Position numbers and translations under genes: made by a program. From NCBI RefSeq assembly GCF_003315415.1, contig NZ_QNSB01000006.1, forward strand, positions 186,001 to 250,000: a stretch of DNA of 64,000 bases, given 5' to 3'. This stretch comes from Brevibacterium sanguinis. Its GTDB lineage: Bacteria > Actinomycetota > Actinomycetes > Actinomycetales > Brevibacteriaceae. Below the pieces are notes generated by a model. It saw nothing but the letters and a program-made list of their open reading frames with translations. It was not told the origin of the DNA and searched no databases. Below, in pieces: positions 1 to 64,000 of the stretch. Numbering within the stretch: the stretch's first letter is position 1; each line of letters opens with the position of its first letter.

Positions 1-325
1 TGCCGATCCCACCCTCGATGTCGACGAAGGCGTCGCGCTTCGTCGTCCCGGTGGTGAACGAGGTCTCGTGGTAGTCCTTCGCTCGTTCCATGAGGTGGGC
101 GCCGAGCTGCTTGAGGATGACCCCGCGCTGGTGGAACGTCAGCTCCTGCAGCGCCGGACCGCCGACGGTGCGGGCATGATCGGCGACGGCGGCGAAGTCG
201 ATGCCCGCCGAGGTGACGTGGTGGAGGAGCTCGCCGGTCGTGGGATCGTGGACGGCCCGCGCCTCGGCGCCCGTCCCGGGAGTGTGCCACGCGCCCGCGC
301 AGAAGGAACTGAGGATGTCGGTCAT
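1..325 (-). CDS. paaZ: PaaZ, bifunctional oxepin-CoA hydrolase / semialdehyde dehydrogenase (N-terminal part)
   Basis: Only the first 108 codons are in the window; the gene runs off the left edge. The start is the ATG at 323-325, preceded by a GGGAGAGAG Shine-Dalgarno stretch. The visible protein begins MTDILSSFCAGAW and contains a VTSAGIDFAA segment, a GGPALQELTFHQRG segment and DAFVDIEGG. These match the N-terminus of PaaZ, in which an aldehyde dehydrogenase domain precedes a MaoC-like hydratase domain. In the family, PaaZ opens the oxepin-CoA ring and oxidises the semialdehyde in phenylacetate degradation. It is divergent from a transporter across a promoter region holding PaaR-like operators. 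The catalytic Cys and the hydratase domain lie outside the window, so the full domain order is inferred. Confidence 0.85.
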   Translation of the reverse strand, partial: MTDILSSFCAGAWHTPGTGAEARAVHDPTTGELLHHVTSAGIDFAAVADHARTVGGPALQELTFHQRGVILKQLGAHLMERAKDYHETSFTTGTTKRDAFVDIEGGIG

Positions 326-404
326 TGTGCTCTCTCCCGGTCGACGAGTGACTCGACGCGGCCCGCTCGGCCTCACCGGCACCGCTGCCGCGTCCTGACA
401 AGAT

Positions 405-426
405 ACTAACCAAGTGGTCGGTAAAT
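405..426. promoter_or_regulatory. PaaR-like (TetR family) operator 1
   Basis: Imperfect inverted repeat with half-sites ACTAACC and GGTCGGT. By memory it agrees closely with the actinobacterial PaaR consensus (ACTNACCG, six variable bases, CGGTNAGT), with one mismatch in each outer half. It lies 80 bases upstream of the paaZ start, in the divergent paaZ/transporter gap, so repression relieved by phenylacetyl-CoA is plausible. No repressor gene is in the window. Confidence 0.55.
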
Positions 427-478
427 GTCATCGGAACCGGTGACACGGCTCACATCATCCTCTATGATCGACTCAATT

Positions 479-496
479 ACTGACCAACCGGTCACC
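479..496. promoter_or_regulatory. PaaR-like operator 2
   Basis: Second copy of the motif ACTnACCAAnnGGTC found at 405-426. Its core is a perfect inverted repeat, TGACC and GGTCA separated by four bases. It lies between the first site and the transporter start at 666. The rest of the gap (326-665) shows no gene. Confidence 0.45.
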
Positions 497-665
497 CGCG
501 TGGCCCGGCGGGGCGGAGGCGACGACGCCCCCACCCCGTCCGAGCGGCACAGGCAGGACGACCGGCCCGACCAGGACCGGCAACCCGGGCCTGCCCGAGC
601 ACCACGACGACGCAGTCACACCCAGGCAGACCGAACCAGACAGCAATCCGGCAGGGAGCCCGACA

Positions 666-2003
666 ATGTCCACAGCATCCGCCCCGTCCTACACCGCCGA
701 GGAGCGCAAGGTCCTCGCCGGCACCCTCGTCGGCACCACGATCGAGTGGTACGACTTCTTCATCTACGCCCAGGCCGCCGGCCTCGTCCTCGCGGCCCAG
801 TTCTTCGCCCCGCTCGCCACCGACAGTCCCGGGCTGGGGCAGATCATGGCGTGGGCCTCCCTGGGGATCTCGTTCCTGTTCCGCCCGCTCGGGGCGATCA
901 TCGCCGGTCACCTCGGCGACCGGATCGGGCGCAAGACGATGCTGGTGCTCACCCTCATGCTCATGGGCCTGGCCACCTCGCTCATCGGCGTCCTGCCGAC
1001 GTACACGCAGATCGGCGTCGCGGCCCCGATCCTGCTGACGTTCCTGCGGATCCTCCAGGGGTTCTCCGCCGGCGGCGAGTGGGGCGGCGCGGCCCTGCTG
1101 TCCGTCGAGCACGCCCCGGTGGGACGCCGCGGCCTGTTCGGCGCGTACCCGCAGATCGGGGTGCCCATCGGCATGATCCTCGCCACCGGGGTGATCTGGA
1201 TCCTCACCACCGTCCTCAGTCCCGAGCAGTTCGCGAGCTTCGGCTGGCGGATCCCGTTCCTGTTCTCGATCGTCCTCGTCATCGTCGGCTACTACATCCG
1301 CCGCCGCGTCGAGGAGAGCCCGGTGTTCGCCGAACTCGCGCAGCGGCGCGCCGAGTCCTCGGCTCCCCTGTCGACCCTGTTCCGGAAGAACACGAAGGAG
1401 GTCGTCCTCACGGCCCTCATCTTCATCGGCAACAACGCCGTCGGCTACATGATCATCGCGTTCTTCGCCGCATACGCCTCGCGTCCGCTCGCCGAGGGCG
1501 GAATGGTCGGCCTCGAGCGCGCGCCGGTGCTGCTGGCGACGACGGTCGCGAGCTTCGGCTGGCTCGTGTTCACGATGTGGGGCGGCGCGCTCTCGGACAG
1601 ACTCGGTCGCGTGCGCACCTTCCAGATCGGCTACGGCCTCCTCATCCTGTGGCTGGTCCCGACGTTCCTCATGATCGACATGGCCAACATCTGGATGTAC
1701 GGGATCGGCATCTTCGTCCTCACGGTCGGCATGGGCCTGAGCTACGGCCCGATGTCGGCCCTCTACGCGGAGATGTTCCCCGCCCAGGTCCGCTACTCCG
1801 GGGTCTCGATCGGGTATGCGCTCGGTGCGATCCTCGGCGGCGCCTTCGCCCCCACCATCGCCGAGGCGCTCCTGACCTCCACGGGCACGTCGCTGTCGAT
1901 CGCGATCTACATGATCATCGTCTGCGTGATCTCGCTCATCGGCGTCAGCCTCGTCAAGGAGACGAAGGGCGTCCCCCTGGGCGTGAGCAGGCATCACGAC
2001 TGA
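666..2003 (+). CDS. MHS-family MFS transporter
   Basis: A 445-residue, 12-segment major facilitator of the metabolite:H+ symporter (MHS) type. Seen: an N-terminal GTTIEWYDFFIYA motif, the loop 2-3 signature GHLGDRIGRK near residues 80-90, and GFSAGGEWGGA near 135, all typical of ShiA/ProP/KgtP-like carriers. The ATG at 666 follows GGGAG at good spacing. It is divergent from paaZ and shares its operator region, so import of phenylacetate or a related aromatic acid is a reasonable inference, but MHS carriers have many organic-acid substrates. No membrane segment appears missing. Confidence 0.85.
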   Translation: MSTASAPSYTAEERKVLAGTLVGTTIEWYDFFIYAQAAGLVLAAQFFAPLATDSPGLGQIMAWASLGISFLFRPLGAIIAGHLGDRIGRKTMLVLTLMLMGLATSLIGVLPTYTQIGVAAPILLTFLRILQGFSAGGEWGGAALLSVEHAPVGRRGLFGAYPQIGVPIGMILATGVIWILTTVLSPEQFASFGWRIPFLFSIVLVIVGYYIRRRVEESPVFAELAQRRAESSAPLSTLFRKNTKEVVLTALIFIGNNAVGYMIIAFFAAYASRPLAEGGMVGLERAPVLLATTVASFGWLVFTMWGGALSDRLGRVRTFQIGYGLLILWLVPTFLMIDMANIWMYGIGIFVLTVGMGLSYGPMSALYAEMFPAQVRYSGVSIGYALGAILGGAFAPTIAEALLTSTGTSLSIAIYMIIVCVISLIGVSLVKETKGVPLGVSRHHD

Positions 2004-2061
2004 GAGCCGCCGGCCTCGGCCGCGCGTGCGCAACCGGACGACCGCGTACCGGCCTCCGGCC

Positions 2062-3168
2062 TCAGCCGCGGGTGCGCAGCGGGAACTCCGCGTGGATCTT
2101 CTCGATGAGGGCGAGGATCTGGGCCGACTCATAGGGGTCGACCGGAATCTCGCCCTCACCGCGGATGGCCGCCGCCATGCGCCGGTAGAAGTCGGGGTAG
2201 TCGCCGCGGACGGCGGTCGGGGTGTCGACGTCGGCCTCGCCGCCCTCGGTCTGCGCAGGCACATGGACCTGCATCGCCTGCGGGTCGTCGAACCATCCGT
2301 ACTCGTCGTCCGCGGGCCCGACTCCGGCATGCAGCTGCGCCTCCTGCGGGTCCCTCGCGCCGCTGACGAAGGCCGCCCGGTCGCCGACGACGCGGAACCG
2401 GTCGCCCGGTGCCGGGCACCGGCGGTTCATCCACACCCGGGTGCGCACCCCGTTCTCGTGGAGGAGCGAGACGAACGAGTCCTCATCGGCAATCGCCTCG
2501 GCGCTGTGGGCGGTGAGCTCGGCGTAGACGTCGCTGATCGGGCCGAACAGGACCACCGCCTGATCGAGCAGGTGTGTCCCGAGGTCGAAGAGGATCCCTC
2601 CCCCCTCGGCCACCGGGGTCGTGTCCTTCCACCCGCCTGGGGGTCTCTGGCTCCACGACTCGACCCGGGACTCGAAGGTTCGCACCTGCCCGAGCCCCTC
2701 CTCGGCGAGGAGGGCCCTCAGGGTCGCGAAGTCCGAGTCCCAGCGCCGGTTCTGGTAGACGCTGAGGACCCCCGCCGAGGCGGCCTGGGCCTCCATGATC
2801 TGCCGGGCGTCCTCGGCGGTGGGGGCGAAGGGCTTGTCGACGACGACGCTGAGGTCGCGGTCGAGGGCGGCGATCGCCTGCTCCCTGTGAAGCGCGGGCG
2901 GGGTGCCGATGACGACGAGGTCGATGTCGGCGTCGTCGTCGATGCGTTCGAGGAGAGCCTCGTACGAGTCGTGGATGATCGCGCTCGGGTGGGCTTGCTC
3001 GGCCTGAGCGCGGCGTTCCTCGTCGGAGGTGACGATGGCCGCGATCTCGAAGTCGGGGTCGGCGGCGAGCAGCGGCGCGTGGAACACCCGCCCGGACGTG
3101 CCGAACCCGACGATGGCGGCTCTGATGGGGGCGGTATTCGTTGCTCCGTCTGTGGTTGCAGCGGTCAT
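2062..3168 (-). CDS. Gfo/Idh/MocA-family NAD(P)-dependent oxidoreductase
   Basis: A 368-residue protein with an N-terminal Rossmann fold: the dinucleotide motif GFGTSG is at residues 21-26 and the family's (E/D)KP motif appears as DKPFAPT near 112. The C-terminal alpha/beta substrate domain is complete. A GGAGG Shine-Dalgarno sits about 7 bases before the ATG at 3168. Relatives oxidise or reduce sugars, inositols or similar polyols; the substrate cannot be read here. It is tail-to-tail with the MHS carrier and 83 bases beyond the stop of the drug exporter, so it may be read through from that gene or stand alone. Confidence 0.85.
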   Translation of the reverse strand: MTAATTDGATNTAPIRAAIVGFGTSGRVFHAPLLAADPDFEIAAIVTSDEERRAQAEQAHPSAIIHDSYEALLERIDDDADIDLVVIGTPPALHREQAIAALDRDLSVVVDKPFAPTAEDARQIMEAQAASAGVLSVYQNRRWDSDFATLRALLAEEGLGQVRTFESRVESWSQRPPGGWKDTTPVAEGGGILFDLGTHLLDQAVVLFGPISDVYAELTAHSAEAIADEDSFVSLLHENGVRTRVWMNRRCPAPGDRFRVVGDRAAFVSGARDPQEAQLHAGVGPADDEYGWFDDPQAMQVHVPAQTEGGEADVDTPTAVRGDYPDFYRRMAAAIRGEGEIPVDPYESAQILALIEKIHAEFPLRTRG

Positions 3169-3251
3169 TTCAGCACCTCCGAGAGGAGTCGGGACATCGT
3201 TCGGCCACTTTACGGCGTGCGCCGCCTCAGCGGAATCCGACGCGCGGCTGC

Positions 3252-4682
3252 TCAGTGCTCAGTTGACCGCCTCGTGCTCAACACCGGCGGGCTCGGCAGC
3301 TTCAGCGCGATGACTGCGACGATTCCGGCGACGAGGACGATGACCGAGCCCGCCATCAGCGCGAACTGGTACCCCTCGAGCAGTGCGGCGGGAGCCGCGT
3401 CCGCTCCGGCACCCCGGGCCGCGGTGACGGTGGCGGCGATCCCCGCGAGCAGAGTCAGGCCGATCGCGACCCCGATCTGCTGGGCGGAGTTGAGCAGTGC
3501 CGAGGCGATGCCCGCCCGCGCCGATTCCACCCCATAGATCGCGGCCTGGGTCAGGGCCATGATGCCCATGCCGTACCCGATGGCCAGGAACAACATCGCC
3601 GGGGCGAGATGCCACCAATAGGCGGTGTCGAGGGAGATGCGGGAGAACCAGAATGTCGCACCGGCCGCGAACACGGCGCTCACCGCAGCGACGAACCGTG
3701 GGGAGAACCTGAGGACGAGCTTCGGCCCCGCCCCCGCGCCGATGAAGATCCCGACGGCGAAGGGCAGCCAGGCCAGCCCGGTCTGGAGCGGACCGCAGCC
3801 CTCGAGGTTCTGCAGGTGGAGGGTGATGATGAAGAACGTACCCATCGGCCCGACGGCCAGCAGCAGCATCGCCACATAGGCACCCGACCGGTTGCGGCTG
3901 CGGAACAGGCTCAGCGGAACCAGCGGGTTCGCGCTGCGTGACTGCACGAGGACGAAGAGGGCCAACAGCACCGCGGCCGCGGCGATGAGGGCCAGCGCAA
4001 TCGGATCAGCGGCTCCCGCCTCGCCGAAACGGGTGATGGAGTAGACGAGAGCGACCATTCCTCCGGTTCCGAGGACGGCATCGAGAGTGCCGATCCGCCC
4101 GGTGTGGGGCTTCGCGGCGACCAGGGTGCGGGTTCCCAGCAGCGCCAGCAGCCCGATCGGCACGTTGATGAAGAAGACCCATCTCCATCCCAGGGTTCCG
4201 GTGAGGACCCCGCCGAGGATGAGACCGAGGACGACTCCCAGGCCGCTCATCGCCCCGTACAGGGACAGCGCCCGGTCTCTCATCGTGCGGTCGTCGAAGG
4301 TGGTGGTGATGAGCGCGAGAGCGTTGGGTGAGGCGAGCGCGGCACCCACTCCCTGCAGGGCGCGGGCGGCGATGAGAGTCTCGACGTTCGGGCCGAGTCC
4401 GCCGGCGAAGGAGGCGAGTGCGAAGACGAGGAGGCCGAGCTGCAGGGTCCGCTTCCGCCCCCAGATGTCGCCGATCCGCCCGCCGAGAAGGAGCAGGGCT
4501 CCGAAGGCGAGGATGTAGCCATTGACGACCCAGGGCAGGTGGACGGGATCGACGGCGAGTTCAGTCTGGATGCTCGGCAGCGCGATGTTGACGATGGAGT
4601 CGTCGAGCACGAGCATCAGCTGCGCCATCGCGATCACGAGCAGAGCGATCGCCTGCCCCCTGGCCGTACGGGTCTCTCTCAT
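3252..4682 (-). CDS. DHA2-family (14-segment) MFS exporter
   Basis: A 476-residue multidrug-type major facilitator. The first segment carries LVLDDSIVNIALPSIQ (DHA2 motif D1), loop 2-3 carries GGRIGDIWGRKR (motif A), and an ALQGVGAALASPNAL segment follows, as in EmrB/QacA-like proton antiporters. The count of hydrophobic segments is consistent with 14. The ATG at 4682 has AAAGGA six bases upstream. Export of toxic compounds in exchange for protons is the family role; the substrate is unknown. Two CsoR-type operators lie 40-92 bases upstream, suggesting control by a metal- or persulfide-sensing repressor not encoded here. Confidence 0.85.
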   Translation of the reverse strand: MRETRTARGQAIALLVIAMAQLMLVLDDSIVNIALPSIQTELAVDPVHLPWVVNGYILAFGALLLLGGRIGDIWGRKRTLQLGLLVFALASFAGGLGPNVETLIAARALQGVGAALASPNALALITTTFDDRTMRDRALSLYGAMSGLGVVLGLILGGVLTGTLGWRWVFFINVPIGLLALLGTRTLVAAKPHTGRIGTLDAVLGTGGMVALVYSITRFGEAGAADPIALALIAAAAVLLALFVLVQSRSANPLVPLSLFRSRNRSGAYVAMLLLAVGPMGTFFIITLHLQNLEGCGPLQTGLAWLPFAVGIFIGAGAGPKLVLRFSPRFVAAVSAVFAAGATFWFSRISLDTAYWWHLAPAMLFLAIGYGMGIMALTQAAIYGVESARAGIASALLNSAQQIGVAIGLTLLAGIAATVTAARGAGADAAPAALLEGYQFALMAGSVIVLVAGIVAVIALKLPSPPVLSTRRSTEH

Positions 4683-4720
4683 CAGGTTCCTTTCGACGTC
4701 TGGCGGCGGGCTCGAAGCTC

Positions 4721-4737
4721 ATACCCCGGGGGTGTAC
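4721..4737. promoter_or_regulatory. CsoR/RcnR-type operator 1
   Basis: ATACCCCGGGGGTGTAC: an A/T-flanked C-run facing a G-run, the usual look of CsoR/CstR/FrmR family operators. It lies 39 bases upstream of the drug exporter start. Confidence 0.4.
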
Positions 4738-4753
4738 TCCCCGCTGGCCCACC

Positions 4754-4774
4754 ATATACCCACAGGGGGTATAC
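4754..4774. promoter_or_regulatory. CsoR/RcnR-type operator 2
   Basis: TATACCC and GGGTATA form a perfect 7-bp inverted repeat with a 5-bp spacer at 4755-4773. Together with the site at 4721 it could bracket the promoter of the exporter at 4682. It may also affect the divergent gene at 4862. Confidence 0.5.
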
Positions 4775-4861
4775 GAATCAAGCCGAAGAAGCGAGATCCA
4801 GGACACATCGGGCCGAATCGAGCACGGGTCGGTCACCTCGCTCGCAAGTAGAGTGGAGGCG

Positions 4862-5794
4862 ATGAATGCACTCACCGTCGCCGAGGTGACCGCCGCCGCC
4901 GACCGCATCGCCGGCCAGGTCCGCCCGGTCCCGATCGCGCGCCGCTCCCCCGCCTCGCCGGTGAGCTTCGCGCTGGAGTTCACGCAGTTCACGGGCACGT
5001 TCAAGGCGCGTGGGGCGAAGAACTTCATCCGCGCCCACCTCGAGGCGGGCACCCTGCCCGGGGCCGGGGTGACGATCGCCTCGGGAGGGAACGCGGGGCT
5101 CGCCTGCGCGTGGGCTGCACGGGCCGAAGGCGTGCCCGCGACCGTGTTCCTCCCGGCCACCGCTCCCGCAGTCAAGGTCGAACGGCTGCGCGGCTACGGC
5201 GCCGATGTCCGCCTCGTCGGCAGTGAGTACGCCGAGGCGGCCGCCGCGTGCGAGGAGTTCGTGGCGTCCTCGGGCGCGCTGGCCTCCCACGCCTACGACC
5301 ATCCGCTCATCGCCGCCGGTGCGGGAACGCTGATGGTGGAGATCCTCGCCGAGGTGCCCGACCTCGACACCGTGGTCGTGGCCGTCGGAGGCGGCGGACT
5401 CTTCGCCGGGATCGCCACCGTCGCCCGGAATCACGGTGTGCGCACCGTCGCCGTCGAACCCGAGAATTGCCGGGCGCTCAACGCGGCGCTCGAGGCCGGT
5501 GAGGTCGTCGACGTCCCGGTCGACTCGGTGGCCGCGGACTCCCTGGGCGCCCGTCGGGTCACCGAGCTCGCCCTGCGGGCCGCCCAGAACGACTTCGTCA
5601 CCTCGGTGCTCGTGCCCGACGTGGAGATCGTCGACGCCCGCCGCAGGCTGTGGAGCGACCACCGGCTGGCCGTCGAGCATGCCGCGGCTACGGCGCTGGC
5701 CGGGATCGACTCACCGCAGGGGTACCGCCCGGGCGAGGGAGAGAAGGTCTGCGTCGTCCTGTGCGGGGCGAACACCCACCTCGGCGACCTCTGA
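4862..5794 (+). CDS. Threonine/serine dehydratase-like PLP enzyme
   Basis: About 310 residues of a fold-type II PLP enzyme. Seen: FTGTFKARGA with the Schiff-base lysine near residue 50, the phosphate/carboxylate loop SGGNAG (SxGNHG in most relatives), and a late GGGGL glycine loop. Family reaction: deamination of threonine or serine to a 2-oxoacid and ammonia. There is no regulatory ACT domain, so it is a catabolic-type or otherwise specialised enzyme. The ATG at 4862 has GGAGG only two bases upstream; an in-frame GTG at 4853 is an alternative, and a leaderless message is possible. It is divergent from the drug exporter. Confidence 0.8.
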   Translation: MNALTVAEVTAAADRIAGQVRPVPIARRSPASPVSFALEFTQFTGTFKARGAKNFIRAHLEAGTLPGAGVTIASGGNAGLACAWAARAEGVPATVFLPATAPAVKVERLRGYGADVRLVGSEYAEAAAACEEFVASSGALASHAYDHPLIAAGAGTLMVEILAEVPDLDTVVVAVGGGGLFAGIATVARNHGVRTVAVEPENCRALNAALEAGEVVDVPVDSVAADSLGARRVTELALRAAQNDFVTSVLVPDVEIVDARRRLWSDHRLAVEHAAATALAGIDSPQGYRPGEGEKVCVVLCGANTHLGDL

Positions 5795-5829
5795 GGTCCG
5801 GTGCGCCGTCCCCGGTGCGCCGTCCCCGG

Positions 5830-7008
5830 TCAGCCGTCCGCGGCCAGCCTCCACAGCGAGGTGACCTCCCGGCTGCGCGCCGCGTGGAGCGGGTCGCTCG
5901 CATCCGTGGCACGACCATGCGTGGGCGCGGTGGCGAGACGGTCGATCACGTGCAGGCCGGCTGCGGCGATGCGCTCGAGCAGGTCGGCCCGGGTGCGCAG
6001 GCCCAGGTGCTCGGCGAGGTCGGAGATGATGAGCCAGGCCTCTCCTCCCGGATTGAGGTGCTCGGCGGCTCCCTCGAGGAACCGGTGGAGGACCGAGGAG
6101 TCCTCGTCGTAGATGCCGAGTTCGAGCGCCGAGGTGGGCCGGGCAGGCAGCCACGGCGGATTGCACACGATGAGGTCGGCCCGCCCCTCGGGGAACAGGT
6201 CGGCCTCGATCGCGCGCGCCCTGTCCGCGCACCCGAGTCGGGCGAAGTTCTCATTCGCGCATTCCACGGCGCGGCCGTTGATGTCGGTGGCGATGATGCT
6301 CTCCACTCCGCGGCGGGCGAGGAGGGCAGCGAGCACACCCGTGCCCGTTCCGAGGTCGAACGCGGTCCGCGTTCCGGCGGGAATGGGCGCTCGGGCGACG
6401 AGCTCGATGTACTCGCCCCTGACCGGGGAGAACACTCCGTACCGGGGGTGGATCCTCGCATCGAGCGAGGGAATCGGCACCCCTGTCTCGTGCCATCCGC
6501 GGGCGCTGAGCACGCCCTGCAGCTCGGTCAGCGACACGCACATCGCCGAGGTGGGGTCGCCGTAGGCGTCTCGGCACGCCTCGCGCACATCGGGGGCGCG
6601 GCGCAGGTCGAGGGAGAAGTCCGCGCCGAGTTCGACGATGAGCCGACCGAGGATCCGGGCTCTGTCCTCCCGTGCCCGGCGCTGGGCGAGGAACGCCCGG
6701 GTGATCTTTTCGCCCTCGGTCGCCGATGCGGCCACCCCGCCTCCGCGGGGGCCACGTGATCCTCTCCGGCCGCCTCGGCGAGCGAGGGCGAGGTCGACCC
6801 GCCGCGCCATCGCACTGAGCAGCTGCCTGCCGTTGTGGAAGTCCCCGCGCCACAGCAGCCCGGTCCCCTTTCGGGCGAGCGCGTAGGCGGCGGTGGCGGT
6901 GATCGCATCGTCGATGACGACGACCCGCTCCGGGGCAGCGGCACCGCTCTCCGAATGCCAGGCCGCCGAGCGGGTGCGGTCGTCCTCGGTCCATTCGATG
7001 GTGGGCAC
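5830..7008 (-). CDS. Class I SAM-dependent methyltransferase (HemK/RsmC-like)
   Basis: The C-terminal half carries SAM motif I FDLGTGTGVLAALLARRG, an acidic ATDIN strand and the amino-methylating tetrapeptide NPPW, as in HemK/PrmC (protein glutamine) and RsmC/RlmG (rRNA guanine) enzymes. The N-terminal half is poorly conserved, with an Arg/Gly-rich stretch, as in RlmG/RsmC-type two-domain proteins. I placed the start at GTG 7008 because GAGGGA lies seven bases upstream. ATG 7035 and TTG 7083 are in frame and would add 9 or 25 residues. Target rRNA or protein is unknown. It converges on the dehydratase-like gene. Confidence 0.75.
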   Translation of the reverse strand: MPTIEWTEDDRTRSAAWHSESGAAAPERVVVIDDAITATAAYALARKGTGLLWRGDFHNGRQLLSAMARRVDLALARRGGRRGSRGPRGGGVAASATEGEKITRAFLAQRRAREDRARILGRLIVELGADFSLDLRRAPDVREACRDAYGDPTSAMCVSLTELQGVLSARGWHETGVPIPSLDARIHPRYGVFSPVRGEYIELVARAPIPAGTRTAFDLGTGTGVLAALLARRGVESIIATDINGRAVECANENFARLGCADRARAIEADLFPEGRADLIVCNPPWLPARPTSALELGIYDEDSSVLHRFLEGAAEHLNPGGEAWLIISDLAEHLGLRTRADLLERIAAAGLHVIDRLATAPTHGRATDASDPLHAARSREVTSLWRLAADG

Positions 7009-7105
7009 GGACGGCTCCCTCGGAGTCGGAGGCATGGACTTCTGGCACTGCGACGAGGTGCCGTGGCGAATCGCGCCTGCCAATTATCCCATGCCCTCCA
7101 CCGGT

Positions 7106-7945
7106 TCAGTCCGAAGGACGCGCTTCAGCCGAAGGCGGATGCGGCATGTGCAGGGGGCGGCTCCTGCTCGTCCGGGCCGACCATCGCCCGTTCTCGTACC
7201 CGACCTCGATGGGGTGGTCGAACGCGGCGGAGACGGTGTCCGTCGTGAGCACCTCGGCGATGTCCCCGGACGCCGTCACCCGGCCGTGGGAGATGAGCAT
7301 CGCCTTCCCGGTGCTCTCGGGGATCTCCTCGAGGTGGTGGGTGACGAGGATCGTCGCCAGGTCGGGCGATGACACCGACAGGTCGTCGATCGTCTCGAGC
7401 AGCTGTTCGCGGGCGGCGACGTCGAGGCCCGTCGTCGGTTCGTCGAAAAGGAGGAGGCTGGGATCGGCGATGAGGGCGCGGGCGACGAGAGTCCTCCCCC
7501 GCTCCCCCTGGCTGAGCACCTGCCAGCCGGCGCCGGCACGGTCGCTCAACCCCACCTCGGCGATGAGCCGGTCGGCCTCCGCGACCTCGTCCGCGCTCGG
7601 CTCCCACCGCAGAGGGCGCTCGATGGTGCCGGTCAGCCCGGTGAGCACGACCCCGCGCACGGACATGTTCGACCGCAGCGGGTGCCGGGGATTGACGTGG
7701 CCGATGTGGCGGCGCAGCGCCTGGAGCTCGACGCGGCCCATGCGGTGGTCGAGGATGTCGACGGTGCCGGAGGTGGGGAAGACCTGGGCCGCGCAGAAGC
7801 TGAGGATCGTCGACTTCCCCGCCCCGTTGGGGCCGAGGAGGGCCCAGTGCTCGCCTGCCTCCACCCTCAGGCTGATGCCGTGGAGGATCTGCGTGTCGCC
7901 GCGCCGGAAGGTCACGTCGTCGAGGGTGAGGACCGTCATGGCCAT
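7106..7945 (-). CDS. ABC transporter ATP-binding protein
   Basis: A 279-residue ATPase with Walker A GPNGAGKST near residue 40, Q-loop region, signature LSQGERGR near 145, Walker B LLLFDEPT near 165 and the H-loop in VTHHLEEI. It resembles the stand-alone YlmA/ModF-like type. No permease or binding protein is adjacent, so its partner is unknown or it acts as a soluble ATPase. The start may be ATG 7945 or ATG 7939. It is followed after about 100 bases by the methyltransferase on the same strand. Confidence 0.8.
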   Translation of the reverse strand: MAMTVLTLDDVTFRRGDTQILHGISLRVEAGEHWALLGPNGAGKSTILSFCAAQVFPTSGTVDILDHRMGRVELQALRRHIGHVNPRHPLRSNMSVRGVVLTGLTGTIERPLRWEPSADEVAEADRLIAEVGLSDRAGAGWQVLSQGERGRTLVARALIADPSLLLFDEPTTGLDVAAREQLLETIDDLSVSSPDLATILVTHHLEEIPESTGKAMLISHGRVTASGDIAEVLTTDTVSAAFDHPIEVGYENGRWSARTSRSRPLHMPHPPSAEARPSD

Positions 7946-7963
7946 GATGCTACCCGGGACCAG

Positions 7964-7988
7964 CGCGCCCCCGGACCGCGGGGGCGCG
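7964..7988 (-). terminator. GC-rich hairpin after the SDR gene
   Basis: CGCGCCCCC pairs with GGGGGCGCG across a 7-base loop. It begins 17 bases past the stop of the SDR at 8005. There is no U-tract, as is common in high-GC actinobacteria. Confidence 0.5.
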
Positions 7989-8004
7989 GACGAGGGAGTG
8001 ATCG

Positions 8005-8790
8005 TCAGAAGTGGGTGCCGCCGTCGATGCGGATCTCGGTGCCGGTGATGAACTTCCCGTCCTCACTGGCGAGCATCGCCACGACCCCGGCGACGGTCTC
8101 GGGGCCCGCGAACCCATCGCCGATGGCCGGCTGCAGCTTCGCGAGGAGGGACAGGTCGGCGTCCGCGGGGAATCCCGGTCCCCGGCTCTGCCCGCTCTGC
8201 CCCGATCCGTCGGTCATCCCCGAGGAGATCGAACCCGGCTGCACCGCGGTGAAGCGGATCCCGTCCTTGGCGTACTCCGAGGCCAGGGCGTGTGTCATCG
8301 ACTGGATCGCGCCCTTCGACGCGGCGTAGGCGGCCATGTACGGATGAGCGAACATCGCCGAGGTGGAGCTGAAGCTGACGACGGCCGGATCGTGGCCCTG
8401 CCGGAGAGCCGGGATCGACTCCCGGATGACGAGGAAGGTGCCGAAGAGGTTGACGCGGATCACCCGCTCGAAGTCGGCGAGGCTCGTCTCGTGGGTATGG
8501 GAGGACCGCAGGATCCCGGCCGCGTTGACGACGACGTCGAGACCGCCGAGCCACTCGATCGCCTCGGCGACCCCGGCCGTGACCGAGTCCTCCGCGGCGA
8601 TGTCCATCTCCACGGTGTGCAGGCGCTCCGCCGCCTCGCCCGCCTTGGCCGCGGTGTCGGCGAGACCGGCGGCGCTGACGTCGGCAGCGGCGACGCGGCC
8701 GCCCTCGGAGAGGAAGCGCAGCACCGTGGCCTGCCCGATGCCCGAGCCCGCTCCGGTGATGAGCACGCGGCGATCCGTGTAGCGATTCAT
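8005..8790 (-). CDS. SDR-family oxidoreductase
   Basis: A 261-residue classical short-chain dehydrogenase. Seen: cofactor motif TGAGSGIG at residues 12-19, the NAAG strand, catalytic Ser in SFSSTSA and YAASK near 155, and the C-terminal RIDGGTHF typical of the family. The ATG at 8790 follows AAGAAGGGA at good spacing; a longer frame upstream has no support. It oxidises an alcohol or reduces a ketone with NAD(P); the substrate is unknown. It is divergent from a TetR regulator, and a perfect palindrome lies between them, so it is probably that regulator's target. Confidence 0.85.
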   Translation of the reverse strand: MNRYTDRRVLITGAGSGIGQATVLRFLSEGGRVAAADVSAAGLADTAAKAGEAAERLHTVEMDIAAEDSVTAGVAEAIEWLGGLDVVVNAAGILRSSHTHETSLADFERVIRVNLFGTFLVIRESIPALRQGHDPAVVSFSSTSAMFAHPYMAAYAASKGAIQSMTHALASEYAKDGIRFTAVQPGSISSGMTDGSGQSGQSRGPGFPADADLSLLAKLQPAIGDGFAGPETVAGVVAMLASEDGKFITGTEIRIDGGTHF

Positions 8791-8824
8791 GATGATCCCT
8801 TCTTGATGTCCATTTATGCCAGCG

Positions 8825-8839
8825 TGACACGTTGTGTCA
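8825..8839. promoter_or_regulatory. TetR-type palindromic operator
   Basis: TGACAC-gtt-GTGTCA, a perfect inverted repeat in the divergent gap between the SDR (start 8790) and the TetR gene (start 8903). Its placement suggests that the adjacent repressor controls both directions. Confidence 0.6.
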
Positions 8840-8902
8840 TACAGGTCAACGCTTGGGAGCGCGGAGGACTTCCCGTTCCGGGTGCTCTCGTACAGTGGAG
8901 CC

Positions 8903-9586
8903 ATGGAGCTTTCACTGACCGAGAGGCGGCGGGCGACGACGCGCCTGGACATCGCCCTCGCCGCCGCCCGGCTGCTGTCGGCGGCGGGTTCCGGCGGCGT
9001 CACCGTCGAGGCGATCGCCGCGGAGGCGGGGGTGTCCCTGCGCACCTTCTACCGATACTTCCCGACCAAGGAGGATGCCGTCGCCCCGCTGCTCTCGGTC
9101 GGCGCGGACGACTGGCAGTCGGCGATCGCCGCGGCCCTCGACGACCCCGCGGACACCCGGCGGGGATCGATCGACGGGAACCGGCTGCGGGCGGCGATCG
9201 CCTCGGCGATCCGCACCGTGCTCTCCCCGGACGGCCCGGAGGAGGCGCAGGCGCTGGAGAGGGCCGGGGGCCTGCTCCGTGCGGCCCTGACCGACACCGC
9301 GCTGCGTTCCGTCTGGCTGCGCGTCAACGGGGAGTCCGAACGTCGCCTTCTCGGCGTCTTCCGCGCGCTCCTCGGCCCAGGGGACGACGAGCTCGACGCC
9401 CGTCTCTTCGCGGCGGCCGCGACCGCGGCGGTGCGCATCGGACTCGAGGAGTGGGCCGAGTCGAGCGGGGACCGTGCCGGCGCCGGGGCGGACCCGGCCG
9501 AGCGGGCCGGACGGGCCTTCCGGGCACTGTCGGCGGGCCTCGTTGCCGTTCCACATCATGGATCTGCGGCGGATTCCGCCGAATGA
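8903..9586 (+). CDS. TetR-family transcriptional regulator
   Basis: A 227-residue regulator with an N-terminal helix-turn-helix: VTVEAIAAEAGVSLRTFYRYFPTKED at about residues 33-58 is the canonical TetR DNA-binding segment. The C-terminal ligand domain is helical and specific. The ATG at 8903 (MELSLTERR) is preferred over the upstream GTG-initiated extension because TetR proteins usually start shortly before the first helix. Its stop overlaps the next gene's start in an ATGA (9583-9586), so the two are translationally coupled. It likely represses the divergent SDR. Confidence 0.88.
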   Translation: MELSLTERRRATTRLDIALAAARLLSAAGSGGVTVEAIAAEAGVSLRTFYRYFPTKEDAVAPLLSVGADDWQSAIAAALDDPADTRRGSIDGNRLRAAIASAIRTVLSPDGPEEAQALERAGGLLRAALTDTALRSVWLRVNGESERRLLGVFRALLGPGDDELDARLFAAAATAAVRIGLEEWAESSGDRAGAGADPAERAGRAFRALSAGLVAVPHHGSAADSAE

Positions 9587-10572
9587 GCGATGATAATCGT
9601 CCCATGCACAGCGGCGTCGGACCGGACGAACTCGGCCGGATGAGGATGCGGGGGAAGATCCTCCGGCGCTCCGCCTCGTTCAACGTCGCCCACGCCATCG
9701 ACGACCTCGAGCCCGGCACCGGCGCCCAGAGCATCCAGCGCGCGCTGACCCTGCTCAACCTCGTCGGCCTCATCTCCAGCGAGCGCAGCTGCGGTGCCAG
9801 CCTGTCGGAGATCGCCGCAATCAGCGGCCGTCCCAAGCCGAGTGTGCATCGGATGCTGCACGCGCTCATCGCGATGGGCTATGTCGAACGGCTCGACGAA
9901 GGCGGCTACCGCCTCGGCGTGCAGTCCCAGATCCTCGGACAGCTCGCGCAGAAATCGGTGGATCCCCTGGTCACGGAGTCGGAATCGAGTCTCCTGCGGC
10001 TCGCCGAGCTCACTCAGGACACCGTCTTCCTCACCCTGCGCACCGGCAGCTACTCGATCTGCGCCCGCCGGGAGGAGGGATTCGGCGAGATCTTCAACAA
10101 TGCCCTGGCCGTGGGCGACCGTCACCCGCTGGGCATCGGCGCGGGAAGCCTCGCGATCCTCGCCGAGCTCACGAGCGCCGAGGTCGACGCCCAGTTCGAG
10201 GCGAATGCGCAGATCCTCGCCGAGAAGTACCCGAAAGTCTCGATCGACCAGCTGCGCGACATCATCGACCAGGCGCGCATCGACGGATTCGTCCACAACC
10301 CCGGACTGTTCGCGCAGGGGTCGTGGGCGGTGGCGGTGCCGCTGCGGATCCGCGGCAGCCGCCCTCGGGCGGCCCTGTCGATCGCGAGCATCGCCGACCG
10401 CATCACCGGCCCCCGGGTCGAGCGGCTCGTCGCCCTGCTCCGCCATGAGGCACGCGCCATCGCCGCGGCGCTCGGCTCCGGCGCCGATTCGGGTCCGGGA
10501 ACCGCCCGCGATGACGACTCGGCCTTCGCCGAGCTCGATCTCACCGCTGCCGAGGTCGACGATGAGCGCTGA
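9583..10572 (+). CDS. IclR-family transcriptional regulator
   Basis: A 329-residue IclR protein with a 45-residue N-terminal extension. The winged helix runs from about residue 45 to 115, with recognition segment ISGRPKPSVHRMLHAL, followed by the IclR effector domain with GIGAGSLAILAEL and a conserved GSWAVAVPLRI strand. The start overlaps the TetR stop (ATGA), and its own stop overlaps the next gene by 11 bases, so the three genes form one coupled operon. ATG 9604 is a shorter alternative start. The effector is unknown; it may control the leftward CoA-ligase/TRAP operon that converges on this cluster. Confidence 0.85.
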   Translation: MSDDNRPMHSGVGPDELGRMRMRGKILRRSASFNVAHAIDDLEPGTGAQSIQRALTLLNLVGLISSERSCGASLSEIAAISGRPKPSVHRMLHALIAMGYVERLDEGGYRLGVQSQILGQLAQKSVDPLVTESESSLLRLAELTQDTVFLTLRTGSYSICARREEGFGEIFNNALAVGDRHPLGIGAGSLAILAELTSAEVDAQFEANAQILAEKYPKVSIDQLRDIIDQARIDGFVHNPGLFAQGSWAVAVPLRIRGSRPRAALSIASIADRITGPRVERLVALLRHEARAIAAALGSGADSGPGTARDDDSAFAELDLTAAEVDDER

Positions 10573-11716
10573 ACCGGCGACCACCGGGCCCGCGGCTGCC
10601 GATCCGGCGACCGTCGAGTCGATGACGCCCCCGCCAGACTATCCGCTCGGTCGCGCGGGTGAGACCTTCGTCCATGCCGGGCCCCGGCTTCACCCGCGCA
10701 TCGTGTCGGTGCCGACCGCCGTGGCGGTCCACGACGTCGATCTGCTGCCGGGGGCCGAGCTCTTCACCGAGTTCGGGCGGATCCTGTCGGAGCTGGACGT
10801 CCGCGGGGCCGGAGTCGAGGTCGTCTCGGGCGGGTTCTCCGCGCTTCCCTATGTCAGACCGGCCTATGGTCCTGATGCCGCGCATCCAATGCACTTCAGC
10901 GCGGAGATGTCGGCCGAGTGCCCCGTCCGCGTGAGGGCAGGCTCCGCGACGCTGGGATTCCGGTCGCCGGCTTCCGACCTCCGCGCCCCCGCGCCCGCTG
11001 CACCTGCTCCCGCGCTCGCTCCTGCCCCGCCCGGTCCCGCGCCCGGTCCTGCCGCGCCCGGTCCCGCTGCGCTCGACCCCTTCGGGCACATCCACGCCTC
11101 CTGGACCGACCGGCTCGGCCGCCACCGGGGCGGCCACCTCCTTCCCGGCGCCACGATCGGCGCCGAGGGTCTCCGGCTGCGCGTGTTCGCCTACTCCGAT
11201 GTGGAGCTTCTCAGCGCGATCGACGAGGAGACCGGGCTGCCGACCTTCGCGCCGCGGTCGCGTCCAGACCACCGTGTCGCTCCGAACCCGATCCACGACG
11301 TCGAGGTCTCTCCCACCTCGGCGAGCAGTGCGCATCAGACGGATCAGGACACCGTCCGCACGGGCGTGGTCTCCCGCATCCGCCCTGGTCAGATGATCGA
11401 CGAAGCGGTCCTCGACGTGTGCCGGGCAGCGGGATTCACCCGCGCCGAGGTCCGTGGCAGCCTCGGCAGCACGGTCGGTGCGATCTTCGAGGACGTGAAT
11501 GGTCGAGGTGAACGGGCCGAGGAAGTCGTCGTCGACTGGCCGGCGGCCGAATACACCGTCCTCAGGGGAACGGTCGAAGACAGCCCGGGCGAGCCGCACG
11601 TCGAGCTCGTCGCCGAGGCGGTCGACGTCCATGGCCGGGTGCTCGCCGGCAGGGTCCGCACCGGCGCGAATCCAGTCGCCGTCACCTTCGAGCTGCTCCT
11701 CCTCGAGCTCCCCTGA
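10562..11716 (+). CDS. Tandem PPC (DUF296) domain protein
   Basis: A 384-residue protein with two copies of the PPC/DUF296 fold. Copy 1 spans about residues 35-215 and includes the metal-site-like stretch GHIHASW followed by GGHLLPGATI. Copy 2 (about 255-380) begins RIRPGQMIDEAVLDVCRAAG. An Ala/Pro-rich low-complexity linker (APAPAAPAPALAPAP and repeats) interrupts copy 1. In other bacteria PPC proteins are small, often metal-binding, single-domain proteins without assigned function; in plants the domain oligomerises AT-hook proteins. Copy 2 lacks an obvious His pair, so it may be structural. It overlaps the IclR gene, which suggests a common role. Confidence 0.7.
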   Translation: MSAEPATTGPAAADPATVESMTPPPDYPLGRAGETFVHAGPRLHPRIVSVPTAVAVHDVDLLPGAELFTEFGRILSELDVRGAGVEVVSGGFSALPYVRPAYGPDAAHPMHFSAEMSAECPVRVRAGSATLGFRSPASDLRAPAPAAPAPALAPAPPGPAPGPAAPGPAALDPFGHIHASWTDRLGRHRGGHLLPGATIGAEGLRLRVFAYSDVELLSAIDEETGLPTFAPRSRPDHRVAPNPIHDVEVSPTSASSAHQTDQDTVRTGVVSRIRPGQMIDEAVLDVCRAAGFTRAEVRGSLGSTVGAIFEDVNGRGERAEEVVVDWPAAEYTVLRGTVEDSPGEPHVELVAEAVDVHGRVLAGRVRTGANPVAVTFELLLLELP

Positions 11717-11749
11717 GTTCGACGAGTACCGAGCCCGGCGAGCACTCTC

Positions 11750-11805
11750 ATCACTTTCGGAACCATACATCTGTTCTGAAACAGATGTATGGTTCCGAAA
11801 GTGAT
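11750..11805. terminator. 26-bp perfect inverted repeat between convergent genes
   Basis: Arms at 11750-11775 and 11780-11805 are perfectly complementary with a 4-base CTGA loop. The element is more AT-rich than its surroundings and lies between the stops of the PPC gene (11716) and the SDR (11839). A bidirectional terminator is the simplest reading, although there is no U-tract and the stem is unusually long. Confidence 0.55.
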
Positions 11806-11838
11806 TGGATCCCGCCGTCTCGCCGAGATGGAGAGCCC

Positions 11839-12606
11839 TCAGGACATCACGGCCCCGCCGTCGACGCGCAGGATCTGCCCGGTGGTGAATGAGGCGCCGT
11901 CGCCCGCGAGGTAGGCGACCGCCTCGGCGATCTCGTCGGGCCTGCCCAGCCTGTCGAGGGCCTGACCGGACGTGTCGTAGTCCTGACCGGCGGTCAGAGC
12001 CGACTCGACCGGCCCCGGCGCGACCGAATTGCACCGGATCCCCCGCCGCCCGTACTCCTTGGCCACCCATTTCGTCAGCGCTATGATGCCGCCCTTGCTC
12101 GCGGCGTACGCCGGACCCGAGCGCGCACCGGCCTCACCCTGGGACACCGCCCCTCCGTTGATCCCGGAGATCGAGGAGATCGTGATGATCGATCCCGCGC
12201 CCGCATCGAGCATGTGCGGGTGGACGGCGGCCCTGATGACATTGAACGTCCCGCCGAGGTTGGTGTCGAGGTCCCGCTGCCACTGCTCGGCCGTGATCTC
12301 GTCGATGCCGACGCGGGCCGCGGTCCCGGCGTTGCTGACGAGGATGTCGATGCCGCCGAATCCGGCGACGAACGAGTCGACCGTGCCCTGCACCGCCTCG
12401 GCGTCACGGACATCGAGGGCGAAGCCCGCGAACCTCTGGTCCGGGTGCTCCTCGGCCAGCCGTGCGGCGGCCTCGTCGGCGCCGCGGAGATCGACGACGC
12501 CCACCGAGGCGCCCCGACCGGCGAGCGCTTCGGCGATGGCGAAGCCGATGCCCTGGGCGGCCCCGGTGATCAGCGCGGTCCTGCCATTGAGAAGGTGCGG
12601 TTCCAT
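11839..12606 (-). CDS. SDR-family oxidoreductase
   Basis: A 255-residue classical SDR. Seen: TGAAQGIG in the cofactor loop (about residues 14-21), the NAG triplet in LVSNAGTAA, catalytic Ser in ISSISG and YAASK, and C-terminal RVDGG. The ATG at 12606 has AAGGAG four bases upstream. It is the last gene of a seven-gene leftward operon with a TRAP transporter, an acyl-CoA ligase and a thiolase. A 3-hydroxyacyl-CoA or hydroxyacid dehydrogenase role in that pathway is inferred, not shown. Confidence 0.85.
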   Translation of the reverse strand: MEPHLLNGRTALITGAAQGIGFAIAEALAGRGASVGVVDLRGADEAAARLAEEHPDQRFAGFALDVRDAEAVQGTVDSFVAGFGGIDILVSNAGTAARVGIDEITAEQWQRDLDTNLGGTFNVIRAAVHPHMLDAGAGSIITISSISGINGGAVSQGEAGARSGPAYAASKGGIIALTKWVAKEYGRRGIRCNSVAPGPVESALTAGQDYDTSGQALDRLGRPDEIAEAVAYLAGDGASFTTGQILRVDGGAVMS

Positions 12607-12632
12607 GAGTCTCCTTGTCATGTTCGCCCGGC

Positions 12633-14090
12633 TCATCCCACTCCGAGGAGATCGGGCAGCCAGTTCGAGATCGCGGGAATGTAGGTGATGAGGATGAGGG
12701 CGACGATGGAGCAGATGAGGAACGGGAGGATCCCCCGCACCACCTCCTCCAGCTTGATCCTGCCGATGCCCGCACCGACATAGAGGTTGAGGCCGACCGG
12801 TGGGGTGAACAGTCCGATCGCGAGGTTCACGGTCATGAACACGCCAATCGTCGTCATGTCGACCCCGACTCCGACGAGGATCGGCACGAGGATCGGGATG
12901 AACAGGTAGAAGGCGCTGATCGCGTCGACGAACGCGCCCACGATGAGGAGGACGACGGTGATGACGGCGAGGATGACGAACTTGTTGTCGGTGATCCCGA
13001 GCACCGCCCCGGAGACCCGCTCCGCCACGCCCTCGACGGTGATGACGTAGGAGAAGAGACTCGCGACACCGACGATGAACATGATCACCGCGGTCGACAC
13101 TCCCGATTCCAGGAACACCTTCGGCAGGTCCCGCCACCTCAGTTCCCGGTAGACGAACACGCCGACGACCAGGGCATAGACGGAGGCCACGGCACCCGCC
13201 TCGGTGGGGGTGAAGACACCGCCGTAGATTCCGCCGAGGATGATGACCGGGATGAGCAGTCCCGGGATCGCCTTGACGAAGGCGGAGATGACATCGGCCG
13301 GCCCACCGCTGAGAATGGTGATGGGATCACCGGTCGCCGTCGCCGTGGCGGTCTCCCCGGAACCGCCGCCTCCCGCCGTGGACTGCACGGCCGTCGCCCC
13401 TCCGGTTCCGGTCGACGGTCCCTCGGCACCCGCGGAGCCGGCCGCGCCGACTGCCTCTCGAGACCGGCTCGGCAGTCCCGCCGCCTCCCGTACCCGCGGC
13501 ACGAAGAGCGCGGCGACGAAGAACGCGACGGCCATGATGACACCGGGCACGATGCCCGCGATGAAGAGTCGGGAGATCGAGATCGAGCCGAACTCGGCGG
13601 CGACGACGGCGAAGATGATGAACGCGATGGACGGCGGGACGACGATGCCCATCGATCCCGATGCCGCAACGAGCGACACGGCGTGCTTCTTCTCGTATCC
13701 CTTGCGGACGAGCGCCGGGATGAGGATCGCGCCGATCGCGGCGACCGTCGCCGGCCCCGATCCGGAGATCGCGGAGAAGAAGAAGGCGGAGACGATCGTC
13801 ACCGCGGCCAGCCCGTGGTTGAAGCGGCCGAAGAGCATGAAGGCGAGATCGACGAGGCGCTTCGAGATCCCGGTGTGCTGCATGACGATCCCGGCGAGGA
13901 CGAAGAACGGGATCGCGAGCAGGGTCCCCGAGCTCAGCGAGGGGTACATGACGCTGGGGACGACGTCGAGGACCTGGAGTCCGTCGGTCGTGATGAGCAC
14001 CGTCACGGCGGACAGGCCGAGGGCGAACGCGACCGGGATCCCGAGAGCGAGGAAGAGGAAGAAGCTGCCGAACAGCAGGAGCTCGATCAT
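12633..14090 (-). CDS. dctM: TRAP transporter large permease (DctM)
   Basis: A 485-residue membrane protein of the DctM/IT superfamily: the N-terminus MIELLLFGSFFLFLALGIPVAFALG and ISGSGPATVAAIGAILIPAL are typical of the 12-segment TRAP permease. A Gly/Ser/Ala-rich cytoplasmic loop of about 60 residues near 200-265 is longer than usual. It forms the Na+-coupled transport channel with DctQ. It overlaps dctQ by four bases (ATGA at 14087-14090), consistent with coupled synthesis. Confidence 0.9.
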   Translation of the reverse strand: MIELLLFGSFFLFLALGIPVAFALGLSAVTVLITTDGLQVLDVVPSVMYPSLSSGTLLAIPFFVLAGIVMQHTGISKRLVDLAFMLFGRFNHGLAAVTIVSAFFFSAISGSGPATVAAIGAILIPALVRKGYEKKHAVSLVAASGSMGIVVPPSIAFIIFAVVAAEFGSISISRLFIAGIVPGVIMAVAFFVAALFVPRVREAAGLPSRSREAVGAAGSAGAEGPSTGTGGATAVQSTAGGGGSGETATATATGDPITILSGGPADVISAFVKAIPGLLIPVIILGGIYGGVFTPTEAGAVASVYALVVGVFVYRELRWRDLPKVFLESGVSTAVIMFIVGVASLFSYVITVEGVAERVSGAVLGITDNKFVILAVITVVLLIVGAFVDAISAFYLFIPILVPILVGVGVDMTTIGVFMTVNLAIGLFTPPVGLNLYVGAGIGRIKLEEVVRGILPFLICSIVALILITYIPAISNWLPDLLGVG

Positions 14091-14626
14091 CGCCGCCCTC
14101 CGATCTCGAGATCGTCGACGACGGGGGCGGCCTCACGGGCCAGCCGCTCGGTCACCGCCTCGGCGGAGGTGTCCTCGGTGAGCGCAGTCCGCGCGGACTG
14201 CACCGTGCGGACGATCCCGAGGAGTCCCGCGAGCGGAATCGACAAGGTGAACAGCCACTGCGGAATGCCGAGCGACGGCGTCGCCCGCCCGCGGGCCGCC
14301 TGGTGGACGAGCATCTCCCCGCCCCAGATCAGGAGAACGGCGAGGAACACGATCATCAGGGCGGCCCCGACGACGATGAGCACCCGCCGGGTGCCGCCCT
14401 GGGCATTCTCGACCAGGTAGGTGAACCCGAGGTGCGCACCGAGGCGGATGCCGACGACCGCCCCCATCATCGTCATGACGACGAGGAGGTTGATGGTGAT
14501 CTCCTCCGAGAACGCCAGGGAGGCCTGGAAGAGGTAGCGGGCCAGGACGTTGACGAAGGTGACGACGACGATCACGACGAAGGACAGGACCACGACCCAG
14601 TCCTCGAACCAACGGACGATTCTCAT
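14087..14626 (-). CDS. dctQ: TRAP transporter small permease (DctQ)
   Basis: A 179-residue protein with four predicted membrane segments and the family core LARYLFQASLAFSEEI near residues 30-45, followed by GIRLGAHLGF. It is the small membrane subunit bridging to DctM. It begins two bases before the end of the binding-protein gene and overlaps dctM by ATGA, giving the order dctP-dctQ-dctM. Confidence 0.9.
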   Translation of the reverse strand: MRIVRWFEDWVVVLSFVVIVVVTFVNVLARYLFQASLAFSEEITINLLVVMTMMGAVVGIRLGAHLGFTYLVENAQGGTRRVLIVVGAALMIVFLAVLLIWGGEMLVHQAARGRATPSLGIPQWLFTLSIPLAGLLGIVRTVQSARTALTEDTSAEAVTERLAREAAPVVDDLEIGGRR

Positions 14627-14627
14627 C

Positions 14628-15668
14628 TCACAGTCCTTCCGGGATGAAGACCTGGGCCATCTCGGGACCCCAGATCGTGCGGTATTCCTCGAACCGCGGG
14701 GCCAGGGACGTTCGGAAGGCCTCCTTCTGCTCGTCGGTGAGCTCGTTGACCTCCATGCCCTTGTCCTTGAGCTCGGCCAGCAGCTTCTCCTCGCGCTCCC
14801 TGTTCTGACTGATCTGGAACTCGTTGGCGTCAGCGGCGAGCCGAGCGACGAGTTCCTTGTCGGAATCGCTGAGAGATTCGAAGAGATCCTTGTTCATCCC
14901 GAGGATGAGCGGATCGTACGAGTAGTTCCACAGGGTCAGGTAGGGCTGGACCTCTTGGAGGTTCGCGGAGTGGATGACATCGATCGGATTCTCCTGCCCG
15001 TCGATCGCACCCTGCTGCAGCGCCGAGAACACCTCACCGAAGGGCATCGTCGTCGGGTTGGCCCCGAGCGAGCGGTAGAAGTCCGTGTAGAGACCGAATC
15101 CGGGGATCCGGAACTTCAGACCGGCCAGGTCCTCCGGGGTCTCGATGGGCCGGCGAGTGTTCGTCAGCTGCCGCATCCCCGATTCGCCGAACCCGAGCAG
15201 CTCGACGCCGCGTTCGGCGAGGTACTTCCGGTAGACATCGCCTCCGGGGCCGGCGAGGGCGGCCTGGCCGTCTTCGACGGTGTCGAAGCGGAACGGCGCG
15301 GTGACCGCGCCGAACCGGGGATCGACGCCGGCGTAGATGATCGGTGAGTTGTAGGAGAAGTCCTTGGCACCGTCCATCAGCTGCTCGACACCTGCGGTCG
15401 CCTCACCCGCGGAGAGCCGCTCGCTGCCGAAGACCTTGAGGGTGATGCGTCCGTCGGTCTCTTTCTCGAGGTCCTCGGCGAACTTCGTCGCCGCCAGATA
15501 CCACGTCGATGTCGAACCGGTCGTCACCGTCATCTTCCACCGGTAGCGCTTCTGTCCGTCCTCCGTCGTTCCGAAGTTCGTGCCGCATCCGGTGAGCAGC
15601 ATGACGAGGATCGTCAGCACCGCACACGCGGTGAGCACATGCGTCCTCCGTATTGCCTGGGGCACCAT
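14628..15668 (-). CDS. dctP: TRAP transporter substrate-binding lipoprotein (DctP)
   Basis: A 346-residue periplasmic-type binding protein. A hydrophobic signal ends in the lipobox LLTGC with the lipidated cysteine at residue 28. The DctP fold shows TGSTSTWYLAATKFAEDLE, the conserved arginine in GLKFRIPG that usually salt-bridges a substrate carboxylate, and FGEVFSALQQGAIDGQENP. ATG 15668 or the next codon, GTG 15665, could start it; GGAGG is better spaced for the GTG. The ligand is predicted to be a carboxylate and probably the substrate of the neighbouring CoA ligase. Confidence 0.9.
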   Translation of the reverse strand: MVPQAIRRTHVLTACAVLTILVMLLTGCGTNFGTTEDGQKRYRWKMTVTTGSTSTWYLAATKFAEDLEKETDGRITLKVFGSERLSAGEATAGVEQLMDGAKDFSYNSPIIYAGVDPRFGAVTAPFRFDTVEDGQAALAGPGGDVYRKYLAERGVELLGFGESGMRQLTNTRRPIETPEDLAGLKFRIPGFGLYTDFYRSLGANPTTMPFGEVFSALQQGAIDGQENPIDVIHSANLQEVQPYLTLWNYSYDPLILGMNKDLFESLSDSDKELVARLAADANEFQISQNREREEKLLAELKDKGMEVNELTDEQKEAFRTSLAPRFEEYRTIWGPEMAQVFIPEGL

Positions 15669-15690
15669 TGCCTCCTTCGCCTCGTGGTTC

Positions 15691-16542
15691 TCAGTTCGTG
15701 TCGTCGACCGCAGTCGTCGTGTCATGCTCGACGCCGCCCGCCCGGTGGACGAGTCCGCCGTCGACGGGGATGACCGTCGCGTTGATGTAGGCCGCCGCGT
15801 CGGAGGCGAGGAACACCGCGAGGTCGGCGACGTCCTCGGGCCGGCCCATCCGTCCCGTCGGCGAGAGTGCGTGCCTGGCCGCGAGCATCTCCTCGACCGA
15901 GGCATAGTGCCCGCTGATCGACCCGTGGATGAGCGGGGTCTCGATGAGGCCCGGGGCGATCGAGTTCGCGCGGATTCCCTCCGCGGCATGCTGGAGAGCC
16001 GTGGCCTTCGTCAGCGCGATGAGCCCCGCCTTCGACGCCGCGTATGCCGGGTAGTCGTACCCCATGTGCCGCATGCCTCCCACCGAGGAGACCGTGATGA
16101 TCGATCCGCCGCCGGCCTCGCGCATGTGGCCGAGCGCGAGCTTCATCGCCCGGAACGCTCCGAGGAGGTTGATGTCGAGGGCTGTCCGGAAGTCCTCGGC
16201 ATCGAGGGTGTCGAGTCCGCCGTTGACGACGATGCCGACGTTGTAGTGGAGGACGGTGGGAGTGCCCAGCACCTCGGCGCAGTGGGCGAAGGCGGCCGTC
16301 AGGGAGTCCTCATCGCCGACGTCGGCCGCGACCGTCGTGAACCGCGGAGCCTCCCCGCCGAGGCTGTCCCCGGCGTCGAGCGCGGCCCGTGCATGCTCGA
16401 GGGCGGCGGCGTCGCGGTCGACGATGCACACCCGGGCCCCGGCGGCGAGGAACGCGCGGACGGCCGCGAAGCCGTTGTTGATCTGTCCGTCGGGAGTGCC
16501 GCAGCCGATCGCGATGATGGTCTTGCCGCTGAGATCGGTCAT
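15691..16542 (-). CDS. SDR-family oxidoreductase
   Basis: A 283-residue SDR with an atypical cofactor loop: GCGTPDGQINNG replaces the usual TGxxxGxG, so the first glycines are displaced and an insertion is present. The catalytic Ser (VSSVGG), YAASK and VDGG are intact, so it is probably active, perhaps with altered cofactor preference. NxG appears as YNVG where most SDRs have NNAG. It overlaps the acyl-CoA ligase gene by four bases (ATGA at 16539-16542) and precedes dctP by 22 bases. The ketone or alcohol substrate is unknown. Confidence 0.8.
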   Translation of the reverse strand: MTDLSGKTIIAIGCGTPDGQINNGFAAVRAFLAAGARVCIVDRDAAALEHARAALDAGDSLGGEAPRFTTVAADVGDEDSLTAAFAHCAEVLGTPTVLHYNVGIVVNGGLDTLDAEDFRTALDINLLGAFRAMKLALGHMREAGGGSIITVSSVGGMRHMGYDYPAYAASKAGLIALTKATALQHAAEGIRANSIAPGLIETPLIHGSISGHYASVEEMLAARHALSPTGRMGRPEDVADLAVFLASDAAAYINATVIPVDGGLVHRAGGVEHDTTTAVDDTN

Positions 16543-18269
16543 CGGGCGCTCCCCCGTCCGCGTGACTGCTCGTCCCTGATCTCCCGGCGGGCGATCTTCC
16601 CGTAGGCCGTGACCGGGATGCGGTCGACGAAATGGATCTCCTTGGGCACCTTGTAGGGCGCCAGTCGCGACTTGAGCAAGGATCGCAGCCGCTCGCGCAC
16701 CCGGTCGAGGTGATCGGTGTGCTCGCCCTCCGACGGCGGACGCTCCGGCTCGACCGCCGGCGCGGCGGGGGCGAGCTCGATGACGGCGACGCCGATCTCG
16801 CCCCACTGGGGATCCGGCACGCCGACGACCACCGCCTGGGCCACCTCGGCGGAGGTGAGGAGGAGCTCCTCGATCTCCCTCGGGTAGACGTTCGATCCGC
16901 CGGAGATGTACATATCGGACTTCCGCCCGGTGAGGTAGAGGTATCCGCGTTCGTCGAGGTAGCCGATGTCGCCGGTGTGGAAGATCCCGCCGGCGAAGGA
17001 CTCGGCATTGGCATCGGGGCGGCCGAGATAGCCTGCGCACACCGTCGGCCCCGCGACGCAGACCTCGCCGCTCACCCCCGGCCCCGTCGGCGTGCCGGAT
17101 TCGTCGACGATGAGGATCTCGACTCCGGTCCGGGCGCGACCGCACGTGCCGATCCCCGCCTCGTCGACGGGGATCGCCCCGTGCTCCTCGGGCCTGAGGA
17201 TCGTGATCGCCCCCGTCACCTCGGCGAGGCCGAAGTACTGGACGAGGCAGGGTCCGAGCCGGTCGAGGGCCCGGGCCTGGTCGGCGGCGAGCATCGGCGC
17301 TCCCGCGTAGACGACTCGCCGCAGGGTGTGGTCGCCGGGTCCCCGGTCGTCCGGGAGGCCTGCGACGATGCGGTTGAGGATCGTGGGGACGGTGAAGGCG
17401 TTGGTGATGCCGAAGCGGTCGATCGACTCCCACAGGGTCAGCGGGTCGGCTCGGCCGCCGGGGTGGATGACCGACGGCGTGCCGCCGAACACCTGGGCGA
17501 GCATGTGGATTCCCGCCCCGTGCGACAGAGGCGCGATGACGAGTGAGGCACCGGTCTCGTCCTCGTCGGGGAAGAGGTCGCAGCGATGATTGGCGAGCAC
17601 GGCGCCGAGGTGGCGATGGGTGAAGGTCGCGGCCTTCGGACGACCCGTCGACCCGGAGGTGAAGAAGTACCAGCAGGGATCGTCCTCCTCGACCTCGAAG
17701 TCGCCGAGGGCTGTGATCTCGTCGGCCGAATCCGGTGATGGTCCCCCATGGCCGCGCCGGACCCGGGCACTCTCGGGGACGGCGGCGCTCAGCGGGCCCG
17801 TCACGGTCGTCGGCAGCTCGCCGATCCACAGCACGGGTCCCGTGTACCCGTCCCGGTGCAGTGCCTCGACGAAGTCGGTGTGCTCGCGGTCGACGATGAG
17901 GGCCGCAGGCCGGACCTCTTCGCAGATGCCGAGCAGCTCCTCTGTGGAGAGGGCGGCGTTGGGCGGGGCGATGACCGCACCCGCGCGGATGGCACCCCAG
18001 AAGGCCTGGATCACCTCGGCGTGATTCGCGGAGACGAGGACCACACTGTCGCGCCTGGCCACACCCCGTCGCTGCAGGTCGAGCGCGAGCGCATCCGCGC
18101 GCTCGTCGAGCTCCCTCCACGACCATGTGATCCCGCGGTCGGGGTCGATGACGGCAGGGGCGTCCGGGATCCGGCGGGCGGTCTGGGTGAGGAAGTGGGA
18201 GACGTTGACGCCGCGCCGAGGCGTGGGGGTGAAGTCCTTCGCCGGCGATGTCCGGGAGATGGATCGCAT
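16539..18269 (-). CDS. AMP-dependent acyl-CoA synthetase/ligase
   Basis: A 576-residue adenylate-forming enzyme. Core motifs: P-loop YFFTSGSTGRPKAA near residue 215, YFGLAEVTGAI as the A5 motif, HTGDIGYLDERG with the catalytic Asp, GRKSDMYISGGSNVYPREIE at the hinge, and the C-terminal acylating lysine in VTAYGKIARRE. All motifs of a working acid:CoA ligase are present. It would activate the imported carboxylate as its CoA thioester. The start at 18269 overlaps the thiolase stop by one base (TGATG), and the stop overlaps the SDR start. Confidence 0.88.
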   Translation of the reverse strand: MRSISRTSPAKDFTPTPRRGVNVSHFLTQTARRIPDAPAVIDPDRGITWSWRELDERADALALDLQRRGVARRDSVVLVSANHAEVIQAFWGAIRAGAVIAPPNAALSTEELLGICEEVRPAALIVDREHTDFVEALHRDGYTGPVLWIGELPTTVTGPLSAAVPESARVRRGHGGPSPDSADEITALGDFEVEEDDPCWYFFTSGSTGRPKAATFTHRHLGAVLANHRCDLFPDEDETGASLVIAPLSHGAGIHMLAQVFGGTPSVIHPGGRADPLTLWESIDRFGITNAFTVPTILNRIVAGLPDDRGPGDHTLRRVVYAGAPMLAADQARALDRLGPCLVQYFGLAEVTGAITILRPEEHGAIPVDEAGIGTCGRARTGVEILIVDESGTPTGPGVSGEVCVAGPTVCAGYLGRPDANAESFAGGIFHTGDIGYLDERGYLYLTGRKSDMYISGGSNVYPREIEELLLTSAEVAQAVVVGVPDPQWGEIGVAVIELAPAAPAVEPERPPSEGEHTDHLDRVRERLRSLLKSRLAPYKVPKEIHFVDRIPVTAYGKIARREIRDEQSRGRGSAR

Positions 18270-19432
18270 CAGCGCACGCGCTCCAGGACCGAGGCGAAGT
18301 TGGAGACCGCGGCGCCTCCCATGTTGAAGACTCCCGCGAGTTCCGGGGACTCGATCTGGATCCCGGAGGCGCGGCCGGTGAGCTGGGCCGCGGCCAGGGC
18401 GTGCATGGACACACCGGTGGCGCCGATGGGGTGGCCCTTGGCCTTGAGCCCGCCCGAGGGGTTGACCGGCAGCTCCCCGTCGACGGCGGTCACACCCTCG
18501 TCGATGAGCCGGTGGCCCAGTCCGGGACCGGCCAGCCCGAAGGCCTCGTATTCGAGGAGTTCGGCGATGGTGAAGCAGTCGTGGGTCTCGAGCAGGTCGA
18601 GGTCGTAGATCCCGATCCCGGCCTGCTTGAGCGCCTGGCGCATGGCGGCACCGGCGCCGCGCATCTCCAGCGGATCGCGCCGGGACAGCGGCATGGCATC
18701 GTTGGCGTTCCCCATCCCCCTCCACCGCACCGCCTGTGGTGCGGAGCCGGCGACCTCGTCGGCGGCGAGGACGAGGGCGACCGCGCCGTCGGAGACGAGG
18801 GAGCAGTCGGTGCGCCGCAGCGGTTCGGCCACGTACGGGTTCTTCTCCGACACCGTGGAGCAGAACTCGAATCCGAGGTCCCTGCGCATATGGGCCAGAG
18901 GGTTGTGGGTGCCGTTGGCGTGGTTCTTCGACGCGATCCTGGCCAGGGTGTCCGAGTGGTCGCCGAAGCGCTCGAAGTACCGGGCGGCGATCTCCCCGAA
19001 GACGCCGGCGAACGACTTGTAGTGCTCCTCCTCGTCCCGGTAGCTGGCGCTGAGGAGGGTCTCGTTGACCTCGTGTCCCGAGGCCTGGGTCATCTTCTCG
19101 GCGCCGATGACGAGAGCGATCCGATGCCGACCGGCGGCGATCGAGTCATGGGCGGCGAAGACCGCCGTGGAACCGGTGGCGCAAGCGTTCTCATGGCGGT
19201 GGGCCGGCGTGAGCGCGAGTTCGGGGATCTCCACCCCGAGGAGGGCGGCCTCGAATCCCTGCCGGGAGAGCCCGTTGTTGTAGACGCCGACGTGGATGAC
19301 GTCGATGTCGGCGAGCTCGAGTCCTGCGTCTGCCACCGCGTCCCGTGCCACCGCTGCCATCATGACCGGAAGCGGGTGCTCGCTGCGACCGAACTGGCCG
19401 TGGGACCAGCCGATGATGGCGGGAGAGGTCAT
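18269..19432 (-). CDS. Thiolase-family acetyl-CoA acetyltransferase
   Basis: A 387-residue thiolase. The nucleophilic cysteine is in ENACATGSTA (Cys84), the second site has THDCFTIAE, and the C-terminal GHPIGATG supplies the active-site His. The final CxG is replaced by FNMGGAAVSN, as in SCP2/nonspecific-lipid-transfer-type thiolases, which often lack the second catalytic cysteine, so its chemistry may differ from ordinary beta-oxidation thiolase. ATG 19432 has AAGGAGG at ideal spacing, which decides the start against ATG 19450. It is the first gene of the leftward CoA/TRAP operon. Confidence 0.85.
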   Translation of the reverse strand: MTSPAIIGWSHGQFGRSEHPLPVMMAAVARDAVADAGLELADIDVIHVGVYNNGLSRQGFEAALLGVEIPELALTPAHRHENACATGSTAVFAAHDSIAAGRHRIALVIGAEKMTQASGHEVNETLLSASYRDEEEHYKSFAGVFGEIAARYFERFGDHSDTLARIASKNHANGTHNPLAHMRRDLGFEFCSTVSEKNPYVAEPLRRTDCSLVSDGAVALVLAADEVAGSAPQAVRWRGMGNANDAMPLSRRDPLEMRGAGAAMRQALKQAGIGIYDLDLLETHDCFTIAELLEYEAFGLAGPGLGHRLIDEGVTAVDGELPVNPSGGLKAKGHPIGATGVSMHALAAAQLTGRASGIQIESPELAGVFNMGGAAVSNFASVLERVR

Positions 19433-19528
19433 GGGCCCTCCTTCGGGCACGGGGGAACGCGGTGGAACCGAGGAATCACTGCTCGATATGCTTCCCCGGC
19501 TCCCATCCTCCGGTCAACGAAGATCCAT

Positions 19529-19541
19529 GATGTGGAACATC
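19529..19541. promoter_or_regulatory. Inverted repeat upstream of the thiolase operon
   Basis: GATGT-gga-ACATC, a perfect 13-bp inverted repeat about 100 bases upstream of the first gene of the leftward operon. It is a candidate operator for a local regulator such as the IclR protein at 9583; no other regulator is adjacent. Confidence 0.35.
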
Positions 19542-19548
19542 GATCGGC

Positions 19549-20427
19549 TCAGGGAACGACGACGACCGGCACCGGCGTGCTGCGGATGATCTTCGAGGCG
19601 TCGGAGCCGAGGAACAGCCGGGACTTCGGCCCCTCGTCCGAGGACCCGAGGACGAGGACCTCCCCGCTCACCCAGTCGACGGACTCGACGGCGGCGGCCC
19701 AGTCCCGTCCGGTGCCGACGACCGTCGCCACCGAGCCCGGCCGAGCGTAGGCGGAGATCGAGGTCAGGGCCGTCTCCTGGGAGGCGGTCACCTCGGCGAT
19801 GAGCGTCTCCCGTGCGGATCCCTCCTCCAGCGTCGAGGGTTCGACCGTTCTCCCGCCCGCGGCGAACGTCGCGATCCGCAGGTCGGCCCCGACATCGCGC
19901 GCGATCTCTGCCGTGCGCAGGAGCACGGAACGGGAGTGCTCGTCCCCGCGGTAGGAGCAGGTGACCCGCGTGACGGTGGAGCCTGCGGGCACGTCGTACT
20001 CACGGGGCGCCAGCGCCACGGGCACCGGTGAGGAGTGGAGCAGACGGTCCGACGTCGAGCTCAGCCGCACTCTGCCGCGTTTGCCGTCGGTGCCGGACCC
20101 GACGACGATCATCCGCGCTCCTGATTTCTCCGCCTCGGCGATGAGGGCCCTGGCGCGGGACTCCGCGGAGACGGACACCGCATGGGTGTCGAGGTCGGGA
20201 CAGATCTCCGCGGCCGCGGCCTGGGCTTCGGCGACCGCCTGCTTCCCGCGCTCGCGCGACCATTCGGCGAACTGGAGATACCCGCCGCTCGAGGGAAGAG
20301 TGGAACCGGGTGCCGGGATGACGCTGACGATGCGCAGCGGATGACCGCTCGATCGGGCCAGGACGGCGGCCAGCCGGAGAGCCGAGCGGTCCTTCCTGCC
20401 GTAGGGGAAGGCTGCGATGAGGGTCAT
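19549..20427 (-). CDS. Universal stress protein (two Usp domains)
   Basis: A 292-residue protein built of two Usp domains, about residues 1-145 and 150-292. Domain 1 ends with the ATP-binding-type motif VVGSGTDGKRGRVRLSSTSDRLLHSSPVPVAL and domain 2 with VLGSSDEGPKSRLFLGSDASKIIRSTPVPVVV; both are variants of Gx2Gx9G(S/T). The first domain is the better match for nucleotide binding. Tandem Usp proteins of this size are common in actinobacteria and associated with stress or dormancy. No DosR-type box is visible upstream. Confidence 0.85.
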   Translation of the reverse strand: MTLIAAFPYGRKDRSALRLAAVLARSSGHPLRIVSVIPAPGSTLPSSGGYLQFAEWSRERGKQAVAEAQAAAAEICPDLDTHAVSVSAESRARALIAEAEKSGARMIVVGSGTDGKRGRVRLSSTSDRLLHSSPVPVALAPREYDVPAGSTVTRVTCSYRGDEHSRSVLLRTAEIARDVGADLRIATFAAGGRTVEPSTLEEGSARETLIAEVTASQETALTSISAYARPGSVATVVGTGRDWAAAVESVDWVSGEVLVLGSSDEGPKSRLFLGSDASKIIRSTPVPVVVVP

Positions 20428-20596
20428 TGCGTCCTCGCTCTCGATGGACGGATCGGGTGCACGATCAGCCTAGTCGACCTGCTCATTCCGCCACAGGGGC
20501 GGACATCGGTGAACTCCGGTCGAAACCTCGGGGAACAGGTCCCGGCATCCGTCGTTTCCGGTTGTCCGGGCGACCGGGAGGGGCCACAGTGAGCGT

Positions 20597-22246
20597 GTGG
20601 ACATCGAGATTCCCCTGGGGCGGCGCGACCGTCTGTATCGAACGTGCGAGCTCGTCCCCGGAGTCATCAGCGGACTCGCCCTCACTCTCCTCTTCGTCCT
20701 CCCCTTCCTCAGCCCCCGCCTCGCCGTGGCGTTCGTCCTCGGGATCGCGGGGCTCGTGTTCGTCCGCAGCGTCCGTGGCGCCGTCGACCTCATGCGCGGC
20801 TACCGCCGCTACCGCGCCGCCCTCAGGGTCGACTATGCCGCCCGGCTCGTCGACCTCAGCCTGGCCCGGCGAGGCCTGCCCGTGCCCGGCTCTCCCCGGC
20901 AGTCCCTCGGCTACGCCCGGCACCGGGAGGCGATCGAGAATGTCCGCGCCGACCCCTCGGCGATCCCCGATCCGCAGGCGATCCGCCACGCCGTCATCAT
21001 CGCCGCGTACAACGAACCCTTCGAGGTCGTGCAGACGAGCCTGAGGTCCCTGGTCCAGTCCTCGCTGCCGGCCGATCATCTGGCCGTGTTCTTCGCCTAC
21101 GAGGAGCGCGGCGGGGAGGCGATCAGGGAGACGGTCAGGCGCGTGAGTGAGGCCTTCGGGAGGTCGTTCGGGCACTTCGAGGTCGTCGAGCATCCCGCGG
21201 ACATCCCCGACGAGGTGGCCGGGAAGGGTGCGAACATCACCTTCGCCGGGCGTCGGGTCTCCGCCTGGGCCGCAGCCCGGGGTCTCGATCCCGCTCTGGT
21301 CCTCGTCACCACGCTCGACTGCGACAACCGGGTCCACGACAGCTACTTCGATGCCGTGAGCTATGAGTTCACCATCGCCGAGAACCGGGGGCGGGCCAGC
21401 TTCCAGCCGGTCAGCCTCTACACCAACAACATCTGGCAGGCTCCGGCGCCGACGCGGGTGATCGCCTCGGCGAACAGCTTCTGGAACCTCGTCAGCTCCG
21501 TCCGGCCGCTGGTGCTGCGGAACTTCGCCTCGCACTCCCAGCCGCTCGACGCGCTCGCGGCGATGGACTACTGGTCACGGCGGACCATCGTCGAGGACGG
21601 CCACCAGTACTGGCGCTCCTACATGCACTTCGGCGGGGACTACCGGGTCGTGCCGATCCATGTGCCGGTGCTCCAGGACGCGGTCGTCGCCGGCACTCTG
21701 GCGCAGACCCTGCGGGCCCAGTTCGCCCAGCTCAGCCGCTGGTCGTACGGCGCCTCCGACGTCCCCTATGTCGCGGCCAACCTGATCCGGCACCGACGCG
21801 GGCTGCCGGTGCTCGACGGCTGGCTGCGTCTGCTCGTCCTGCTCGAGGGCCACGTGTCGCTCGCGGTGGTGTCCCTGATCATCGCGATCGGCGGCTGGGT
21901 GCCGTTCCTCTTGCTCTCGGGCGCCGCTTCGGCGGACGCCGCCCCGATCCCGGCGGTCGTCGACGATCTTCCCTTCATCGTCGGCGCGCTCCAGCAGGTC
22001 GGGACGGCCTGCCTGGTGGTGGCGGTCGTCGTCCACTTCAAGCTGCTGCCGCCGAGGCCGTTCAACTGCCCGCGCCGACGCACCCTCGGCATGTACCTGC
22101 AGTGGTTCCTCTACCCGGTCTCGCTGCTCGTCTTCAACTCCTCGACGGCGCTGTACTCCCAGTCGCGGCTGTTCGTCGGCCGCTACCGGGAGACGTTCAC
22201 GGTCACCGAGAAGGTCCGCGCGGACTTCCCGGCCGACCTGCGCTGA
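20597..22246 (+). CDS. Membrane-bound family 2-like glycosyltransferase
   Basis: A 549-residue membrane glycosyltransferase. Two hydrophobic segments (about residues 20-65) precede the catalytic domain, which has the opening AVIIAAYNEP, the DxD metal motif in TTLDCDNRVHDSYFD (Asp241-Asp243), a late TIVEDGHQYW acid and QLSRWSYG resembling the Q(Q/R)xRW motif of processive enzymes. Three or four membrane segments follow (about 410-525). It probably makes or extends a cell-envelope glycan; donor and acceptor are unknown. GTG 20597 is the only reasonable start; a GGGAGGGG stretch lies about 10 bases upstream. No polysaccharide genes are adjacent. Confidence 0.78.
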   Translation: MDIEIPLGRRDRLYRTCELVPGVISGLALTLLFVLPFLSPRLAVAFVLGIAGLVFVRSVRGAVDLMRGYRRYRAALRVDYAARLVDLSLARRGLPVPGSPRQSLGYARHREAIENVRADPSAIPDPQAIRHAVIIAAYNEPFEVVQTSLRSLVQSSLPADHLAVFFAYEERGGEAIRETVRRVSEAFGRSFGHFEVVEHPADIPDEVAGKGANITFAGRRVSAWAAARGLDPALVLVTTLDCDNRVHDSYFDAVSYEFTIAENRGRASFQPVSLYTNNIWQAPAPTRVIASANSFWNLVSSVRPLVLRNFASHSQPLDALAAMDYWSRRTIVEDGHQYWRSYMHFGGDYRVVPIHVPVLQDAVVAGTLAQTLRAQFAQLSRWSYGASDVPYVAANLIRHRRGLPVLDGWLRLLVLLEGHVSLAVVSLIIAIGGWVPFLLLSGAASADAAPIPAVVDDLPFIVGALQQVGTACLVVAVVVHFKLLPPRPFNCPRRRTLGMYLQWFLYPVSLLVFNSSTALYSQSRLFVGRYRETFTVTEKVRADFPADLR

Positions 22247-22356
22247 TGAAGGGGGCGACTCTCGGCTGAACGCCGGCCTCTGCAGTACGTCGTGTCGACG
22301 CTTCTCATCTGTCGGCACAAGCTGGCATGCTCGAGAAGCAATCACTACCCTGAAGA

Positions 22357-22376
22357 CACGCCTGACATATCAGTTG
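22357..22376. promoter_or_regulatory. Shared operator-like site A
   Basis: Contains TGACATATCAGTT (22363-22375), identical over 13 bases to the site at 25901-25913. It lies about 110 bases upstream of the YkvI-like transporter gene. The rest of the 22247-22486 gap shows no gene. Confidence 0.45.
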
Positions 22377-22486
22377 TCGATCTCGTCGTCCGACATCACG
22401 TCGATCGGCGACTCGGACCTCCTCGACGACACCGATCCGTCGGTGCGACCCGTTCAACGCAGAACTGTGACTACAGAAGGACATCA

Positions 22487-23608
22487 ATGACAGACACCGC
22501 GGTCTCGACCACCCAGCTGCGTACCGGAGAGAAGAGGAGCGTGCTGCGCGTCGTCACCTATGCGGGAGCGATCATCGCGTTCCTCATCGGCTCGGGCTTC
22601 GCCACCGGTCAGGAGATCCTGCAGTACTACGCCTCGTACGGATTCTGGGGCATCTTCGGCACGGGACTGCTCGTCCTCGTGCTCATGTCCTATGTCGCGG
22701 TCGAGTTCTTCCTCGTCGGACGGGCACAGCAGTTCGCCAAGCCCTCAGGCGTGTTCCACTACTACTGCGGGAAGCACCTCGGCACCTTCTTCGACTACTT
22801 CTCGATCCTCTTCGTCTTCCTCAGCTTCACGGTCATGGTCTCCGGAGCAGGAGCCGTCTTCGAGGAGCACTACGGCGTCTCGAAGTTCGTCGGCGGAATC
22901 GCGCTCGCCGCCGCCGTCGCACTCACCGTGTGGTTCGGGCTGAAGAACCTCGTCGAGATCATCGGCAAGATCGGACCCGTCATCGTCGTCGTTGCCATCG
23001 CGCTCGGCATCTACGGGATCGTGACCAACCCCGGCGGCATCGTCGAGGGCAATGCCATCGTCGGCGATCTCGACGTCACCCAGGCCTCGTCGAACTGGTT
23101 CCTTGCCGGACTGTCGTACGTCGGGTTCTGCATGCTCTGGCTCGCCGCGTTCCTCGCCGCCCTCGGCAAGGCGAGCAATCGCCGGGAAGCGGTCGGCGGC
23201 GGCCTCCTCGGCGGGATCCTGTTCTCCCTGGCCTGCATGATCGTCGGACTCGGACTGCTCGCCAACATCGAGAGCCTCTTCGACGCCGAGATCCCCATGC
23301 TCGTCCTCGCCGGAGGACTGGGGCCGTGGCTGGCCGCGGGGATCTCGGTGATGATCCTCGCCGGGATCTACACGACGGCCGTTCCTCTGCTGTGGACAGT
23401 CTCGTCCCGCTTCTACGACGACTCGCAGCCGGGGTTCAAGTACCTCACTGTCGTCCTCGCGATCGTCGGCACGGTGGTCGGTCTGGTGCTGCCGTTCTCG
23501 CAGATGGTCAACATCGTCTATGTCATCAACGGCTACGTCGGGATCCTGCTGCTGGTCCTCATGCTCGTCAAGACCATCTCCCGTGTCGCCGGGCGGCAGA
23601 AGGCCTGA
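22487..23608 (+). CDS. YkvI-like multi-pass membrane transporter
   Basis: A 373-residue protein with about ten membrane segments. It resembles the YkvI family of the APC superfamily: the first helix has AFLIGSGFATGQEILQYYA, with the unwound GSGFATGQE stretch typical of Na+-coupled APC-type carriers. ATG 22487 has AGAAGG six bases upstream. Amino-acid or organic-acid uptake is likely by family. It shares an operator-like sequence with the dehydrogenase and dicarboxylate-carrier genes about 3-5 kb downstream, so it may carry a related substrate. Confidence 0.75.
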   Translation: MTDTAVSTTQLRTGEKRSVLRVVTYAGAIIAFLIGSGFATGQEILQYYASYGFWGIFGTGLLVLVLMSYVAVEFFLVGRAQQFAKPSGVFHYYCGKHLGTFFDYFSILFVFLSFTVMVSGAGAVFEEHYGVSKFVGGIALAAAVALTVWFGLKNLVEIIGKIGPVIVVVAIALGIYGIVTNPGGIVEGNAIVGDLDVTQASSNWFLAGLSYVGFCMLWLAAFLAALGKASNRREAVGGGLLGGILFSLACMIVGLGLLANIESLFDAEIPMLVLAGGLGPWLAAGISVMILAGIYTTAVPLLWTVSSRFYDDSQPGFKYLTVVLAIVGTVVGLVLPFSQMVNIVYVINGYVGILLLVLMLVKTISRVAGRQKA

Positions 23609-23664
23609 GAGCATGGCAGCGACTCGCACTTCGCGCGCTCGTGGGCAGACCCTCTGACAACAGG

Positions 23665-23702
23665 GCCGGCCGCGCTCCCCACGGATGAGGAGCGCGGCCG
23701 GC
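23665..23702. terminator. Bidirectional terminator hairpin
   Basis: A 14-bp perfect stem (23665-23678 with 23689-23702) and a 10-base loop lie between the convergent transporter (stop 23608) and 2-hydroxyacid dehydrogenase (stop 23733). No U-tract is seen. Confidence 0.65.
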
Positions 23703-23732
23703 ACTGACGTCACCGCGCCACCGGCATCATCC

Positions 23733-24728
23733 TCATCCGACTGCTCCGGCCGGGATCGCCGCGCGCTTCGCCGCTGTCACGACTCCGCGGGGAATGCCGC
23801 CGCGCAGCACGGTCGCGAAGTTGCCCCATACGGTCTCGATCCGGCGCTCGACGTTCTCCCAGCCCACTCCGGCCATATGCGGCGTGCAGATCGCGCGCTC
23901 GAGGGTGAACAGCTCCGAGTCGGGATCGAGGGGCTCGGATTCGTAGACGTCGAGCCCGGCACCTGCGATGCGGCCCTCGCGCAGGCACTCGATGAGCGCG
24001 GACTCGTCCACGACCTCACCCCGGCTGATGTTGACGAGGATGCTTCTGGGACTCATCAGCGCGAGTTCGTCCCGGCCGATCAGCTTGTCGGATCCCTCGT
24101 TGAGGGGCAGGCACACGCAGACGATGTCGGACACCGTCATGAGCTCGGGCAGCGAGACCGGTTCGGCCGAGACGAGCTCGGAGACCGTCAAGGGGATCTC
24201 CGCGCGATCGTAGAACACCACGTTGGCGCCGAAGCCGTAGTGGGCGATCTTGGCGACCCATCGTCCGATGTTGCCCAGCCCGACAATGCCGACGGTCTTC
24301 CCGTAGAGCTCCGCGTACGACTCCTCGGCGAGATCCTGACGCCACTTCCCCTCCCGCATCAGCTGCATCGAGTGGGGAATCCGCCTGAGCAGCGTGAGCA
24401 TCAGGGTGATCGCATGCTCCGCGACCGAGATCGAGTGGGTCTTCATCTGCGCCACGGGAATGCCGAGATCGTCGAGGACGCTCAGGGGCAGCTGGCCGTA
24501 TCCGGAGCTCATGTACTGGATGAACCTCGCGTTCCTCGCGGATCTGAAGACGTCTTCATGGACCTCGACGCCCGAGATGAGGAAGTCCGCATCGGCGGCG
24601 GCACGGCACTGCTCGGCGCGATCCGCCTCCGGCGGCACGATGGTGACGGTGAAGTCCTCCGGCGCCGCGGCCAGGAGCGGGTCGATGTAGTCCTTGAGCG
24701 GATTCACGTAGACGACTCTGTGTGTCAT
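23733..24728 (-). CDS. D-2-hydroxyacid dehydrogenase
   Basis: A 331-residue NAD-dependent dehydrogenase of the SerA/glyoxylate-reductase family. Seen: cofactor motif VGIVGLGNIGRWVA near residue 145, catalytic Arg in NISRGEVVDE near 235, Glu in DVYESEPL near 264, and His in CTPHMAG near 283. It has no ACT domain, so it is not a regulated biosynthetic PGDH. It overlaps the preceding isopropylmalate-dehydrogenase-like gene by four bases (ATGA), so the two act together. Possible substrates include D-malate-, tartrate- or glycerate-type acids; inference only. Confidence 0.85.
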   Translation of the reverse strand: MTHRVVYVNPLKDYIDPLLAAAPEDFTVTIVPPEADRAEQCRAAADADFLISGVEVHEDVFRSARNARFIQYMSSGYGQLPLSVLDDLGIPVAQMKTHSISVAEHAITLMLTLLRRIPHSMQLMREGKWRQDLAEESYAELYGKTVGIVGLGNIGRWVAKIAHYGFGANVVFYDRAEIPLTVSELVSAEPVSLPELMTVSDIVCVCLPLNEGSDKLIGRDELALMSPRSILVNISRGEVVDESALIECLREGRIAGAGLDVYESEPLDPDSELFTLERAICTPHMAGVGWENVERRIETVWGNFATVLRGGIPRGVVTAAKRAAIPAGAVG

Positions 24729-25804
24729 GGCTTCACTTCTCCCATTGCGCCGATGATCGCTTCGACCATGTCCTGAGTGCTCGCGGTTCCGCCGAGATCC
24801 CGCGTGCGCCGACCCGCCTTCAACGTCGACTCCACGGCAGTGCGGATGGCCCCCGCCGCCTCGGTGCAGCGAGCGTCGCCGTGCTGACCGCCCAGCCATT
24901 CCAGCATCATCGCCGCGGACAGGATCATCGCGGTCGGGTTGGCGATTCCCTGGCCCGCGATGTCTGGCGCGCTGCCGTGGGAGGGCTGGAAGACACCGTG
25001 GGTGAGACTGACATCGGCGGACGGAGCCAGTCCCAGCCCGCCGACCAGTCCTGCGGCGATCTCGGAGAGGATGTCGCCGAAGATGTTCTCCGAGACGACG
25101 ACGTCGTATCGTTCGGGGTCGGTGACCATGAACATGGCGCCGACATCGACGTAGTGCTTCGCGCTTCCGATATCGGGGTTCTTCGCCGCGACTTCGTCGA
25201 ACACCCCCTCCATGAGGACGTTGCTGCGCAGGGCGTTCGACTTGTGGAGCAGGGTGACATGTCCCGGGGTTCCGCGCTTGCGCCGCTCCCGGGCCTGTGA
25301 GAATGCGACGTCGAAGAGCTTCTCGCACGTGGCTCGGGTGATCGTCATCCGGTCGCTCGCCGTCTCATCACTGGGCTCATGAGCGTCCGCGAGGCCCGCG
25401 AACATCCCTTCCGAGGTCTCCCGGATGACGAGCATGTCGATGTGCTCCGCCTTCACCGGGTAGTCGACTCCGGGGAAGAGCCTGACCGGGCGGAGACTTG
25501 CGAAGAGTCCGTAGTGGGCGCGCATCTCGACCTGGGCACCGAGCTCGAGGCCTTCGGGGCTGCGGACGTCCGGCAGGCCCATGGCTCCGAAGAGCACTGC
25601 GTCGGATCTGCCGATCTCGTCCATGTCCTCGGTCGTGATGCGTCGTCCGGTGCGGCGGTAGAGATCCGCGCTGAAGTCCTTGAAGTCGAACGTGAACGTC
25701 AACCCGAAGCGCTCTTCGCATGCCCGCAGGACCGACACCGAGGCGTCGATGACTTCGGGGCCGATTCCGTCGCCGGGAATGACGACGATGTCATAGCTGC
25801 TCAT
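24725..25804 (-). CDS. Isocitrate/isopropylmalate dehydrogenase family protein (tartrate/D-malate DH-like)
   Basis: A 359-residue beta-decarboxylating dehydrogenase. Seen: VIPGDGIGPEVIDASV at the N-terminus, the substrate arginines in VEMRAHYGLFASLRPVRLFPG, the Tyr/Lys region RATCEKLFDVAF, and metal-ligand aspartates in FGDILSEIAAGLVGGLG. Loop sequences fit tartrate dehydrogenase or D-malate dehydrogenase better than biosynthetic LeuB, and no leu genes are near. The ATG at 25804 has AGGAG five bases upstream. The coupled 2-hydroxyacid dehydrogenase and a dicarboxylate carrier upstream support a role in hydroxy-dicarboxylate breakdown. Confidence 0.85.
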   Translation of the reverse strand: MSSYDIVVIPGDGIGPEVIDASVSVLRACEERFGLTFTFDFKDFSADLYRRTGRRITTEDMDEIGRSDAVLFGAMGLPDVRSPEGLELGAQVEMRAHYGLFASLRPVRLFPGVDYPVKAEHIDMLVIRETSEGMFAGLADAHEPSDETASDRMTITRATCEKLFDVAFSQARERRKRGTPGHVTLLHKSNALRSNVLMEGVFDEVAAKNPDIGSAKHYVDVGAMFMVTDPERYDVVVSENIFGDILSEIAAGLVGGLGLAPSADVSLTHGVFQPSHGSAPDIAGQGIANPTAMILSAAMMLEWLGGQHGDARCTEAAGAIRTAVESTLKAGRRTRDLGGTASTQDMVEAIIGAMGEVKP

Positions 25805-25894
25805 GGGACTCCTGCTTCGCTGGTGTCGCGCTGTGGCGCGGTGGGGTGGACGTGACTGGGGCCGGGAGGGAATGGCAACGGTGGCAGTGTTCCT

Positions 25895-25914
25895 ATTGTA
25901 TGACATATCAGTTC
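25895..25914. promoter_or_regulatory. Shared operator-like site B
   Basis: This 20-bp site matches site C at 27553-27572 at 16 of 20 positions (pattern ATTGTnTGnnATAnCAGTTC). Its core TGACATATCA is a near-palindrome. It lies 91 bases upstream of the dehydrogenase start at 25804, implying a promoter separate from the carrier gene. Confidence 0.55.
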
Positions 25915-26027
25915 CTACTGCTTGGGAGTTTGTTGGTGATGGAGCCGAGAAGCGGCGCGGGTGGATGATCGCTGGGCCCACTGCCGAGCGGTTCGGCGGG
26001 GCTGCAGACCCTTGTCCTGAGCGCACC

Positions 26028-27449
26028 TCAGATCGTCACCGGCAGGAGGACCAGCAGCCAGGCCAGGACGGGGGCGGCGATGATGACGTAGCCGGTGTAG
26101 ACGAGCATCGAGCGCTGGAACCGCCTGGTGTCGTCGACCTGTGCGCTGGCCAGGACGATGACGCCGTTCGTCGAGAACGGGCTCACGTCGACGGCGGTCG
26201 CGCAGAAGGACAGGGCGATGACGAATGCGGCGGCGTGCAGGTCTCCGGTGGCGAGGAGCGGAGCGGCGAGCGGCAGTGAGATGAGGATGATGCCGAACGA
26301 TGAGCCGACCGCCGAGATGATGCCGACCGCCAGGAACATGACGAAGGCGACCAGGAGGGGCCATGGGATCTCCGAGGCCTTGGCTCCGAGGAAGTCGATG
26401 GTCCCATTGGCGTTGAGCACTCCCATGTAGGTGACGATGCCGCAGACGAGCAGCACCGCCGACCACGAGACCGTCTTCATGGCCGGCTCGATGCTCTTGG
26501 GCGAGATGAGCAGGAGGAATGCCGCCAGGCAGGTCGAGGCGACCCCGACGTCGATCCCGATCAGGGCCGTCACCAGCAGACCGGCCATCGCAGCGTAGGT
26601 CAGCCAGTTGTCGAGCGTCGGACGCGGGCCGCGCTCGGCGACCGTGATGTTGCCCATCGCCACGGGTCCACGCCGCAGACTGCCGGCGACCGCCCCGCTG
26701 CCGCCACCGTCGACAGGCGCCCCACCCGAACCTCCGAGCGGCGCGGAGTCGGTACTCCCGCTCCCGCCGGAAGCACCGAGCGGAGCAGAACCGGTGCCCC
26801 CGGTCCCGCCGGATCGGATGTCGCGCACATCGTCGGCCGTGATCGCCTCCGACCTGCGCCACAGGTCCCGACCGCGGGTGAGGAACAGGACGACCGCAAG
26901 AAGGAGATTGAGCCCGAACGGGACCACGAAGAGCAGCACAGGATCGATGTCCATGCCCTGGGAGGCGACGAGCTGGTTGATGCCGACCGAGTAGACGGTG
27001 ATCGGCGAGAAGGCGGCCGCGAGCGCCCCGTGGCTGGTCATCATGCCCATGAGCAGCGGATCGATGCGGTACTTCTTCGCCAGCGGCATCGCGATGGGCG
27101 CAAGCATCCCCACCGCCAGCACGGAGCCGAGTGCCATGAGCACGGCGGCCAGGGTGAACATCAGCCAGACGATCGCCCAGGGCCTCCCGCGGACGAGGCG
27201 CAGCGCCCAATCCATGATGAGGCCGATGGTCCCGTTCACTCGAGCGATGCCGAACAGCAGCGTGATGCCGAAGACCACCAGGAACATGTCTCCCGGGAAG
27301 AATGAGGTGATCTCCTCGATGGAGATTCCCGAGATCCATCCTCCGACGATGAAGGCGGCGGCCAGGCCGAGAAGTCCCATATTGATCGGGCGCACGGTGG
27401 CGATCGCGAAGACGGCGACCAGCACCAGTACGGAGATGAAGTAGATCAT
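26028..27449 (-). CDS. MatC-like dicarboxylate carrier (SLC13/IT superfamily)
   Basis: A 473-residue, roughly 12-segment permease. The start ATVRPINMGLLGLAAAFIVGG, ITSFFPGDMFLVVFGITLLFGIA and GMMTSHGALAAAFSPITVYS match MatC-type dicarboxylate (malonate) carriers. The central cytoplasmic loop (about residues 215-270) is a Gly/Ser/Pro-rich repeat (SAPLGASGGSGS, SAPLGGSGGAPV) longer than usual. ATG 27449 follows an AAGGGGGAAA stretch at wide spacing; longer upstream frames lack membrane character. It likely imports the C4-dicarboxylate used by the two dehydrogenases downstream. Confidence 0.8.
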   Translation of the reverse strand: MIYFISVLVLVAVFAIATVRPINMGLLGLAAAFIVGGWISGISIEEITSFFPGDMFLVVFGITLLFGIARVNGTIGLIMDWALRLVRGRPWAIVWLMFTLAAVLMALGSVLAVGMLAPIAMPLAKKYRIDPLLMGMMTSHGALAAAFSPITVYSVGINQLVASQGMDIDPVLLFVVPFGLNLLLAVVLFLTRGRDLWRRSEAITADDVRDIRSGGTGGTGSAPLGASGGSGSTDSAPLGGSGGAPVDGGGSGAVAGSLRRGPVAMGNITVAERGPRPTLDNWLTYAAMAGLLVTALIGIDVGVASTCLAAFLLLISPKSIEPAMKTVSWSAVLLVCGIVTYMGVLNANGTIDFLGAKASEIPWPLLVAFVMFLAVGIISAVGSSFGIILISLPLAAPLLATGDLHAAAFVIALSFCATAVDVSPFSTNGVIVLASAQVDDTRRFQRSMLVYTGYVIIAAPVLAWLLVLLPVTI

Positions 27450-27552
27450 GACACTGTTTCCCCCTTGAAACCAGGTGTTCCTCCGCATCCGCCGCGCTCC
27501 CGGCGCGGCACTGCGGCAATCGATGGGCGAACGGCCAGCTCGTGAGATTCCC

Positions 27553-27572
27553 ATTGTCTGGGATAGCAGTTC
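27553..27572. promoter_or_regulatory. Shared operator-like site C
   Basis: Same 20-bp pattern as site B, about 104 bases upstream of the dicarboxylate carrier. A further TGGGATAGA at 27581-27589 repeats part of it 21 bases away, giving two spaced half-sites. The gap 27450-27769 has no other visible feature. Confidence 0.5.
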
Positions 27573-27769
27573 GCATGTGCTGGGATAGAGCGTACCGTCG
27601 GTGTGACGGGGAGCACAACCCGTTCGAGCGAGCTTTCTCGAGTCGGCGTGAACGGCGCATCGGCAGCACGAGGAGTGGGAGCACACCTGGGGAAGGGCAG
27701 GCACATCGCGCGCAGGGGGCGCGGGCGCGCGCTGGAGAGGGCAGGATCAGCCGGCGTGGGGTCCGGTGG

Positions 27770-28417
27770 TCACCGACCGCTCATCGCCTCGGCGATCCTC
27801 TGGGCGGCGGCCACGGCGGCCGCTCCGTGATCGGCGCCAGGGGACACGTGGACCCGAGCGAGCGGGATGGCGATGCACACTGCGGCGATGATGGTCCCGT
27901 CGACGACCACGGGGGCGCTGACCGAGCCGATGCCGGGTGTTCGCACCCCCACCGACTCGACCCATCCCTGTCGCCGGACGTCGGCCAGAGCGTCCTCGTC
28001 CTCGGCGAGCAGTCGACCGCTGGATCCCTCGGGGAGGGGCAGGACGAAGCCGACGGGCAGAGTCGCCCTGAGCTCGTGGAGCCCGTCGAGCGCGATGAGG
28101 CAGATGCGGTCCGAGCCGCGACGGATCCACAGTTGGGAGGCTTCCCTGGTGGTGCGGTTGAGCTCGGCGATCACCGGCGCGGCGGCGTGTTCGAGCGACG
28201 AGCGCATGAATCGTTCGCCGGGGCGGAATGCTCCGTTGGAGTCACGGCTGAGGAAGCCGGTGGTGACCATCGACAGTGCCAGTCGATGCGCCGTCGACAC
28301 CGACAGTCCCGTGCGCCTCGCGAGTTCGGTCGCCGTCGCGGCCCCGGGTCCGATCGCGTCGAGGATGGCTGCGGCCCGTTCGAGCGTGCGATTCGCGGTG
28401 CCCTCGTCCTGTGCCAT
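27770..28417 (-). CDS. IclR-family transcriptional regulator
   Basis: A short (215-residue) IclR protein: the winged helix at about residues 10-65 includes ATELARRTGLSVSTAHRLALSM, and the effector domain is compact and ends IAEAMSGR. Usual IclR proteins are 240-270 residues, so the C-terminal domain is slightly trimmed but without obvious breakage. It lies directly upstream of the dicarboxylate carrier on the same strand and is the most likely regulator of sites A-C. The ATG at 28417 has no strong Shine-Dalgarno. Confidence 0.85.
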   Translation of the reverse strand: MAQDEGTANRTLERAAAILDAIGPGAATATELARRTGLSVSTAHRLALSMVTTGFLSRDSNGAFRPGERFMRSSLEHAAAPVIAELNRTTREASQLWIRRGSDRICLIALDGLHELRATLPVGFVLPLPEGSSGRLLAEDEDALADVRRQGWVESVGVRTPGIGSVSAPVVVDGTIIAAVCIAIPLARVHVSPGADHGAAAVAAAQRIAEAMSGR

Positions 28418-28541
28418 ACGGCCAATGATAGCGACAGCCGTGATTGCTCCGGGCCCGCGACCGCGCGCTCAGCCCCCGCCGATAGACTGGGATCAGCCCG
28501 GCGGGTCCGTGCGAGACCCATCGCCCGATAAGGAGCTTCCC

Positions 28542-29003
28542 TTGCCCTTCAACCTCGACGACATCGATCGCAGCATCATCGCCGCCCTCGTCGAGGACTC
28601 GCGTCTGAGCGTCAGGCAGCTCGCCGAGCGCGTGCACATCTCCCGGTCGGCCGCGCACAAGCGCTTCACCGCCCTCGTCGAATCGGGCGCGATCAGGAAG
28701 TTCACCGCCGAGGTGGATCGTGCAGCCCTCGACATGTCCGTGACGGCGGTGGTCGTCGTCAAGATCGGGGAGCGCCCCTGGCCGGAGGTCCGCGACGAGC
28801 TCGCGAGCCTGCCGTTCGTCGAGAAGGTCCAGGCCGTCAGCGGCGACATCGACGCTCTCGTCACGGTCAACGCCCCGGACAACACGGCGCTGTCCCAGGT
28901 GATCCTCCGCCGCATCCATGAGGTGCCCGGAGTCGTGTCGACCCGTTCGCTGCTCATCCTCGACGAGGTGGAGGGCAGCCGGCCCGGCTCGCACCGGCAT
29001 TAG
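28542..29003 (+). CDS. Lrp/AsnC-family transcriptional regulator
   Basis: A 153-residue Lrp-type protein: DIDRSIIAALVEDSRLSVRQLAERV and the helix-turn-helix ISRSAAHKRFTALVESGAI at the N-terminus, then a RAM ligand domain ending VPGVVSTRSLLILDEV. The start is TTG 28542, chosen because AAGGAG lies seven bases upstream and because it places the first helix at the usual distance. It is divergent from the IclR gene and convergent with the aconitase X genes. Lrp proteins usually respond to an amino acid; proline or hydroxyproline would fit the neighbour. Confidence 0.85.
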   Translation: MPFNLDDIDRSIIAALVEDSRLSVRQLAERVHISRSAAHKRFTALVESGAIRKFTAEVDRAALDMSVTAVVVVKIGERPWPEVRDELASLPFVEKVQAVSGDIDALVTVNAPDNTALSQVILRRIHEVPGVVSTRSLLILDEVEGSRPGSHRH

Positions 29004-29062
29004 CCGCAGGCGTCCGAGCGGCGGCCGGCCCGCCCCATCATCGCACGCCCCTGCACGGAGCG

Positions 29063-29514
29063 TCAGCCGCGGTCGGCGGCGATCTCGACCTCCTCGGCCG
29101 CGAAGATCCGTGACAGCTCGTCCTCGGTGACGAGCACCGCCGGAACGGCGATTCCGTAGAGCTCGGCGGCGACCAGGCAGGCGGTGGCGACGATCGCATC
29201 GGGGTGCGAGAGCACGAAGCCGGCGGGCGCGGTCCCCCGCCTGATGAGCTCGAGGAGGACGCTCGACCCCGATGAGGACCCGCGCGAGGCCGGCATCACG
29301 ACGACGCGCCCGCCGAGGGAGGCTCCCTGCGCGGGGTGATGCACGTCGACGATCGTGCCCGTGCGGTCGACTCCGCCCCAGAACGACAGCGGTGCGAGGG
29401 CCTGCACCGGCGCCGAGGCGCGGCCGGGTGCAGAAGGCGGCAGGAGTGGGAGGCGGCGACGTTCCCGGTCCTCGCCGTGACGATCGCCGTCGCCTCGATG
29501 AGGTTCGGGTTCAT
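29063..29514 (-). CDS. Aconitase X swivel (small) subunit, single-base frameshift
   Basis: The intact C-terminal part reads ALAPLSFWGGVDRTG, then RGSSSGSSVLLELIRRGTAPAG, the swivel-domain signature of AcnX small subunits (formerly DUF126). The expected start is ATG 29514, overlapping the large-subunit stop (ATGA). From it the frame runs MNPNLIEATAIVTARTGN... to CRLLHP near 29425, then must shift by one base to continue GRASAPVQALAPLSFWGG. Both segments show GC-rich third positions. Adding one base in the GGCCGGG run near 29422-29428 restores about 150 residues. AcnX pairs dehydrate cis-3-hydroxy-L-proline or mevalonate 5-phosphate; without a true frame the protein would not be made whole. Confidence 0.7.
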
Positions 29515-30749
29515 CGCACCGCCTCGGCGACGCATTCGCTCAAGGAGCCGAACACGACCCCGAGTCCGAGGTTCGCCGGCGCGTAGTGGGCCCACTTGCC
29601 CGAGTTCGTCATCACCGAGCGCACCGCGGGATCGAGCACCGGGGTGAGGTACGTGCACGTGTCGGTGACGATCGTGACCCCGAATTCGGCGAGGACCGCG
29701 CGCTCGTCGGGGTGGTGGGCGTCGAACTCGGCCATGGTGAGGCGGCCGGTGTTGATGTAGATCGGCCTCGTCAGCGCGGTCCGACCCGTCGCCCTCAGCT
29801 CCCGGGCCAGGGCCAGCAGTTCGGCCAGGGAGGCGTGCGGGGTGCCGAGGCAGATGGCGTCGACGCCTCCGCTGCCGTGGGTCAGCTCGTCCCGTGCGCG
29901 CCGCAGGTCACCGTCGGTGAGCGTGACGACCGGCACCGATTCCGGGTCGCACACCTCGGCGAGGGCGGGGGCCTCGGGAGTGCGGCCGACGAGGTGGAAC
30001 AGGGCCACGCCTCCCGACGAGGCGGCGGCCGCGCCGAGAGCCTTGAGCTCGTCCTCGGTGATCGCCTCCGGGGCGTCGAAACCGCTGAGGACCGGGACCG
30101 CGGAGCCGGCGATCGTCCCGGTCAGGTACCCGAGCAGCGCGAAGACGTGGTCGCCGGTCTCCGTGATGGCCGAGGCGTCGAGGTGGACGCTCGCCCGCCG
30201 GTTCTCGTCGAGGTGGAGGCCCGAGGCGGGCGCCCTGCCCGTCAGCGCCGCGCAGATGTCGAGGAAGTCGCCGTAGCGGTCGGTGCGCGCGCCGAGGACC
30301 GAGTTGGCGAAGACGATGGCGTTGGACTCCGCCCAGGCCACGTGCTCGCCGAAGGCAGGACGCGGCCGGTGCTGATAGGGGGCGCAGGTCCAGGTCTGGG
30401 CCACGCCGAGGCGGGTGTAGAGCTCCATGAGCTCGCGGCCGTCGCGTGTGGCGGCGGCTTCCTCGTCGTCCGCGCGGATGAGCTCGGGGTGGAGGAGGTC
30501 GACGGATCCGGTGTTCGTCGTCGTCGGGATCCGGCAGTCGCCCCCGAGGTCGACGAGGCGGCGCGCGAAGTCGATCCCCGACTGCCCGTGGAAGAGGCAG
30601 GAGTCGATGTGAGCGCTGGTCACGTCGATGAGGCGCTCAGCGCCTTTGGCCTCGGCGAGGCCGACGACGATCCTCATCGCCATCGCCACGGCCGGCCCAT
30701 CGGCGCCCGCGAGCATCGCCTCGTCGGCATCGCTGAGCTCCACCGCCAC
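29511..30749 (-). CDS. Aconitase X catalytic (large) subunit
   Basis: A 412-residue AcnX catalytic protein: MLAGADGPAVAMAMRIVVGLAEAKGAERLIDVTSAHIDSC opens the domain, with CysX candidates in DSCLFHG and WTCAPYQ, and TDTCTYL plus MTNSGKWAHYAPANLG near the C-terminus, all matching the family. The family binds an Fe-S cluster or metal and catalyses a dehydration (cis-3-hydroxy-L-proline dehydratase in bacteria). GTG 30749 has GGAGG five bases upstream; GTG 30743 is an alternative. It is followed by the small subunit with a four-base overlap. The gene itself appears intact. Confidence 0.85.
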   Translation of the reverse strand: MAVELSDADEAMLAGADGPAVAMAMRIVVGLAEAKGAERLIDVTSAHIDSCLFHGQSGIDFARRLVDLGGDCRIPTTTNTGSVDLLHPELIRADDEEAAATRDGRELMELYTRLGVAQTWTCAPYQHRPRPAFGEHVAWAESNAIVFANSVLGARTDRYGDFLDICAALTGRAPASGLHLDENRRASVHLDASAITETGDHVFALLGYLTGTIAGSAVPVLSGFDAPEAITEDELKALGAAAASSGGVALFHLVGRTPEAPALAEVCDPESVPVVTLTDGDLRRARDELTHGSGGVDAICLGTPHASLAELLALARELRATGRTALTRPIYINTGRLTMAEFDAHHPDERAVLAEFGVTIVTDTCTYLTPVLDPAVRSVMTNSGKWAHYAPANLGLGVVFGSLSECVAEAVR

Positions 30750-30849
30750 ACTCTCCTCCTCGCTTGCGGACTGGAGGCAGTCTATCGAGGAGCGCGGACG
30801 GACGTGCGGGTGCTCCGGGCCGCCGCTCAGGGGCCCAGGGCACCGCAGA

Positions 30850-31363
30850 TCACGAGTTCCTGTAGTCCTCGAGCGCCTTCTCGGCCATCTCGATGTCGTA
30901 CATCGCATCGGCGTAGCCCGCGATGGTCGCGTTGCCGTGCGGATACACGTGTCCGGCCTTGACCGCCGGCAGCTCCTTGAACACCGGCGAGTCCATCATC
31001 GTCTGGGTCGCCGCGTCGTAGCCTCCCCGCAGGTCCGAGGTGACGAAGATGATGTCGGCGTCGGCGAGGGCCTCGGTGCGGTTCACCGCGTCCGCGATCT
31101 CCTCGACCCGCTGGTTCCAGTTCGCCCGATCGTCTCCGCGCAGGGTGAACTGGTAGACGGGTGCGAGCTCCTCGAGCTGAGAGATCATATACGGTTCGTA
31201 GATGTTGGGGACGAGGATGAGGTCGGGGTCGACCTCGGCGAGCTTCTCGAGGTCGGGCTCCTGGTCGGCGACGACGGGGATCCCGTTGAGCTCCTCGACG
31301 CGATCGGCGGGCGAGGCTCATCATCCCCGCCGCGATCATGGTCGCGATCCTTCTCGTCGTCAT
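30850..31363 (-). pseudogene. Collapsed siderophore ABC transporter binding-protein remnant
   Basis: Pieces of a FecB/FepB-type iron-siderophore binding protein remain out of register. ATG 31363 begins a signal-like MTTRRIATMIAAGMM. After a frame break, SPADRVEELNGIPVVADQ continues through LILVPNIYEPY and APVYQFTLRGDDRANWNQRV, then DADIIFVTSDLRGG, VYPHGNATIAGYADAMYDIE. About 160 family residues remain instead of roughly 300. The lipobox and first lobe are missing, and the segment normally between the NRTEA helix and DIIFV is also gone, so I infer two deletions. It follows the siderophore-interacting gene on the same strand. Confidence 0.65.
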
Positions 31364-31429
31364 CTGCGCTCCTGTTCGTGGTCGTGTCCGTGTTCCCGGT
31401 GCTGACGAGCCGCGCGTCGTCGCGCCTCG

Positions 31430-33234
31430 TCAGCGCGTCGTCGCGATGACGGCCTTCGTGAAGCGGCCGAAGCCCCAGCCGATCTCGACGACGGCCACGT
31501 CCGCCGCGCCGAGTTCGCGCAGGGTGTCCTCGACCTCGTCGCTCGTGTACGACGCGTGACCGGTGGTCGCGAACACCGAGACGAGCTCCTCGGCCCGGTG
31601 GTCATCGGATTCCGCACCGTCGACGAAGGGCTCGACGACGACGAGGCGGGAGCTGCCGGCGAGGAGGTGGGCGAGCAGGCCTCTCCCCTCGGCCCGGGAG
31701 CGTCCGGTGAGCCCGGCGAGCAGGAGCGTGCAATCGACCTCGGGCCAGGGTTCCCGCCCGGCCGCGCAGTCGCGGCCGGGGTGTGGATGGTCCGACCGGA
31801 CGCCGGCGCCTTCCGGGTCAGTTCGGCGGCCACCTCGGCGCCGGCGTCCCCAGCCAGGGCGATGCTACGCGCCGAGGCGATCGCCTCGAGGTCGAGGAGC
31901 GGATCGAGGACGTACTGGACATGGTCGAGGGTCCGCCCGCGGTGGGCCGTGTCGAGGGCTTCGTCGCGGGCACGCAGCTGCGTCCAGGACTCGGCGGTGA
32001 GCGCCGAGGCGCGCGAGACTCTGGCAGTCCAGCCGCCGCGGATCACGTCGAGAAGGTCGACGATGGAGAAGAGGTCCGCGTTCGCGGGATCGGCCAGCGA
32101 GAGCTGCTCGGCGACGCCCTCCCCGGTGAGGACCGCACCGGTGGCGGTGTTGCGGTATTCCGCGCCGTCGCGCTCGAGGAGTCCGAGTGCGCACATCGCG
32201 GTGAGGACGACGCGGATGCCCTCGATGGGGGTGCTCGTCTCCGCGGCGATCGCCTCGGCGGTGGAGGTGCCTCCGGCCACGAGGTCGCCGATGCCGAGGG
32301 TGACTGCGACGCGGGTGATGATCGGGGGCAGGAGCTCGGTCATCTCGTGGACCTCGTCGAGCACTGCGGAGGGAGCCGCCGCCTCGGCGATGTCGGTCGG
32401 GTGGGAGGCGGAGTCGGGGGCAGGTGCCGCGGTCCGCCGCCAGTACCCGACAACCTCGATGTCCTCCTTGGGCAGTCCGAGGTCACGGCGGAGGTGGCGG
32501 CGGATGGGGGCGATCGTCATCGCCTCCCCCGCGCACCAGGCGAAGGTGCGTCCCGGGGGCAGCTGCACGTTCCTCACCGCGTCGAACAGCAGCGGGGAGT
32601 CGCCGGGGGCGAAGCCGTCGCGAATCAGCCAGTCGATCTCGACGTCGGCGGCGGTGGGGATGTCCTGGATGTCGGCGGCGGTGGGGACCTCGACGATGAT
32701 GTGCCCGCGCGTTCCCGCCGGCGCCTCCTCGAGCCAGCGTCCGACGGCCGGTAGGGCGGTCTCGTCGGCGACGAGGAGGTGGAAGTCGACGCCCTCGCTG
32801 AGTCCCGCGCAGGTCTTGGGGCCGGCGATGTGCAGCCTGTCGCCGGGGCGGGCGCGGAATGCCCAGTCGGCGGCGTGACCGGAGTCGTGGCGGACGACGT
32901 CGAACGCGAAGGACCCGGCCTCCGGATCGACGCTGCGCACGGTGTAGTCGCGGGTGAGGCTGAGGGCTTCCCGATTCCAGTTGAACCGGAACTCGTCCTG
33001 GACCCCGGTGTCGATCTCATCGACACCCGGCGGGGGAATGACGAGCTTGACGTGGTCGTCGAAGCCCTCGGAGCGGAACGCGGGCCGGTGCATCCCATTC
33101 ATCTCGCCAGCCGCCAGCTGCTCGCCGCCGACGGTGAGGCGGCGCATGTTGGGCGTGATGTCCCTGACGTCGATGACCTCGACCTCCCGCAGGACAATCG
33201 GCAGAACCTGCAGGGGGCGGGACGTACGCGGCAT
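31430..33234 (-). CDS. Siderophore-interacting protein fused to O-methyltransferase-like domain, frameshifted
   Basis: Residues 1-280 are a complete SIP flavoprotein: RDYTVRSVD (the RxYT FAD motif at 95-98), GDRLHIAGP, the FAWCAGEAMTIAPIRRHLR helix and EVVGYWRR. Such proteins reduce ferric siderophores to release iron. From about 300, DEVHEMTELLPPIITRVAVTLGIGDLVAGG starts a winged-helix dimerisation domain of O-methyltransferases, then a Rossmann part lacking the GxGxG SAM loop. Near 31783 the frame shifts by one base at CCCCGGCC; restoring a G gives DCAAGREPWPEVDCTLLLAG through EIGWGFGRFTKAVIATTR and a stop at 31430, about 600 residues. Iron regulation is implied by an IdeR box upstream. Confidence 0.7.
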
Positions 33235-33352
33235 CTGTTCGGCTCCGAGGGCTTGTTCGACATTGCGGACAAGACACAGGCCCCACGACTCAAGCAGACG
33301 TCAACTGCCACGCATCGATCGCTTAAGCACACAATAGTGTTGCCTATATCTC

Positions 33353-33371
33353 GAAGGTTAGCCTAACCTGC
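33353..33371. promoter_or_regulatory. IdeR/DtxR iron box
   Basis: The complement reads AGGTTAGGCTAACCT at the core, matching 15 of 19 positions of the DtxR consensus as I know it. It lies 119 bases upstream of the siderophore-interacting gene and predicts repression by Fe(II)-IdeR. A TATAGG-like -10 follows on the minus strand. Confidence 0.7.
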
Positions 33372-33382
33372 TCGCCCGGGAA

Positions 33383-33558
33383 CGGCAATCCGCCGGGTGC
33401 TTGAGCGCCCTCCTCCTGGCGAAACGAGCAACCACCTCTCGATCGGACCAGCCGACGCCACCGTCGGCCTCCGCTCGACCCCGACCGCGGTCGTCCTCGT
33501 CACCCACGACCGACAACTGCGAAGAGACCTCGGCACGCGGGAGGAGACCGTGATGTGA
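33383..33558 (+). pseudogene. C-terminal remnant of an ABC-F-type ATPase
   Basis: From 33421 one frame reads ETSNHLSIG then STPTAVVLVTHDRQLRRDLG to a TGA at 33556. That is the EPTNHLS D-loop region and H-loop (VTHDR) of a duplicated ABC ATPase, of the ABC-F resistance type. Upstream, GCCCTCCTCCTGG looks like a Walker B strand out of frame. The rest of the gene, including Walker A, is absent and there is no start codon. It is a relic, and the adjacent iron box does not belong to it. Confidence 0.5.
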
Positions 33559-33661
33559 GGCGGGCCAAACGTCCGGCGGCAGCCCGTTCTACCAGTCAGT
33601 ACGTCCGCACTTGGCGAGACAGTTGGCCGCTCGTCCTCAACCCTCGGCACAGCCTTCCCCC

Positions 33662-33675
33662 GTGATCTGGATCAC
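33662..33675. promoter_or_regulatory. Crp/GlxR-type site
   Basis: GTGATCTGGATCAC, a perfect palindrome with the Crp/GlxR core GTGA-N6-TCAC, 14 bases upstream of the E1alpha start codon. At that position it would block transcription or translation initiation, or the true start is further downstream. Confidence 0.4.
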
Positions 33676-33689
33676 TTCATCATGGGGTC

Positions 33690-34796
33690 ATGAGCATCGA
33701 CGTCCCCACGACCGGCCGCGCCCTGCCAGAACTGCACCCGGTCCGATTCATCGGCGCGAACGGAGAGCCCGCGGACACCCCGACCGAGGGCCTCACACCT
33801 CCGAGCCCGTCCACCCTGCTCGGCCTCTACCGGCAGATGGTCCTCGTTCGACGCTTCGAAGCCCAGGTCACGGCTCTGACGAAGCAGGGTCGGCTGGCCA
33901 CCTATCCGTCGGCCGCCGGGCAGGAGGCCACCGAGGTGGGGGCCACGACGGCGCTGGGCCCCACCGACTGGCTCTTCCCGACTTACCGTGATTCGGCCGC
34001 GCTGCTCACCCGGGGCATCCCCGTCGCCGAGATCCTCGCCGCGTTCCGCGGGGACTGGCACTGCGGCTTCAACCCGTACGAGTACCACACCGCCCCGGCC
34101 GCCACTCCCCTGGCGACGCAGACCCTGCACGCCACGGGCTTCGCGATGGCGTCGAAGCTCAAGGGCCGAGGTGAGTGCACCCTGACGATCTTCGGCGACG
34201 GGGCGAGCAGCGAGGGCGACGCCCACGAGGCCCTCAACTTCGCCTCGGTGTGGCAGACCCCGACGGTCTTCGTCCTCCAGAACAACCAGTACGCGATCTC
34301 CACTCCGCTGCGCGAGCAGTCGAACGCGACGCTGCTCGCCGATCGCGCCGCCGGCTACGGCATCCCGGGCCTGCGTGTCGACGGCAATGACGTCTCCGCG
34401 GTCTTCGCCGCGGTCAGCGCCGCCCTCGAACGCGCGCGAGCCGGTGAGGGCCCGACCCTCATCGAATGCCTCACCTATCGGATCGAGTCCCACACGAACT
34501 CCGACGATCCCACCCGCTACCGGGATTCCGCCGAGGTGGACCACTGGAAGCGCTTCGACCCGATCTCCCGGGTGGAGAAGTACCTGCGCTCCCGCGGCGT
34601 CCTCGACGACGCCGGCAACGAGGAGATCCTCGACTCCGCCGAGGCGCTCGCGAGTTCGGTGCGCGAGGCGATGAGCACTCCTCCCGACATCGACCCCACC
34701 GAGCTCTTCGACCATGTCTACGCGAAGCCCAGGCACAGCCTCGGCGAGCAGCGCAGGCGGCTCGAAGCGGAACTCGCCCAGGCAGGCCGACGATGA
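33690..34796 (+). CDS. 2-oxoacid dehydrogenase E1 component, alpha subunit
   Basis: A 368-residue thiamine-diphosphate subunit: YRQMVLVRRFEAQVTALTKQG opens the domain, the ThDP/Mg motif GDGASSEGDAHEALNFASVW starts at residue 169 with the Asn in LQNNQYAIS, and the phosphorylation-loop-like YRIESHTNSDDPTRYR is near the C-terminus. It pairs with the next gene to decarboxylate pyruvate or a branched-chain 2-oxoacid; sequence alone does not separate the two, though the alpha2beta2 form fits branched-chain type in actinobacteria. The start ATG 33690 is provisional. It overlaps the beta gene by four bases. Confidence 0.88.
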   Translation: MSIDVPTTGRALPELHPVRFIGANGEPADTPTEGLTPPSPSTLLGLYRQMVLVRRFEAQVTALTKQGRLATYPSAAGQEATEVGATTALGPTDWLFPTYRDSAALLTRGIPVAEILAAFRGDWHCGFNPYEYHTAPAATPLATQTLHATGFAMASKLKGRGECTLTIFGDGASSEGDAHEALNFASVWQTPTVFVLQNNQYAISTPLREQSNATLLADRAAGYGIPGLRVDGNDVSAVFAAVSAALERARAGEGPTLIECLTYRIESHTNSDDPTRYRDSAEVDHWKRFDPISRVEKYLRSRGVLDDAGNEEILDSAEALASSVREAMSTPPDIDPTELFDHVYAKPRHSLGEQRRRLEAELAQAGRR

Positions 34797-35812
34797 CGGT
34801 CACCGCCCTGACCTCGGCCGATCAGGAGCCGGCCCCCGCCCCGGTGACGATGGCGAAGGCGCTCAACCAAGCGCTGCACGACGCCCTGGCCGAGGACGAG
34901 AACGTCGTCGTCTACGGAGAGGACGTCGGCCGCCTCGGCGGGGTCTTCCGGGTCACCGACGGCCTGCGCGCGGAGTTCGGGGCCGAACGGGTCTGGGATT
35001 CACCACTCGCCGAGTCGGGAATCGTCGGCACCGCCGTGGGGATGGCGATGGCAGGGATGCGGCCCGTCGTCGAGATGCAGTTCGACGCCTACGCCTACCC
35101 CGCGTTCGAGCAGATCGTGTCGCAGGTCGCGAAGATGCGCAATCGGACGAAGGGCCGGGTGAGCCTGCCGATGACGATCCGGATCCCCTGCGCCGGCGAC
35201 ATCGGCGGTGTCGAGCACCATTCGGATTCCTCGGAGGCCTACTGGTGTGCGACGCCCGGCCTCACCGTCGTCACCCCCTCGAACCCGGCCGACGCCTACT
35301 CGATGCTGCGGGAGTCGATCGCCTGCGACGACCCGGTCATCGTCATGGAGCCGAAGTCCCGGTACTGGATGAAGGAGACGCTCAGCCTGCCCGTGACCAC
35401 CGCGCCGATGGACCGGGCGGTCGTCGTCCGCGAGGGCGCCGACGTGTCCCTGCTCGCCTACGGGCCGACCGTCCGCACTGCCCTCGAGGCCGCCGAGGCC
35501 GGTGCCGAGCACGGGCTGTCCGTCGAGGTCGTCGACCTCCGGTCGCTCTCCCCCTTCGACGACGCGACCGTCTCGGAGTCCGTGCGCAAGACCTCGCGCG
35601 CGGCGGTCATCCATGAGGCCGCGCAGTTCGGGGGCTTCGGCGCCGAGGTGGCCGCCCGGGTGACCGAACGCAACTTCGTCCATCTCGCCGCCCCGATCCT
35701 GCGGATCACCGGCTTCGACACCCCGTACCCGTCACCGAAGCTCGAGGAGCACTACCTGCCGACACCCGATCGCGTCCTCGACGCCCTCGAGACCTGGGAC
35801 TGGGAGCTGTGA
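34793..35812 (+). CDS. 2-oxoacid dehydrogenase E1 component, beta subunit
   Basis: A 339-residue transketolase-like beta subunit: MAKALNQALHDALAEDENVVVYGEDVGRLGGVFRVT, then GMRPVVEMQFDAYAYPAFEQIVSQVAKMR, and the C-terminal half with VEVVDLRSLSPFDDATV. It forms the E1 heterotetramer with the upstream alpha subunit, supplying part of the ThDP site. The start is the ATG at 34793 inside the ATGA overlap; a longer frame upstream is a shadow of the alpha gene. The TGA stop overlaps the E2 start by one base. Confidence 0.9.
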   Translation: MTVTALTSADQEPAPAPVTMAKALNQALHDALAEDENVVVYGEDVGRLGGVFRVTDGLRAEFGAERVWDSPLAESGIVGTAVGMAMAGMRPVVEMQFDAYAYPAFEQIVSQVAKMRNRTKGRVSLPMTIRIPCAGDIGGVEHHSDSSEAYWCATPGLTVVTPSNPADAYSMLRESIACDDPVIVMEPKSRYWMKETLSLPVTTAPMDRAVVVREGADVSLLAYGPTVRTALEAAEAGAEHGLSVEVVDLRSLSPFDDATVSESVRKTSRAAVIHEAAQFGGFGAEVAARVTERNFVHLAAPILRITGFDTPYPSPKLEEHYLPTPDRVLDALETWDWEL

Positions 35813-37419
35813 TGAGCGCCGATCCCCACCGCGACGATCGCGACACCGAGCACTCGGCCGACACCCAGGGCACCGAGCGTTCTGGTGATGCCCGTGGCAC
35901 CGAGCAGGGAAGGATCCGCGAGTTCCATCTGCCCGACCTCGGTGAGGGCCTCACCGAGGCGGAGCTCATCTCCTGGAAGGTCGCCGTGGGCGACGAGGTC
36001 ACGGTCGATCAGCATGTCGTCGAGGTCGAGTCGGCGAAGAGCGTCGTCGAACTGCCCTCCCCGTTCGCCGGCCGCATCGCCGGCCTCCACGCCCGCCCGG
36101 GTGACACCGTCTCCGCCGGTCAGGTGCTCTTCTCCGTCGCCGAGGCGGACAGTGCCGAGGCGAGCGGAGGGGGAAGCGGGGAGGAAGTCGGGGCGAGTGT
36201 CGCAGACGCCGCCGAGGGAAGCGGCGGGCGCGCGGACGCCGAGGCCCGCCAGGCCAACCTCATCGGCTACGGGACCCGGGAGCGCACCGGGCGGTCGAGC
36301 CGGTCGCGGTCGTTCGGCTCGAGGACGGCCGGGCTCTCACCTGTTCCCGACCTGCCAGGGGAGGCCCCCGCGCAGGCCCCGAGCGGCGCGCTCCCACAGG
36401 ATCCGTCCGAGGCGCCCGCACAGGATCCGACCGACACCCATGGACGGGACTCCGCCTCGGCGAGGGTGTCCCCGGTCATCTCCCCCATCGTGCGCAGGCT
36501 CGCGAAGGACCACCGGCTGAGCGCCAAGCACCTGCACGGGTCCGGTCCCGGCGGGCTCGTCACCCGCGCCGATGTCCTCGCCGCCATCGACGAGAGGCCG
36601 GGAGCGGCCAGCGGTGCCGCGCGCGAACAGGCACCAGGAGAGACTCCGTCAGGCGCGCAACCCGACGCTGTCGCCCGCGAACGCGTGCCGGGAGAGACCT
36701 CACCCGCGGCGGGGACGCCCGCCGACGACCACGACACCCGCACCCCGCTCACCGGTCTGCGCAAGGTCGTCGCCGAGCGCCTGTCCCGGTCGCGGCAGGA
36801 GATCCCCGAGGCGACGATCTGGCTCGACGTCGATGCCACCGAGCTGCTCGCGACCAAGCGCGCCCTCGAGGCACGGACCGGGGAGAAGTACTCGCTGCTG
36901 TCCCTCGTCGCCAGGTTCGTCGTCGCCGGACTGAAGAAGCATCCGATCCTCAACTCGTCCGTCGATGTCGAAGCCGGTGAGATCGTCACCCATCGCGACA
37001 TCAACCTCGGTCTGGCGGCGCAGACGCCGCGCGGTCTCATGGTGCCCGTCGTCCACGGCGCCGGCGACATGAGCCTGCGGCAGCTGCGTGACGCGGTGAG
37101 CGAGACCGTCGGGAGGGCGAGCACGGGGACCTTCGCACCGCAGGAGCTGTCCGGCGGGACGTTCACCCTCAACAACTACGGGGTGTTCGGCGTCGACGGA
37201 TCCGCGCCGATCATCAACCTCCCCGAGGTCGCGATGCTCGGCATGGGCCGGATCAAGGAACGGCCCTGGGTCGTCGACGGTCAGCTCACGGTCCGCCAGG
37301 TCATGTACCTGTCCTTCGTCTTCGACCACCGGGTCTGCGACGGCGCCGAGCCGAGCGCGTTCCTCGGCTTCGTCGCCGACTGCATCGAGAACCCGGTCTC
37401 CCTGCTGCCCGAGGTGTGA
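35812..37419 (+). CDS. Dihydrolipoamide acyltransferase (E2)
   Basis: A 535-residue E2 with all three modules. One lipoyl domain (about residues 30-110) carries the modified lysine in VEVESAKSVVELP (Lys76). A peripheral-subunit-binding domain follows (VSPIVRRLAKDHRLSAKHLHGSGPGGLVTRADV, about 220-255), then the catalytic domain with FDHRVCDG (His506, Asp510). Linkers are Ala/Pro/Gln-rich repeats. It transfers the acyl group from E1 to CoA. No E3 (lipoamide dehydrogenase) gene is nearby, so E3 must come from elsewhere. It converges on the acyl-CoA-dehydrogenase-like gene. Confidence 0.9.
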   Translation: MSADPHRDDRDTEHSADTQGTERSGDARGTEQGRIREFHLPDLGEGLTEAELISWKVAVGDEVTVDQHVVEVESAKSVVELPSPFAGRIAGLHARPGDTVSAGQVLFSVAEADSAEASGGGSGEEVGASVADAAEGSGGRADAEARQANLIGYGTRERTGRSSRSRSFGSRTAGLSPVPDLPGEAPAQAPSGALPQDPSEAPAQDPTDTHGRDSASARVSPVISPIVRRLAKDHRLSAKHLHGSGPGGLVTRADVLAAIDERPGAASGAAREQAPGETPSGAQPDAVARERVPGETSPAAGTPADDHDTRTPLTGLRKVVAERLSRSRQEIPEATIWLDVDATELLATKRALEARTGEKYSLLSLVARFVVAGLKKHPILNSSVDVEAGEIVTHRDINLGLAAQTPRGLMVPVVHGAGDMSLRQLRDAVSETVGRASTGTFAPQELSGGTFTLNNYGVFGVDGSAPIINLPEVAMLGMGRIKERPWVVDGQLTVRQVMYLSFVFDHRVCDGAEPSAFLGFVADCIENPVSLLPEV

Positions 37420-37453
37420 TCTCGTCGGTCTTGTCGGATCTGACTCGCTCGGC

Positions 37454-38635
37454 TCAGTCGTCGAGAAGCGCGGCGGCGTACATCGGGCGGGCGGCGTCGA
37501 CGCTCGGGGGATGGAACAGGCCTGCGGTGGCATCCCGGTGGAGGCGACTGAGCTCGTGCGAACTGTCGAATCCGCTTCCGCCGGTGCACATGAGAGCGGT
37601 CTCCGCCGCCCGCCGGGCCGCCTCCGAGGCCTTGATCCTCGCCCCGACGAGCCGCAGCGGCCATCCGGCCCCATGATCGACGAGTTCGTCGAAGTCCCTC
37701 GTGTAGGCGTCGAGCATCGCCGGCACACCGAGGTAATCGAGATGCGCATCGGCCAACCGCGCCCTGGACTCCGGCACCTCCGCGAAGGTGGTCCCGGACT
37801 TCGCGGACTTCCGTCTGCGCAGACCCTGAGCACCGAGCTCGAGGGCCCGAGCCGCGACACCGGCGTAGACGGAGGCGATGAGGAGCTGGAAGTTGCTGGT
37901 GATCGCGAAGGTCAGCAGGTCGGGGTGCCTGCCGGCGGGGATGAGGCGGGACACGCGCTCGGGACGCATCGGGACCGAGTCGAGGATCGTCGCCCGCGAC
38001 TGCGAGGCGCGCATCCCGAGGACATCCCATCGATCCGACACGGTGATGCCCGGCGCATCGCGGTCGATGAAGCCGTAGATCAGCTCCCCGGGCTCATCGC
38101 CCGTGTCCGAGCCGGCGACGAGCCCGTGGACGATCAGCCGAGTCCACACGGGCGAGAGCGAGGTGAAGATCTTCACCCCGGTCAGCAGCCAGCCGCCGTC
38201 GTCGCCCGGTTCGGCGACGGTGGTCGAGCCCTGGAGCACCCAGTCGTTCGAGGGCTCGGAGATCCCGAACGCGAAGATCTCCCCGGCCATGACATCGTCG
38301 AGCACCCAGTTGAGCGAATCGTCGCCGCGGTCGTTCAGCGCCTTGACGACACCCGTGCACATGAGGTGCATGTTGATCGCGAGCGCGGTCGCCGGTGCCG
38401 CCGAGGCGAGGCGCTGCTGGAGCCGGGAGACCTCGTGGAGGCTCAGCCCCGGTCCCCCGTGCGAGCTCGGGACGAACAGCTGCAGGTAGCCCATCGCCCT
38501 GAGCTCCTCGAGGTCCTCGTCGAAGAAGCGGTTCTCCCGGTCGTAGACCGCCGCGCGGTCCCGGAACCGGTCGAGCACCTCGGTGGGCAGGTACTGCTGC
38601 GCCAGATGCGCGTGGCGGGCTTCTCTGTCGGTCAC
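37454..38635 (-). CDS. Acyl-CoA dehydrogenase family flavoprotein
   Basis: A 393-residue ACAD-fold protein: RAMGYLQLFVPSSHGGPGLSLHEV, FAFGISEPSNDW and WLLTGVKIFTSLSPVW (flavin/substrate loops), then MRASQSRATILDSVPM. The C-terminus has GGSGFDSSHELSRLHRDATAGLFHPPS instead of the YEGT loop that carries the usual catalytic Glu, so it may be a monooxygenase-like or otherwise modified member. GTG 38635 has AAGGAG five bases upstream. It is the last gene of the ligase-ketosynthase-ACAD operon, 75 bases after the ketosynthase stop. Confidence 0.8.
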   Translation of the reverse strand: MTDREARHAHLAQQYLPTEVLDRFRDRAAVYDRENRFFDEDLEELRAMGYLQLFVPSSHGGPGLSLHEVSRLQQRLASAAPATALAINMHLMCTGVVKALNDRGDDSLNWVLDDVMAGEIFAFGISEPSNDWVLQGSTTVAEPGDDGGWLLTGVKIFTSLSPVWTRLIVHGLVAGSDTGDEPGELIYGFIDRDAPGITVSDRWDVLGMRASQSRATILDSVPMRPERVSRLIPAGRHPDLLTFAITSNFQLLIASVYAGVAARALELGAQGLRRRKSAKSGTTFAEVPESRARLADAHLDYLGVPAMLDAYTRDFDELVDHGAGWPLRLVGARIKASEAARRAAETALMCTGGSGFDSSHELSRLHRDATAGLFHPPSVDAARPMYAAALLDD

Positions 38636-38709
38636 GGGATCTCCTTGCTCGTCGTCGCGGTGTTTCGTGGGGCGCCGGCCCTCATCGCCCCCTGTCGGTT
38701 CCCCGGCCA

Positions 38710-40116
38710 TCATCGCTCCCGGTCGGGGCGGCGGAGGATGATCGCCCCGTTGTGCCCGCCGAAGCCGAACGAGGTCGACAGGACGGTGTCGATTCCGGTG
38801 TCGGGACCGAGCTCGCGGGCGGCGGTGACGAAGTCCCAGCCGTCGAACTCGGGAGCGTCGAGGTTGATCGTCGGCGGCAGCACCTGGTCCCGCAGCGTCC
38901 GGGCGGCGATGACCGCTTCGACGACGCCGGAGGCTCCGAGCAGGTGGCCGGTGCTCGACTTCGTCGCGGACAGCGGGATCGTTCGCGCCTGCCGGCCGAG
39001 CGCCGAGTCGAAGGCGGCGAGCTCGGCCGCGTCGCCGGCGGGCGTGCCGGTCGCATGGGCGTTGATGTGGTCGATGTCGTCGGGGCCGAGGCCGGCGTCG
39101 GCGAGGCAGATGCGCACGGCCTCGGCTGCCCCGCGCCCCTCGGGGTGCGGAGTGGTGGGATGGTGCGCGTCGCCGGCCGCCCCGAAGCCGGCGAGTTTGG
39201 CAAGCGCCTCGACGCCGCGGGCACGGGCGGACTCGGCCGACTCGAGGAGGATCGCCGCTGCACCCTGGCTCATGACGAAACCGGACCGAGCGTGGTCGAA
39301 GGGGCGGCACGCATCGTGCGGAGAGTCCTCATAGCCGGTGGCGAGCGCCCTCATGTTCGCGTTCGACGCGAGGTTGACCGGGTTGAGGCAGTCCTCCATG
39401 CCGACGACGAGCACGGCGTCGGCATAGCCGTGGCGGATGCGACGCAGTCCCTCGCCGAGGCCGATGGCCCCGCTCGCGCAGGTCGCGGAGACTCCCTGGG
39501 CCGGACCGTGGATGCCGTGGCGCTGGCTGAGCAGCGCGGCGGCGGAGTCCGGAGCGCCGTGGATGGCGAGGGTCAGCGGCACGGAGCGCGGCCCGCCCTC
39601 GAGCAGCGCCCGCGTGGCCTGCTGCATCGCGTCGACCGGTCCCGAACCGGTGGCGGCGATGACGGCGATGCGGGTGCTCTCCCACGGCAGTTCCGCCCAG
39701 GCTGCGCCCGTGGCCGTCGCCGAGTCGCGGCCGGTGGTCGACGCCGAAGCCCGGGTCGTCCCCGGGGCCGTGTCCGCCGTCCTCACGCCGGCCTCGGCGA
39801 GTGCCTGATCTGCCGCGGCGATCGCCCACTGCTGGACCGGGCTGAGCCGGCGGGCCAGTGCCTTCGGCAGCACGGCCTCGGCGTCGAATCCGCTCACCCG
39901 ACCGCCGATGCGCACCGGCAGGTTGGCGAACTCCTCCCCGTCGAGACGTTCGATGGCGCTGCGGCCGCTGCTCACCGCGGCCCACAGGGAGTCGACGTCG
40001 AGTCCGCTCGGGGTGATCGCGCCCATGCCGGTGATGACCACTGCCCGCTCGTCCGGATTCCGCCTGCCCGCCGGATTCCGCACGTCTGCCGCCATCGCCG
40101 CCTCCGTCGCGCTCAC
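38710..40116 (-). CDS. Beta-ketoacyl-ACP synthase (FabF/KAS II type)
   Basis: A 468-residue condensing enzyme with the full Cys-His-His set: Cys213 in VSATCASGAIGL, His354 in NAHATGTPAGD and His391 in KSSTGHLLGASG. A Thr/Ala/Ser-rich insertion at about residues 115-145 is absent from housekeeping FabF. It extends acyl chains on an acyl-carrier protein; no ACP, KR or malonyltransferase is adjacent, so it is likely a specialised synthase in a small pathway. ATG 40116 overlaps the ligase stop (ATGA), linking the two genes. Confidence 0.85.
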   Translation of the reverse strand: MSATEAAMAADVRNPAGRRNPDERAVVITGMGAITPSGLDVDSLWAAVSSGRSAIERLDGEEFANLPVRIGGRVSGFDAEAVLPKALARRLSPVQQWAIAAADQALAEAGVRTADTAPGTTRASASTTGRDSATATGAAWAELPWESTRIAVIAATGSGPVDAMQQATRALLEGGPRSVPLTLAIHGAPDSAAALLSQRHGIHGPAQGVSATCASGAIGLGEGLRRIRHGYADAVLVVGMEDCLNPVNLASNANMRALATGYEDSPHDACRPFDHARSGFVMSQGAAAILLESAESARARGVEALAKLAGFGAAGDAHHPTTPHPEGRGAAEAVRICLADAGLGPDDIDHINAHATGTPAGDAAELAAFDSALGRQARTIPLSATKSSTGHLLGASGVVEAVIAARTLRDQVLPPTINLDAPEFDGWDFVTAARELGPDTGIDTVLSTSFGFGGHNGAIILRRPDRER

Positions 40117-41624
40117 AGTCGCTCTCCTCGTCCCTGCATGATCAGCTCAACCGTCTCCGCCCGGCGGATCTTCCCGCCCACCGTGCGCGGGAGCCGGTCG
40201 AGGCGGTAGACGCGTCGGGGAACGAACTGCGGGGCGAGGTGGGCGCGAGCGTGGGAGAGGACGTCCTCCTTGACGACGTCCTCCTCGACGGCGAGCGCGA
40301 TGACGCTGCCCAGCCGCGGGTCGTCGAGGGAGACCGCGCAGACCTCGCCGAGGCGCTCCCAGCCGTCGAAGGCACGTTCGACCTCCGGAAGCGAGACCTT
40401 GTGCCCGCCGGTGACCGCGATGTCGCCGGCGCGCCCGGCCAGCTGCAGCATCCCGTCCTCGATCCGCCCCTGGTCGTGCACCGTCGCCCACCCGTCGGGA
40501 CCCCTGAGCGTCGCGTCGGTCGTCGCGGAGAGGTAGCCGTACGAGCAGGCCGCGGCGCGCACCCACAGTGTGCCGAGCTCTCCGTCGGCCACGGGCCGGC
40601 CGTCCTCGTCGCGGATCTCGACGTCGATCGTGTCGTACACGGTGATCCAGGTGCCGTCCCCGGCACGACTGTCGCCGATGAATCCGATCTCCGCGGCCCC
40701 GTAGTAGCTGATCAGCCGGGTGTGGGGCAGCACCTCGCCGAGGCGGTCGCGGATGCTGCCGGGCAGGTTCGCCCCGCCCGTGACGACGAGGTCGAGACCG
40801 GAGAACCGTGCGGGTTCACGGCGGGCGGCATCGGCCAGGGCCCGGACGACGGCGGGGACCGCGACGACCCGGGTGATCCCCTCGTCCCGGATCCGCCGGC
40901 TCATCTCGAGCGGTGCGAAGGAGTCGGCGACATGGACGCTGCCCCCGGTCGCCAGGCATTCGATGACGGCGTAGAGGGTGAGGCTGTAGGAGATCGGCCC
41001 GGGCGCCAGCGTGGCGACACCGGGAAGCGGCTCGAGGTGGGCGGCGGAGACGGCGACGTTCGCCCGGTACTGCTCGCGCGTCTTGAGGAACGCCTTGGGG
41101 TCACTCGTCGTGCCGGAGGAGAAGAGCATGAGGAAGGGCTCGGCGCCGTCGCGCACGCTCGGGTGCTCGGTCCCGGCGACCGCGACGACGGCCTCGCGGC
41201 GCCGGAACTCCGCCGGGGTGATGACGGTCCCGGTCCAGCCCTGGGCGGCGAGCGCCTCGGCGAGGTCATCCGAGTCGCTGACGACGACGCCGATCCCGGT
41301 GCGGGCGATGACCGAGACCCGGTGGTCGAGGGGCCAGCGGGGGTCGATCGCGGCCGAGACCGCTCGGAAGCCCGCGAGGCCGGAGAGGATCCGAGCCGTG
41401 TCGAACGCCGATTCGAGGCTGACGGCGGTGATGGGGATGCCCGCGGTCTCCCGGGCAGGTGCGGGAGCCTCGGACTGCGCCGCGTGCAGGGCGGAGACGA
41501 CGGCGAACATGCGCCGGGAGTCGGCGACGAGCTCGCGATAGGTCAGACGATTCTCGGGCCCGACGATGGCAGGCTGATCGGGGTCGCGCTGCGCGACCTC
41601 GAGGATCGACTCGGTGATCGGCAC
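40113..41624 (-). CDS. AMP-dependent acyl-CoA/acyl-AMP ligase
   Basis: A 503-residue adenylate-forming enzyme: P-loop MLFSSGTTSDPKAFLKT, A5 SYYGAAEIGFIGD, then DQGRIEDGMLQLAGRAGDIAVTGGHKVSLPEVE, and a C-terminal lysine in RTVGGKIRRAE. The usual TGD motif appears as VHDQG, a recognised variant in aryl- and fatty-acid ligases. It would load an acyl group onto CoA or a carrier protein. It starts a three-gene operon with a ketosynthase and an ACAD-like protein. The ATG at 41624 has no strong Shine-Dalgarno within view. Confidence 0.82.
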   Translation of the reverse strand: MPITESILEVAQRDPDQPAIVGPENRLTYRELVADSRRMFAVVSALHAAQSEAPAPARETAGIPITAVSLESAFDTARILSGLAGFRAVSAAIDPRWPLDHRVSVIARTGIGVVVSDSDDLAEALAAQGWTGTVITPAEFRRREAVVAVAGTEHPSVRDGAEPFLMLFSSGTTSDPKAFLKTREQYRANVAVSAAHLEPLPGVATLAPGPISYSLTLYAVIECLATGGSVHVADSFAPLEMSRRIRDEGITRVVAVPAVVRALADAARREPARFSGLDLVVTGGANLPGSIRDRLGEVLPHTRLISYYGAAEIGFIGDSRAGDGTWITVYDTIDVEIRDEDGRPVADGELGTLWVRAAACSYGYLSATTDATLRGPDGWATVHDQGRIEDGMLQLAGRAGDIAVTGGHKVSLPEVERAFDGWERLGEVCAVSLDDPRLGSVIALAVEEDVVKEDVLSHARAHLAPQFVPRRVYRLDRLPRTVGGKIRRAETVELIMQGRGERL

Positions 41625-41873
41625 GGCCCGCCTCCATTCGCTCTCTTCGGCCCACCCTCACCCTACTGGACGGGTCGTGACTCGGTCCCGGGAGCACGAC
41701 GAGTGACCGCGCGGCTCCGACAGCCTCGCATCGATGTCCTGCCGCGCGGCGAGCGCCTCCATAATCGAGCGAATCTGTGGTGAATGAAATTCAGCAGCGC
41801 CGTCAGCGATTGTCCGGCTCACGAGAACTATCTATGCCGCCCATTGATGAATTCACTGGGAGCAAATCCGAAA

Positions 41874-41886
41874 TGTAACGTTACGG
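41874..41886. promoter_or_regulatory. LacI-type palindrome
   Basis: TGTAACGTTACGG contains the perfect palindrome GTAACGTTAC (41875-41884) with a central CG, as in LacI-family operators. It lies about 120 bases upstream of the promoter of the MFS gene at 42093. The gap 41625-42092 contains no other gene. Confidence 0.4.
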
Positions 41887-41992
41887 CTGGTCAGAGCACT
41901 TTCGTGAATTCGAGCAATTTCCCGCACGCCGCTCGGATCCGGTTACCACCCGGTCAGTCATGATTCGGTCATGAGATCGCCGAGCACAATTC

Positions 41993-42020
41993 TTGACGTG
42001 ACCTCGAGTGGAGATATACG
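41993..42020 (+). promoter_or_regulatory. Sigma-70-type promoter
   Basis: TTGACG, 16 bases, TATACG. This fits a -35/-10 pair about 70 bases upstream of the MFS gene's GTG at 42093. The first downstream ATG (42033) would be too close to the transcription start for a usual leader. Confidence 0.5.
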
Positions 42021-42092
42021 TTCTCAAGGCTGATGAAACTCGGCTTTCGCATCGTGGAAGATTCGACGGCCGTCCATTCGAGAGGACTCAAC

Positions 42093-43532
42093 GTGGAGAC
42101 CCAGTCACAGCCGGACGACCCCGGCAAACCCATCGACTCCGAGGCACTCGCCACCGCCGACAGACTCACGTTCACTTCTCAAGAGGTCCCCGAATCGGGA
42201 GTGAAGCCCAACCGCAAGGGCATCGGCAAGCTCCGCTGGGGGATCGCGGTGCTGCTGTTCTTCGGCGTCCTCATCAACTACATCGATCGCAGCTCGATCG
42301 CGGTCGCCGAGGGCCACATCCGGGAGGACTTCGGTCTCTCCGCCGCGGAGATGGGCGTCGTCCTCTCGAGCTTCGGTTGGTCCTATGTCCTCATGCAGAT
42401 CCCGGCCGGCCTGCTGCTCGACAAGATCGGCATCAAATGGGTGTTCCGGATCGCCACGATCATGTGGAGCCTGTCGTGCTTCCTCACCGCGATCATCAGC
42501 GGCACAGGCCTGCTCATCCTCGCCCGCATCGTCCTCGGGGTCGCCGAGGCGCCGATCTTCCCCGGCGCGATGAAGATGACCGGCTACTGGTTCCCCCGCT
42601 CGGAGCGCGGGACGGCCACTGCCGTCTTCGACTCCGGCCAGCGACTGTCGAACGTCATCGGCTTCCCGCTCGTCGCCGCCGCCGTCGTCTCCTTCGGCTG
42701 GCGCGGAGCCTTCGTCGCGATGGGCCTGCTCAGCCTCACCTACGTCATCGTCTTCTTCTGGAAGTACCGGGACCCCAAGGAGTCCTACCGCAAGGGCCTG
42801 ATGAAGGAGACCGAGCTCACCTACATCCGTGAGGGCGGCGCCCAGGACGAGGACGCCCCGCGTCCCAACCCGCTGTCGAACCTCGGCTACATCCTCAAGC
42901 AGCGCAAGGTCTGGGGCATGTCGATCGGCCTCGGCTGCGCCGGCTACACCCAATGGATGCTGCTCACCTGGCTGCCCGGCTACCTCCAGACCGAGATGGG
43001 CATGAACATCATGTCCTCGGGCATCTTCACCGCCCTGCCGTGGCTCATCGCCGTGGCGGTCGAGTTCATCTTCCCCGGTTGGCTGCTCGACCACCTCATG
43101 CGACTTGGCAAGTCCGGCACATTCGTCCGCAAGGCATTCATCATCGCCGGCATGCTCATCGCGATGACCGTCATGGGGGCGGCATTCACCGACAACGTCG
43201 CCTGGGCCCTGTTCTGGATCACATTGGGCACCTGCGGGATCACCATCTCCTTCTGCGTGACGAACTCGCTGCCCGCCCTCATCGCTCCCGAGGGCGGGGT
43301 CGGCGCCACCGGCTCGGTGATGAACACCGTCAACAACCTCATCGGCACCTCGGCGCCGATCGTCACCGGCTTCGTCGTCGACATCACCGGCGGGTTCAAC
43401 GGCGCGTTCATCATCTGCGGCATCCTCCTGGCCATCGGCATCTTCTTCTACACCGTGGTGCTCGGGCCCATCGTCCAGATCCCCACGGCCGAGGAGCGAA
43501 GGGCCGCCAAGCCGGCAGCCGCCGGGACGTGA
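42093..43532 (+). CDS. MFS transporter (anion:cation symporter type)
   Basis: A 479-residue facilitator: LLFFGVLINYIDRSSIAVAEGHIREDFGLSAAEMG at the first segment, GLLLDKIGIKWVFRIATI in loop 2-3, and LGVAEAPIFPGAMKMTGYWFPRSERGTATA, the usual ACS-family stretch (galactonate, phthalate, tartrate carriers). GTG 42093 has AGAGGA six bases upstream; ATG 42033 would add 20 polar residues. It is convergent with the FAD oxidase and separated from it by a strong hairpin. Substrate unknown; an organic anion is likely. Confidence 0.82.
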   Translation: METQSQPDDPGKPIDSEALATADRLTFTSQEVPESGVKPNRKGIGKLRWGIAVLLFFGVLINYIDRSSIAVAEGHIREDFGLSAAEMGVVLSSFGWSYVLMQIPAGLLLDKIGIKWVFRIATIMWSLSCFLTAIISGTGLLILARIVLGVAEAPIFPGAMKMTGYWFPRSERGTATAVFDSGQRLSNVIGFPLVAAAVVSFGWRGAFVAMGLLSLTYVIVFFWKYRDPKESYRKGLMKETELTYIREGGAQDEDAPRPNPLSNLGYILKQRKVWGMSIGLGCAGYTQWMLLTWLPGYLQTEMGMNIMSSGIFTALPWLIAVAVEFIFPGWLLDHLMRLGKSGTFVRKAFIIAGMLIAMTVMGAAFTDNVAWALFWITLGTCGITISFCVTNSLPALIAPEGGVGATGSVMNTVNNLIGTSAPIVTGFVVDITGGFNGAFIICGILLAIGIFFYTVVLGPIVQIPTAEERRAAKPAAAGT

Positions 43533-43563
43533 CATCCGGGCGCGGGCGATCGGCTCGCGCCCT

Positions 43564-43594
43564 GCCCGGGGTACCGGTCGCCGGTGCCCCGGGC
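43564..43594. terminator. Bidirectional terminator hairpin
   Basis: A 14-bp stem (43564-43577 with 43581-43594, one G-U-type mismatch) and a three-base loop lie between the convergent MFS (stop 43532) and FAD oxidase (stop 43596) genes. Confidence 0.6.
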
Positions 43595-43595
43595 C

Positions 43596-44762
43596 TCACA
43601 CTGCGGGGGCGGCCACGCTCGCTCCCCGGCTCTCGAAGGTGCGGGCGGCCGTGCCGAAGCACATCGTCATGCCGATCCCCGAGGTGACCGAGACGGCACG
43701 CGTGTGCTCGTCGATGTCCTCCATGAGCAGGGATGTGTGCGGGCTCGAGGCGTAGATGCCCTGCCAGCGCTGCCGGATCCGCAGCGGCGCCCCGATGATC
43801 CCGGAGATCTCCTCGATGATCCGGTCGGTGATCCACTCCTCCTGGAACGGCGGCATCGTGATGTCGTAGCTGTGGCTGTCGCCGAGGAGCACGGTCCCGT
43901 CGGGACGCATCGTGAACATGATGTTCGCGCCGAGTTCGACGAGTTCGGGAGTGCTCCGGGCGATCGCCTCCGCCAGCTCGCGATGGCCCGGCATCGCCGT
44001 GAACCCGTCGTATCGGGTCAGTGAGGTGCCGGTGAGGATCGCCGACTCCGTCGTCAACGAGTCCGGGGCCGGGGCCAGGGCCATCTGCAGAGAGCACCGG
44101 GTCACCTCGTAGCGGGCAGCGAGCTCGGGCTGGAGGTGGTCGAGGTCGTGTCCGACGCAGACGATGACCCTCTCGGCCTCGAACTCCCCCGCCGAGGTGA
44201 GCGCCCGTCCTCCGCCCACGGCCCCGACGCTGACGCCGAAGAGGACATCGGCGCGCGGCTGCGCGGCGATCCACTCGGCGATGGCCCCGGCAGTGGTGCG
44301 CGGGTCGACCCTGAGGTCCGCCGGCAGGAAGGCCCCGCCGAGGAACCCGGAGTCGTCGGCCCGCCCGAGCCTGCCGGCCACCTCGGCCGAGGTGAGGAGG
44401 CGGACCGCGTCGTCACCGCGGTCGTCGCGGAACTGTTCGACCACGGCCATCTCCTCCGGGCTGCGGGCGACCACGACGGCACCGGCCTCGGGGGCCCAGA
44501 ATCCGACGTCGCGCGCGCAGTCGAGCCAGCCCTGGCGGGAGGTGAAGGCCATGTCGCTGAGGTCCCTGCCCTGGCCGGTGATGCAGCAGTGGCCGAAGTT
44601 GCGGATCGAGGCCCCGTTGGGCCGGTGGTCGCGTTCGACGACCCGCACGCTCAGTCCCTGGCGCAGCGCCTCGTAGGCGTGTGCCAGTCCGACGATTCCG
44701 GCCCCGATGACGAGGACGTCGGTCTTCTCGTGCCTGCCCTCGGCAATTCGCAGAGTGGTCAT
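43596..44762 (-). CDS. FAD-dependent amine oxidoreductase (TIGR03364-like)
   Basis: A 388-residue DAO-type flavoprotein: VLVIGAGIVGLAHAYEALRQG binds ADP at about residues 16-36, followed by RPNGASIRNFGHCCITGQG, and a C-terminal SVTSGIGMTMCFGTAA. This fits the TIGR03364 family, often encoded beside phosphonate-degradation genes. Together with a phosphonoacetaldehyde dehydrogenase and phosphonoacetate hydrolase nearby, oxidation of 2-aminoethylphosphonate or its N-methyl form to phosphonoacetaldehyde is a well-supported inference. It follows the LysR gene on the same strand by about 80 bases. Confidence 0.8.
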   Translation of the reverse strand: MTTLRIAEGRHEKTDVLVIGAGIVGLAHAYEALRQGLSVRVVERDHRPNGASIRNFGHCCITGQGRDLSDMAFTSRQGWLDCARDVGFWAPEAGAVVVARSPEEMAVVEQFRDDRGDDAVRLLTSAEVAGRLGRADDSGFLGGAFLPADLRVDPRTTAGAIAEWIAAQPRADVLFGVSVGAVGGGRALTSAGEFEAERVIVCVGHDLDHLQPELAARYEVTRCSLQMALAPAPDSLTTESAILTGTSLTRYDGFTAMPGHRELAEAIARSTPELVELGANIMFTMRPDGTVLLGDSHSYDITMPPFQEEWITDRIIEEISGIIGAPLRIRQRWQGIYASSPHTSLLMEDIDEHTRAVSVTSGIGMTMCFGTAARTFESRGASVAAPAV

Positions 44763-44844
44763 GTCTGTCCTTTCCTCGTCCGCGTCATCGTCGACACGGA
44801 CTGTCAGTAGGTGCCCGCACGTCGCGGGCGTCGATCGTCGTCGC

Positions 44845-45756
44845 TCAGGTCGGCCAGGACTCGAGGTCCTGGAGGTGCCGGCGGAACTCCCGTTCCAGGG
44901 GGCTGTGGACGTAGCTTCTCGTGCTCAGGAGGTAGACCTCGCGGGGGGCGGGTTCCGGGACCACCCGGATCTCGGCCAGGCGTCCCTCCCCGAGGTCCCG
45001 GTCGACGACGTGCTCGGAGATCAGGGTGATGCCGAGTCCTGCCCGCGCGGCCTCCTTCGCCGCCTCCGCGGTCCAGATGGTGCATCTCCTCGCCTCGGGC
45101 AGGGCCCAGATGCTCAGCGCCCGTTCCTGCCCCTCCCGTGTCGAGGAGCCCGGTTCCCGCAGGAGGAAGCACTCCCCGGACAGCTCCCAGGGTTCGACCG
45201 TCCTCCCGGCCATGGGGTGGTGGGCGCCGGCGACGAGGCGCAGCCGTTCCGAGAGCAGGGAGGTGACCTCGATCTCGTCGTCGACGACTGTGCCGAACGT
45301 CAGCCCGAGCCCGGTCCTGCCCTCGAGGATCGACTGGAGGACGGCCTCGGAGTTGCCGACGACGATCTCGACCTGGGCGTCGTCGCGCCCGCCGAGGAAG
45401 TCCCCGATGACGCGGGGGAGCAGATGCGAGCCCAGGGTGGTCGTGCCCGCAACGGACAGCCGGCGGTCGATGCTCCCCGTCGCGGCCGCGATCTCATCGT
45501 TGATCCCCGACAGCGTGTGCAGCAGCTCCTTCGCCCGCTGCGAGAACAGCTTCCCCGCCTCGGTGGGCGTGGCACCCCAGGGGCCGCGCTCGAACAGCTG
45601 GGCGCCGAGGGACTTCTCGAGGCTGCGGATATGCCCGGAGACCGACGGCTGGGAGACGAAGAGGTTCTTCGCCGTCTTCGACAGCGATCCGGTCTCGACC
45701 ACGGACAGGAAGATCCGCAGACTGAGCACATTGAGGTCCATTCCCACAATGACCAT
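44845..45756 (-). CDS. LysR-family transcriptional regulator
   Basis: A 303-residue LysR protein: LNVLSLRIFLSVVETGSLSKTAKNLFVSQPSVSGHIRSLEKSLGAQLFERG holds the helix-turn-helix at about residues 8-55; the rest is a periplasmic-binding-type effector domain. ATG 45756 has GGAGG nine bases upstream; ATG 45741 would lose five residues. It lies between the dehydrogenase and oxidase genes of the phosphonate set, so it probably controls that operon in response to a phosphonate or intermediate. Confidence 0.85.
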   Translation of the reverse strand: MVIVGMDLNVLSLRIFLSVVETGSLSKTAKNLFVSQPSVSGHIRSLEKSLGAQLFERGPWGATPTEAGKLFSQRAKELLHTLSGINDEIAAATGSIDRRLSVAGTTTLGSHLLPRVIGDFLGGRDDAQVEIVVGNSEAVLQSILEGRTGLGLTFGTVVDDEIEVTSLLSERLRLVAGAHHPMAGRTVEPWELSGECFLLREPGSSTREGQERALSIWALPEARRCTIWTAEAAKEAARAGLGITLISEHVVDRDLGEGRLAEIRVVPEPAPREVYLLSTRSYVHSPLEREFRRHLQDLESWPT

Positions 45757-45760
45757 TGTG
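45745..45760. promoter_or_regulatory. Inverted repeat over the LysR start codon
   Basis: CACAATG-ac-CATTGTG, a perfect inverted repeat that covers the ATG at 45756. A repressor bound here, or a hairpin in the message, would limit regulator synthesis. If the start is ATG 45741 it lies directly upstream. Confidence 0.4.
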
Positions 45761-45789
45761 CACGACCTCCGCGTCTCCCCGGCCCGCCC

Positions 45790-47277
45790 TCAGAACGCGA
45801 TGCACGCCGAGCGCAGCTCCGTGTAGAACTCCCAGGTCTCCGCCGAGCACTCGGGTGCCCCGTACTGGGACAGCTTCGCCCCCATGTGGGGCAGGTGCGG
45901 CCAGGCGCCGACGCCGGGTCGGTTGACGTGGAGCATCCCGGCCTCGAACCGCTCGAGGGCGTCGAAGATGTTCGCGCGGTCCTGCGTGAAGATCGTCCCG
46001 GACATCCCGTAGCGCACGGAGTTGGAGATCTCCATCGCCTCGTCGAAGTCCGCGGCGTCGATGACCGACAGCACGGGGCCGAAGACCTCCTCCGTCGCGA
46101 TCTCGGAATCGGCCGGCACCTCGGTGAGGACGGTCGGGGCCATGTAGTGCCCGCCGCTGGGGTCGGAGATCGGGCGTCCGCCCGCGCGCACCCTGGCGCC
46201 GATGGCGATCGCGCCCTCGACAGCCTCGACGCAGGCGGTCAGCCGGCTCTCGTCGACGACGGGGCCCAGGTCGGTGTCGGCGGAGAGCGGATCGCCGACG
46301 ACCATGTCGGAGACGCGATCGACGATCCTGCTCACCAGGTCCTCGCGCACGCTCGACTCGACGACGACGCGGCTCGTCGCGCTGCACCGCTGCCCGGCCT
46401 GCCCGAAGGCGCCGTGGACGATCGCGGAGGCCGCGGCGTCTAGGTCGGCGTCGGCGAGCACGATGACGGCGTTCTTGCCGCCGAGCTCGAGCTGGGTCCG
46501 GGCCAGCCGGTGGGCCGCGGCGCTCTGGATCCGCAGTCCCACGGGCAGGGATCCCGTGAAGGAGATCCCCCGGACGTCGGGATGCGAAGTGAGCGCCTCG
46601 CCCGGCTCCCGGTCGCCCTGGAGGAGGTTGATCGCTCCCGGGGCGACCCCCGCCTCGGCGAGGATCTCGACCATCACGGCCGTGCTCAGCGGCGCGAGCG
46701 GGGAGGGCTTGATCACCGCGGTGCACCCGGACAGGAGGGCCGGGGCGGCCTTCCACACGGGGATCGCCAGCGGGAAGTTCCACGGGGTGATGAGGGCGAC
46801 GACCCCCAGGGGCCGGTGCCAGGTCAGCGCCATCGAACGGGGCTCGTCGGCCGGGAGGGTCGACCCGGACAATCGGCGCCCCTCACCGGCGATGAAGCGG
46901 AGGATCTCGGTGGCCCGGTCGACCTCGGAGCGGGCCTCGGTGAGCTTCTTCCCCTGCTCGGAGGTGATCACATGCGCCAGCTCCTCCTTCCTGCGGTCCA
47001 TGATCTCGGCGGCGCGGAAGAGGATCTTCCCGCGCTCGATGCTGCCGAGCCCCGCCCAGCCGGCCTGGGCCCGCCGGGCCGCCTCCACGGCCGCGAGCGC
47101 GTCGTCGATGTCGGAGTCGGCCACCTCGGCGATGACCTCGGCGGGTCGGGCCGGGTTCCGGTTCGGGAAGGTCGCCCCGCTGTGGGCGGCGACCCATTCG
47201 CCGCCGATGAAGTTGCGGCTGAGGTGGGCGGCCAACCAGGTGTCGACGGTGGGCCGCGTGTCGGTGGGGACAGTCAT
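45790..47277 (-). CDS. phnY: Aldehyde dehydrogenase, probable phosphonoacetaldehyde dehydrogenase
   Basis: A 495-residue NAD-dependent ALDH with Glu in LELGGKN and catalytic Cys in AGQRCSATSRVV, and ITPWNFPLAIPVWKAAPALLSG, FTGSLPVG and EEVFGPV elsewhere. All catalytic residues are present. By sequence alone it is a general ALDH; the phosphonoacetaldehyde assignment rests on location between the phosphonate antiporter, a LysR regulator and a phosphonoacetate hydrolase. It would oxidise phosphonoacetaldehyde to phosphonoacetate. The next gene (LysR) starts 33 bases after the stop. Confidence 0.72.
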   Translation of the reverse strand: MTVPTDTRPTVDTWLAAHLSRNFIGGEWVAAHSGATFPNRNPARPAEVIAEVADSDIDDALAAVEAARRAQAGWAGLGSIERGKILFRAAEIMDRRKEELAHVITSEQGKKLTEARSEVDRATEILRFIAGEGRRLSGSTLPADEPRSMALTWHRPLGVVALITPWNFPLAIPVWKAAPALLSGCTAVIKPSPLAPLSTAVMVEILAEAGVAPGAINLLQGDREPGEALTSHPDVRGISFTGSLPVGLRIQSAAAHRLARTQLELGGKNAVIVLADADLDAAASAIVHGAFGQAGQRCSATSRVVVESSVREDLVSRIVDRVSDMVVGDPLSADTDLGPVVDESRLTACVEAVEGAIAIGARVRAGGRPISDPSGGHYMAPTVLTEVPADSEIATEEVFGPVLSVIDAADFDEAMEISNSVRYGMSGTIFTQDRANIFDALERFEAGMLHVNRPGVGAWPHLPHMGAKLSQYGAPECSAETWEFYTELRSACIAF

Positions 47278-47298
47278 GATGGTTCTGCCTTTCTCAGG

Positions 47299-48702
47299 TC
47301 ACGCCGAGGTGGGGCGCTGGTTCCAGGACGGGATGAGGATGAGGGCGGCGACGAGTGCCGTCGCCGCGAAGATGTAGAACACCGCGGTACCGGGGATGAG
47401 GCCGGGCAGGAGCCCGCCGAGGATCGCTCCGATCGACCCGCAGCCGTTGATGAAGCCGGTGGCGCCCGCGGCGTACTTGCTCGTGCCGAAGTCGACGGCG
47501 GCGATTCCCGAGATCATCGCGTCGGCGGCATAGGCGGTGAGTCCGACGAGGCCGAGCAGGATCGCGATGACGGGGATGGAGCCCAGCGAGGTGGCCGGCT
47601 GCCACAGTGCCAGGGCGACGACGAGGCAGAGCAGGCTGATGACGCTCGGCGGAACGCGGCGGGCCTTGAACAGGGTGTCCGAGAGCCACCCGATGAGGAC
47701 GGGAGCGGCGACCCCGGCGACGCCGAAGGTGACCGGAACCATGATCGCCGTGATCTTGTCGACCCCGGGCATGGCGTCGACGACCATGACCGGTCCCCAG
47801 AGGAGGATGGCGTAGCGGGCCGGTTTGAGCATGAAGTAGACGATTCCCAGCCGGAGCACCATCGAGTCGTGCCGGGCGGCGGCGAGCAGGTCGCTGAACC
47901 GGAAGCGCTCGTTGGGGACCTTGACCACGGGGACGGGTGCGCGGGTGCCGGCGGGTCGGTGCGCCCGCTGCTCGTACGTGTCGTCGAGCTTCGCGGGGTC
48001 GTCGTCGATGCCGGGCAGGCCGACCTCCTGCGGATTGTTCCGCTGGAAGATGAGGAACAGGACGAGGGCGACGATCATCACCGCGGCGCCCGTGAAGAAC
48101 GCCCACCGCCAGGAGTCGAAGACGCTGTAGGCGACCCAGCCCATGACCGGCACGGCCACGAGGCCGCCGAACGCGTAGCTGGTCGAGAAGAATCCCATCG
48201 CCCGACCGCGCTTGGCGACGGTGAAGAACGAGGCGATGTTCTTGCTCAGTGAGGACCATCCCGTCGATTGGGCGAGGCCCTGGACGATCATCAGGGGCAG
48301 GAACATCCACAGGGCCGGGATGATGCCCATGAACAGGGCGGCGATCGCGGCGAAGAGCATGCCCCCGGCGACGACCACCCGCTGCCCGAAGCGCTCGGCC
48401 AGGGCACCCCAGACGAACTGCCCGATGGCATAGGCGGCGAGGTAGGCCGAGTCGAGGTAGCCGAGGTTGGCGCGGCTGATGACGCCTTCGTCGAGGATGC
48501 CGACCTTCGCCGCCGAGATCGCGTTGCGGGGGAAGTAGAACGCCGCGTAGGCCAGCCAGCTGAGGGCGAAGATCCGCATCTGCCATTTGATGAGGACGTG
48601 CCGGTTGGTGATGACTCCGGGCTGCGCTGACGAGCGCTCGTTCGGAGGAGGAACGTCGGTGAGGGTCACCTGTCGGTCTGGATCATTGGTCATTCGCGCC
48701 AT
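47299..48702 (-). CDS. OPA-family organophosphate:phosphate antiporter-like transporter
   Basis: A 467-residue, 12-segment facilitator. The stretch AFYFPRNAISAAKVGILDEGVISRANLGYLDSAYLAAYAIGQFVWG is the N-terminal signature of the OPA (GlpT/UhpT/PgtP) family. These antiporters exchange an organophosphate for inorganic phosphate. In this cluster the imported compound is probably a phosphonate and the exported one the phosphate released downstream. ATG 48702 has AGGAG six bases upstream; ATG 48693 is an alternative. A terminator-like hairpin separates it from the hydrolase gene, so it has its own promoter; the PhnY gene starts 22 bases after its stop. Confidence 0.82.
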   Translation of the reverse strand: MARMTNDPDRQVTLTDVPPPNERSSAQPGVITNRHVLIKWQMRIFALSWLAYAAFYFPRNAISAAKVGILDEGVISRANLGYLDSAYLAAYAIGQFVWGALAERFGQRVVVAGGMLFAAIAALFMGIIPALWMFLPLMIVQGLAQSTGWSSLSKNIASFFTVAKRGRAMGFFSTSYAFGGLVAVPVMGWVAYSVFDSWRWAFFTGAAVMIVALVLFLIFQRNNPQEVGLPGIDDDPAKLDDTYEQRAHRPAGTRAPVPVVKVPNERFRFSDLLAAARHDSMVLRLGIVYFMLKPARYAILLWGPVMVVDAMPGVDKITAIMVPVTFGVAGVAAPVLIGWLSDTLFKARRVPPSVISLLCLVVALALWQPATSLGSIPVIAILLGLVGLTAYAADAMISGIAAVDFGTSKYAAGATGFINGCGSIGAILGGLLPGLIPGTAVFYIFAATALVAALILIPSWNQRPTSA

Positions 48703-48827
48703 TGCGATCTCCTGATGCCGTTGAAGCCGATATTCACGTTGTCGAGCACGTAGGGGGATGGATCGGGTGCCGGGGAGGGTGCGGGGCAGAACTTGCCGTG
48801 CCCGGCGTGGGTGCTCCGGCTCCGGCC

Positions 48828-48852
48828 GCCCGGCCCCGCAGTGGGGCCGGGC
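48828..48852 (-). terminator. Hairpin downstream of phosphonoacetate hydrolase
   Basis: GCCCGGCCCC pairs with GGGGCCGGGC over a five-base loop, 52 bases past the phnA stop. It suggests that phnA is transcribed separately from the antiporter-dehydrogenase genes. The rest of 48703-48903 is GC-rich and without a gene. Confidence 0.5.
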
Positions 48853-48903
48853 ACGGGCCGGATCGGGTCGGCGGGCCCGGGCCGGCGGGTCGTCCGGGGG
48901 TGC

Positions 48904-50265
48904 TCAGGCTCCCGGAGCCGGCGCCGAGGCGGCCGTCGCCTCGGCGGTCACATGGGTCGTCGCGACCCAGAACGCGTCGTAGTTGTGGAGCAGGGCCTCC
49001 TCGCCGCCGGGCCCACGCGAGGCGGTGCCCTCCGGTGCGGGCACCGGGCGGTTGATGAGGAAGGGGATGTCGAGCTCGCCGAGGCCGCCGTGCGACCGCA
49101 GCGGCACGTCGAGGTTCTCGAGGTCGTGCCACTCGGGATAGCGGCCGATCGCCGAGTACTTGTCGGACAGGACCGTGATGTCGCCCATCCGGTCGAGCGG
49201 CATCGAGTAGAGTTCGGCGGCGTCCTCCGACCGCAGGATCGACGTCAGCCCCTCCTTGCCCGTGAGCCCGTCGATGACGGCCTGCCTGTCGGCTCCCTCG
49301 GGCAGGTAGACGTTCGCGAAGGAGCCCAGGGCACCGTGGTGGACGGTGTAGGGGTCGGTGATCGGGAGGATGACACGGCTGCCGGTCTCCCCCTCGCCGA
49401 TGCCGAGGATCGCGTCGACCTCGCTCTCGAGGTAGATGACGCGCGGGCTGCCGTCCTCCTGGTGCTTCGGGCTCATTCCGTGATCAGCGGTGATCGCCAC
49501 CACCGCTCCGAGCTCGTCGAGCTGAGCGGCGTAGGAGTCGAGCATCGCGTAGAAGTCGTCGGCGACGGGCGTGCCCGGGGCGTTCTTGTGCTGGATGAAG
49601 TCGGTGAGGGTGAGGTACATGATGTCGGGTCGACGGTCGGCGAGCAGCTTCACGCCGGCGGCGAGGACGAACTCGCTGAGTTCGGCCGAGTAGACATCCG
49701 GCAGATCCATCCCGACGTACTCGAGGACGTCGCCGATCCCGTTCGCCTCGACGGTGGCGGAGTCGGCCTTCTGCGCGGAGAAGCAGATCCCCCTGCGCCG
49801 CGGTTCCCTGATCTCGCCCGACCCGGCCGGGTCGAGGCCCGCCTCGGTGACGCCGCTGGCGAGAAGGGCGCGCAGCTTGTCCTTCGCGGTGACGATGGCG
49901 ACGTCGAGGCCCGCGTCGACCGCGGCGGCGAAGAGGGTGGGGGCGCGCAGGTACTTGGGGTCGTTCATCAGCACCTCCTCGCCCGAGGCGGGGTCGAGGA
50001 TGTAGTTGCCGCAGATCCCGTGGACCGCGGGCGGCCAGCCCGTCGCGATCGACATGTTGTTCGGGTTGGTCAGGGTGGGGATCGCACAGTGGGCCGGCCA
50101 CGACCGGCCGTCGCCCTCGAGGGTGCGCTTCAGCCAGGGCATCCGGCCGTGTTCGATCGCCAACTCGTGATACGCGGGCTCGCTGCCGTCGATGCAGATG
50201 ACGACGACCGGCTCGGAACCGACGACGTACTCGCGGTCGTTGACGGAAAACTGGGTCGGGCTCAT
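48904..50265 (-). CDS. phnA: Phosphonoacetate hydrolase
   Basis: A 453-residue alkaline-phosphatase-superfamily enzyme. It matches known PhnA along its length: SVNDREYVV, VVVICIDGSEPAY with metal-binding Asp26, the nucleophilic Thr66 in TLTNPNNMSIA, AVHGICGNYILD, then TDFIQHKNAPGT, ITADHGMSPKH and SHGGLGELDIPFL supplying Asp/His zinc ligands. It hydrolyses the C-P bond of phosphonoacetate to acetate and phosphate. The ATG at 50265 has GGAGGAG five bases upstream. The leader holds a palindrome and a tandem-repeat array. The sequence ends in an Ala/Pro tail without obvious function. Confidence 0.9.
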   Translation of the reverse strand: MSPTQFSVNDREYVVGSEPVVVICIDGSEPAYHELAIEHGRMPWLKRTLEGDGRSWPAHCAIPTLTNPNNMSIATGWPPAVHGICGNYILDPASGEEVLMNDPKYLRAPTLFAAAVDAGLDVAIVTAKDKLRALLASGVTEAGLDPAGSGEIREPRRRGICFSAQKADSATVEANGIGDVLEYVGMDLPDVYSAELSEFVLAAGVKLLADRRPDIMYLTLTDFIQHKNAPGTPVADDFYAMLDSYAAQLDELGAVVAITADHGMSPKHQEDGSPRVIYLESEVDAILGIGEGETGSRVILPITDPYTVHHGALGSFANVYLPEGADRQAVIDGLTGKEGLTSILRSEDAAELYSMPLDRMGDITVLSDKYSAIGRYPEWHDLENLDVPLRSHGGLGELDIPFLINRPVPAPEGTASRGPGGEEALLHNYDAFWVATTHVTAEATAASAPAPGA

Positions 50266-50373
50266 GTACTCTCCTCCATCACTCCGAGGTGCGCAGGGAC
50301 TGCGCCGTCGGACTCTCTCTGTTACCGGACCCAGTCAATCTCCCTCGGCGTGGACGGAGAAGCCCCGAAACGC

Positions 50374-50387
50374 TGATAGCGCTATCA
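50374..50387. promoter_or_regulatory. LacI/GntR-type palindrome upstream of phnA
   Basis: TGATAGCGCTATCA is a perfect 14-bp palindrome with a central GCGC, typical of LacI-family operators, 109 bases upstream of the phnA start. No LacI gene is in the window. Confidence 0.45.
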
Positions 50388-50436
50388 CGGATCCGAATAA
50401 TGCGAGGTCAGGATGGTTTCGGCACTCTCCCCGCGC

Positions 50437-50538
50437 GAACTGTCCGCGCTCGAGAACTGTTCGGGCGCGCGAACTGTCCGCGCGCGGGAACTGTCCGCGC
50501 GCGGGAACTGTCCGCGCGCGCGAACTGTCCGCGCTCGG
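50437..50538. repeat. Tandem array of a 17-bp repeat (six units)
   Basis: Six units begin at 50437, 50454, 50471, 50488, 50505 and 50522, each starting GAACTGT and continuing as CCGCGCGCGG with minor changes (unit 2 has TTCGGGCGCGC). A seventh partial unit follows. CGCGCGG and CCGCGCG flank GAACTGT, so adjacent units can pair as hairpins. Since 17 is not a multiple of three, any open frame through it is artefactual. It lies 170-270 bases upstream of phnA. Confidence 0.9.
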
Positions 50539-50679
50539 GAAGTCGTGTGCACTTCTTTCCGTCCTCGCACGCTGAATCGGCACAACCGTCACACACGTTG
50601 CCGGGAAGCGGCACGGACGTCACACGATTCGCGGGCGCGGGACCGAGCGCCGACCCGCTGGTTGCCGCTGGACGCACAA

Positions 50680-50731
50680 GCGGGTGCCGTGCCCGGGAAG
50701 CAGAGAACTGCTTCCCGCACACGGCACCCGC
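50680..50731 (-). terminator. Long hairpin downstream of the semialdehyde dehydrogenase
   Basis: Two stacked stems: 50680-50691 pairs with 50720-50731, and 50695-50703 with 50708-50716, with a four-base loop. It lies 43 bases past the stop of the gene at 50774, as expected for its terminator. The whole gap 50266-50773 has no gene. Confidence 0.65.
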
Positions 50732-50773
50732 AGTCACCGCGCCGGCGCGACCGGAGCGGCGGTCGACCGGAGG

Positions 50774-52168
50774 TCAGTCGGCGATGTAGTACATGCGCTT
50801 GTTGACGAACTCGTCCATGCCGTAGGGGCCGAGCTCGCGGCCGAAGCCCGAGCGCTTGGTGCCGCCGAAGGGGATCTCCGCGCCCTCACCCGCAGGGGTG
50901 TTGACGTTGGACATGCCGACCTCGAGCTGCTGAGCGAGCTTCTCGGCCCGCGCCTTGTCCGTGGAGAACACGGCGCCGCCGAGGCCGAAGGTGGTGTCAT
51001 TGGCCAGCTTGAGCGCCTCGTCCTCGCTGCTCACCTTGTACACGGTGGCGACGGGGCCGAACAGCTCCTCGCGGTAGGCGTCCATCTCGGAGGTGACTCC
51101 GGTGAGGACGGCCGGGGAGAGGTAGGCGGTGCCGTCATCGGCGAGTTCGCCGCCGACGAGGTGGGCGCCCTGCTCGACGGCGCGCTCGAGCTGCTTGCGC
51201 AGACCCTCGGCGGCACCGCGCGACGAGAGCGGAGCGTACACGCCCTCACCCGCTTCCTCGGGCTTGCCCGGCTTCGCCTCCTGCGCGCGCTTCGTCAGTC
51301 CCGCGACGAAGTCGTCGTAGATGTCCTCCATGACGATCATGCGCTTATTGGAGTTGCAGGCCTGGCCCGTGTTGTACATGCGGGTGCCCCACGCGGTCTC
51401 CACCGCCTCCTCGAGGTTCTCGGTGTCGAGGACGATGTAGGGGTCGGAACCGCCGAGCTCGAGCACGCACTTCTTCAGGTGCTTGCCGGCCTGAGCCGCG
51501 ACGGCGGAGCCGGCGCGCTCGGAGCCGGTGAGCGAGACGCCCTGCACGCGAGGATCGGCGATGATCGTCTCGATCTGCTCATGCGTGGCGAAGATGTTGT
51601 TGTACACACCCTCGGGGATGCCCGCTTCCTTCATGATGTCGGCGATCGCCCTGGCCGAACGAGGGCAGATCTCCGCGTGCTTGAGGATGATCGTGTTGCC
51701 GAGCACGAGGTTCGGCGCGGCGAACCGTGCGACCTGGTAGTAGGGGAAGTTCCACGGCATGATCCCGAGCAGCGGGCCGATCGGCCGGCGCTGGATGAAG
51801 GCCTTGCCGCCGGAGAACGTCTTGATCTCCTCGTCCTTGGCGAAGTCGGGGCCGTTGTCGGCGTAGTAGTTGAAGATCGCCTCGCAGAATTCGGCCTCCT
51901 CGATGCCCTCGGCGATTGGCTTGCCCATCTCCTCGGCGATGATCTCGGCGAGCTCCTGCTTGCGCTCCCCGAACAGATCGGCGACCTTGTTGACGATGGC
52001 GGCGCGCTCCTCGATGGTCTTCTCCCGCCACGAGGCGAATGCCTTGTCCGCGGCGTCGAGGACCTGGCCGACCTCCTCGTCGGTGGCGTTGTCGAAGCGC
52101 TCGATGATCTCGCCGGTCGCAGGGTTCTCGACGCGGTAGCCGCCTGCAGCACTGCCTACATTGCTCAT
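50774..52168 (-). CDS. NAD(P)-dependent succinate-semialdehyde dehydrogenase-type ALDH
   Basis: A 464-residue ALDH: PIGPLLGIMPWNFPYYQVARFAAPNLVLGN, Glu in LELGGSDPYIV, catalytic Cys in TGQACNSNKRMIV, and EELFGPVATVY, a pattern typical of Sad/GabD-type succinate-semialdehyde dehydrogenases. ATG 52168 has AAGGAG seven bases upstream. It oxidises a semialdehyde, most likely succinate semialdehyde from GABA breakdown; no transaminase is adjacent, so the assignment is by sequence. It appears monocistronic, with a terminator hairpin after it. Confidence 0.82.
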   Translation of the reverse strand: MSNVGSAAGGYRVENPATGEIIERFDNATDEEVGQVLDAADKAFASWREKTIEERAAIVNKVADLFGERKQELAEIIAEEMGKPIAEGIEEAEFCEAIFNYYADNGPDFAKDEEIKTFSGGKAFIQRRPIGPLLGIMPWNFPYYQVARFAAPNLVLGNTIILKHAEICPRSARAIADIMKEAGIPEGVYNNIFATHEQIETIIADPRVQGVSLTGSERAGSAVAAQAGKHLKKCVLELGGSDPYIVLDTENLEEAVETAWGTRMYNTGQACNSNKRMIVMEDIYDDFVAGLTKRAQEAKPGKPEEAGEGVYAPLSSRGAAEGLRKQLERAVEQGAHLVGGELADDGTAYLSPAVLTGVTSEMDAYREELFGPVATVYKVSSEDEALKLANDTTFGLGGAVFSTDKARAEKLAQQLEVGMSNVNTPAGEGAEIPFGGTKRSGFGRELGPYGMDEFVNKRMYYIAD

Positions 52169-52552
52169 TTCAGACTCCTTGGTGTCTCACACTTCTGGTC
52201 CATCCGGGTCGGGCCAGGGCACCGTCTGGGCGACGGGCCGGCACGATTACGACACACGCTATCAATTCCGTGACCCAGGCAACAGCGGCGCATGTCCCGC
52301 CCCCGCAGGGGGCATCGTCGCCCTGGCGGAGATTCTACCAGTCCTCACGGATTTCGCATCGTCTCCTGCGCTTTCAGTGCAGTTCAAGCCCTGATGCTGC
52401 GGAACCGCTTGCTGAATCTGCATGAGAGGGACGAGAACTTGATACACATGTACAGTCCACGTTCCGAGACCCGGGCCCACGCGGTGAGAACGCCGCTCCC
52501 CCGGTGCCGGGCACTCCGGTCCAGCGCCGACCGCCCGGTGCCGGGTAGGCGC
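52169..52552. other. Intergenic gap without a recognised gene
   Basis: Between the semialdehyde dehydrogenase start and the E1 dehydrogenase stop, both on the minus strand. Small open frames on both strands lack ribosome-binding sites and coding-type codon use. It probably carries the dehydrogenase promoter. Confidence 0.5.
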
Positions 52553-54979
52553 TCACCGCCCCAGCAGGTCGAGCGCCGCACCCGTGATCGACGCCGCGTC
52601 GATGCCGTGGAGCCGATGGGCCTCGGCCACCGAGGAGGCCTGTCCGAAGTCGCTGACGCCGAGGTTGCGCGTCGCGTCCCCGCGCACTCCGGCGAGGAAC
52701 GCCAGAGTGTGCGGATGACCGTCGAGGACCGTGACCAAGGGCGCCGGATGGGCCGCCGGGAAGAGCTCGTCGGCGATGGCCGAGCGCGGGCTCGCAGCGA
52801 TCCTCCCCCGCTCCTGGACCGAGCGGAAGATCTTCGACGGGGAGCTCAGGCACACGACGCCCGCGCGGACCCCGAGACCGGCGAGCCCGGCAGCGGCCTC
52901 GATGACCTCGGTCATCATCGCGCCCACTCCCACCAGCGTCACCTCGTCCTCGCTCGCCGGATGCGGGCCGAGACGGTAGCCGCCGGCGATCACCTGCTCG
53001 CGCCTGCGCTCCCGCAGCAGGGGGTCGGTCGGCACCGCGGCGAGCTCCTGCGCGACGGGTCGTGTCGTCAGCCGGAAGTACGCGGAGTCGCCGTCAGGGT
53101 CGGCAAGTTCACGCAGCGCCTCGAGCAGTGTCCATTCGAGGTCCTGGGCGAAGGCGGGCTCCCAGCTCGTCAGCCGCGGGATCTCCAGGGTCACCGAGGG
53201 GGTGTTGAACGACTGGTGCGCCCCGCCCTCCGGCGCCAGTGTCACGCCCGAGGGTGTGCCGACGACGATCGAGCGCCCGCCGGCGTAGAGGGCGAAGGTC
53301 CAGGGTTCGAGGGCGCGGTTGATGAAGGGGTCGTAGATGGTCGCGATCGGCAGCAGGGGCTGCCCCCAGCGCGCGCCCGTGGACCCCAGCTCGCAGGCCA
53401 GGGACACGAGGTTGACCTCGGCGATGCCCATCTCGATATGCTGGCCGCGCGAGTCCTCGTGCCACTTGAGGAGCCTCTCCCGGTCGTCGGAGAACCAGTC
53501 CTCGCGCCCCGCGGGCGACCATACGCCGGTCTTGTTGATCCACCCGCCGAGGTTCGTCGACGTCGCGACGTCCGGGCTCACGGTCACCACCCGGTCGGCC
53601 ACCTCGGGGGCGACGTGCTTGAGGTCGGAGAGGAAACGGCCCAGTGCCGCCTGGGTGGAGACCACCGCCCTGGGAATGAAGCCCAGTTCCACGGGCACCT
53701 CGGCGACGGGCCGGGTCTCGATCCGCTCGCGCGCGAGGCGCTCGGCGGTGTCCCGGCACGCCCGGCCCGCGGCGGAGTCCGGCGGGAACGACTGCCAGGG
53801 ATCGTCGAGGTCCATCCCCGAGGCGGCCGCGAGGTCGCGCATCTGCGCCTCGGTGAGCTGGGCCGCGTGATTGCCGGGGTGGCCCTCGGTCGCGAGTCCC
53901 TTGCCCTTGATCGTGTAGGCGAAGACGACGGTGGGGCGGGTGTCGTCGATGTGCGAGAACGTCTCGACGAGCTGACCGAGATCATGCCCGCCGAGGTCCC
54001 GGACGAGAGAAGCGAGGGAGTCGTCGTCGAACTCCGCGAGCACGGAGGCGAGCGCCGCCGTGTCCGCCTCGGCGAGGCCCGAGAGCAGGCGGTCGCGGAC
54101 CTCGGTGGGATGGGCGCGCAGCAGCCGCTGGTACTCGGGGTTCGACATCCCGACGAGGCGGTCCTCGAGCGCCCGGCCGCCGGGTGAGGCGAAGACGGCC
54201 TCGAGCCGGCGCCCCCACGGACAGGTGAGGACCTGCCAGCCGGCGGCGGCGAACATCCCCTGCAGGCGCGCAATCTGCGTGTCGGGGATGACCCGGTCGA
54301 GGGACTGCCGGTTGAGGTCGACGATCCAGACGATCTCACCGAGCTGGCGCACCTCCGGGTCGATGATCGCCTCCCACACGGCGCCCTCGTCCATCTCCGC
54401 GTCGCCGAGCAGCGAGTAGAACCGGCCGGCCTCCGGCGTGTCCGGGAACCGGTCGGACGCGTAGCGGTGGGCCAGCGCCGCCCACACCGGGGCCGTGGCC
54501 CCGATGCCCACGGATCCGGTCGAGAAGTCGACGGTGTCGGGGTCCTTCGTCCGCGAGGGGTACGGCTGGAGCCCGCCGAGGCTGCGCAGGGTGTCGAGGT
54601 GCTCCGCGTCGAGGTCGCCGAGGAGGTGGTTGATCGCGTGGAGCACCGGGGAGGCGTGCGGCTTCACCGAGACGCGGTCGATCGCTCGCAGCTGGGTGAA
54701 CCACAGCGCCGTCATGATCGAGACCATCGAGGCCGAGGACGACTGGTGTCCGCCGACCTTGACCCCGTCGCTGTTCGGCCGGCCCCGGTTCGCCCGGTCG
54801 ATGATCGAGGTCGCGAGCCAGAGCACGCGCTGGGCGATCTCGTCGAGCACCGCCTCGTCGGGCGAGGAGGACGCCCGCAGCGGCCGGTCATTGTGAGTCG
54901 GCGGGCTGATCTGGAGAGACGTCTCGAACTGATGGAGTTCGTCGCGGGCGTCCTGCTCGTCGGTCGAATGGTGCTGCAC
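52553..54979 (-). CDS. Homodimeric pyruvate dehydrogenase E1-like (AceE/MdeB-type) enzyme
   Basis: An 808-residue transketolase-superfamily E1. The N-terminal ThDP domain has VGGHQSSSASMVSIMTALWF, the Mg/ThDP motif GDAEMDEGAVWEAI (Gly192-Glu195 region) and DLNRQSLDR (Asn223). Later come FAYTIKGKGLATEGHPGNHAAQ, MGIAEVNLVSLACELG and a C-terminal domain. It is shorter than AceE (about 890) and lacks E2-binding features I can recognise. Adjacent ACC deaminase makes 2-oxobutyrate, so an MdeB-like 2-oxobutyrate E1 role is a good inference. GTG 54979 starts it, 41 bases after the acdS stop. Confidence 0.8.
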   Translation of the reverse strand: MQHHSTDEQDARDELHQFETSLQISPPTHNDRPLRASSSPDEAVLDEIAQRVLWLATSIIDRANRGRPNSDGVKVGGHQSSSASMVSIMTALWFTQLRAIDRVSVKPHASPVLHAINHLLGDLDAEHLDTLRSLGGLQPYPSRTKDPDTVDFSTGSVGIGATAPVWAALAHRYASDRFPDTPEAGRFYSLLGDAEMDEGAVWEAIIDPEVRQLGEIVWIVDLNRQSLDRVIPDTQIARLQGMFAAAGWQVLTCPWGRRLEAVFASPGGRALEDRLVGMSNPEYQRLLRAHPTEVRDRLLSGLAEADTAALASVLAEFDDDSLASLVRDLGGHDLGQLVETFSHIDDTRPTVVFAYTIKGKGLATEGHPGNHAAQLTEAQMRDLAAASGMDLDDPWQSFPPDSAAGRACRDTAERLARERIETRPVAEVPVELGFIPRAVVSTQAALGRFLSDLKHVAPEVADRVVTVSPDVATSTNLGGWINKTGVWSPAGREDWFSDDRERLLKWHEDSRGQHIEMGIAEVNLVSLACELGSTGARWGQPLLPIATIYDPFINRALEPWTFALYAGGRSIVVGTPSGVTLAPEGGAHQSFNTPSVTLEIPRLTSWEPAFAQDLEWTLLEALRELADPDGDSAYFRLTTRPVAQELAAVPTDPLLRERRREQVIAGGYRLGPHPASEDEVTLVGVGAMMTEVIEAAAGLAGLGVRAGVVCLSSPSKIFRSVQERGRIAASPRSAIADELFPAAHPAPLVTVLDGHPHTLAFLAGVRGDATRNLGVSDFGQASSVAEAHRLHGIDAASITGAALDLLGR

Positions 54980-55020
54980 GTGTGCCTCGTTCCTGCGGTC
55001 CGGGGGTCGGTGGGTCGGTG

Positions 55021-56037
55021 TCAGAAGATCGAGCTGTAGGCGTTGAGTGCCAGCTGGCCGCCGAGGTGGGCGTAGAGGACCGTGGAGTCCTTGGCGATCG
55101 TGCCGTCCCCGACGAGGTCGAGGAGCCCGGCCATCGACTTGCCCTCGTAGACCGGGTCGAGGATGACGCCCTCGAGCTCGGCGGTCGTCCGGATCGCCTT
55201 GACCGTGGTCTCGTCGGGGATGCCGTAGGCCGGTCCCTCCCAGCCGGGTCGCACGTCGACGTCGGAGGCGGTGATCTCCCGGCCGAGGCCGATGAGCTCG
55301 CCCGTGTTCCGCGCGATCCGCAGCACCTGGTCCCGGGTCTTCTCGAGCGTGGCGGAGGCATCGATGCCGATGACCTGGCGCTTCGGTCCGCCCGCTTCCT
55401 CGAGTGCGGCGAATCCCGCGATCATCCCGGCATGGGTCGAGCCGGTGACGGTGCAGACGACGATGGTGTCGAAGAAGACGCCGAGCTCCTTCTCCTGCTC
55501 GGCGACCTCATGGGCCCAGTTGGCGAACCCGAGTCCGCCGAACCTGTGCTCGGACGCGCCGGCCGGGATCGGGTAGGGAGTCCCGCCCGCGGCCTCCACC
55601 TCGGCGATGGCGTTCTCCCAGCTCGAGCGGATGCCGATGTCGAAGCCGGCGTCGTCGAGTCGGACATCGGCACCCATGATCCGGGAGAGCTCGATGTTGC
55701 CGACCTTGTCGTTGACCGGGTCGTCCCAGTCGACCCAGCGCTCCTGGACGAGGCGGGCCTTGAGCCCGAGGTGGGCGGCGACGGCCGCGACCTGCCGGGT
55801 GTGGTTGGACTGGTAGCCGCCGATCGAGACGAGCGTGTCCGCCCCGGAGGCGAGGATGTCGGGGACGATGTACTCGAGCTTGCGGGTCTTGTTGCCGCCG
55901 AAGGCGAGTCCGGAGTTGACGTCCTCCCGCTTGGCCCACACCCGGGCCCCGCCGAGGTGATCGCTGAGCCGCTTCAGCTCGTGCACGGGGCTCGGTCCGA
56001 AGGTCAGGGGGTAGCGCTCGAAATCAGTGATTGCCAT
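55021..56037 (-). CDS. acdS: 1-Aminocyclopropane-1-carboxylate (ACC) deaminase
   Basis: A 338-residue PLP enzyme that follows AcdS throughout: [25 protein letters not shown], Lys50 in [11 protein letters not shown], Ser77 in [30 protein letters not shown], and Tyr297-Glu298 in DPVYEGKSM plus Leu325 in YAHLGG. The Glu and Leu positions separate ACC deaminase from D-cysteine desulfhydrase (reference numbering 295 and 322), so true ACC activity is likely: ACC to 2-oxobutyrate and ammonia. ATG 56037 has AAGAGGA five bases upstream. A divergent GntR regulator and palindromic operator precede it. Confidence 0.92.
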
Positions 56038-56106
56038 GTCGTCCTCTTCGTCGATGGTGTCGACCGCCGGGCGGTCGAAGGTCACGGGCGTGATCGCCGT
56101 CGCAAT

Positions 56107-56122
56107 ATGCAATATATTGCAT
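56107..56122. promoter_or_regulatory. Palindromic operator between acdS and gntR
   Basis: ATGCAATATATTGCAT, a perfect 16-bp palindrome, 70 bases upstream of acdS and about 100 upstream of the GntR gene. It is a typical FadR-subfamily GntR operator and likely controls both. Confidence 0.65.
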
Positions 56123-56224
56123 TTCGCCTCGGACTACAATGGATCCGAGGACAGTTCTTCGACTGAGAGCCCGGGGCCCGAGCGACGCGACGACCGCGTC
56201 GCCTGCGAACGACGAGGGAGAGTG

Positions 56225-56887
56225 GTGCCAGTGCCGATACCTGCGACGTCGGCCGTCCGCAGTCGGACCCTGTTGCGCGACGATGTCTATCGGGCGATCC
56301 GGGACGCGATCGTCCGCGGCCAGCTGGCTCCGGGCGAGCAGCTGCGCGACACCGAGCTGGGAGCCTGGCTGCAGGTGTCCCGGACCCCGATCCGTGAGGC
56401 GCTGCAGCGCCTGGCCCAGGCCGGACTCGTCGTCGCCGAGCCCGGGAGGATGACACGGGTCGCTGAGGAGGACCCGGAGGCGATCGTCCATGCCCGGCAG
56501 ATCGCGGCGGAGCTGCACGCCTTGGCCATGCGACTGGCGGTGGAGTCGCTCACGCCTGCGGACCTCGCGACGATGGAGGCCGCGAACGAACGCCTGAGCG
56601 CAGCGCTGCAGGATTCGGACATCGACGCCGCGATCTCCGCCGACGACGACTTCCACGAGGTCGCCCTCATGCGCTCCGGCAATCCGCTCATCCGCGATCA
56701 TCTCGAAGGCGTTACCGCCACCCTGCGCCGTGCCGAGTACCTCCACTTCGATTCCGTCCGCGGCTCGACCTCGCCCCAGCAGCATGTCGACATCCTCGAG
56801 GCGGTGCGGGCGGGCGAGCTCGAGCGCGCGGTCGCCCTCGTCCGGGAGAACTGGTCGGCACTCACCGGCTGGGAGGAACGGAAGTAG
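56225..56887 (+). CDS. GntR-family (FadR/FCD) transcriptional regulator
   Basis: About 220 residues: the winged helix LLRDDVYRAIRDAIVRGQLAPGEQLRDTELGAWLQVSRTPIREALQRLAQAGLV lies at about residues 12-65, followed by an all-helical FCD domain with candidate metal-site residues in DDDFHEVALMRSGN and QQHVDILEAV. Starts at GTG 56222, 56225 or 56231 follow GAGGGAG; I chose 56225. Long N-terminal frames upstream cross the operator and are unlikely. As divergent neighbour of acdS it is probably the ACC- or 2-oxobutyrate-responsive repressor. Confidence 0.85.
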   Translation: MPVPIPATSAVRSRTLLRDDVYRAIRDAIVRGQLAPGEQLRDTELGAWLQVSRTPIREALQRLAQAGLVVAEPGRMTRVAEEDPEAIVHARQIAAELHALAMRLAVESLTPADLATMEAANERLSAALQDSDIDAAISADDDFHEVALMRSGNPLIRDHLEGVTATLRRAEYLHFDSVRGSTSPQQHVDILEAVRAGELERAVALVRENWSALTGWEERK

Positions 56888-56929
56888 GAGCGCATCATCG
56901 TGACACGTTATCTCGTAGATATGGGAGGA

Positions 56930-57424
56930 TTACCACCAACCTTTATCCCGCGCAGCACAAGATTCGAACTCCTTGATTGTTTTAGGAAGTTGGTGAGGGG
57001 ACGCAATTAACCCGGCGATCAACCCCCCGTTCAGAAGAAGTGCCTGAAAGGTGCGAAGTGACTCGCCGGCCGAAGCATCAATTCCAGCTCCGTCGAGGAC
57101 TAGCTGAGCCACGAAAAGCAAAGTGACGGTGACGATGGCCGTCCGCTCGGGAACGAAAGCCTCCGCCGTCCAACCAAAGAATTGGTCTCGGTCCGCTTCG
57201 CTGTATTTACGGCTCTTTCCCCACAGCCCGGCTCTGTAAGTATATCTAGCTCGCCACATCATCATGCCAAGAGAACAAATAGCTGAAACTAGGCCGATTA
57301 TGGCCGCAGTGTTCTTCGCATTACCCTCAAAGAACAACACCACTGATCCAGCTACTACAGTCAGACCGGCATAAATTATTATAGCACTAGTCTGGTAGAC
57401 CTTAATAGGAGAACTCGCTGCCAT
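56930..57424 (-). CDS. Hypothetical membrane protein in AT-richer insert
   Basis: A 164-residue protein with four predicted membrane segments at about residues 12-32, 36-56, 95-115 and 125-145, and a charged loop RARYTYRAGLWGKSRKYSEADRDQFFGW. ATG 57424 has GGAG five bases upstream. Codon use is clearly less GC-biased than in all neighbours (many A/T third positions), which indicates horizontal acquisition or loss of selection. I recognise no family with confidence; small multi-pass proteins of this shape occur in phage-defence and stress loci, but no partner gene is present. Confidence 0.6.
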   Translation of the reverse strand: MAASSPIKVYQTSAIIIYAGLTVVAGSVVLFFEGNAKNTAAIIGLVSAICSLGMMMWRARYTYRAGLWGKSRKYSEADRDQFFGWTAEAFVPERTAIVTVTLLFVAQLVLDGAGIDASAGESLRTFQALLLNGGLIAGLIASPHQLPKTIKEFESCAARDKGWW

Positions 57425-57610
57425 CGGGACTCCGTTCGAAATACAGTTCAGTGATACTTTTCAGCCAGCCTGGTTGCTTGAGTGTACGTCTCAAACAGGA
57501 CGCGCCCAAGGCGCCGTTCCTGCAGGGGCAAGGACTACAGAATCGGCAGCTCATTCTTCACACTTAAAACCACACCGTGGTTCCAGGTCCAAGGTCTAAA
57601 GATCGGAGGT

Positions 57611-57645
57611 CGCGTGGCTACCTAGGGGTGCTAGGTAGCCACGCG
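57611..57645. terminator. 15-bp perfect hairpin in the AT-richer region
   Basis: 57611-57625 pairs with 57631-57645 across a five-base loop. It is 74 bases past the stop of the LysE gene (minus strand). It has no U-tract on that strand; a run of A's follows on the plus strand. Terminator or boundary element. Confidence 0.5.
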
Positions 57646-57718
57646 AAAATTAACTGGATCAGACTAAATAGAACTAACGAACGAAGATAGATCGTGCCAT
57701 CTCTAAGGGGCGGCCGCC

Positions 57719-58360
57719 TCAGATCTTCGCGGCGCCGACGGCCAGCTGGGCGCCGAAGGCGACGACGACTCCCCCGGCGACCCGGTCGATCCACTGCCCG
57801 AACTTCTCCGACTTCAGCTTCTTCGACAGCGTCCGTCCACCCACGACGACGAGGACGAACCAGGACATCCCGATGACGCTGTGGACGAGGGCGAGCAGCA
57901 CGCCCATGAGCAGCGGTGAGACGCCCTCGGGGACGAACTGCGGGATCGTCGCCAGGTAGAAGACGCCGACCTTCGGGTTGAGCAGGTTGGTCATGAACCC
58001 CAGCCCGAGGCCTCGCCAGGCGTTGCCGCGGATGGGCGGAAGAGCCGCCTCGGCGTCCTCCTGGGCCTTCGTGAACCCCTTGACGAGCATGAGGATGCCC
58101 ATGACGACGAGGTAGGCGGCACCGGCGACCGTGAGGATCCGGTAGGCGAGCTCGGAGGCGGCAAGGAGGAGGGTCGCGCCGGTGGCCGTCGCGACTCCCC
58201 ACACGATGGTTCCGAGCTGGATGCCGGCGGCCGTCGAGAACGAGTAGGTCTTCGAGCGCGTGATCGAGCTGCGCAGGACCAGAGTCGTGTCGAGACCCGG
58301 AATGACGGTGAGCACGACGGCGAAGGCGGCGAAGCCGAGCAGGGCGGAGGTGATCGTCAC
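57719..58360 (-). CDS. LysE-family amino-acid exporter
   Basis: A 213-residue, six-segment protein: LLGFAAFAVVLTVIPGLDTTLVLRSSITRSKTYSFSTAAGIQLGTIVWG is the family's N-terminal signature (PGP loop replaced by PGLD), and GFMTNLLNPKVGVFYLATIPQFV the second. It exports amino acids or derivatives. GTG 58360 is preferred by family length; ATG 58408 is upstream in frame. It is divergent from the ArsR regulator with an inverted repeat between them, so regulation by that protein is likely. Confidence 0.82.
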   Translation of the reverse strand: MTITSALLGFAAFAVVLTVIPGLDTTLVLRSSITRSKTYSFSTAAGIQLGTIVWGVATATGATLLLAASELAYRILTVAGAAYLVVMGILMLVKGFTKAQEDAEAALPPIRGNAWRGLGLGFMTNLLNPKVGVFYLATIPQFVPEGVSPLLMGVLLALVHSVIGMSWFVLVVVGGRTLSKKLKSEKFGQWIDRVAGGVVVAFGAQLAVGAAKI

Positions 58361-58455
58361 CCGTCGATTCTGCCGCCGGCGCACGGCACCGGCAACCGGG
58401 TCTCGCACTTACAACGGGGCCCACGGTCGCCACGCACCCCTTGACCGCACAATCC

Positions 58456-58471
58456 GTAAGTGATAACTTAC
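58456..58471. promoter_or_regulatory. ArsR-type operator
   Basis: GTAAGT-gata-ACTTAC, perfect arms, with extra ACTTAC half-sites at 58407-58412 and 58483-58488. It lies in the lysE/ArsR divergent region and overlaps the region just upstream of the ArsR start. Confidence 0.55.
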
Positions 58472-58476
58472 CGTTC

Positions 58477-58788
58477 GTGGGCACTTACCAATCCGACGGC
58501 TGGGCCGCACTGGGCGATCCGAGCAGAAGAGCGATCTTCGCATCTCTGGCGGAGAGGCCCCGATCTGTCCGCGAACTCGCGGATGACCTTCCCATCAGCC
58601 GTCCGGCGGTCTCCCAGCACCTCAAGGTGCTGCTCGAGGCCAAGCTGGTCAGCGTCCACAGTGAGGGCACCCGGCGCATCTACCGGGTGGATCAGGAGGG
58701 GTTGAAGCCCATCCGCAACGACCTCGACAGTTTCTGGGCCTCCACCCTCGCCAATTTCAAGCGGCTCGCAGAGGAGCAGTCACGATGA
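58477..58788 (+). CDS. ArsR-family transcriptional regulator
   Basis: A 103-residue winged-helix protein: DGWAALGDPSRRAIFASLAERPRSVRELADDLPISRPAVSQHLKVLLEAKLVS is the ArsR DNA-binding core. There is no metal-binding cysteine pair, so it senses something else, as many ArsR-SRPBCC pairs do. GTG 58477 gives the usual length; TTG 58441 would extend across the operator. Its stop overlaps the start of the SRPBCC gene (ATGA), so they are coupled. It likely represses itself and perhaps the divergent LysE exporter. Confidence 0.82.
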   Translation: MGTYQSDGWAALGDPSRRAIFASLAERPRSVRELADDLPISRPAVSQHLKVLLEAKLVSVHSEGTRRIYRVDQEGLKPIRNDLDSFWASTLANFKRLAEEQSR

Positions 58789-59288
58789 ACATCACCCCCG
58801 CAATCACCCATGACATCGACGTCGACCTCCCCATCGCCAGAGCATTCGCGCTCTTCCATGAGCAGTGGGACAGCATCAAACCTCACAGCCACAATCCCGG
58901 GTCGTCTCCGATCGTGGAATCGGTCTTCGAACCACGCGCCGGCGGCACGGTCTTCGACCGGTTCGAGGACGGCACCGAACTCCACTGGTCGCGTGTGCTC
59001 GTGTTCGACCCACCGGTGCGATTCGTCATCACCTGGGACCTCGACACACGCTGGCAGCTCGAATCCAACCCCGACCGGACCAGCGAAGTCGAAGTCGTCT
59101 TCACGGCATTGGACGAGAGCCGCACCAGGGTCACGCTCGAGCACAGGGGGCTCGACCGTCACGGTCCCGGCTGGGAGGGCATCCGCGAAGGAGTCGACGG
59201 ACCGGGAGGCTGGCCCCTCTACCTGCAGCATCTCATGGAGGCGGCTGCACGGTCGCGGGGATCCGACGACCTGACCGAATCGATGTGA
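58785..59288 (+). CDS. SRPBCC (AHSA1-like) domain protein
   Basis: A 167-residue helix-grip protein: FEPRAGGTVFDRFEDGTELHWSRVLVFDPPVRFVITWDLDTRW and EVEVVFTALDESRTRVTLEHRGLDRHG are typical of the Hsp90-ATPase-activator-like (AHSA1) family, which binds hydrophobic ligands. It follows the ArsR gene with a four-base overlap; ArsR-SRPBCC pairs are common, and the second protein often binds the effector or handles the inducing compound. Function otherwise unknown. Confidence 0.8.
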   Translation: MNITPAITHDIDVDLPIARAFALFHEQWDSIKPHSHNPGSSPIVESVFEPRAGGTVFDRFEDGTELHWSRVLVFDPPVRFVITWDLDTRWQLESNPDRTSEVEVVFTALDESRTRVTLEHRGLDRHGPGWEGIREGVDGPGGWPLYLQHLMEAAARSRGSDDLTESM

Positions 59289-59386
59289 ACCGCCCGAATC
59301 GCACGCCGAATCGCACGGCTGACGCTCGCTGAGTTTCAAGGTGTCTTCCCAGGTTGGACAGGGTTGACCGGACCTATCCTTTGAGT

Positions 59387-61123
59387 ATGCGCAACTCCTC
59401 CGCTCTGGGGCAGGCCGGCCTCAGGGCGGCGGCCCTGCTCGTCTGCCTTCTTCTCCTCGCCCTCGCCGGTCCCGCACCCGTCCACGCCGCCTACCCGACG
59501 AGCGGCGCGATCGGCAGCCTGTACCGATCGCTCGGCGGCAGCTCGGGACGGCTCGGGGAGGCGACGAGCCCGGAACGCTGCACGCTCATCCAGAACGGGT
59601 GCTACCAGTCGTTCGAGGGCGGGACGATCCACTGGACGAGGGCCACCGGTGCGCAGGCGACCTGGGGTGCGATCCGCACCGCCTGGGCGAGGTCGGGCTG
59701 GGAGAACGGGCCGCTCGGGTATCCGACCGGTCCGGAACGCTGCACACTCGCCCAGAGCGGGTGCTACCAGTCGTTCGAGCGCGGCTCGGTCCACTGGACG
59801 AAGGCCACAGGCGCCCATGGCACCTGGGGGGCGATCCGCACCGCCTGGAAGAACTCCGGCTGGGAGAACGGACCGCTCGGCTACCCGACGACCGATGAGT
59901 ATCGGTCAGGGTCCGTGACCCGTCAGAACTTCCAGAAGGGCTGGATCACTTGGTCCAGCGGGAGCGGCGCGACCGTGCACATCACGACGGCCCCGGCCTC
60001 GTTCTCCCTCAACGGGTCAGGCTTCGGCCACGGTGTGGGGATGAGCCAGTACGGGGCCCGCGGGATGGCCGCGGCGGGGAAGTCGTCGACCCAGATCCTC
60101 GAGCACTACTACTATCCGGCGAAGGCGACCTCGACGAGCGCTCATGCCAATGAGGAGATCAAGGTTCAGCTGGTGACCGGACGGAAGTCGGTGACCATCA
60201 CTCCCGCCGCGGGTCGCCTGCGGGTGAGGGTCGGCTCGTCCGTTCTCGAATCGAGTTCCGCGATCACCGTCGAGCGCACCTCGGCGGGCACGGTGAAGGC
60301 GACCGTGGGCGGGACCTCCCGCGAATCGAGCTGGATCACCGTCGAATGGCAGGGCACGCGCTACTGGTCGGGCACCTCGGCGACGACGGTGGCGGTGACC
60401 GGGACCCAGAACGGAGCGACGGGCACCTACCGGCACGGGAAGCTCGAGATCCGACAGCTGGCGAGCGCGCTCAACGTGCTCGGCGTCATGCGCGTCAACA
60501 CCGAGTACCTTCCGGGCATCGCGGAGATGCCGGCATCCTGGCAGCAGGAGGCGCTGCGCACCCAGGCCGTCGCGTCCCGCACCTATGCGTATCGGAACCT
60601 CGGCACGGTCAAGTCCGCGTGCGGCTGCCATGTCTACGACGAGGTCAGCTCGCAGCGGTTCCTCGGCTGGACCCATGAGAACGCCTCCGGCAGCGCGCCC
60701 TGGCGCTCCGCGGTCCGGGCCACCGCGAGCTTCTCGGGGTCCTCGGTCACGAACGCCCGGGTCGTCACCCACAGCGGTGCGCTCATCGACGCGGTGTACT
60801 CCTCCTCGTCAGGCGGGAAGACCAACACGGCTGCCGATGTGTGGGGATCGTCCGTGCCGTACCTCAACTCCCGTGACGACGCCGCCTCGAAGACCGCGGC
60901 GGCCGCCAACCCCTACGCCAGCTGGACCGTCTCGGTGAGCCAGTCGAGCATGGCGAAGGCCTTCGGCCTCAGCGATGTGGCACGGATCGAGCTCACCCGG
61001 GCGTCCTCGGGGCTCGTGAAGACCGCGAAGGCCACCTCGACGAAGGGGGCGACAGCCACCCGGACGGGCGTTCAGCTGCGCAGCTCGCTGGGACTGAGGT
61101 CCGCGACGTTCACGGTGAAGTGA
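59387..61123 (+). CDS. Secreted LGFP-repeat / SpoIID-LytB protein
   Basis: A 578-residue exported protein. A signal peptide ends near AHAAYP (about residue 38). Three LGFP-type repeats follow (about 38-200), two with a Cys pair in ERCTLxQxGCYQSF and WENGPLGYPT. Then a SpoIID/LytB domain (about 210-520): FGHGVGMSQYGARGMAAAG, RVNTEYLPGIAEMPASWQQEALRTQAVASRTYAY and HSGALIDAVYSSSSGGKTNTAADVW. LGFP repeats anchor proteins to the actinobacterial envelope, and SpoIID acts on peptidoglycan glycans (lytic transglycosylase), so cell-wall remodelling is likely. ATG 59387 gives the signal peptide; its C-terminus overlaps the next gene by 14 bases. Confidence 0.85.
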   Translation: MRNSSALGQAGLRAAALLVCLLLLALAGPAPVHAAYPTSGAIGSLYRSLGGSSGRLGEATSPERCTLIQNGCYQSFEGGTIHWTRATGAQATWGAIRTAWARSGWENGPLGYPTGPERCTLAQSGCYQSFERGSVHWTKATGAHGTWGAIRTAWKNSGWENGPLGYPTTDEYRSGSVTRQNFQKGWITWSSGSGATVHITTAPASFSLNGSGFGHGVGMSQYGARGMAAAGKSSTQILEHYYYPAKATSTSAHANEEIKVQLVTGRKSVTITPAAGRLRVRVGSSVLESSSAITVERTSAGTVKATVGGTSRESSWITVEWQGTRYWSGTSATTVAVTGTQNGATGTYRHGKLEIRQLASALNVLGVMRVNTEYLPGIAEMPASWQQEALRTQAVASRTYAYRNLGTVKSACGCHVYDEVSSQRFLGWTHENASGSAPWRSAVRATASFSGSSVTNARVVTHSGALIDAVYSSSSGGKTNTAADVWGSSVPYLNSRDDAASKTAAAANPYASWTVSVSQSSMAKAFGLSDVARIELTRASSGLVKTAKATSTKGATATRTGVQLRSSLGLRSATFTVK

Positions 61124-61892
61124 CTTCCTCGTGAACGGTCCCGTCGCCCGCGGCCTCCCGGGCTGACGTCCCGGACCGGGAGCGCAGATAGGCGACGAAG
61201 GCGTGCGCGAGTCTCCGATGGGCGACGACGAGAGCGGCGTCCGCCTCGGCGAGCTCCGAGGCGATCGACTCGGGCGTCTTCCCCTCCGGCAGCGGCAGCG
61301 GATCGCTTCCGAGCCACCGGGCGATCTGCGCGGCATCGGTCTCGGGGTGGAACTGGTTGCCCCACGCGCACTCGCCCACACGGAATGCCTGCACCGGGGC
61401 GTCGGAGCCGGTGACGAGCAGCTCTGCGTCCGCGGGCAGCTCCATCTCCTCCTGATGGAAGAGGACCGCCGGGAATGTCGATCCCGCTGCGCCGAGGGCC
61501 GAGAACACCGGATCCGTCTGCCCCGCCGAGGTGGTGTGCAGCCGATAGACCCCGATCTGCGGGCGCGAGCGCCGGACGATTGCCCCCGAGGTGGCCGCGG
61601 CGAGCATCTCCCCGCCGAGACAGATGTTGAAACTCGGGAACTCCCCCGCCGCTGAACGCCGGAGCAGGTCCCTGACCTGCGGGAACCATGGGTTGTCCGC
61701 ATCGTCGAGGGGTCCGGCGGCACCGCCGAGGACGATCAGGCCCGCATAGCCGATGAGCTCGTCGGGAATCGTCTCGGCGAGGTGGGGCCGGCAGATCTCC
61801 AGCTTCGCACCGGCCTCTTCCAGCCAGTCCCCGAAGCGTTCGGGCCCGGTGCCTCGTTCGTGTTCGATCACAAGGATCCGCAGTTCGGTCAT
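61110..61892 (-). CDS. Type 1 glutamine-amidotransferase-like protein
   Basis: A 260-residue class I amidotransferase: the nucleophile elbow is FNICLGGEMLAAA (family CxGxQ, here CLGGE), with His in GNQFHPETDAAQIARW near 190 and the acid one turn later. GLIVLGGAAGPLDDADNPWFPQVRDLL matches GMP-synthase-like stand-alone GATs. No synthetase partner is adjacent; such proteins often hydrolyse gamma-glutamyl compounds. ATG 61892 is the start; a Shine-Dalgarno is weak. It is divergent from the MerR gene. Confidence 0.82.
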   Translation of the reverse strand: MTELRILVIEHERGTGPERFGDWLEEAGAKLEICRPHLAETIPDELIGYAGLIVLGGAAGPLDDADNPWFPQVRDLLRRSAAGEFPSFNICLGGEMLAAATSGAIVRRSRPQIGVYRLHTTSAGQTDPVFSALGAAGSTFPAVLFHQEEMELPADAELLVTGSDAPVQAFRVGECAWGNQFHPETDAAQIARWLGSDPLPLPEGKTPESIASELAEADAALVVAHRRLAHAFVAYLRSRSGTSAREAAGDGTVHEEVTSP

Positions 61893-61990
61893 GGAACCAT
61901 GATGACCCACACTTCGACCTGAGGAGAACGGTCTTGCAGCTGACACTATGGCAGGTGAGTGAATGGTGGTGACGACGAGAGGGGCGGATC

Positions 61991-62815
61991 GTGAAGATCG
62001 GTGATTTTGCCAGGCTGGGACAGGTCTCAGTGCGCATGCTCAGGCATTACGAATCTCTGGGACTGCTGCTGCCCGAGGAGGTCGACCACTTCACCGGCCG
62101 CCGCAGCTATTCAGTGGAGCAGCTGGCCCGCTTGAACAGGATCATGGCCTTGAATGCGCTGGGGATCCCCCTGCGAAAGATGGAGACGATGCTCGACTCC
62201 GACCTCGATTCCGCTCAACTGAGCGAGATGCTCCATCTCCGTCGACATCAACTGCGAGCCGAACAGTCGGACATCGCACTCAAGCTGGCCGAACTCGACT
62301 TCAGGCTGGCACTGCTCGAAAGGACGACCATGTCACAACTCGATTGCATCATCAAGGAACTCCCTGCCGAAAGAATCCTCGGACTCACGGTGACTCTCGG
62401 GGAACCGCCCTTCGACACCTCCGAGATCGGACCTCTCTTCAGCCGAGTGGCGAAGCAGATCGCCGAAGCCGGTGGCACGCCGGGAATCGGCGTCGCCCTT
62501 TACACCGACACCGGGGCAGGTACGGAGGTCACCTGTGGCTATCGCACATCGGAGTCCGCGAACTCCGTCGCCGGCCGCCGCACCTCCGACCGGCCGGCGA
62601 TCACCGAACTGCCGGCAGTCACCGCCGCGACCCTGGTCCACGAGGGACCCATGAACCGCGTCGGCACCGCCTGGCAGCACCTGTCCGCATGGTGCATCTC
62701 TCAGGGCCACACGCTCGTCGGACCGTGCCGGGAGATCTACCTCCAGGACGCAGACGGTGCCGACGAGCAATCCGACTGGGTCGTCGAACTCCAGCAGCCG
62801 GTGCTGCCCGCCTGA
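61991..62815 (+). CDS. MerR-family transcriptional regulator
   Basis: A 274-residue MerR protein: IGDFARLGQVSVRMLRHYESLGLLLPEEVDHFTGRRSYSVEQLARLNRIMAL is the winged helix, a coiled coil follows (about residues 75-118), then a GyrI/SOUL-like effector domain from about 120 to 274, as in BltR/BmrR multidrug regulators. GTG 61991 follows GAGGGG at good spacing. It probably controls its neighbour or itself by twisting a widely spaced promoter. Confidence 0.85.
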   Translation: MKIGDFARLGQVSVRMLRHYESLGLLLPEEVDHFTGRRSYSVEQLARLNRIMALNALGIPLRKMETMLDSDLDSAQLSEMLHLRRHQLRAEQSDIALKLAELDFRLALLERTTMSQLDCIIKELPAERILGLTVTLGEPPFDTSEIGPLFSRVAKQIAEAGGTPGIGVALYTDTGAGTEVTCGYRTSESANSVAGRRTSDRPAITELPAVTAATLVHEGPMNRVGTAWQHLSAWCISQGHTLVGPCREIYLQDADGADEQSDWVVELQQPVLPA

Positions 62816-62828
62816 GTGACCGCGCGAG

Positions 62829-63605
62829 CTACTCCGCGGTGACGTAGGCGGAGGTGATGCCGCCGTCGACGGTGAATGCCGTGGCGTTGACGAAGGTCGA
62901 GTCGTCACTGGCGAGGAACGCCACCGCCGCGGCGATCTCCTCCGGCTCGCCGAACCGGCCGCCGGGGACGTGGACGAGCCTGCGCTGCGCCTGCACGGGG
63001 TCGGCGGCGAAGAGCTCCCGCAGCAGAGGGGTGTTCACCGGTCCCGGGCACAGGGCGTTGACCCGGATTCCCTGCTTGGCGAACTCGACGCCGAGCTCGC
63101 GGCTCATCGACAGGACTCCGCCCTTGGACGCGGAGTAGGAGATCTGGGAGGTCGCCGCCCCCATCAGCGCGACGAACGAGGCGGTGTTGATCACCGAGCC
63201 CGAGCCCTGCTTGACCATCTGCGCGATCGCGTACTTGCTGCACAGGTACACCGAGGTGAGGTTGACCGTCTGCACCCGCATCCAGGCCTCGATGTCGGTC
63301 TCGAGGATCGAGCTGTCGTCGGTCGGGTTGATGCCGGCGTTGTTGAACGCGACGTCGACCCGGCCGTAGTGCTCGACCGTCCGGGCGAAGAGGTTCTTCA
63401 CGTCCTCCTCGTCGGCGACGTCGACCCTGACGAAGAGTCCGCCGAGCTCCTCGGCGATCTCGGGCCCCCTGACCTCGTCGAGGTCGGCGATGACGACGAC
63501 GGCTCCTTCCTCGGCGAGGCGGCGCGCGCTGGCCAGTCCGATCCCCGAGGCTCCCCCGGTGATCACGCACACCTTGTCCTTGAGGCGAGTCGCTGCAGTG
63601 CTCAT
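62829..63605 (-). CDS. SDR-family oxidoreductase (FabG-like)
   Basis: A 258-residue SDR: TGGASGIG in the cofactor loop (about 16-23), NNAGIN, catalytic Ser in NTASFVALMG, YSASK and VDGGITSAYVTAE. All catalytic residues are present. ATG 63605 has no strong Shine-Dalgarno but gives the usual length. It lies downstream of an aldehyde dehydrogenase on the same strand (70 bases), so an alcohol-to-acid oxidation pathway is possible. Substrate not determined. Confidence 0.85.
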   Translation of the reverse strand: MSTAATRLKDKVCVITGGASGIGLASARRLAEEGAVVVIADLDEVRGPEIAEELGGLFVRVDVADEEDVKNLFARTVEHYGRVDVAFNNAGINPTDDSSILETDIEAWMRVQTVNLTSVYLCSKYAIAQMVKQGSGSVINTASFVALMGAATSQISYSASKGGVLSMSRELGVEFAKQGIRVNALCPGPVNTPLLRELFAADPVQAQRRLVHVPGGRFGEPEEIAAAVAFLASDDSTFVNATAFTVDGGITSAYVTAE

Positions 63606-63674
63606 TGTTCTCCTAGTTCTCGTTGCTGGTGGTGTCGGTGGTCAGGCCCTACGGGGACCTGGCGGGCGGGCGTA

Positions 63675-64000
63675 TCAGGCCCCGCGGGTGGCGAAGAAGA
63701 CGTTCTTCGTCTCGGTGAAGGCGGCCACGGCGTCGGGGCCGAGCTCCCGGCCCAGACCCGACTGCTTGAACCCGCCGAAGGGAGTCCAGTAGCGCACCGA
63801 GGAGTGCGAGTTGACGGACAGGTTCCCGGCCTCGATCCCGCGGGAGACCCGCACCGCGCGGTCGAGGCTGTTCGTCCAGATCGATCCCGACAGCCCGTAC
63901 TCGGTGTTGTTGGCGATCGCCAGGGCCTCCTCCTCCGTGTCGAAGGGGACGACGGAGACGACGGGGCCGAAGATCTCCTCGTTGAAGTCGGCCTGGCGCA
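63675..64000 (-). CDS. Aldehyde dehydrogenase (C-terminal part)
   Basis: The last 107 residues of an ALDH; the gene continues beyond the right edge. Seen: EEIFGPVVSVVPFDTEEEALAIANNTEYGLSGSIWT and FGGFKQSGLGRELGPDAVAAFTETKNVFF, the standard C-terminal cofactor and oligomerisation segments. The catalytic Cys and Glu are off the window, so the substrate group is unknown; betaine-aldehyde- or gamma-aminobutyraldehyde-type enzymes share this ending. Confidence 0.88.
   Translation of the reverse strand, partial: RQADFNEEIFGPVVSVVPFDTEEEALAIANNTEYGLSGSIWTNSLDRAVRVSRGIEAGNLSVNSHSSVRYWTPFGGFKQSGLGRELGPDAVAAFTETKNVFFATRGA

Follow-up and report, generated by a model that had tools for sequence, protein, structure and literature searches.

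A conserved ligase–ketosynthase–flavoenzyme gene trio in Brevibacterium and its relatives, possibly a condensing module that borrows from the host fatty acid synthase

The window, the whole 64,000-nucleotide stretch of Brevibacterium sanguinis DNA that was analyzed, contains three adjoining genes on the minus strand at positions 37454–41624, a range that was proposed by a sequence-only reading and covers all three genes. They converge on an operon of the plus strand, and the features are as follows:

33690–37419, plus strand: convergent 2-oxoacid dehydrogenase operon encoding E1 alpha, E1 beta, and E2 (PF00676, PF02779/PF02780, PF00198)
37454–38635, minus strand: ACAD-fold flavoenzyme without the catalytic Glu, oxygenase-like, 393 aa; start at 38635 preferred
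38710–40116, minus strand: FabF-type ketosynthase (KS), 468 aa
40113–41624, minus strand: AMP-forming acyl ligase (ANL superfamily), 503 aa, GTG start, first gene of the trio

The ligase and KS open reading frames overlap by 4 bp (40113–40116). The longest frame of the flavoenzyme opens at 39310, within the KS gene; we prefer the GTG at 38635, which is preceded by AAGGAG and matches the consensus of 47 aligned orthologues, beginning MTDRE at this point, and an ATG at 38710 that overlaps the KS stop is also possible. Reading-frame coordinates, domain matches, and alignment thus confirm the proposed arrangement of a ligase and a FabF-type synthase overlapping by four bases and followed by an ACAD-fold protein lacking the Glu. 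That no ACP, KR, or transferase is encoded alongside was likewise borne out. In the neighboring operon, E1 alpha starts at 33690, E1 beta at 34793, and E2 ends at 37419, 34 bp away from the trio.

The ligase matches the AMP-binding domain PF00501 (5.7e-35; 121.3 bits against a Pfam cut-off of 29.9) and the C-terminal domain PF13193 (6.6e-7), and the alignment places in it both the P-loop, SSGTT..PK, and the C-terminal lysine of a GGKIRR stretch, as in ANL acyl ligases. Its best solved relative by sequence is the ANL enzyme 4-chlorobenzoate-CoA ligase (1t5d; 7.1e-25), with a match that is almost full-length and core motifs common to both. The PLYHVVGFF stretch of 1t5d, however, aligns with PISYSLTLY in the window ligase, so the acid that is activated is probably a different one. 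The aligned pocket also has no Asp at what we take to be the amino-group-binding position of NRPS adenylation domains, which makes an amino acid a less likely substrate.

The KS matches the ketoacyl-synt Pfam domains (7.5e-38 and 1.6e-33), and its Cys213, His354, Lys386, and His391, corresponding to the triad and lysine of FabF/KAS II enzymes, are invariant among 50 aligned sequences. The His/His/Lys set of FabF is established for decarboxylative condensation. The AlphaFold2 (AF2) model (mean pLDDT of 88.7, with a poorly predicted insert at about 113–147) has as its closest solved match the FabF of Pseudomonas aeruginosa, at 39% identity and a TMt of 0.94. The two have the same fold, Cys-His-His-Lys catalytic set, and GFGG motif, which reads GFGGTN in P. 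aeruginosa FabF and GFGGHN in the trio KS. The trio KS differs from a housekeeping FabF in being a second copy, 39% identical to the FabF of its own host, and in having no ACP adjoining it. Because its NCBIfam TIGR03150 score of 378.3 bits lies under the cut-off of 493.75, we call it FabF-like and do not file it as FabF. The catalytic set that it keeps upholds the proposed FabF-type identity; its action as a condensing enzyme rather than an acyl-transferring one is putative at this score. There is a single KS, with no ACP-like motif in the called proteins shorter than 130 aa around 79 related loci, so that the combination of KS, chain-length factor, and ACP that marks a type II polyketide cluster was not found.

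The third protein gives four acyl-CoA dehydrogenase domain matches (1.7e-9 to 5e-7). Pro376 stands where canonical acyl-CoA dehydrogenases have the catalytic Glu of the C-terminal loop; Glu occupies this position in 0 of 10 aligned rows and in 0 of 18 in a wider set. Four polar residues are conserved instead: His90 (18/18), Asn130 (17/18, with Asp in one), Ser at 159 (16, with Thr in two), and His375 (18/18), the His, Asn, Ser, and His expected of group D flavin monooxygenases, and all four are common to SfnB-like rows from plasmids. In the one row from a canonical dehydrogenase, sites 90, 130, 159, 375, and 376 are P, A, A, G, and E. These polar residues presumably correspond to residues of DszC, for which a role has been assigned to His391 in the accessible part of PMC11134501; flavin oxygenases are also treated in the accessible part of PMC10696468.

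The flavoenzyme resembles the group D flavin monooxygenases SfnB, DszC, and KijD3/DnmZ in combining the ACAD fold with loss of the Glu, yet it lies far under the SfnB and DszC cut-offs, and the trio encodes no flavin reductase. Among NCBIfam families it best matches FadE16, which bears the name of an acyl-CoA dehydrogenase (7.7e-27; 94.5 bits, cut-off 600), followed by SfnB (7.8e-26; 90.9 against 430.9); DszC (4.4e-21; 75.1 against 850) and 3-sulfinopropanoyl-CoA desulfinase (6e-19, below its cut-off) are also matched. The top matches by phmmer and Foldseek are KijD3, 5z8t, 5gj7, and nitrososynthases, and the top solved matches of the AF2 model (mean pLDDT of 90.3) by Foldseek are 5z8t, 5gj7, KijD3, and DnmZ, the best of them at about 26–28% identity. 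When the model was compared by VIA-align, which covers only the families on its list and does not thereby exclude others, Z was 43.6 for 5z8t, 41.8 for 5gj7, about 41 for MCAD/SCAD, and 40.2 for KijD3; comparison of the predicted structure thus does not set oxygenases apart from dehydrogenases. Taken together, the protein looks more like the flavin oxygenases, on the side of KijD3 and SfnB/DszC, than like the dehydrogenases. The description of an ACAD-fold protein without its usual Glu loop therefore stands as to fold and Glu loss, and the protein is better read as a flavin oxygenase.

The trio is co-inherited. The ligase is present in 33 of 37 Brevibacterium genomes, and KS follows it in 77 of 79 named loci (a count that includes one locus, L122, with only a 238-aa called piece and three, L145, L146, and L150, with pieces at contig ends), the contig ending first in the remaining two; both counts are above chance. 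By called starts, the 4-bp overlap recurs in 49 of the 77 loci. The flavoenzyme follows in 61 of the 79. It is missing from a second clade of 12 loci that has the ligase-KS pair, from L043, which keeps ligase and KS and whose genome has no flavoenzyme match at 1e-40, and from the Cryobacterium locus L162, where there is sequence to spare. Brevibacterium ligases fall in three places in a 42-row tree, among those of Garicola, Leucobacter, Microbacterium, and others, and so joint transfer of the whole trio between genera is probable; the KS tree agrees with the ligase tree in its well-supported groups, although many of its forks are open. Synteny in relatives thus shows the cluster to be real and conserved, and we found among orthologous clusters none with a known primary-metabolic role. 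No publication on the trio was found in a literature search, whose reach excluded most subscription papers. The class-wide searches for relatives scored three or four candidates per genome and may miss weaker ones. Solo relatives of the flavoenzyme, about 50% identical, have no KS or ligase match nearby in any of 23 loci (E up to 1e-5). One solo locus has an unrelated acyl-CoA ligase nearby (1.9e-5), and another adjoins a lipoate ligase. A lipoate link for the trio was dismissed, BLAST having found no lipoate ligase among the called proteins around the 79 trio loci.

Shared regulation was sought upstream of the ligase in the window and the 78 other loci. Only promoter-like −10 elements (TATACT, TAGACT) recur among these 79 stretches, and a shared operator was rejected: 9-mers reached at most 11 stretches, compared with 7 in shuffled sequence, 7-mers (22 against 21) did no better than shuffles, and no dyad recurred in more than 6 of the 79. 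Riboswitch control was also discarded, with no Rfam match in eight loci or in window positions 28000–50000.

The trio does converge on the 2-oxoacid dehydrogenase operon, as the sequence-only reading noted. Of 19 Brevibacterium loci, 12 include some part of this operon in the retrieved stretch; five with other flanks changed (L038, L039, L040, L042, and L043) did not show it, and neither did L030 and L032, whose retrieved stretch may end short of it. E2 was found in 17 of the 79 loci, 16 of them in Brevibacterium, and the dehydrogenase in 1 of 47 loci outside the genus (flanks up to 8 kb). The operon is therefore not a stable partner, its suggested part as a supplier of acyl-CoA starters is not supported, and we judge it to be outside the module.

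Another neighbor is an ABC importer of the MetQ/NlpA family. MetQ and MetI homologues occur near the trio in 19 of the 79 loci and in five genera, making this the one partner to recur across genera. It is found in 12 of 12 loci of the clade without the flavoenzyme, in all of which the pair faces the MetQ-subfamily importer, against 7 of 67 elsewhere. Because it is absent beside the window trio and 60 of the 79 loci did not show it, import is at most a variant. As in MetNIQ importers, MetQ-, MetI-, and MetN-like proteins adjoin one another; full-length MetN and an above-cut-off MetQ are nonetheless lacking. The MetN-like protein of L130 has 240 aa, matching positions 19–222 of 343 (full-length MetN has a C-terminal regulatory domain, NIL), and its MetQ scores 138.4 bits against a cut-off of 374 and 133.7 against 228.85, with 142.4 and 136.5 for the MetQ of L161. 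Most Brevibacterium genomes have matches that share about 35% identity with the linked MetQ. The aligned rows of the linked MetQ have an Arg and an Asn in common with three ordinary MetQ rows, and in those of clade A Phe replaces the His of a QH stretch; this comparison is not decisive on identity as a methionine importer. Less frequent neighbors are an arylsulfatase-like family (6/79 loci; the one member scanned was below cut-off) and a DHA2-family transporter (8/79, in Microbacterium and Gulosibacter; the one member scanned was above the TIGR00711 cut-off).

We tentatively favor a reading of the trio as a condensing module that works on a borrowed type II fatty acid synthase (FAS II) and lengthens an acid that the ligase has activated and that is perhaps imported, with the flavoenzyme oxidizing the product later. 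The ligase would adenylate a carboxylic acid, and CoA or a carrier protein would receive the acyl group; the FabF-like KS would take up this group and condense it with malonyl-ACP from the cell's own FAS II, whose FabD-FabH-ACP-FabF cluster (assigned by eye; ACP by PF00550) lies on contig C5. Such borrowing would explain why the cluster contains no ACP, reductase, or acyltransferase; a motif-pattern search of the called proteins shorter than 130 aa around the 79 loci found no carrier protein. In the larger clade, to which Brevibacterium belongs, the product would then be oxygenated or otherwise oxidized by the flavoenzyme, and the un-oxidized form would be what the flavoenzyme-less clade makes or uses. 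The dedicated MetQ-subfamily transporter may bring in the acid or a precursor in several genera. We infer the malonyl-ACP borrowing, the direction of flow, the chemistry of the third enzyme, and import alike. Counted against this reading are the FabF score of the KS, which falls under the curated cut-off, the lack of a carrier protein or flavin reductase with the trio, the absence of the importer beside the window trio, the solo flavoenzyme relatives, the flavoenzyme-less L043 and L162, FadE16 as best NCBIfam match, and the closeness of MCAD and SCAD to the best oxygenase in the structure comparison. A more specific version, in which importer, ligase, and dedicated KS form a mobile plug-in for FAS II that salvages a short acid from outside the cell, one that might contain sulfur, by adding two carbons to it on the host ACP, with the flavin oxygenase as optional tailoring, seems to us quite improbable as stated.

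Among the alternatives, the scavenging or processing of an organosulfur acid is doubtful, though the most probable of them. The importer would bring in the acid, the ligase would activate it, the flavoenzyme would oxygenate it or cleave a C–S bond as its SfnB/DszC relatives do, and KS would serve in auxiliary acyl transfer. The SfnB, DszC, and desulfinase matches point this way, all below cut-off and with SfnB behind FadE16, as do the MetQ/NlpA family of the importer in relatives and the arylsulfatase-like neighbors. Homologues of the flavoenzyme at about 44% identity also sit in sulfonate islands on plasmids: that of pTiC58 neighbors two LLM oxidoreductases and an aliphatic sulfonate ABC transporter, that of Variovorax neighbors msuE, three LLM oxidoreductases, and an aryl-sulfate sulfotransferase, and both records also encode an SfnB-like protein (269 and 271 bits, under the cut-off of 430.9). 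However, none of the genes around the homologue on a Deinococcus plasmid is annotated with a sulfur function, most solo relatives in the class adjoin genes with no evident sulfur role (some neighbors were scanned), and the Rfam scans gave no match. Nor does sulfur scavenging explain why one clade lacks the flavoenzyme in 12 of 12 loci and keeps KS.

The remaining alternatives differ in what KS and ligase are for. The first proposal, a branched or aryl ketide whose starter comes from the neighboring dehydrogenase, here taken as the secreted product of a small biosynthetic cluster, is unlikely: ligase and KS may be a minimal set for a starter-plus-malonyl product and the DHA2-family transporter gene in eight loci speaks for it, but the dehydrogenase accompanies the trio in a single locus outside the genus and was not seen where Brevibacterium flanks changed, and the main text of a 98-genome Brevibacterium survey, by whole-word count, has 0 occurrences of ketosynthase, acyl-CoA, ketoacyl, and AMP-dependent (PMC10588199, as far as accessible). 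KS might instead be an acyltransferase that joins the activated acid to another small molecule, given that its NCBIfam matches include AmcF, a KAS-like acyltransferase subunit; this is rather improbable, as the AmcF score (174 bits; cut-off 325) is far lower than that for FabF and the His354, Lys386, and His391 expected for decarboxylative condensation are invariant. Least probable by far is a supply of pimelate-type biotin precursor, drawn by analogy from the yhfT-yhfS pairs of the Firmicutes BirA regulon, reported in the accessible parts of PMC6391492 and PMC7235819 to be BirA-regulated with putative functions. As in the trio, a ligase is paired there with a thiolase-superfamily enzyme, with a transporter nearby in some genomes, and a 35% identical ligase relative in one genome (G259) comes after BioM-, BioN-, and BioY-like genes and before one that resembles a thiolase (all named by eye). 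The partner there is a thiolase, however, not a ketosynthase, and bioB does not co-occur with the trio: above cut-off, it is missing from 10 of 33 cluster-bearing genomes of the genus, the window's own included, and present in 4 of 4 without the cluster. Together with the weak NF005797 score of the window ligase (far under the cut-off, with two other proteins of its genome scoring higher), this led us to reject a biotin or pimelate role; no BioY match was found among proteins called in the 79 loci.

That the trio lacks a carrier protein of its own may be why cluster finders overlook it. The trio is near-genus-wide and apparently moves horizontally among cheese, skin, and soil actinobacteria, and the clades with and without the flavoenzyme offer a natural comparison. 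Its function, once solved, would reveal a new small product that Brevibacterium species share, or else a new salvage of acids through fatty acid synthase.

Across the 79 named loci that we compared, taken from the best 80 of the 149 relatives among 218 pattern matches in a named-genome scan (confirmed with an Agrococcus ligase), the constant element is the ligase-ketosynthase (KS) pair rather than the whole trio. At the window (C6:186001-250000 of a 3.77-Mb genome; G+C 68.9%), ORF coordinates bear out the arrangement proposed in the sequence-only reading, with a four-base ligase/KS overlap and the ACAD-fold gene next:

40113-41624, minus strand: acyl ligase
38710-40116, minus strand: ketosynthase, overlapping the ligase by four bases
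37454-38635, minus strand: ACAD-fold protein, from its preferred GTG start at 38635

The GTG at 38635 is preferred because the consensus of 47 aligned orthologues opens there with MTDRE. As that reading also held, no carrier protein is encoded with the trio; a type II fatty acid synthase cluster (FabD-FabH-ACP-FabF, by eye) lies on contig C5 of the same genome. Elsewhere in the window, a 624-residue ORF (31360-33234, minus strand) without an NCBIfam match joins a siderophore-interacting flavoprotein (SIP and FAD_binding_9) to an O-methyltransferase dimerisation domain, and is either an unusual gene fusion or two frames run together; an FAD-dependent oxidoreductase (43596-44762, minus strand; TIGR03364, 403 bits against a cut-off of 285) adjoins genes at 44845 and 45790.

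The closest relatives by trio genes, in the relatives scan and in trees, are from Brevibacterium, and the host is accordingly taken to belong to that genus. The ligase was found in 33 of 37 genus genomes, in one of 22 other genomes of the order (weakly, at 34% identity) and, at E ≤ 1e-55, in 3 of 394 genomes drawn class-wide, its own included. The complete trio is present in all but one of the 19 Brevibacterium stretches fetched (18 of 19); the exception, L043 (genome G009), lacks the flavoenzyme and carries, at 2949-5904, a canonical acyl-CoA dehydrogenase with its Glu motif directly upstream of the ligase. The 79 loci come from Brevibacterium, Agrococcus, Microbacterium, Pseudoclavibacter, Leucobacter, Cryobacterium, Gulosibacter, Arthrobacter rhombi, Garicola and MAGs. 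The KS directly follows the ligase in 77 (four called only as a piece, three of these at contig ends), and the contig ends first in the other two. The flavoenzyme follows the KS in 61; the remaining 18 comprise the 12 loci of clade A, five cut by contig ends and one true absence (L162, Cryobacterium). A flavoenzyme match was found in 54 of 57 genus genomes, at only 46% identity in G004 and G025; the other three showed none. A -10-like TATACT or TAGACT recurs in the ligase upstream stretches (window and 78 loci); among Agrococcus and Pseudoclavibacter, several loci have it only a few bases ahead of the start codon, a spacing like that of leaderless transcripts. CRISPR-Cas-like subunit genes (by eye) lie upstream of one Brevibacterium trio (L039, 1-3411).

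The KS is likely active, since Cys213, His354, Lys386 and His391 are invariant in 50 aligned rows and its model (mean pLDDT 88.7) matches P. aeruginosa FabF (39% identity); its score falls under the curated FabF cut-off. In the flavoenzyme, the dehydrogenase catalytic Glu is missing from all 18 aligned rows, as had been anticipated. Its model (mean pLDDT 90.3) best matches 5z8t, annotated as a flavin-containing monooxygenase (Z 43.6, rmsd 2.6, 376 aligned), but ordinary MCAD/SCAD reach Z ~41, so that fold alone cannot separate oxygenase from dehydrogenase. The top phmmer match is KijD3 (1.1e-32); in NCBIfam, FadE16 (named acyl-CoA dehydrogenase) leads with SfnB just behind, both far under cut-off.

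The flavoenzyme has one match each in 32 of 394 genomes, the window's own included (E ≤ 1e-40). Its relatives in other genera (~40-50% identity) stand alone: none of 23 examined among the 31 others has a KS or ligase match at 1e-5. A different acyl-CoA ligase adjoins one (L096), and lipoate-protein ligase LplAB (536 bits, cut-off 550) directly adjoins another (L099, 7232-9541). Among the matching records listed (60 of 624), plasmid homologues at ~44% identity lie in sulfonate islands on pTiC58 and in Variovorax, one in Deinococcus has no sulfur genes annotated around it, and two more are on unannotated records. Both pTiC58 (L213, 1995-10173) and the Variovorax plasmid (L214, 6601-9152) encode two ACAD-fold proteins, of which the first type is SfnB-like and the second closely resembles that of the trio; in Variovorax the two are adjacent, and each pair is perhaps a paired oxygenase system. 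The two SfnB-like proteins (269 and 271 bits for SfnB against a cut-off of 430.9) share four polar residues with the window's flavoenzyme, at ~20% identity and in alignment-dependent columns.

An ABC importer of the MetQ subfamily accompanies the ligase and KS in 19 of the 79 loci (best 80 of 149), namely all 12 of clade A (Agrococcus, Pseudoclavibacter, Cryobacterium Y11 and Microbacterium MPKO10, with outer flanks mostly unlike between genera) and 7 of 67 others, and is absent beside the window's own trio. In L161 and L040 its genes precede the ligase in the same direction, save one opposed small ORF in L040. The linked MetQ constitutes a subfamily of its own, found at 73% identity or more in 7 of 57 genus genomes: five adjoin the ligase, one lies ~3 kb from the flavoenzyme on the same contig (G447) and one ~280 kb from the ligase (G015). 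Matches in the other 50 are at 29-38% in 48 and lacking in two.

The Brevibacterium copies are split over three groups in the ligase tree (42 rows): one includes Garicola, and another sits within a set of Leucobacter, Agrococcus casei and Microbacterium rows. The KS tree has matching groups but many open forks; together these suggest transfer of the trio as a whole unit. The six clade A rows included, of 12, cluster together (99/98). The outermost row, L061 (genome G259), is on a very long branch and unsurely placed; its locus (6884-11983) reads, by eye, thioesterase-like, BioM-, BioN- and BioY-like, acyl ligase and thiolase-like, a row that by analogy resembles a biotin-linked ligase-thiolase pair.

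We tentatively favour, at somewhat below even confidence, the simplest scheme, in which the ligase would activate an acid and the KS would condense the acyl group with borrowed malonyl-ACP, because it explains why the pair is invariant, why no ACP is encoded alongside and why the KS keeps all its catalytic residues. Processing of an organosulfur compound would account for the flavoenzyme and the importer but leaves the invariant KS unexplained, and we consider it rather unlikely. Three further readings rank lower. The sequence-only reading had proposed that the convergent 2-oxoacid dehydrogenase operon could supply starters for a ketide; across the 19 Brevibacterium stretches and the 79 loci (best 80 of 149), such a dehydrogenase is close to the trio only in part of Brevibacterium and one Microbacterium, and this origin now appears improbable. 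That the KS serves as an acyltransferase is a shade more doubtful, and supply of a biotin precursor by the trio is very improbable. No description of this carrier-less trio was found in the limited range of papers searched. Under the favoured condensation scheme the flavoenzyme would be an add-on of one clade. All three enzyme families of the trio are already known.
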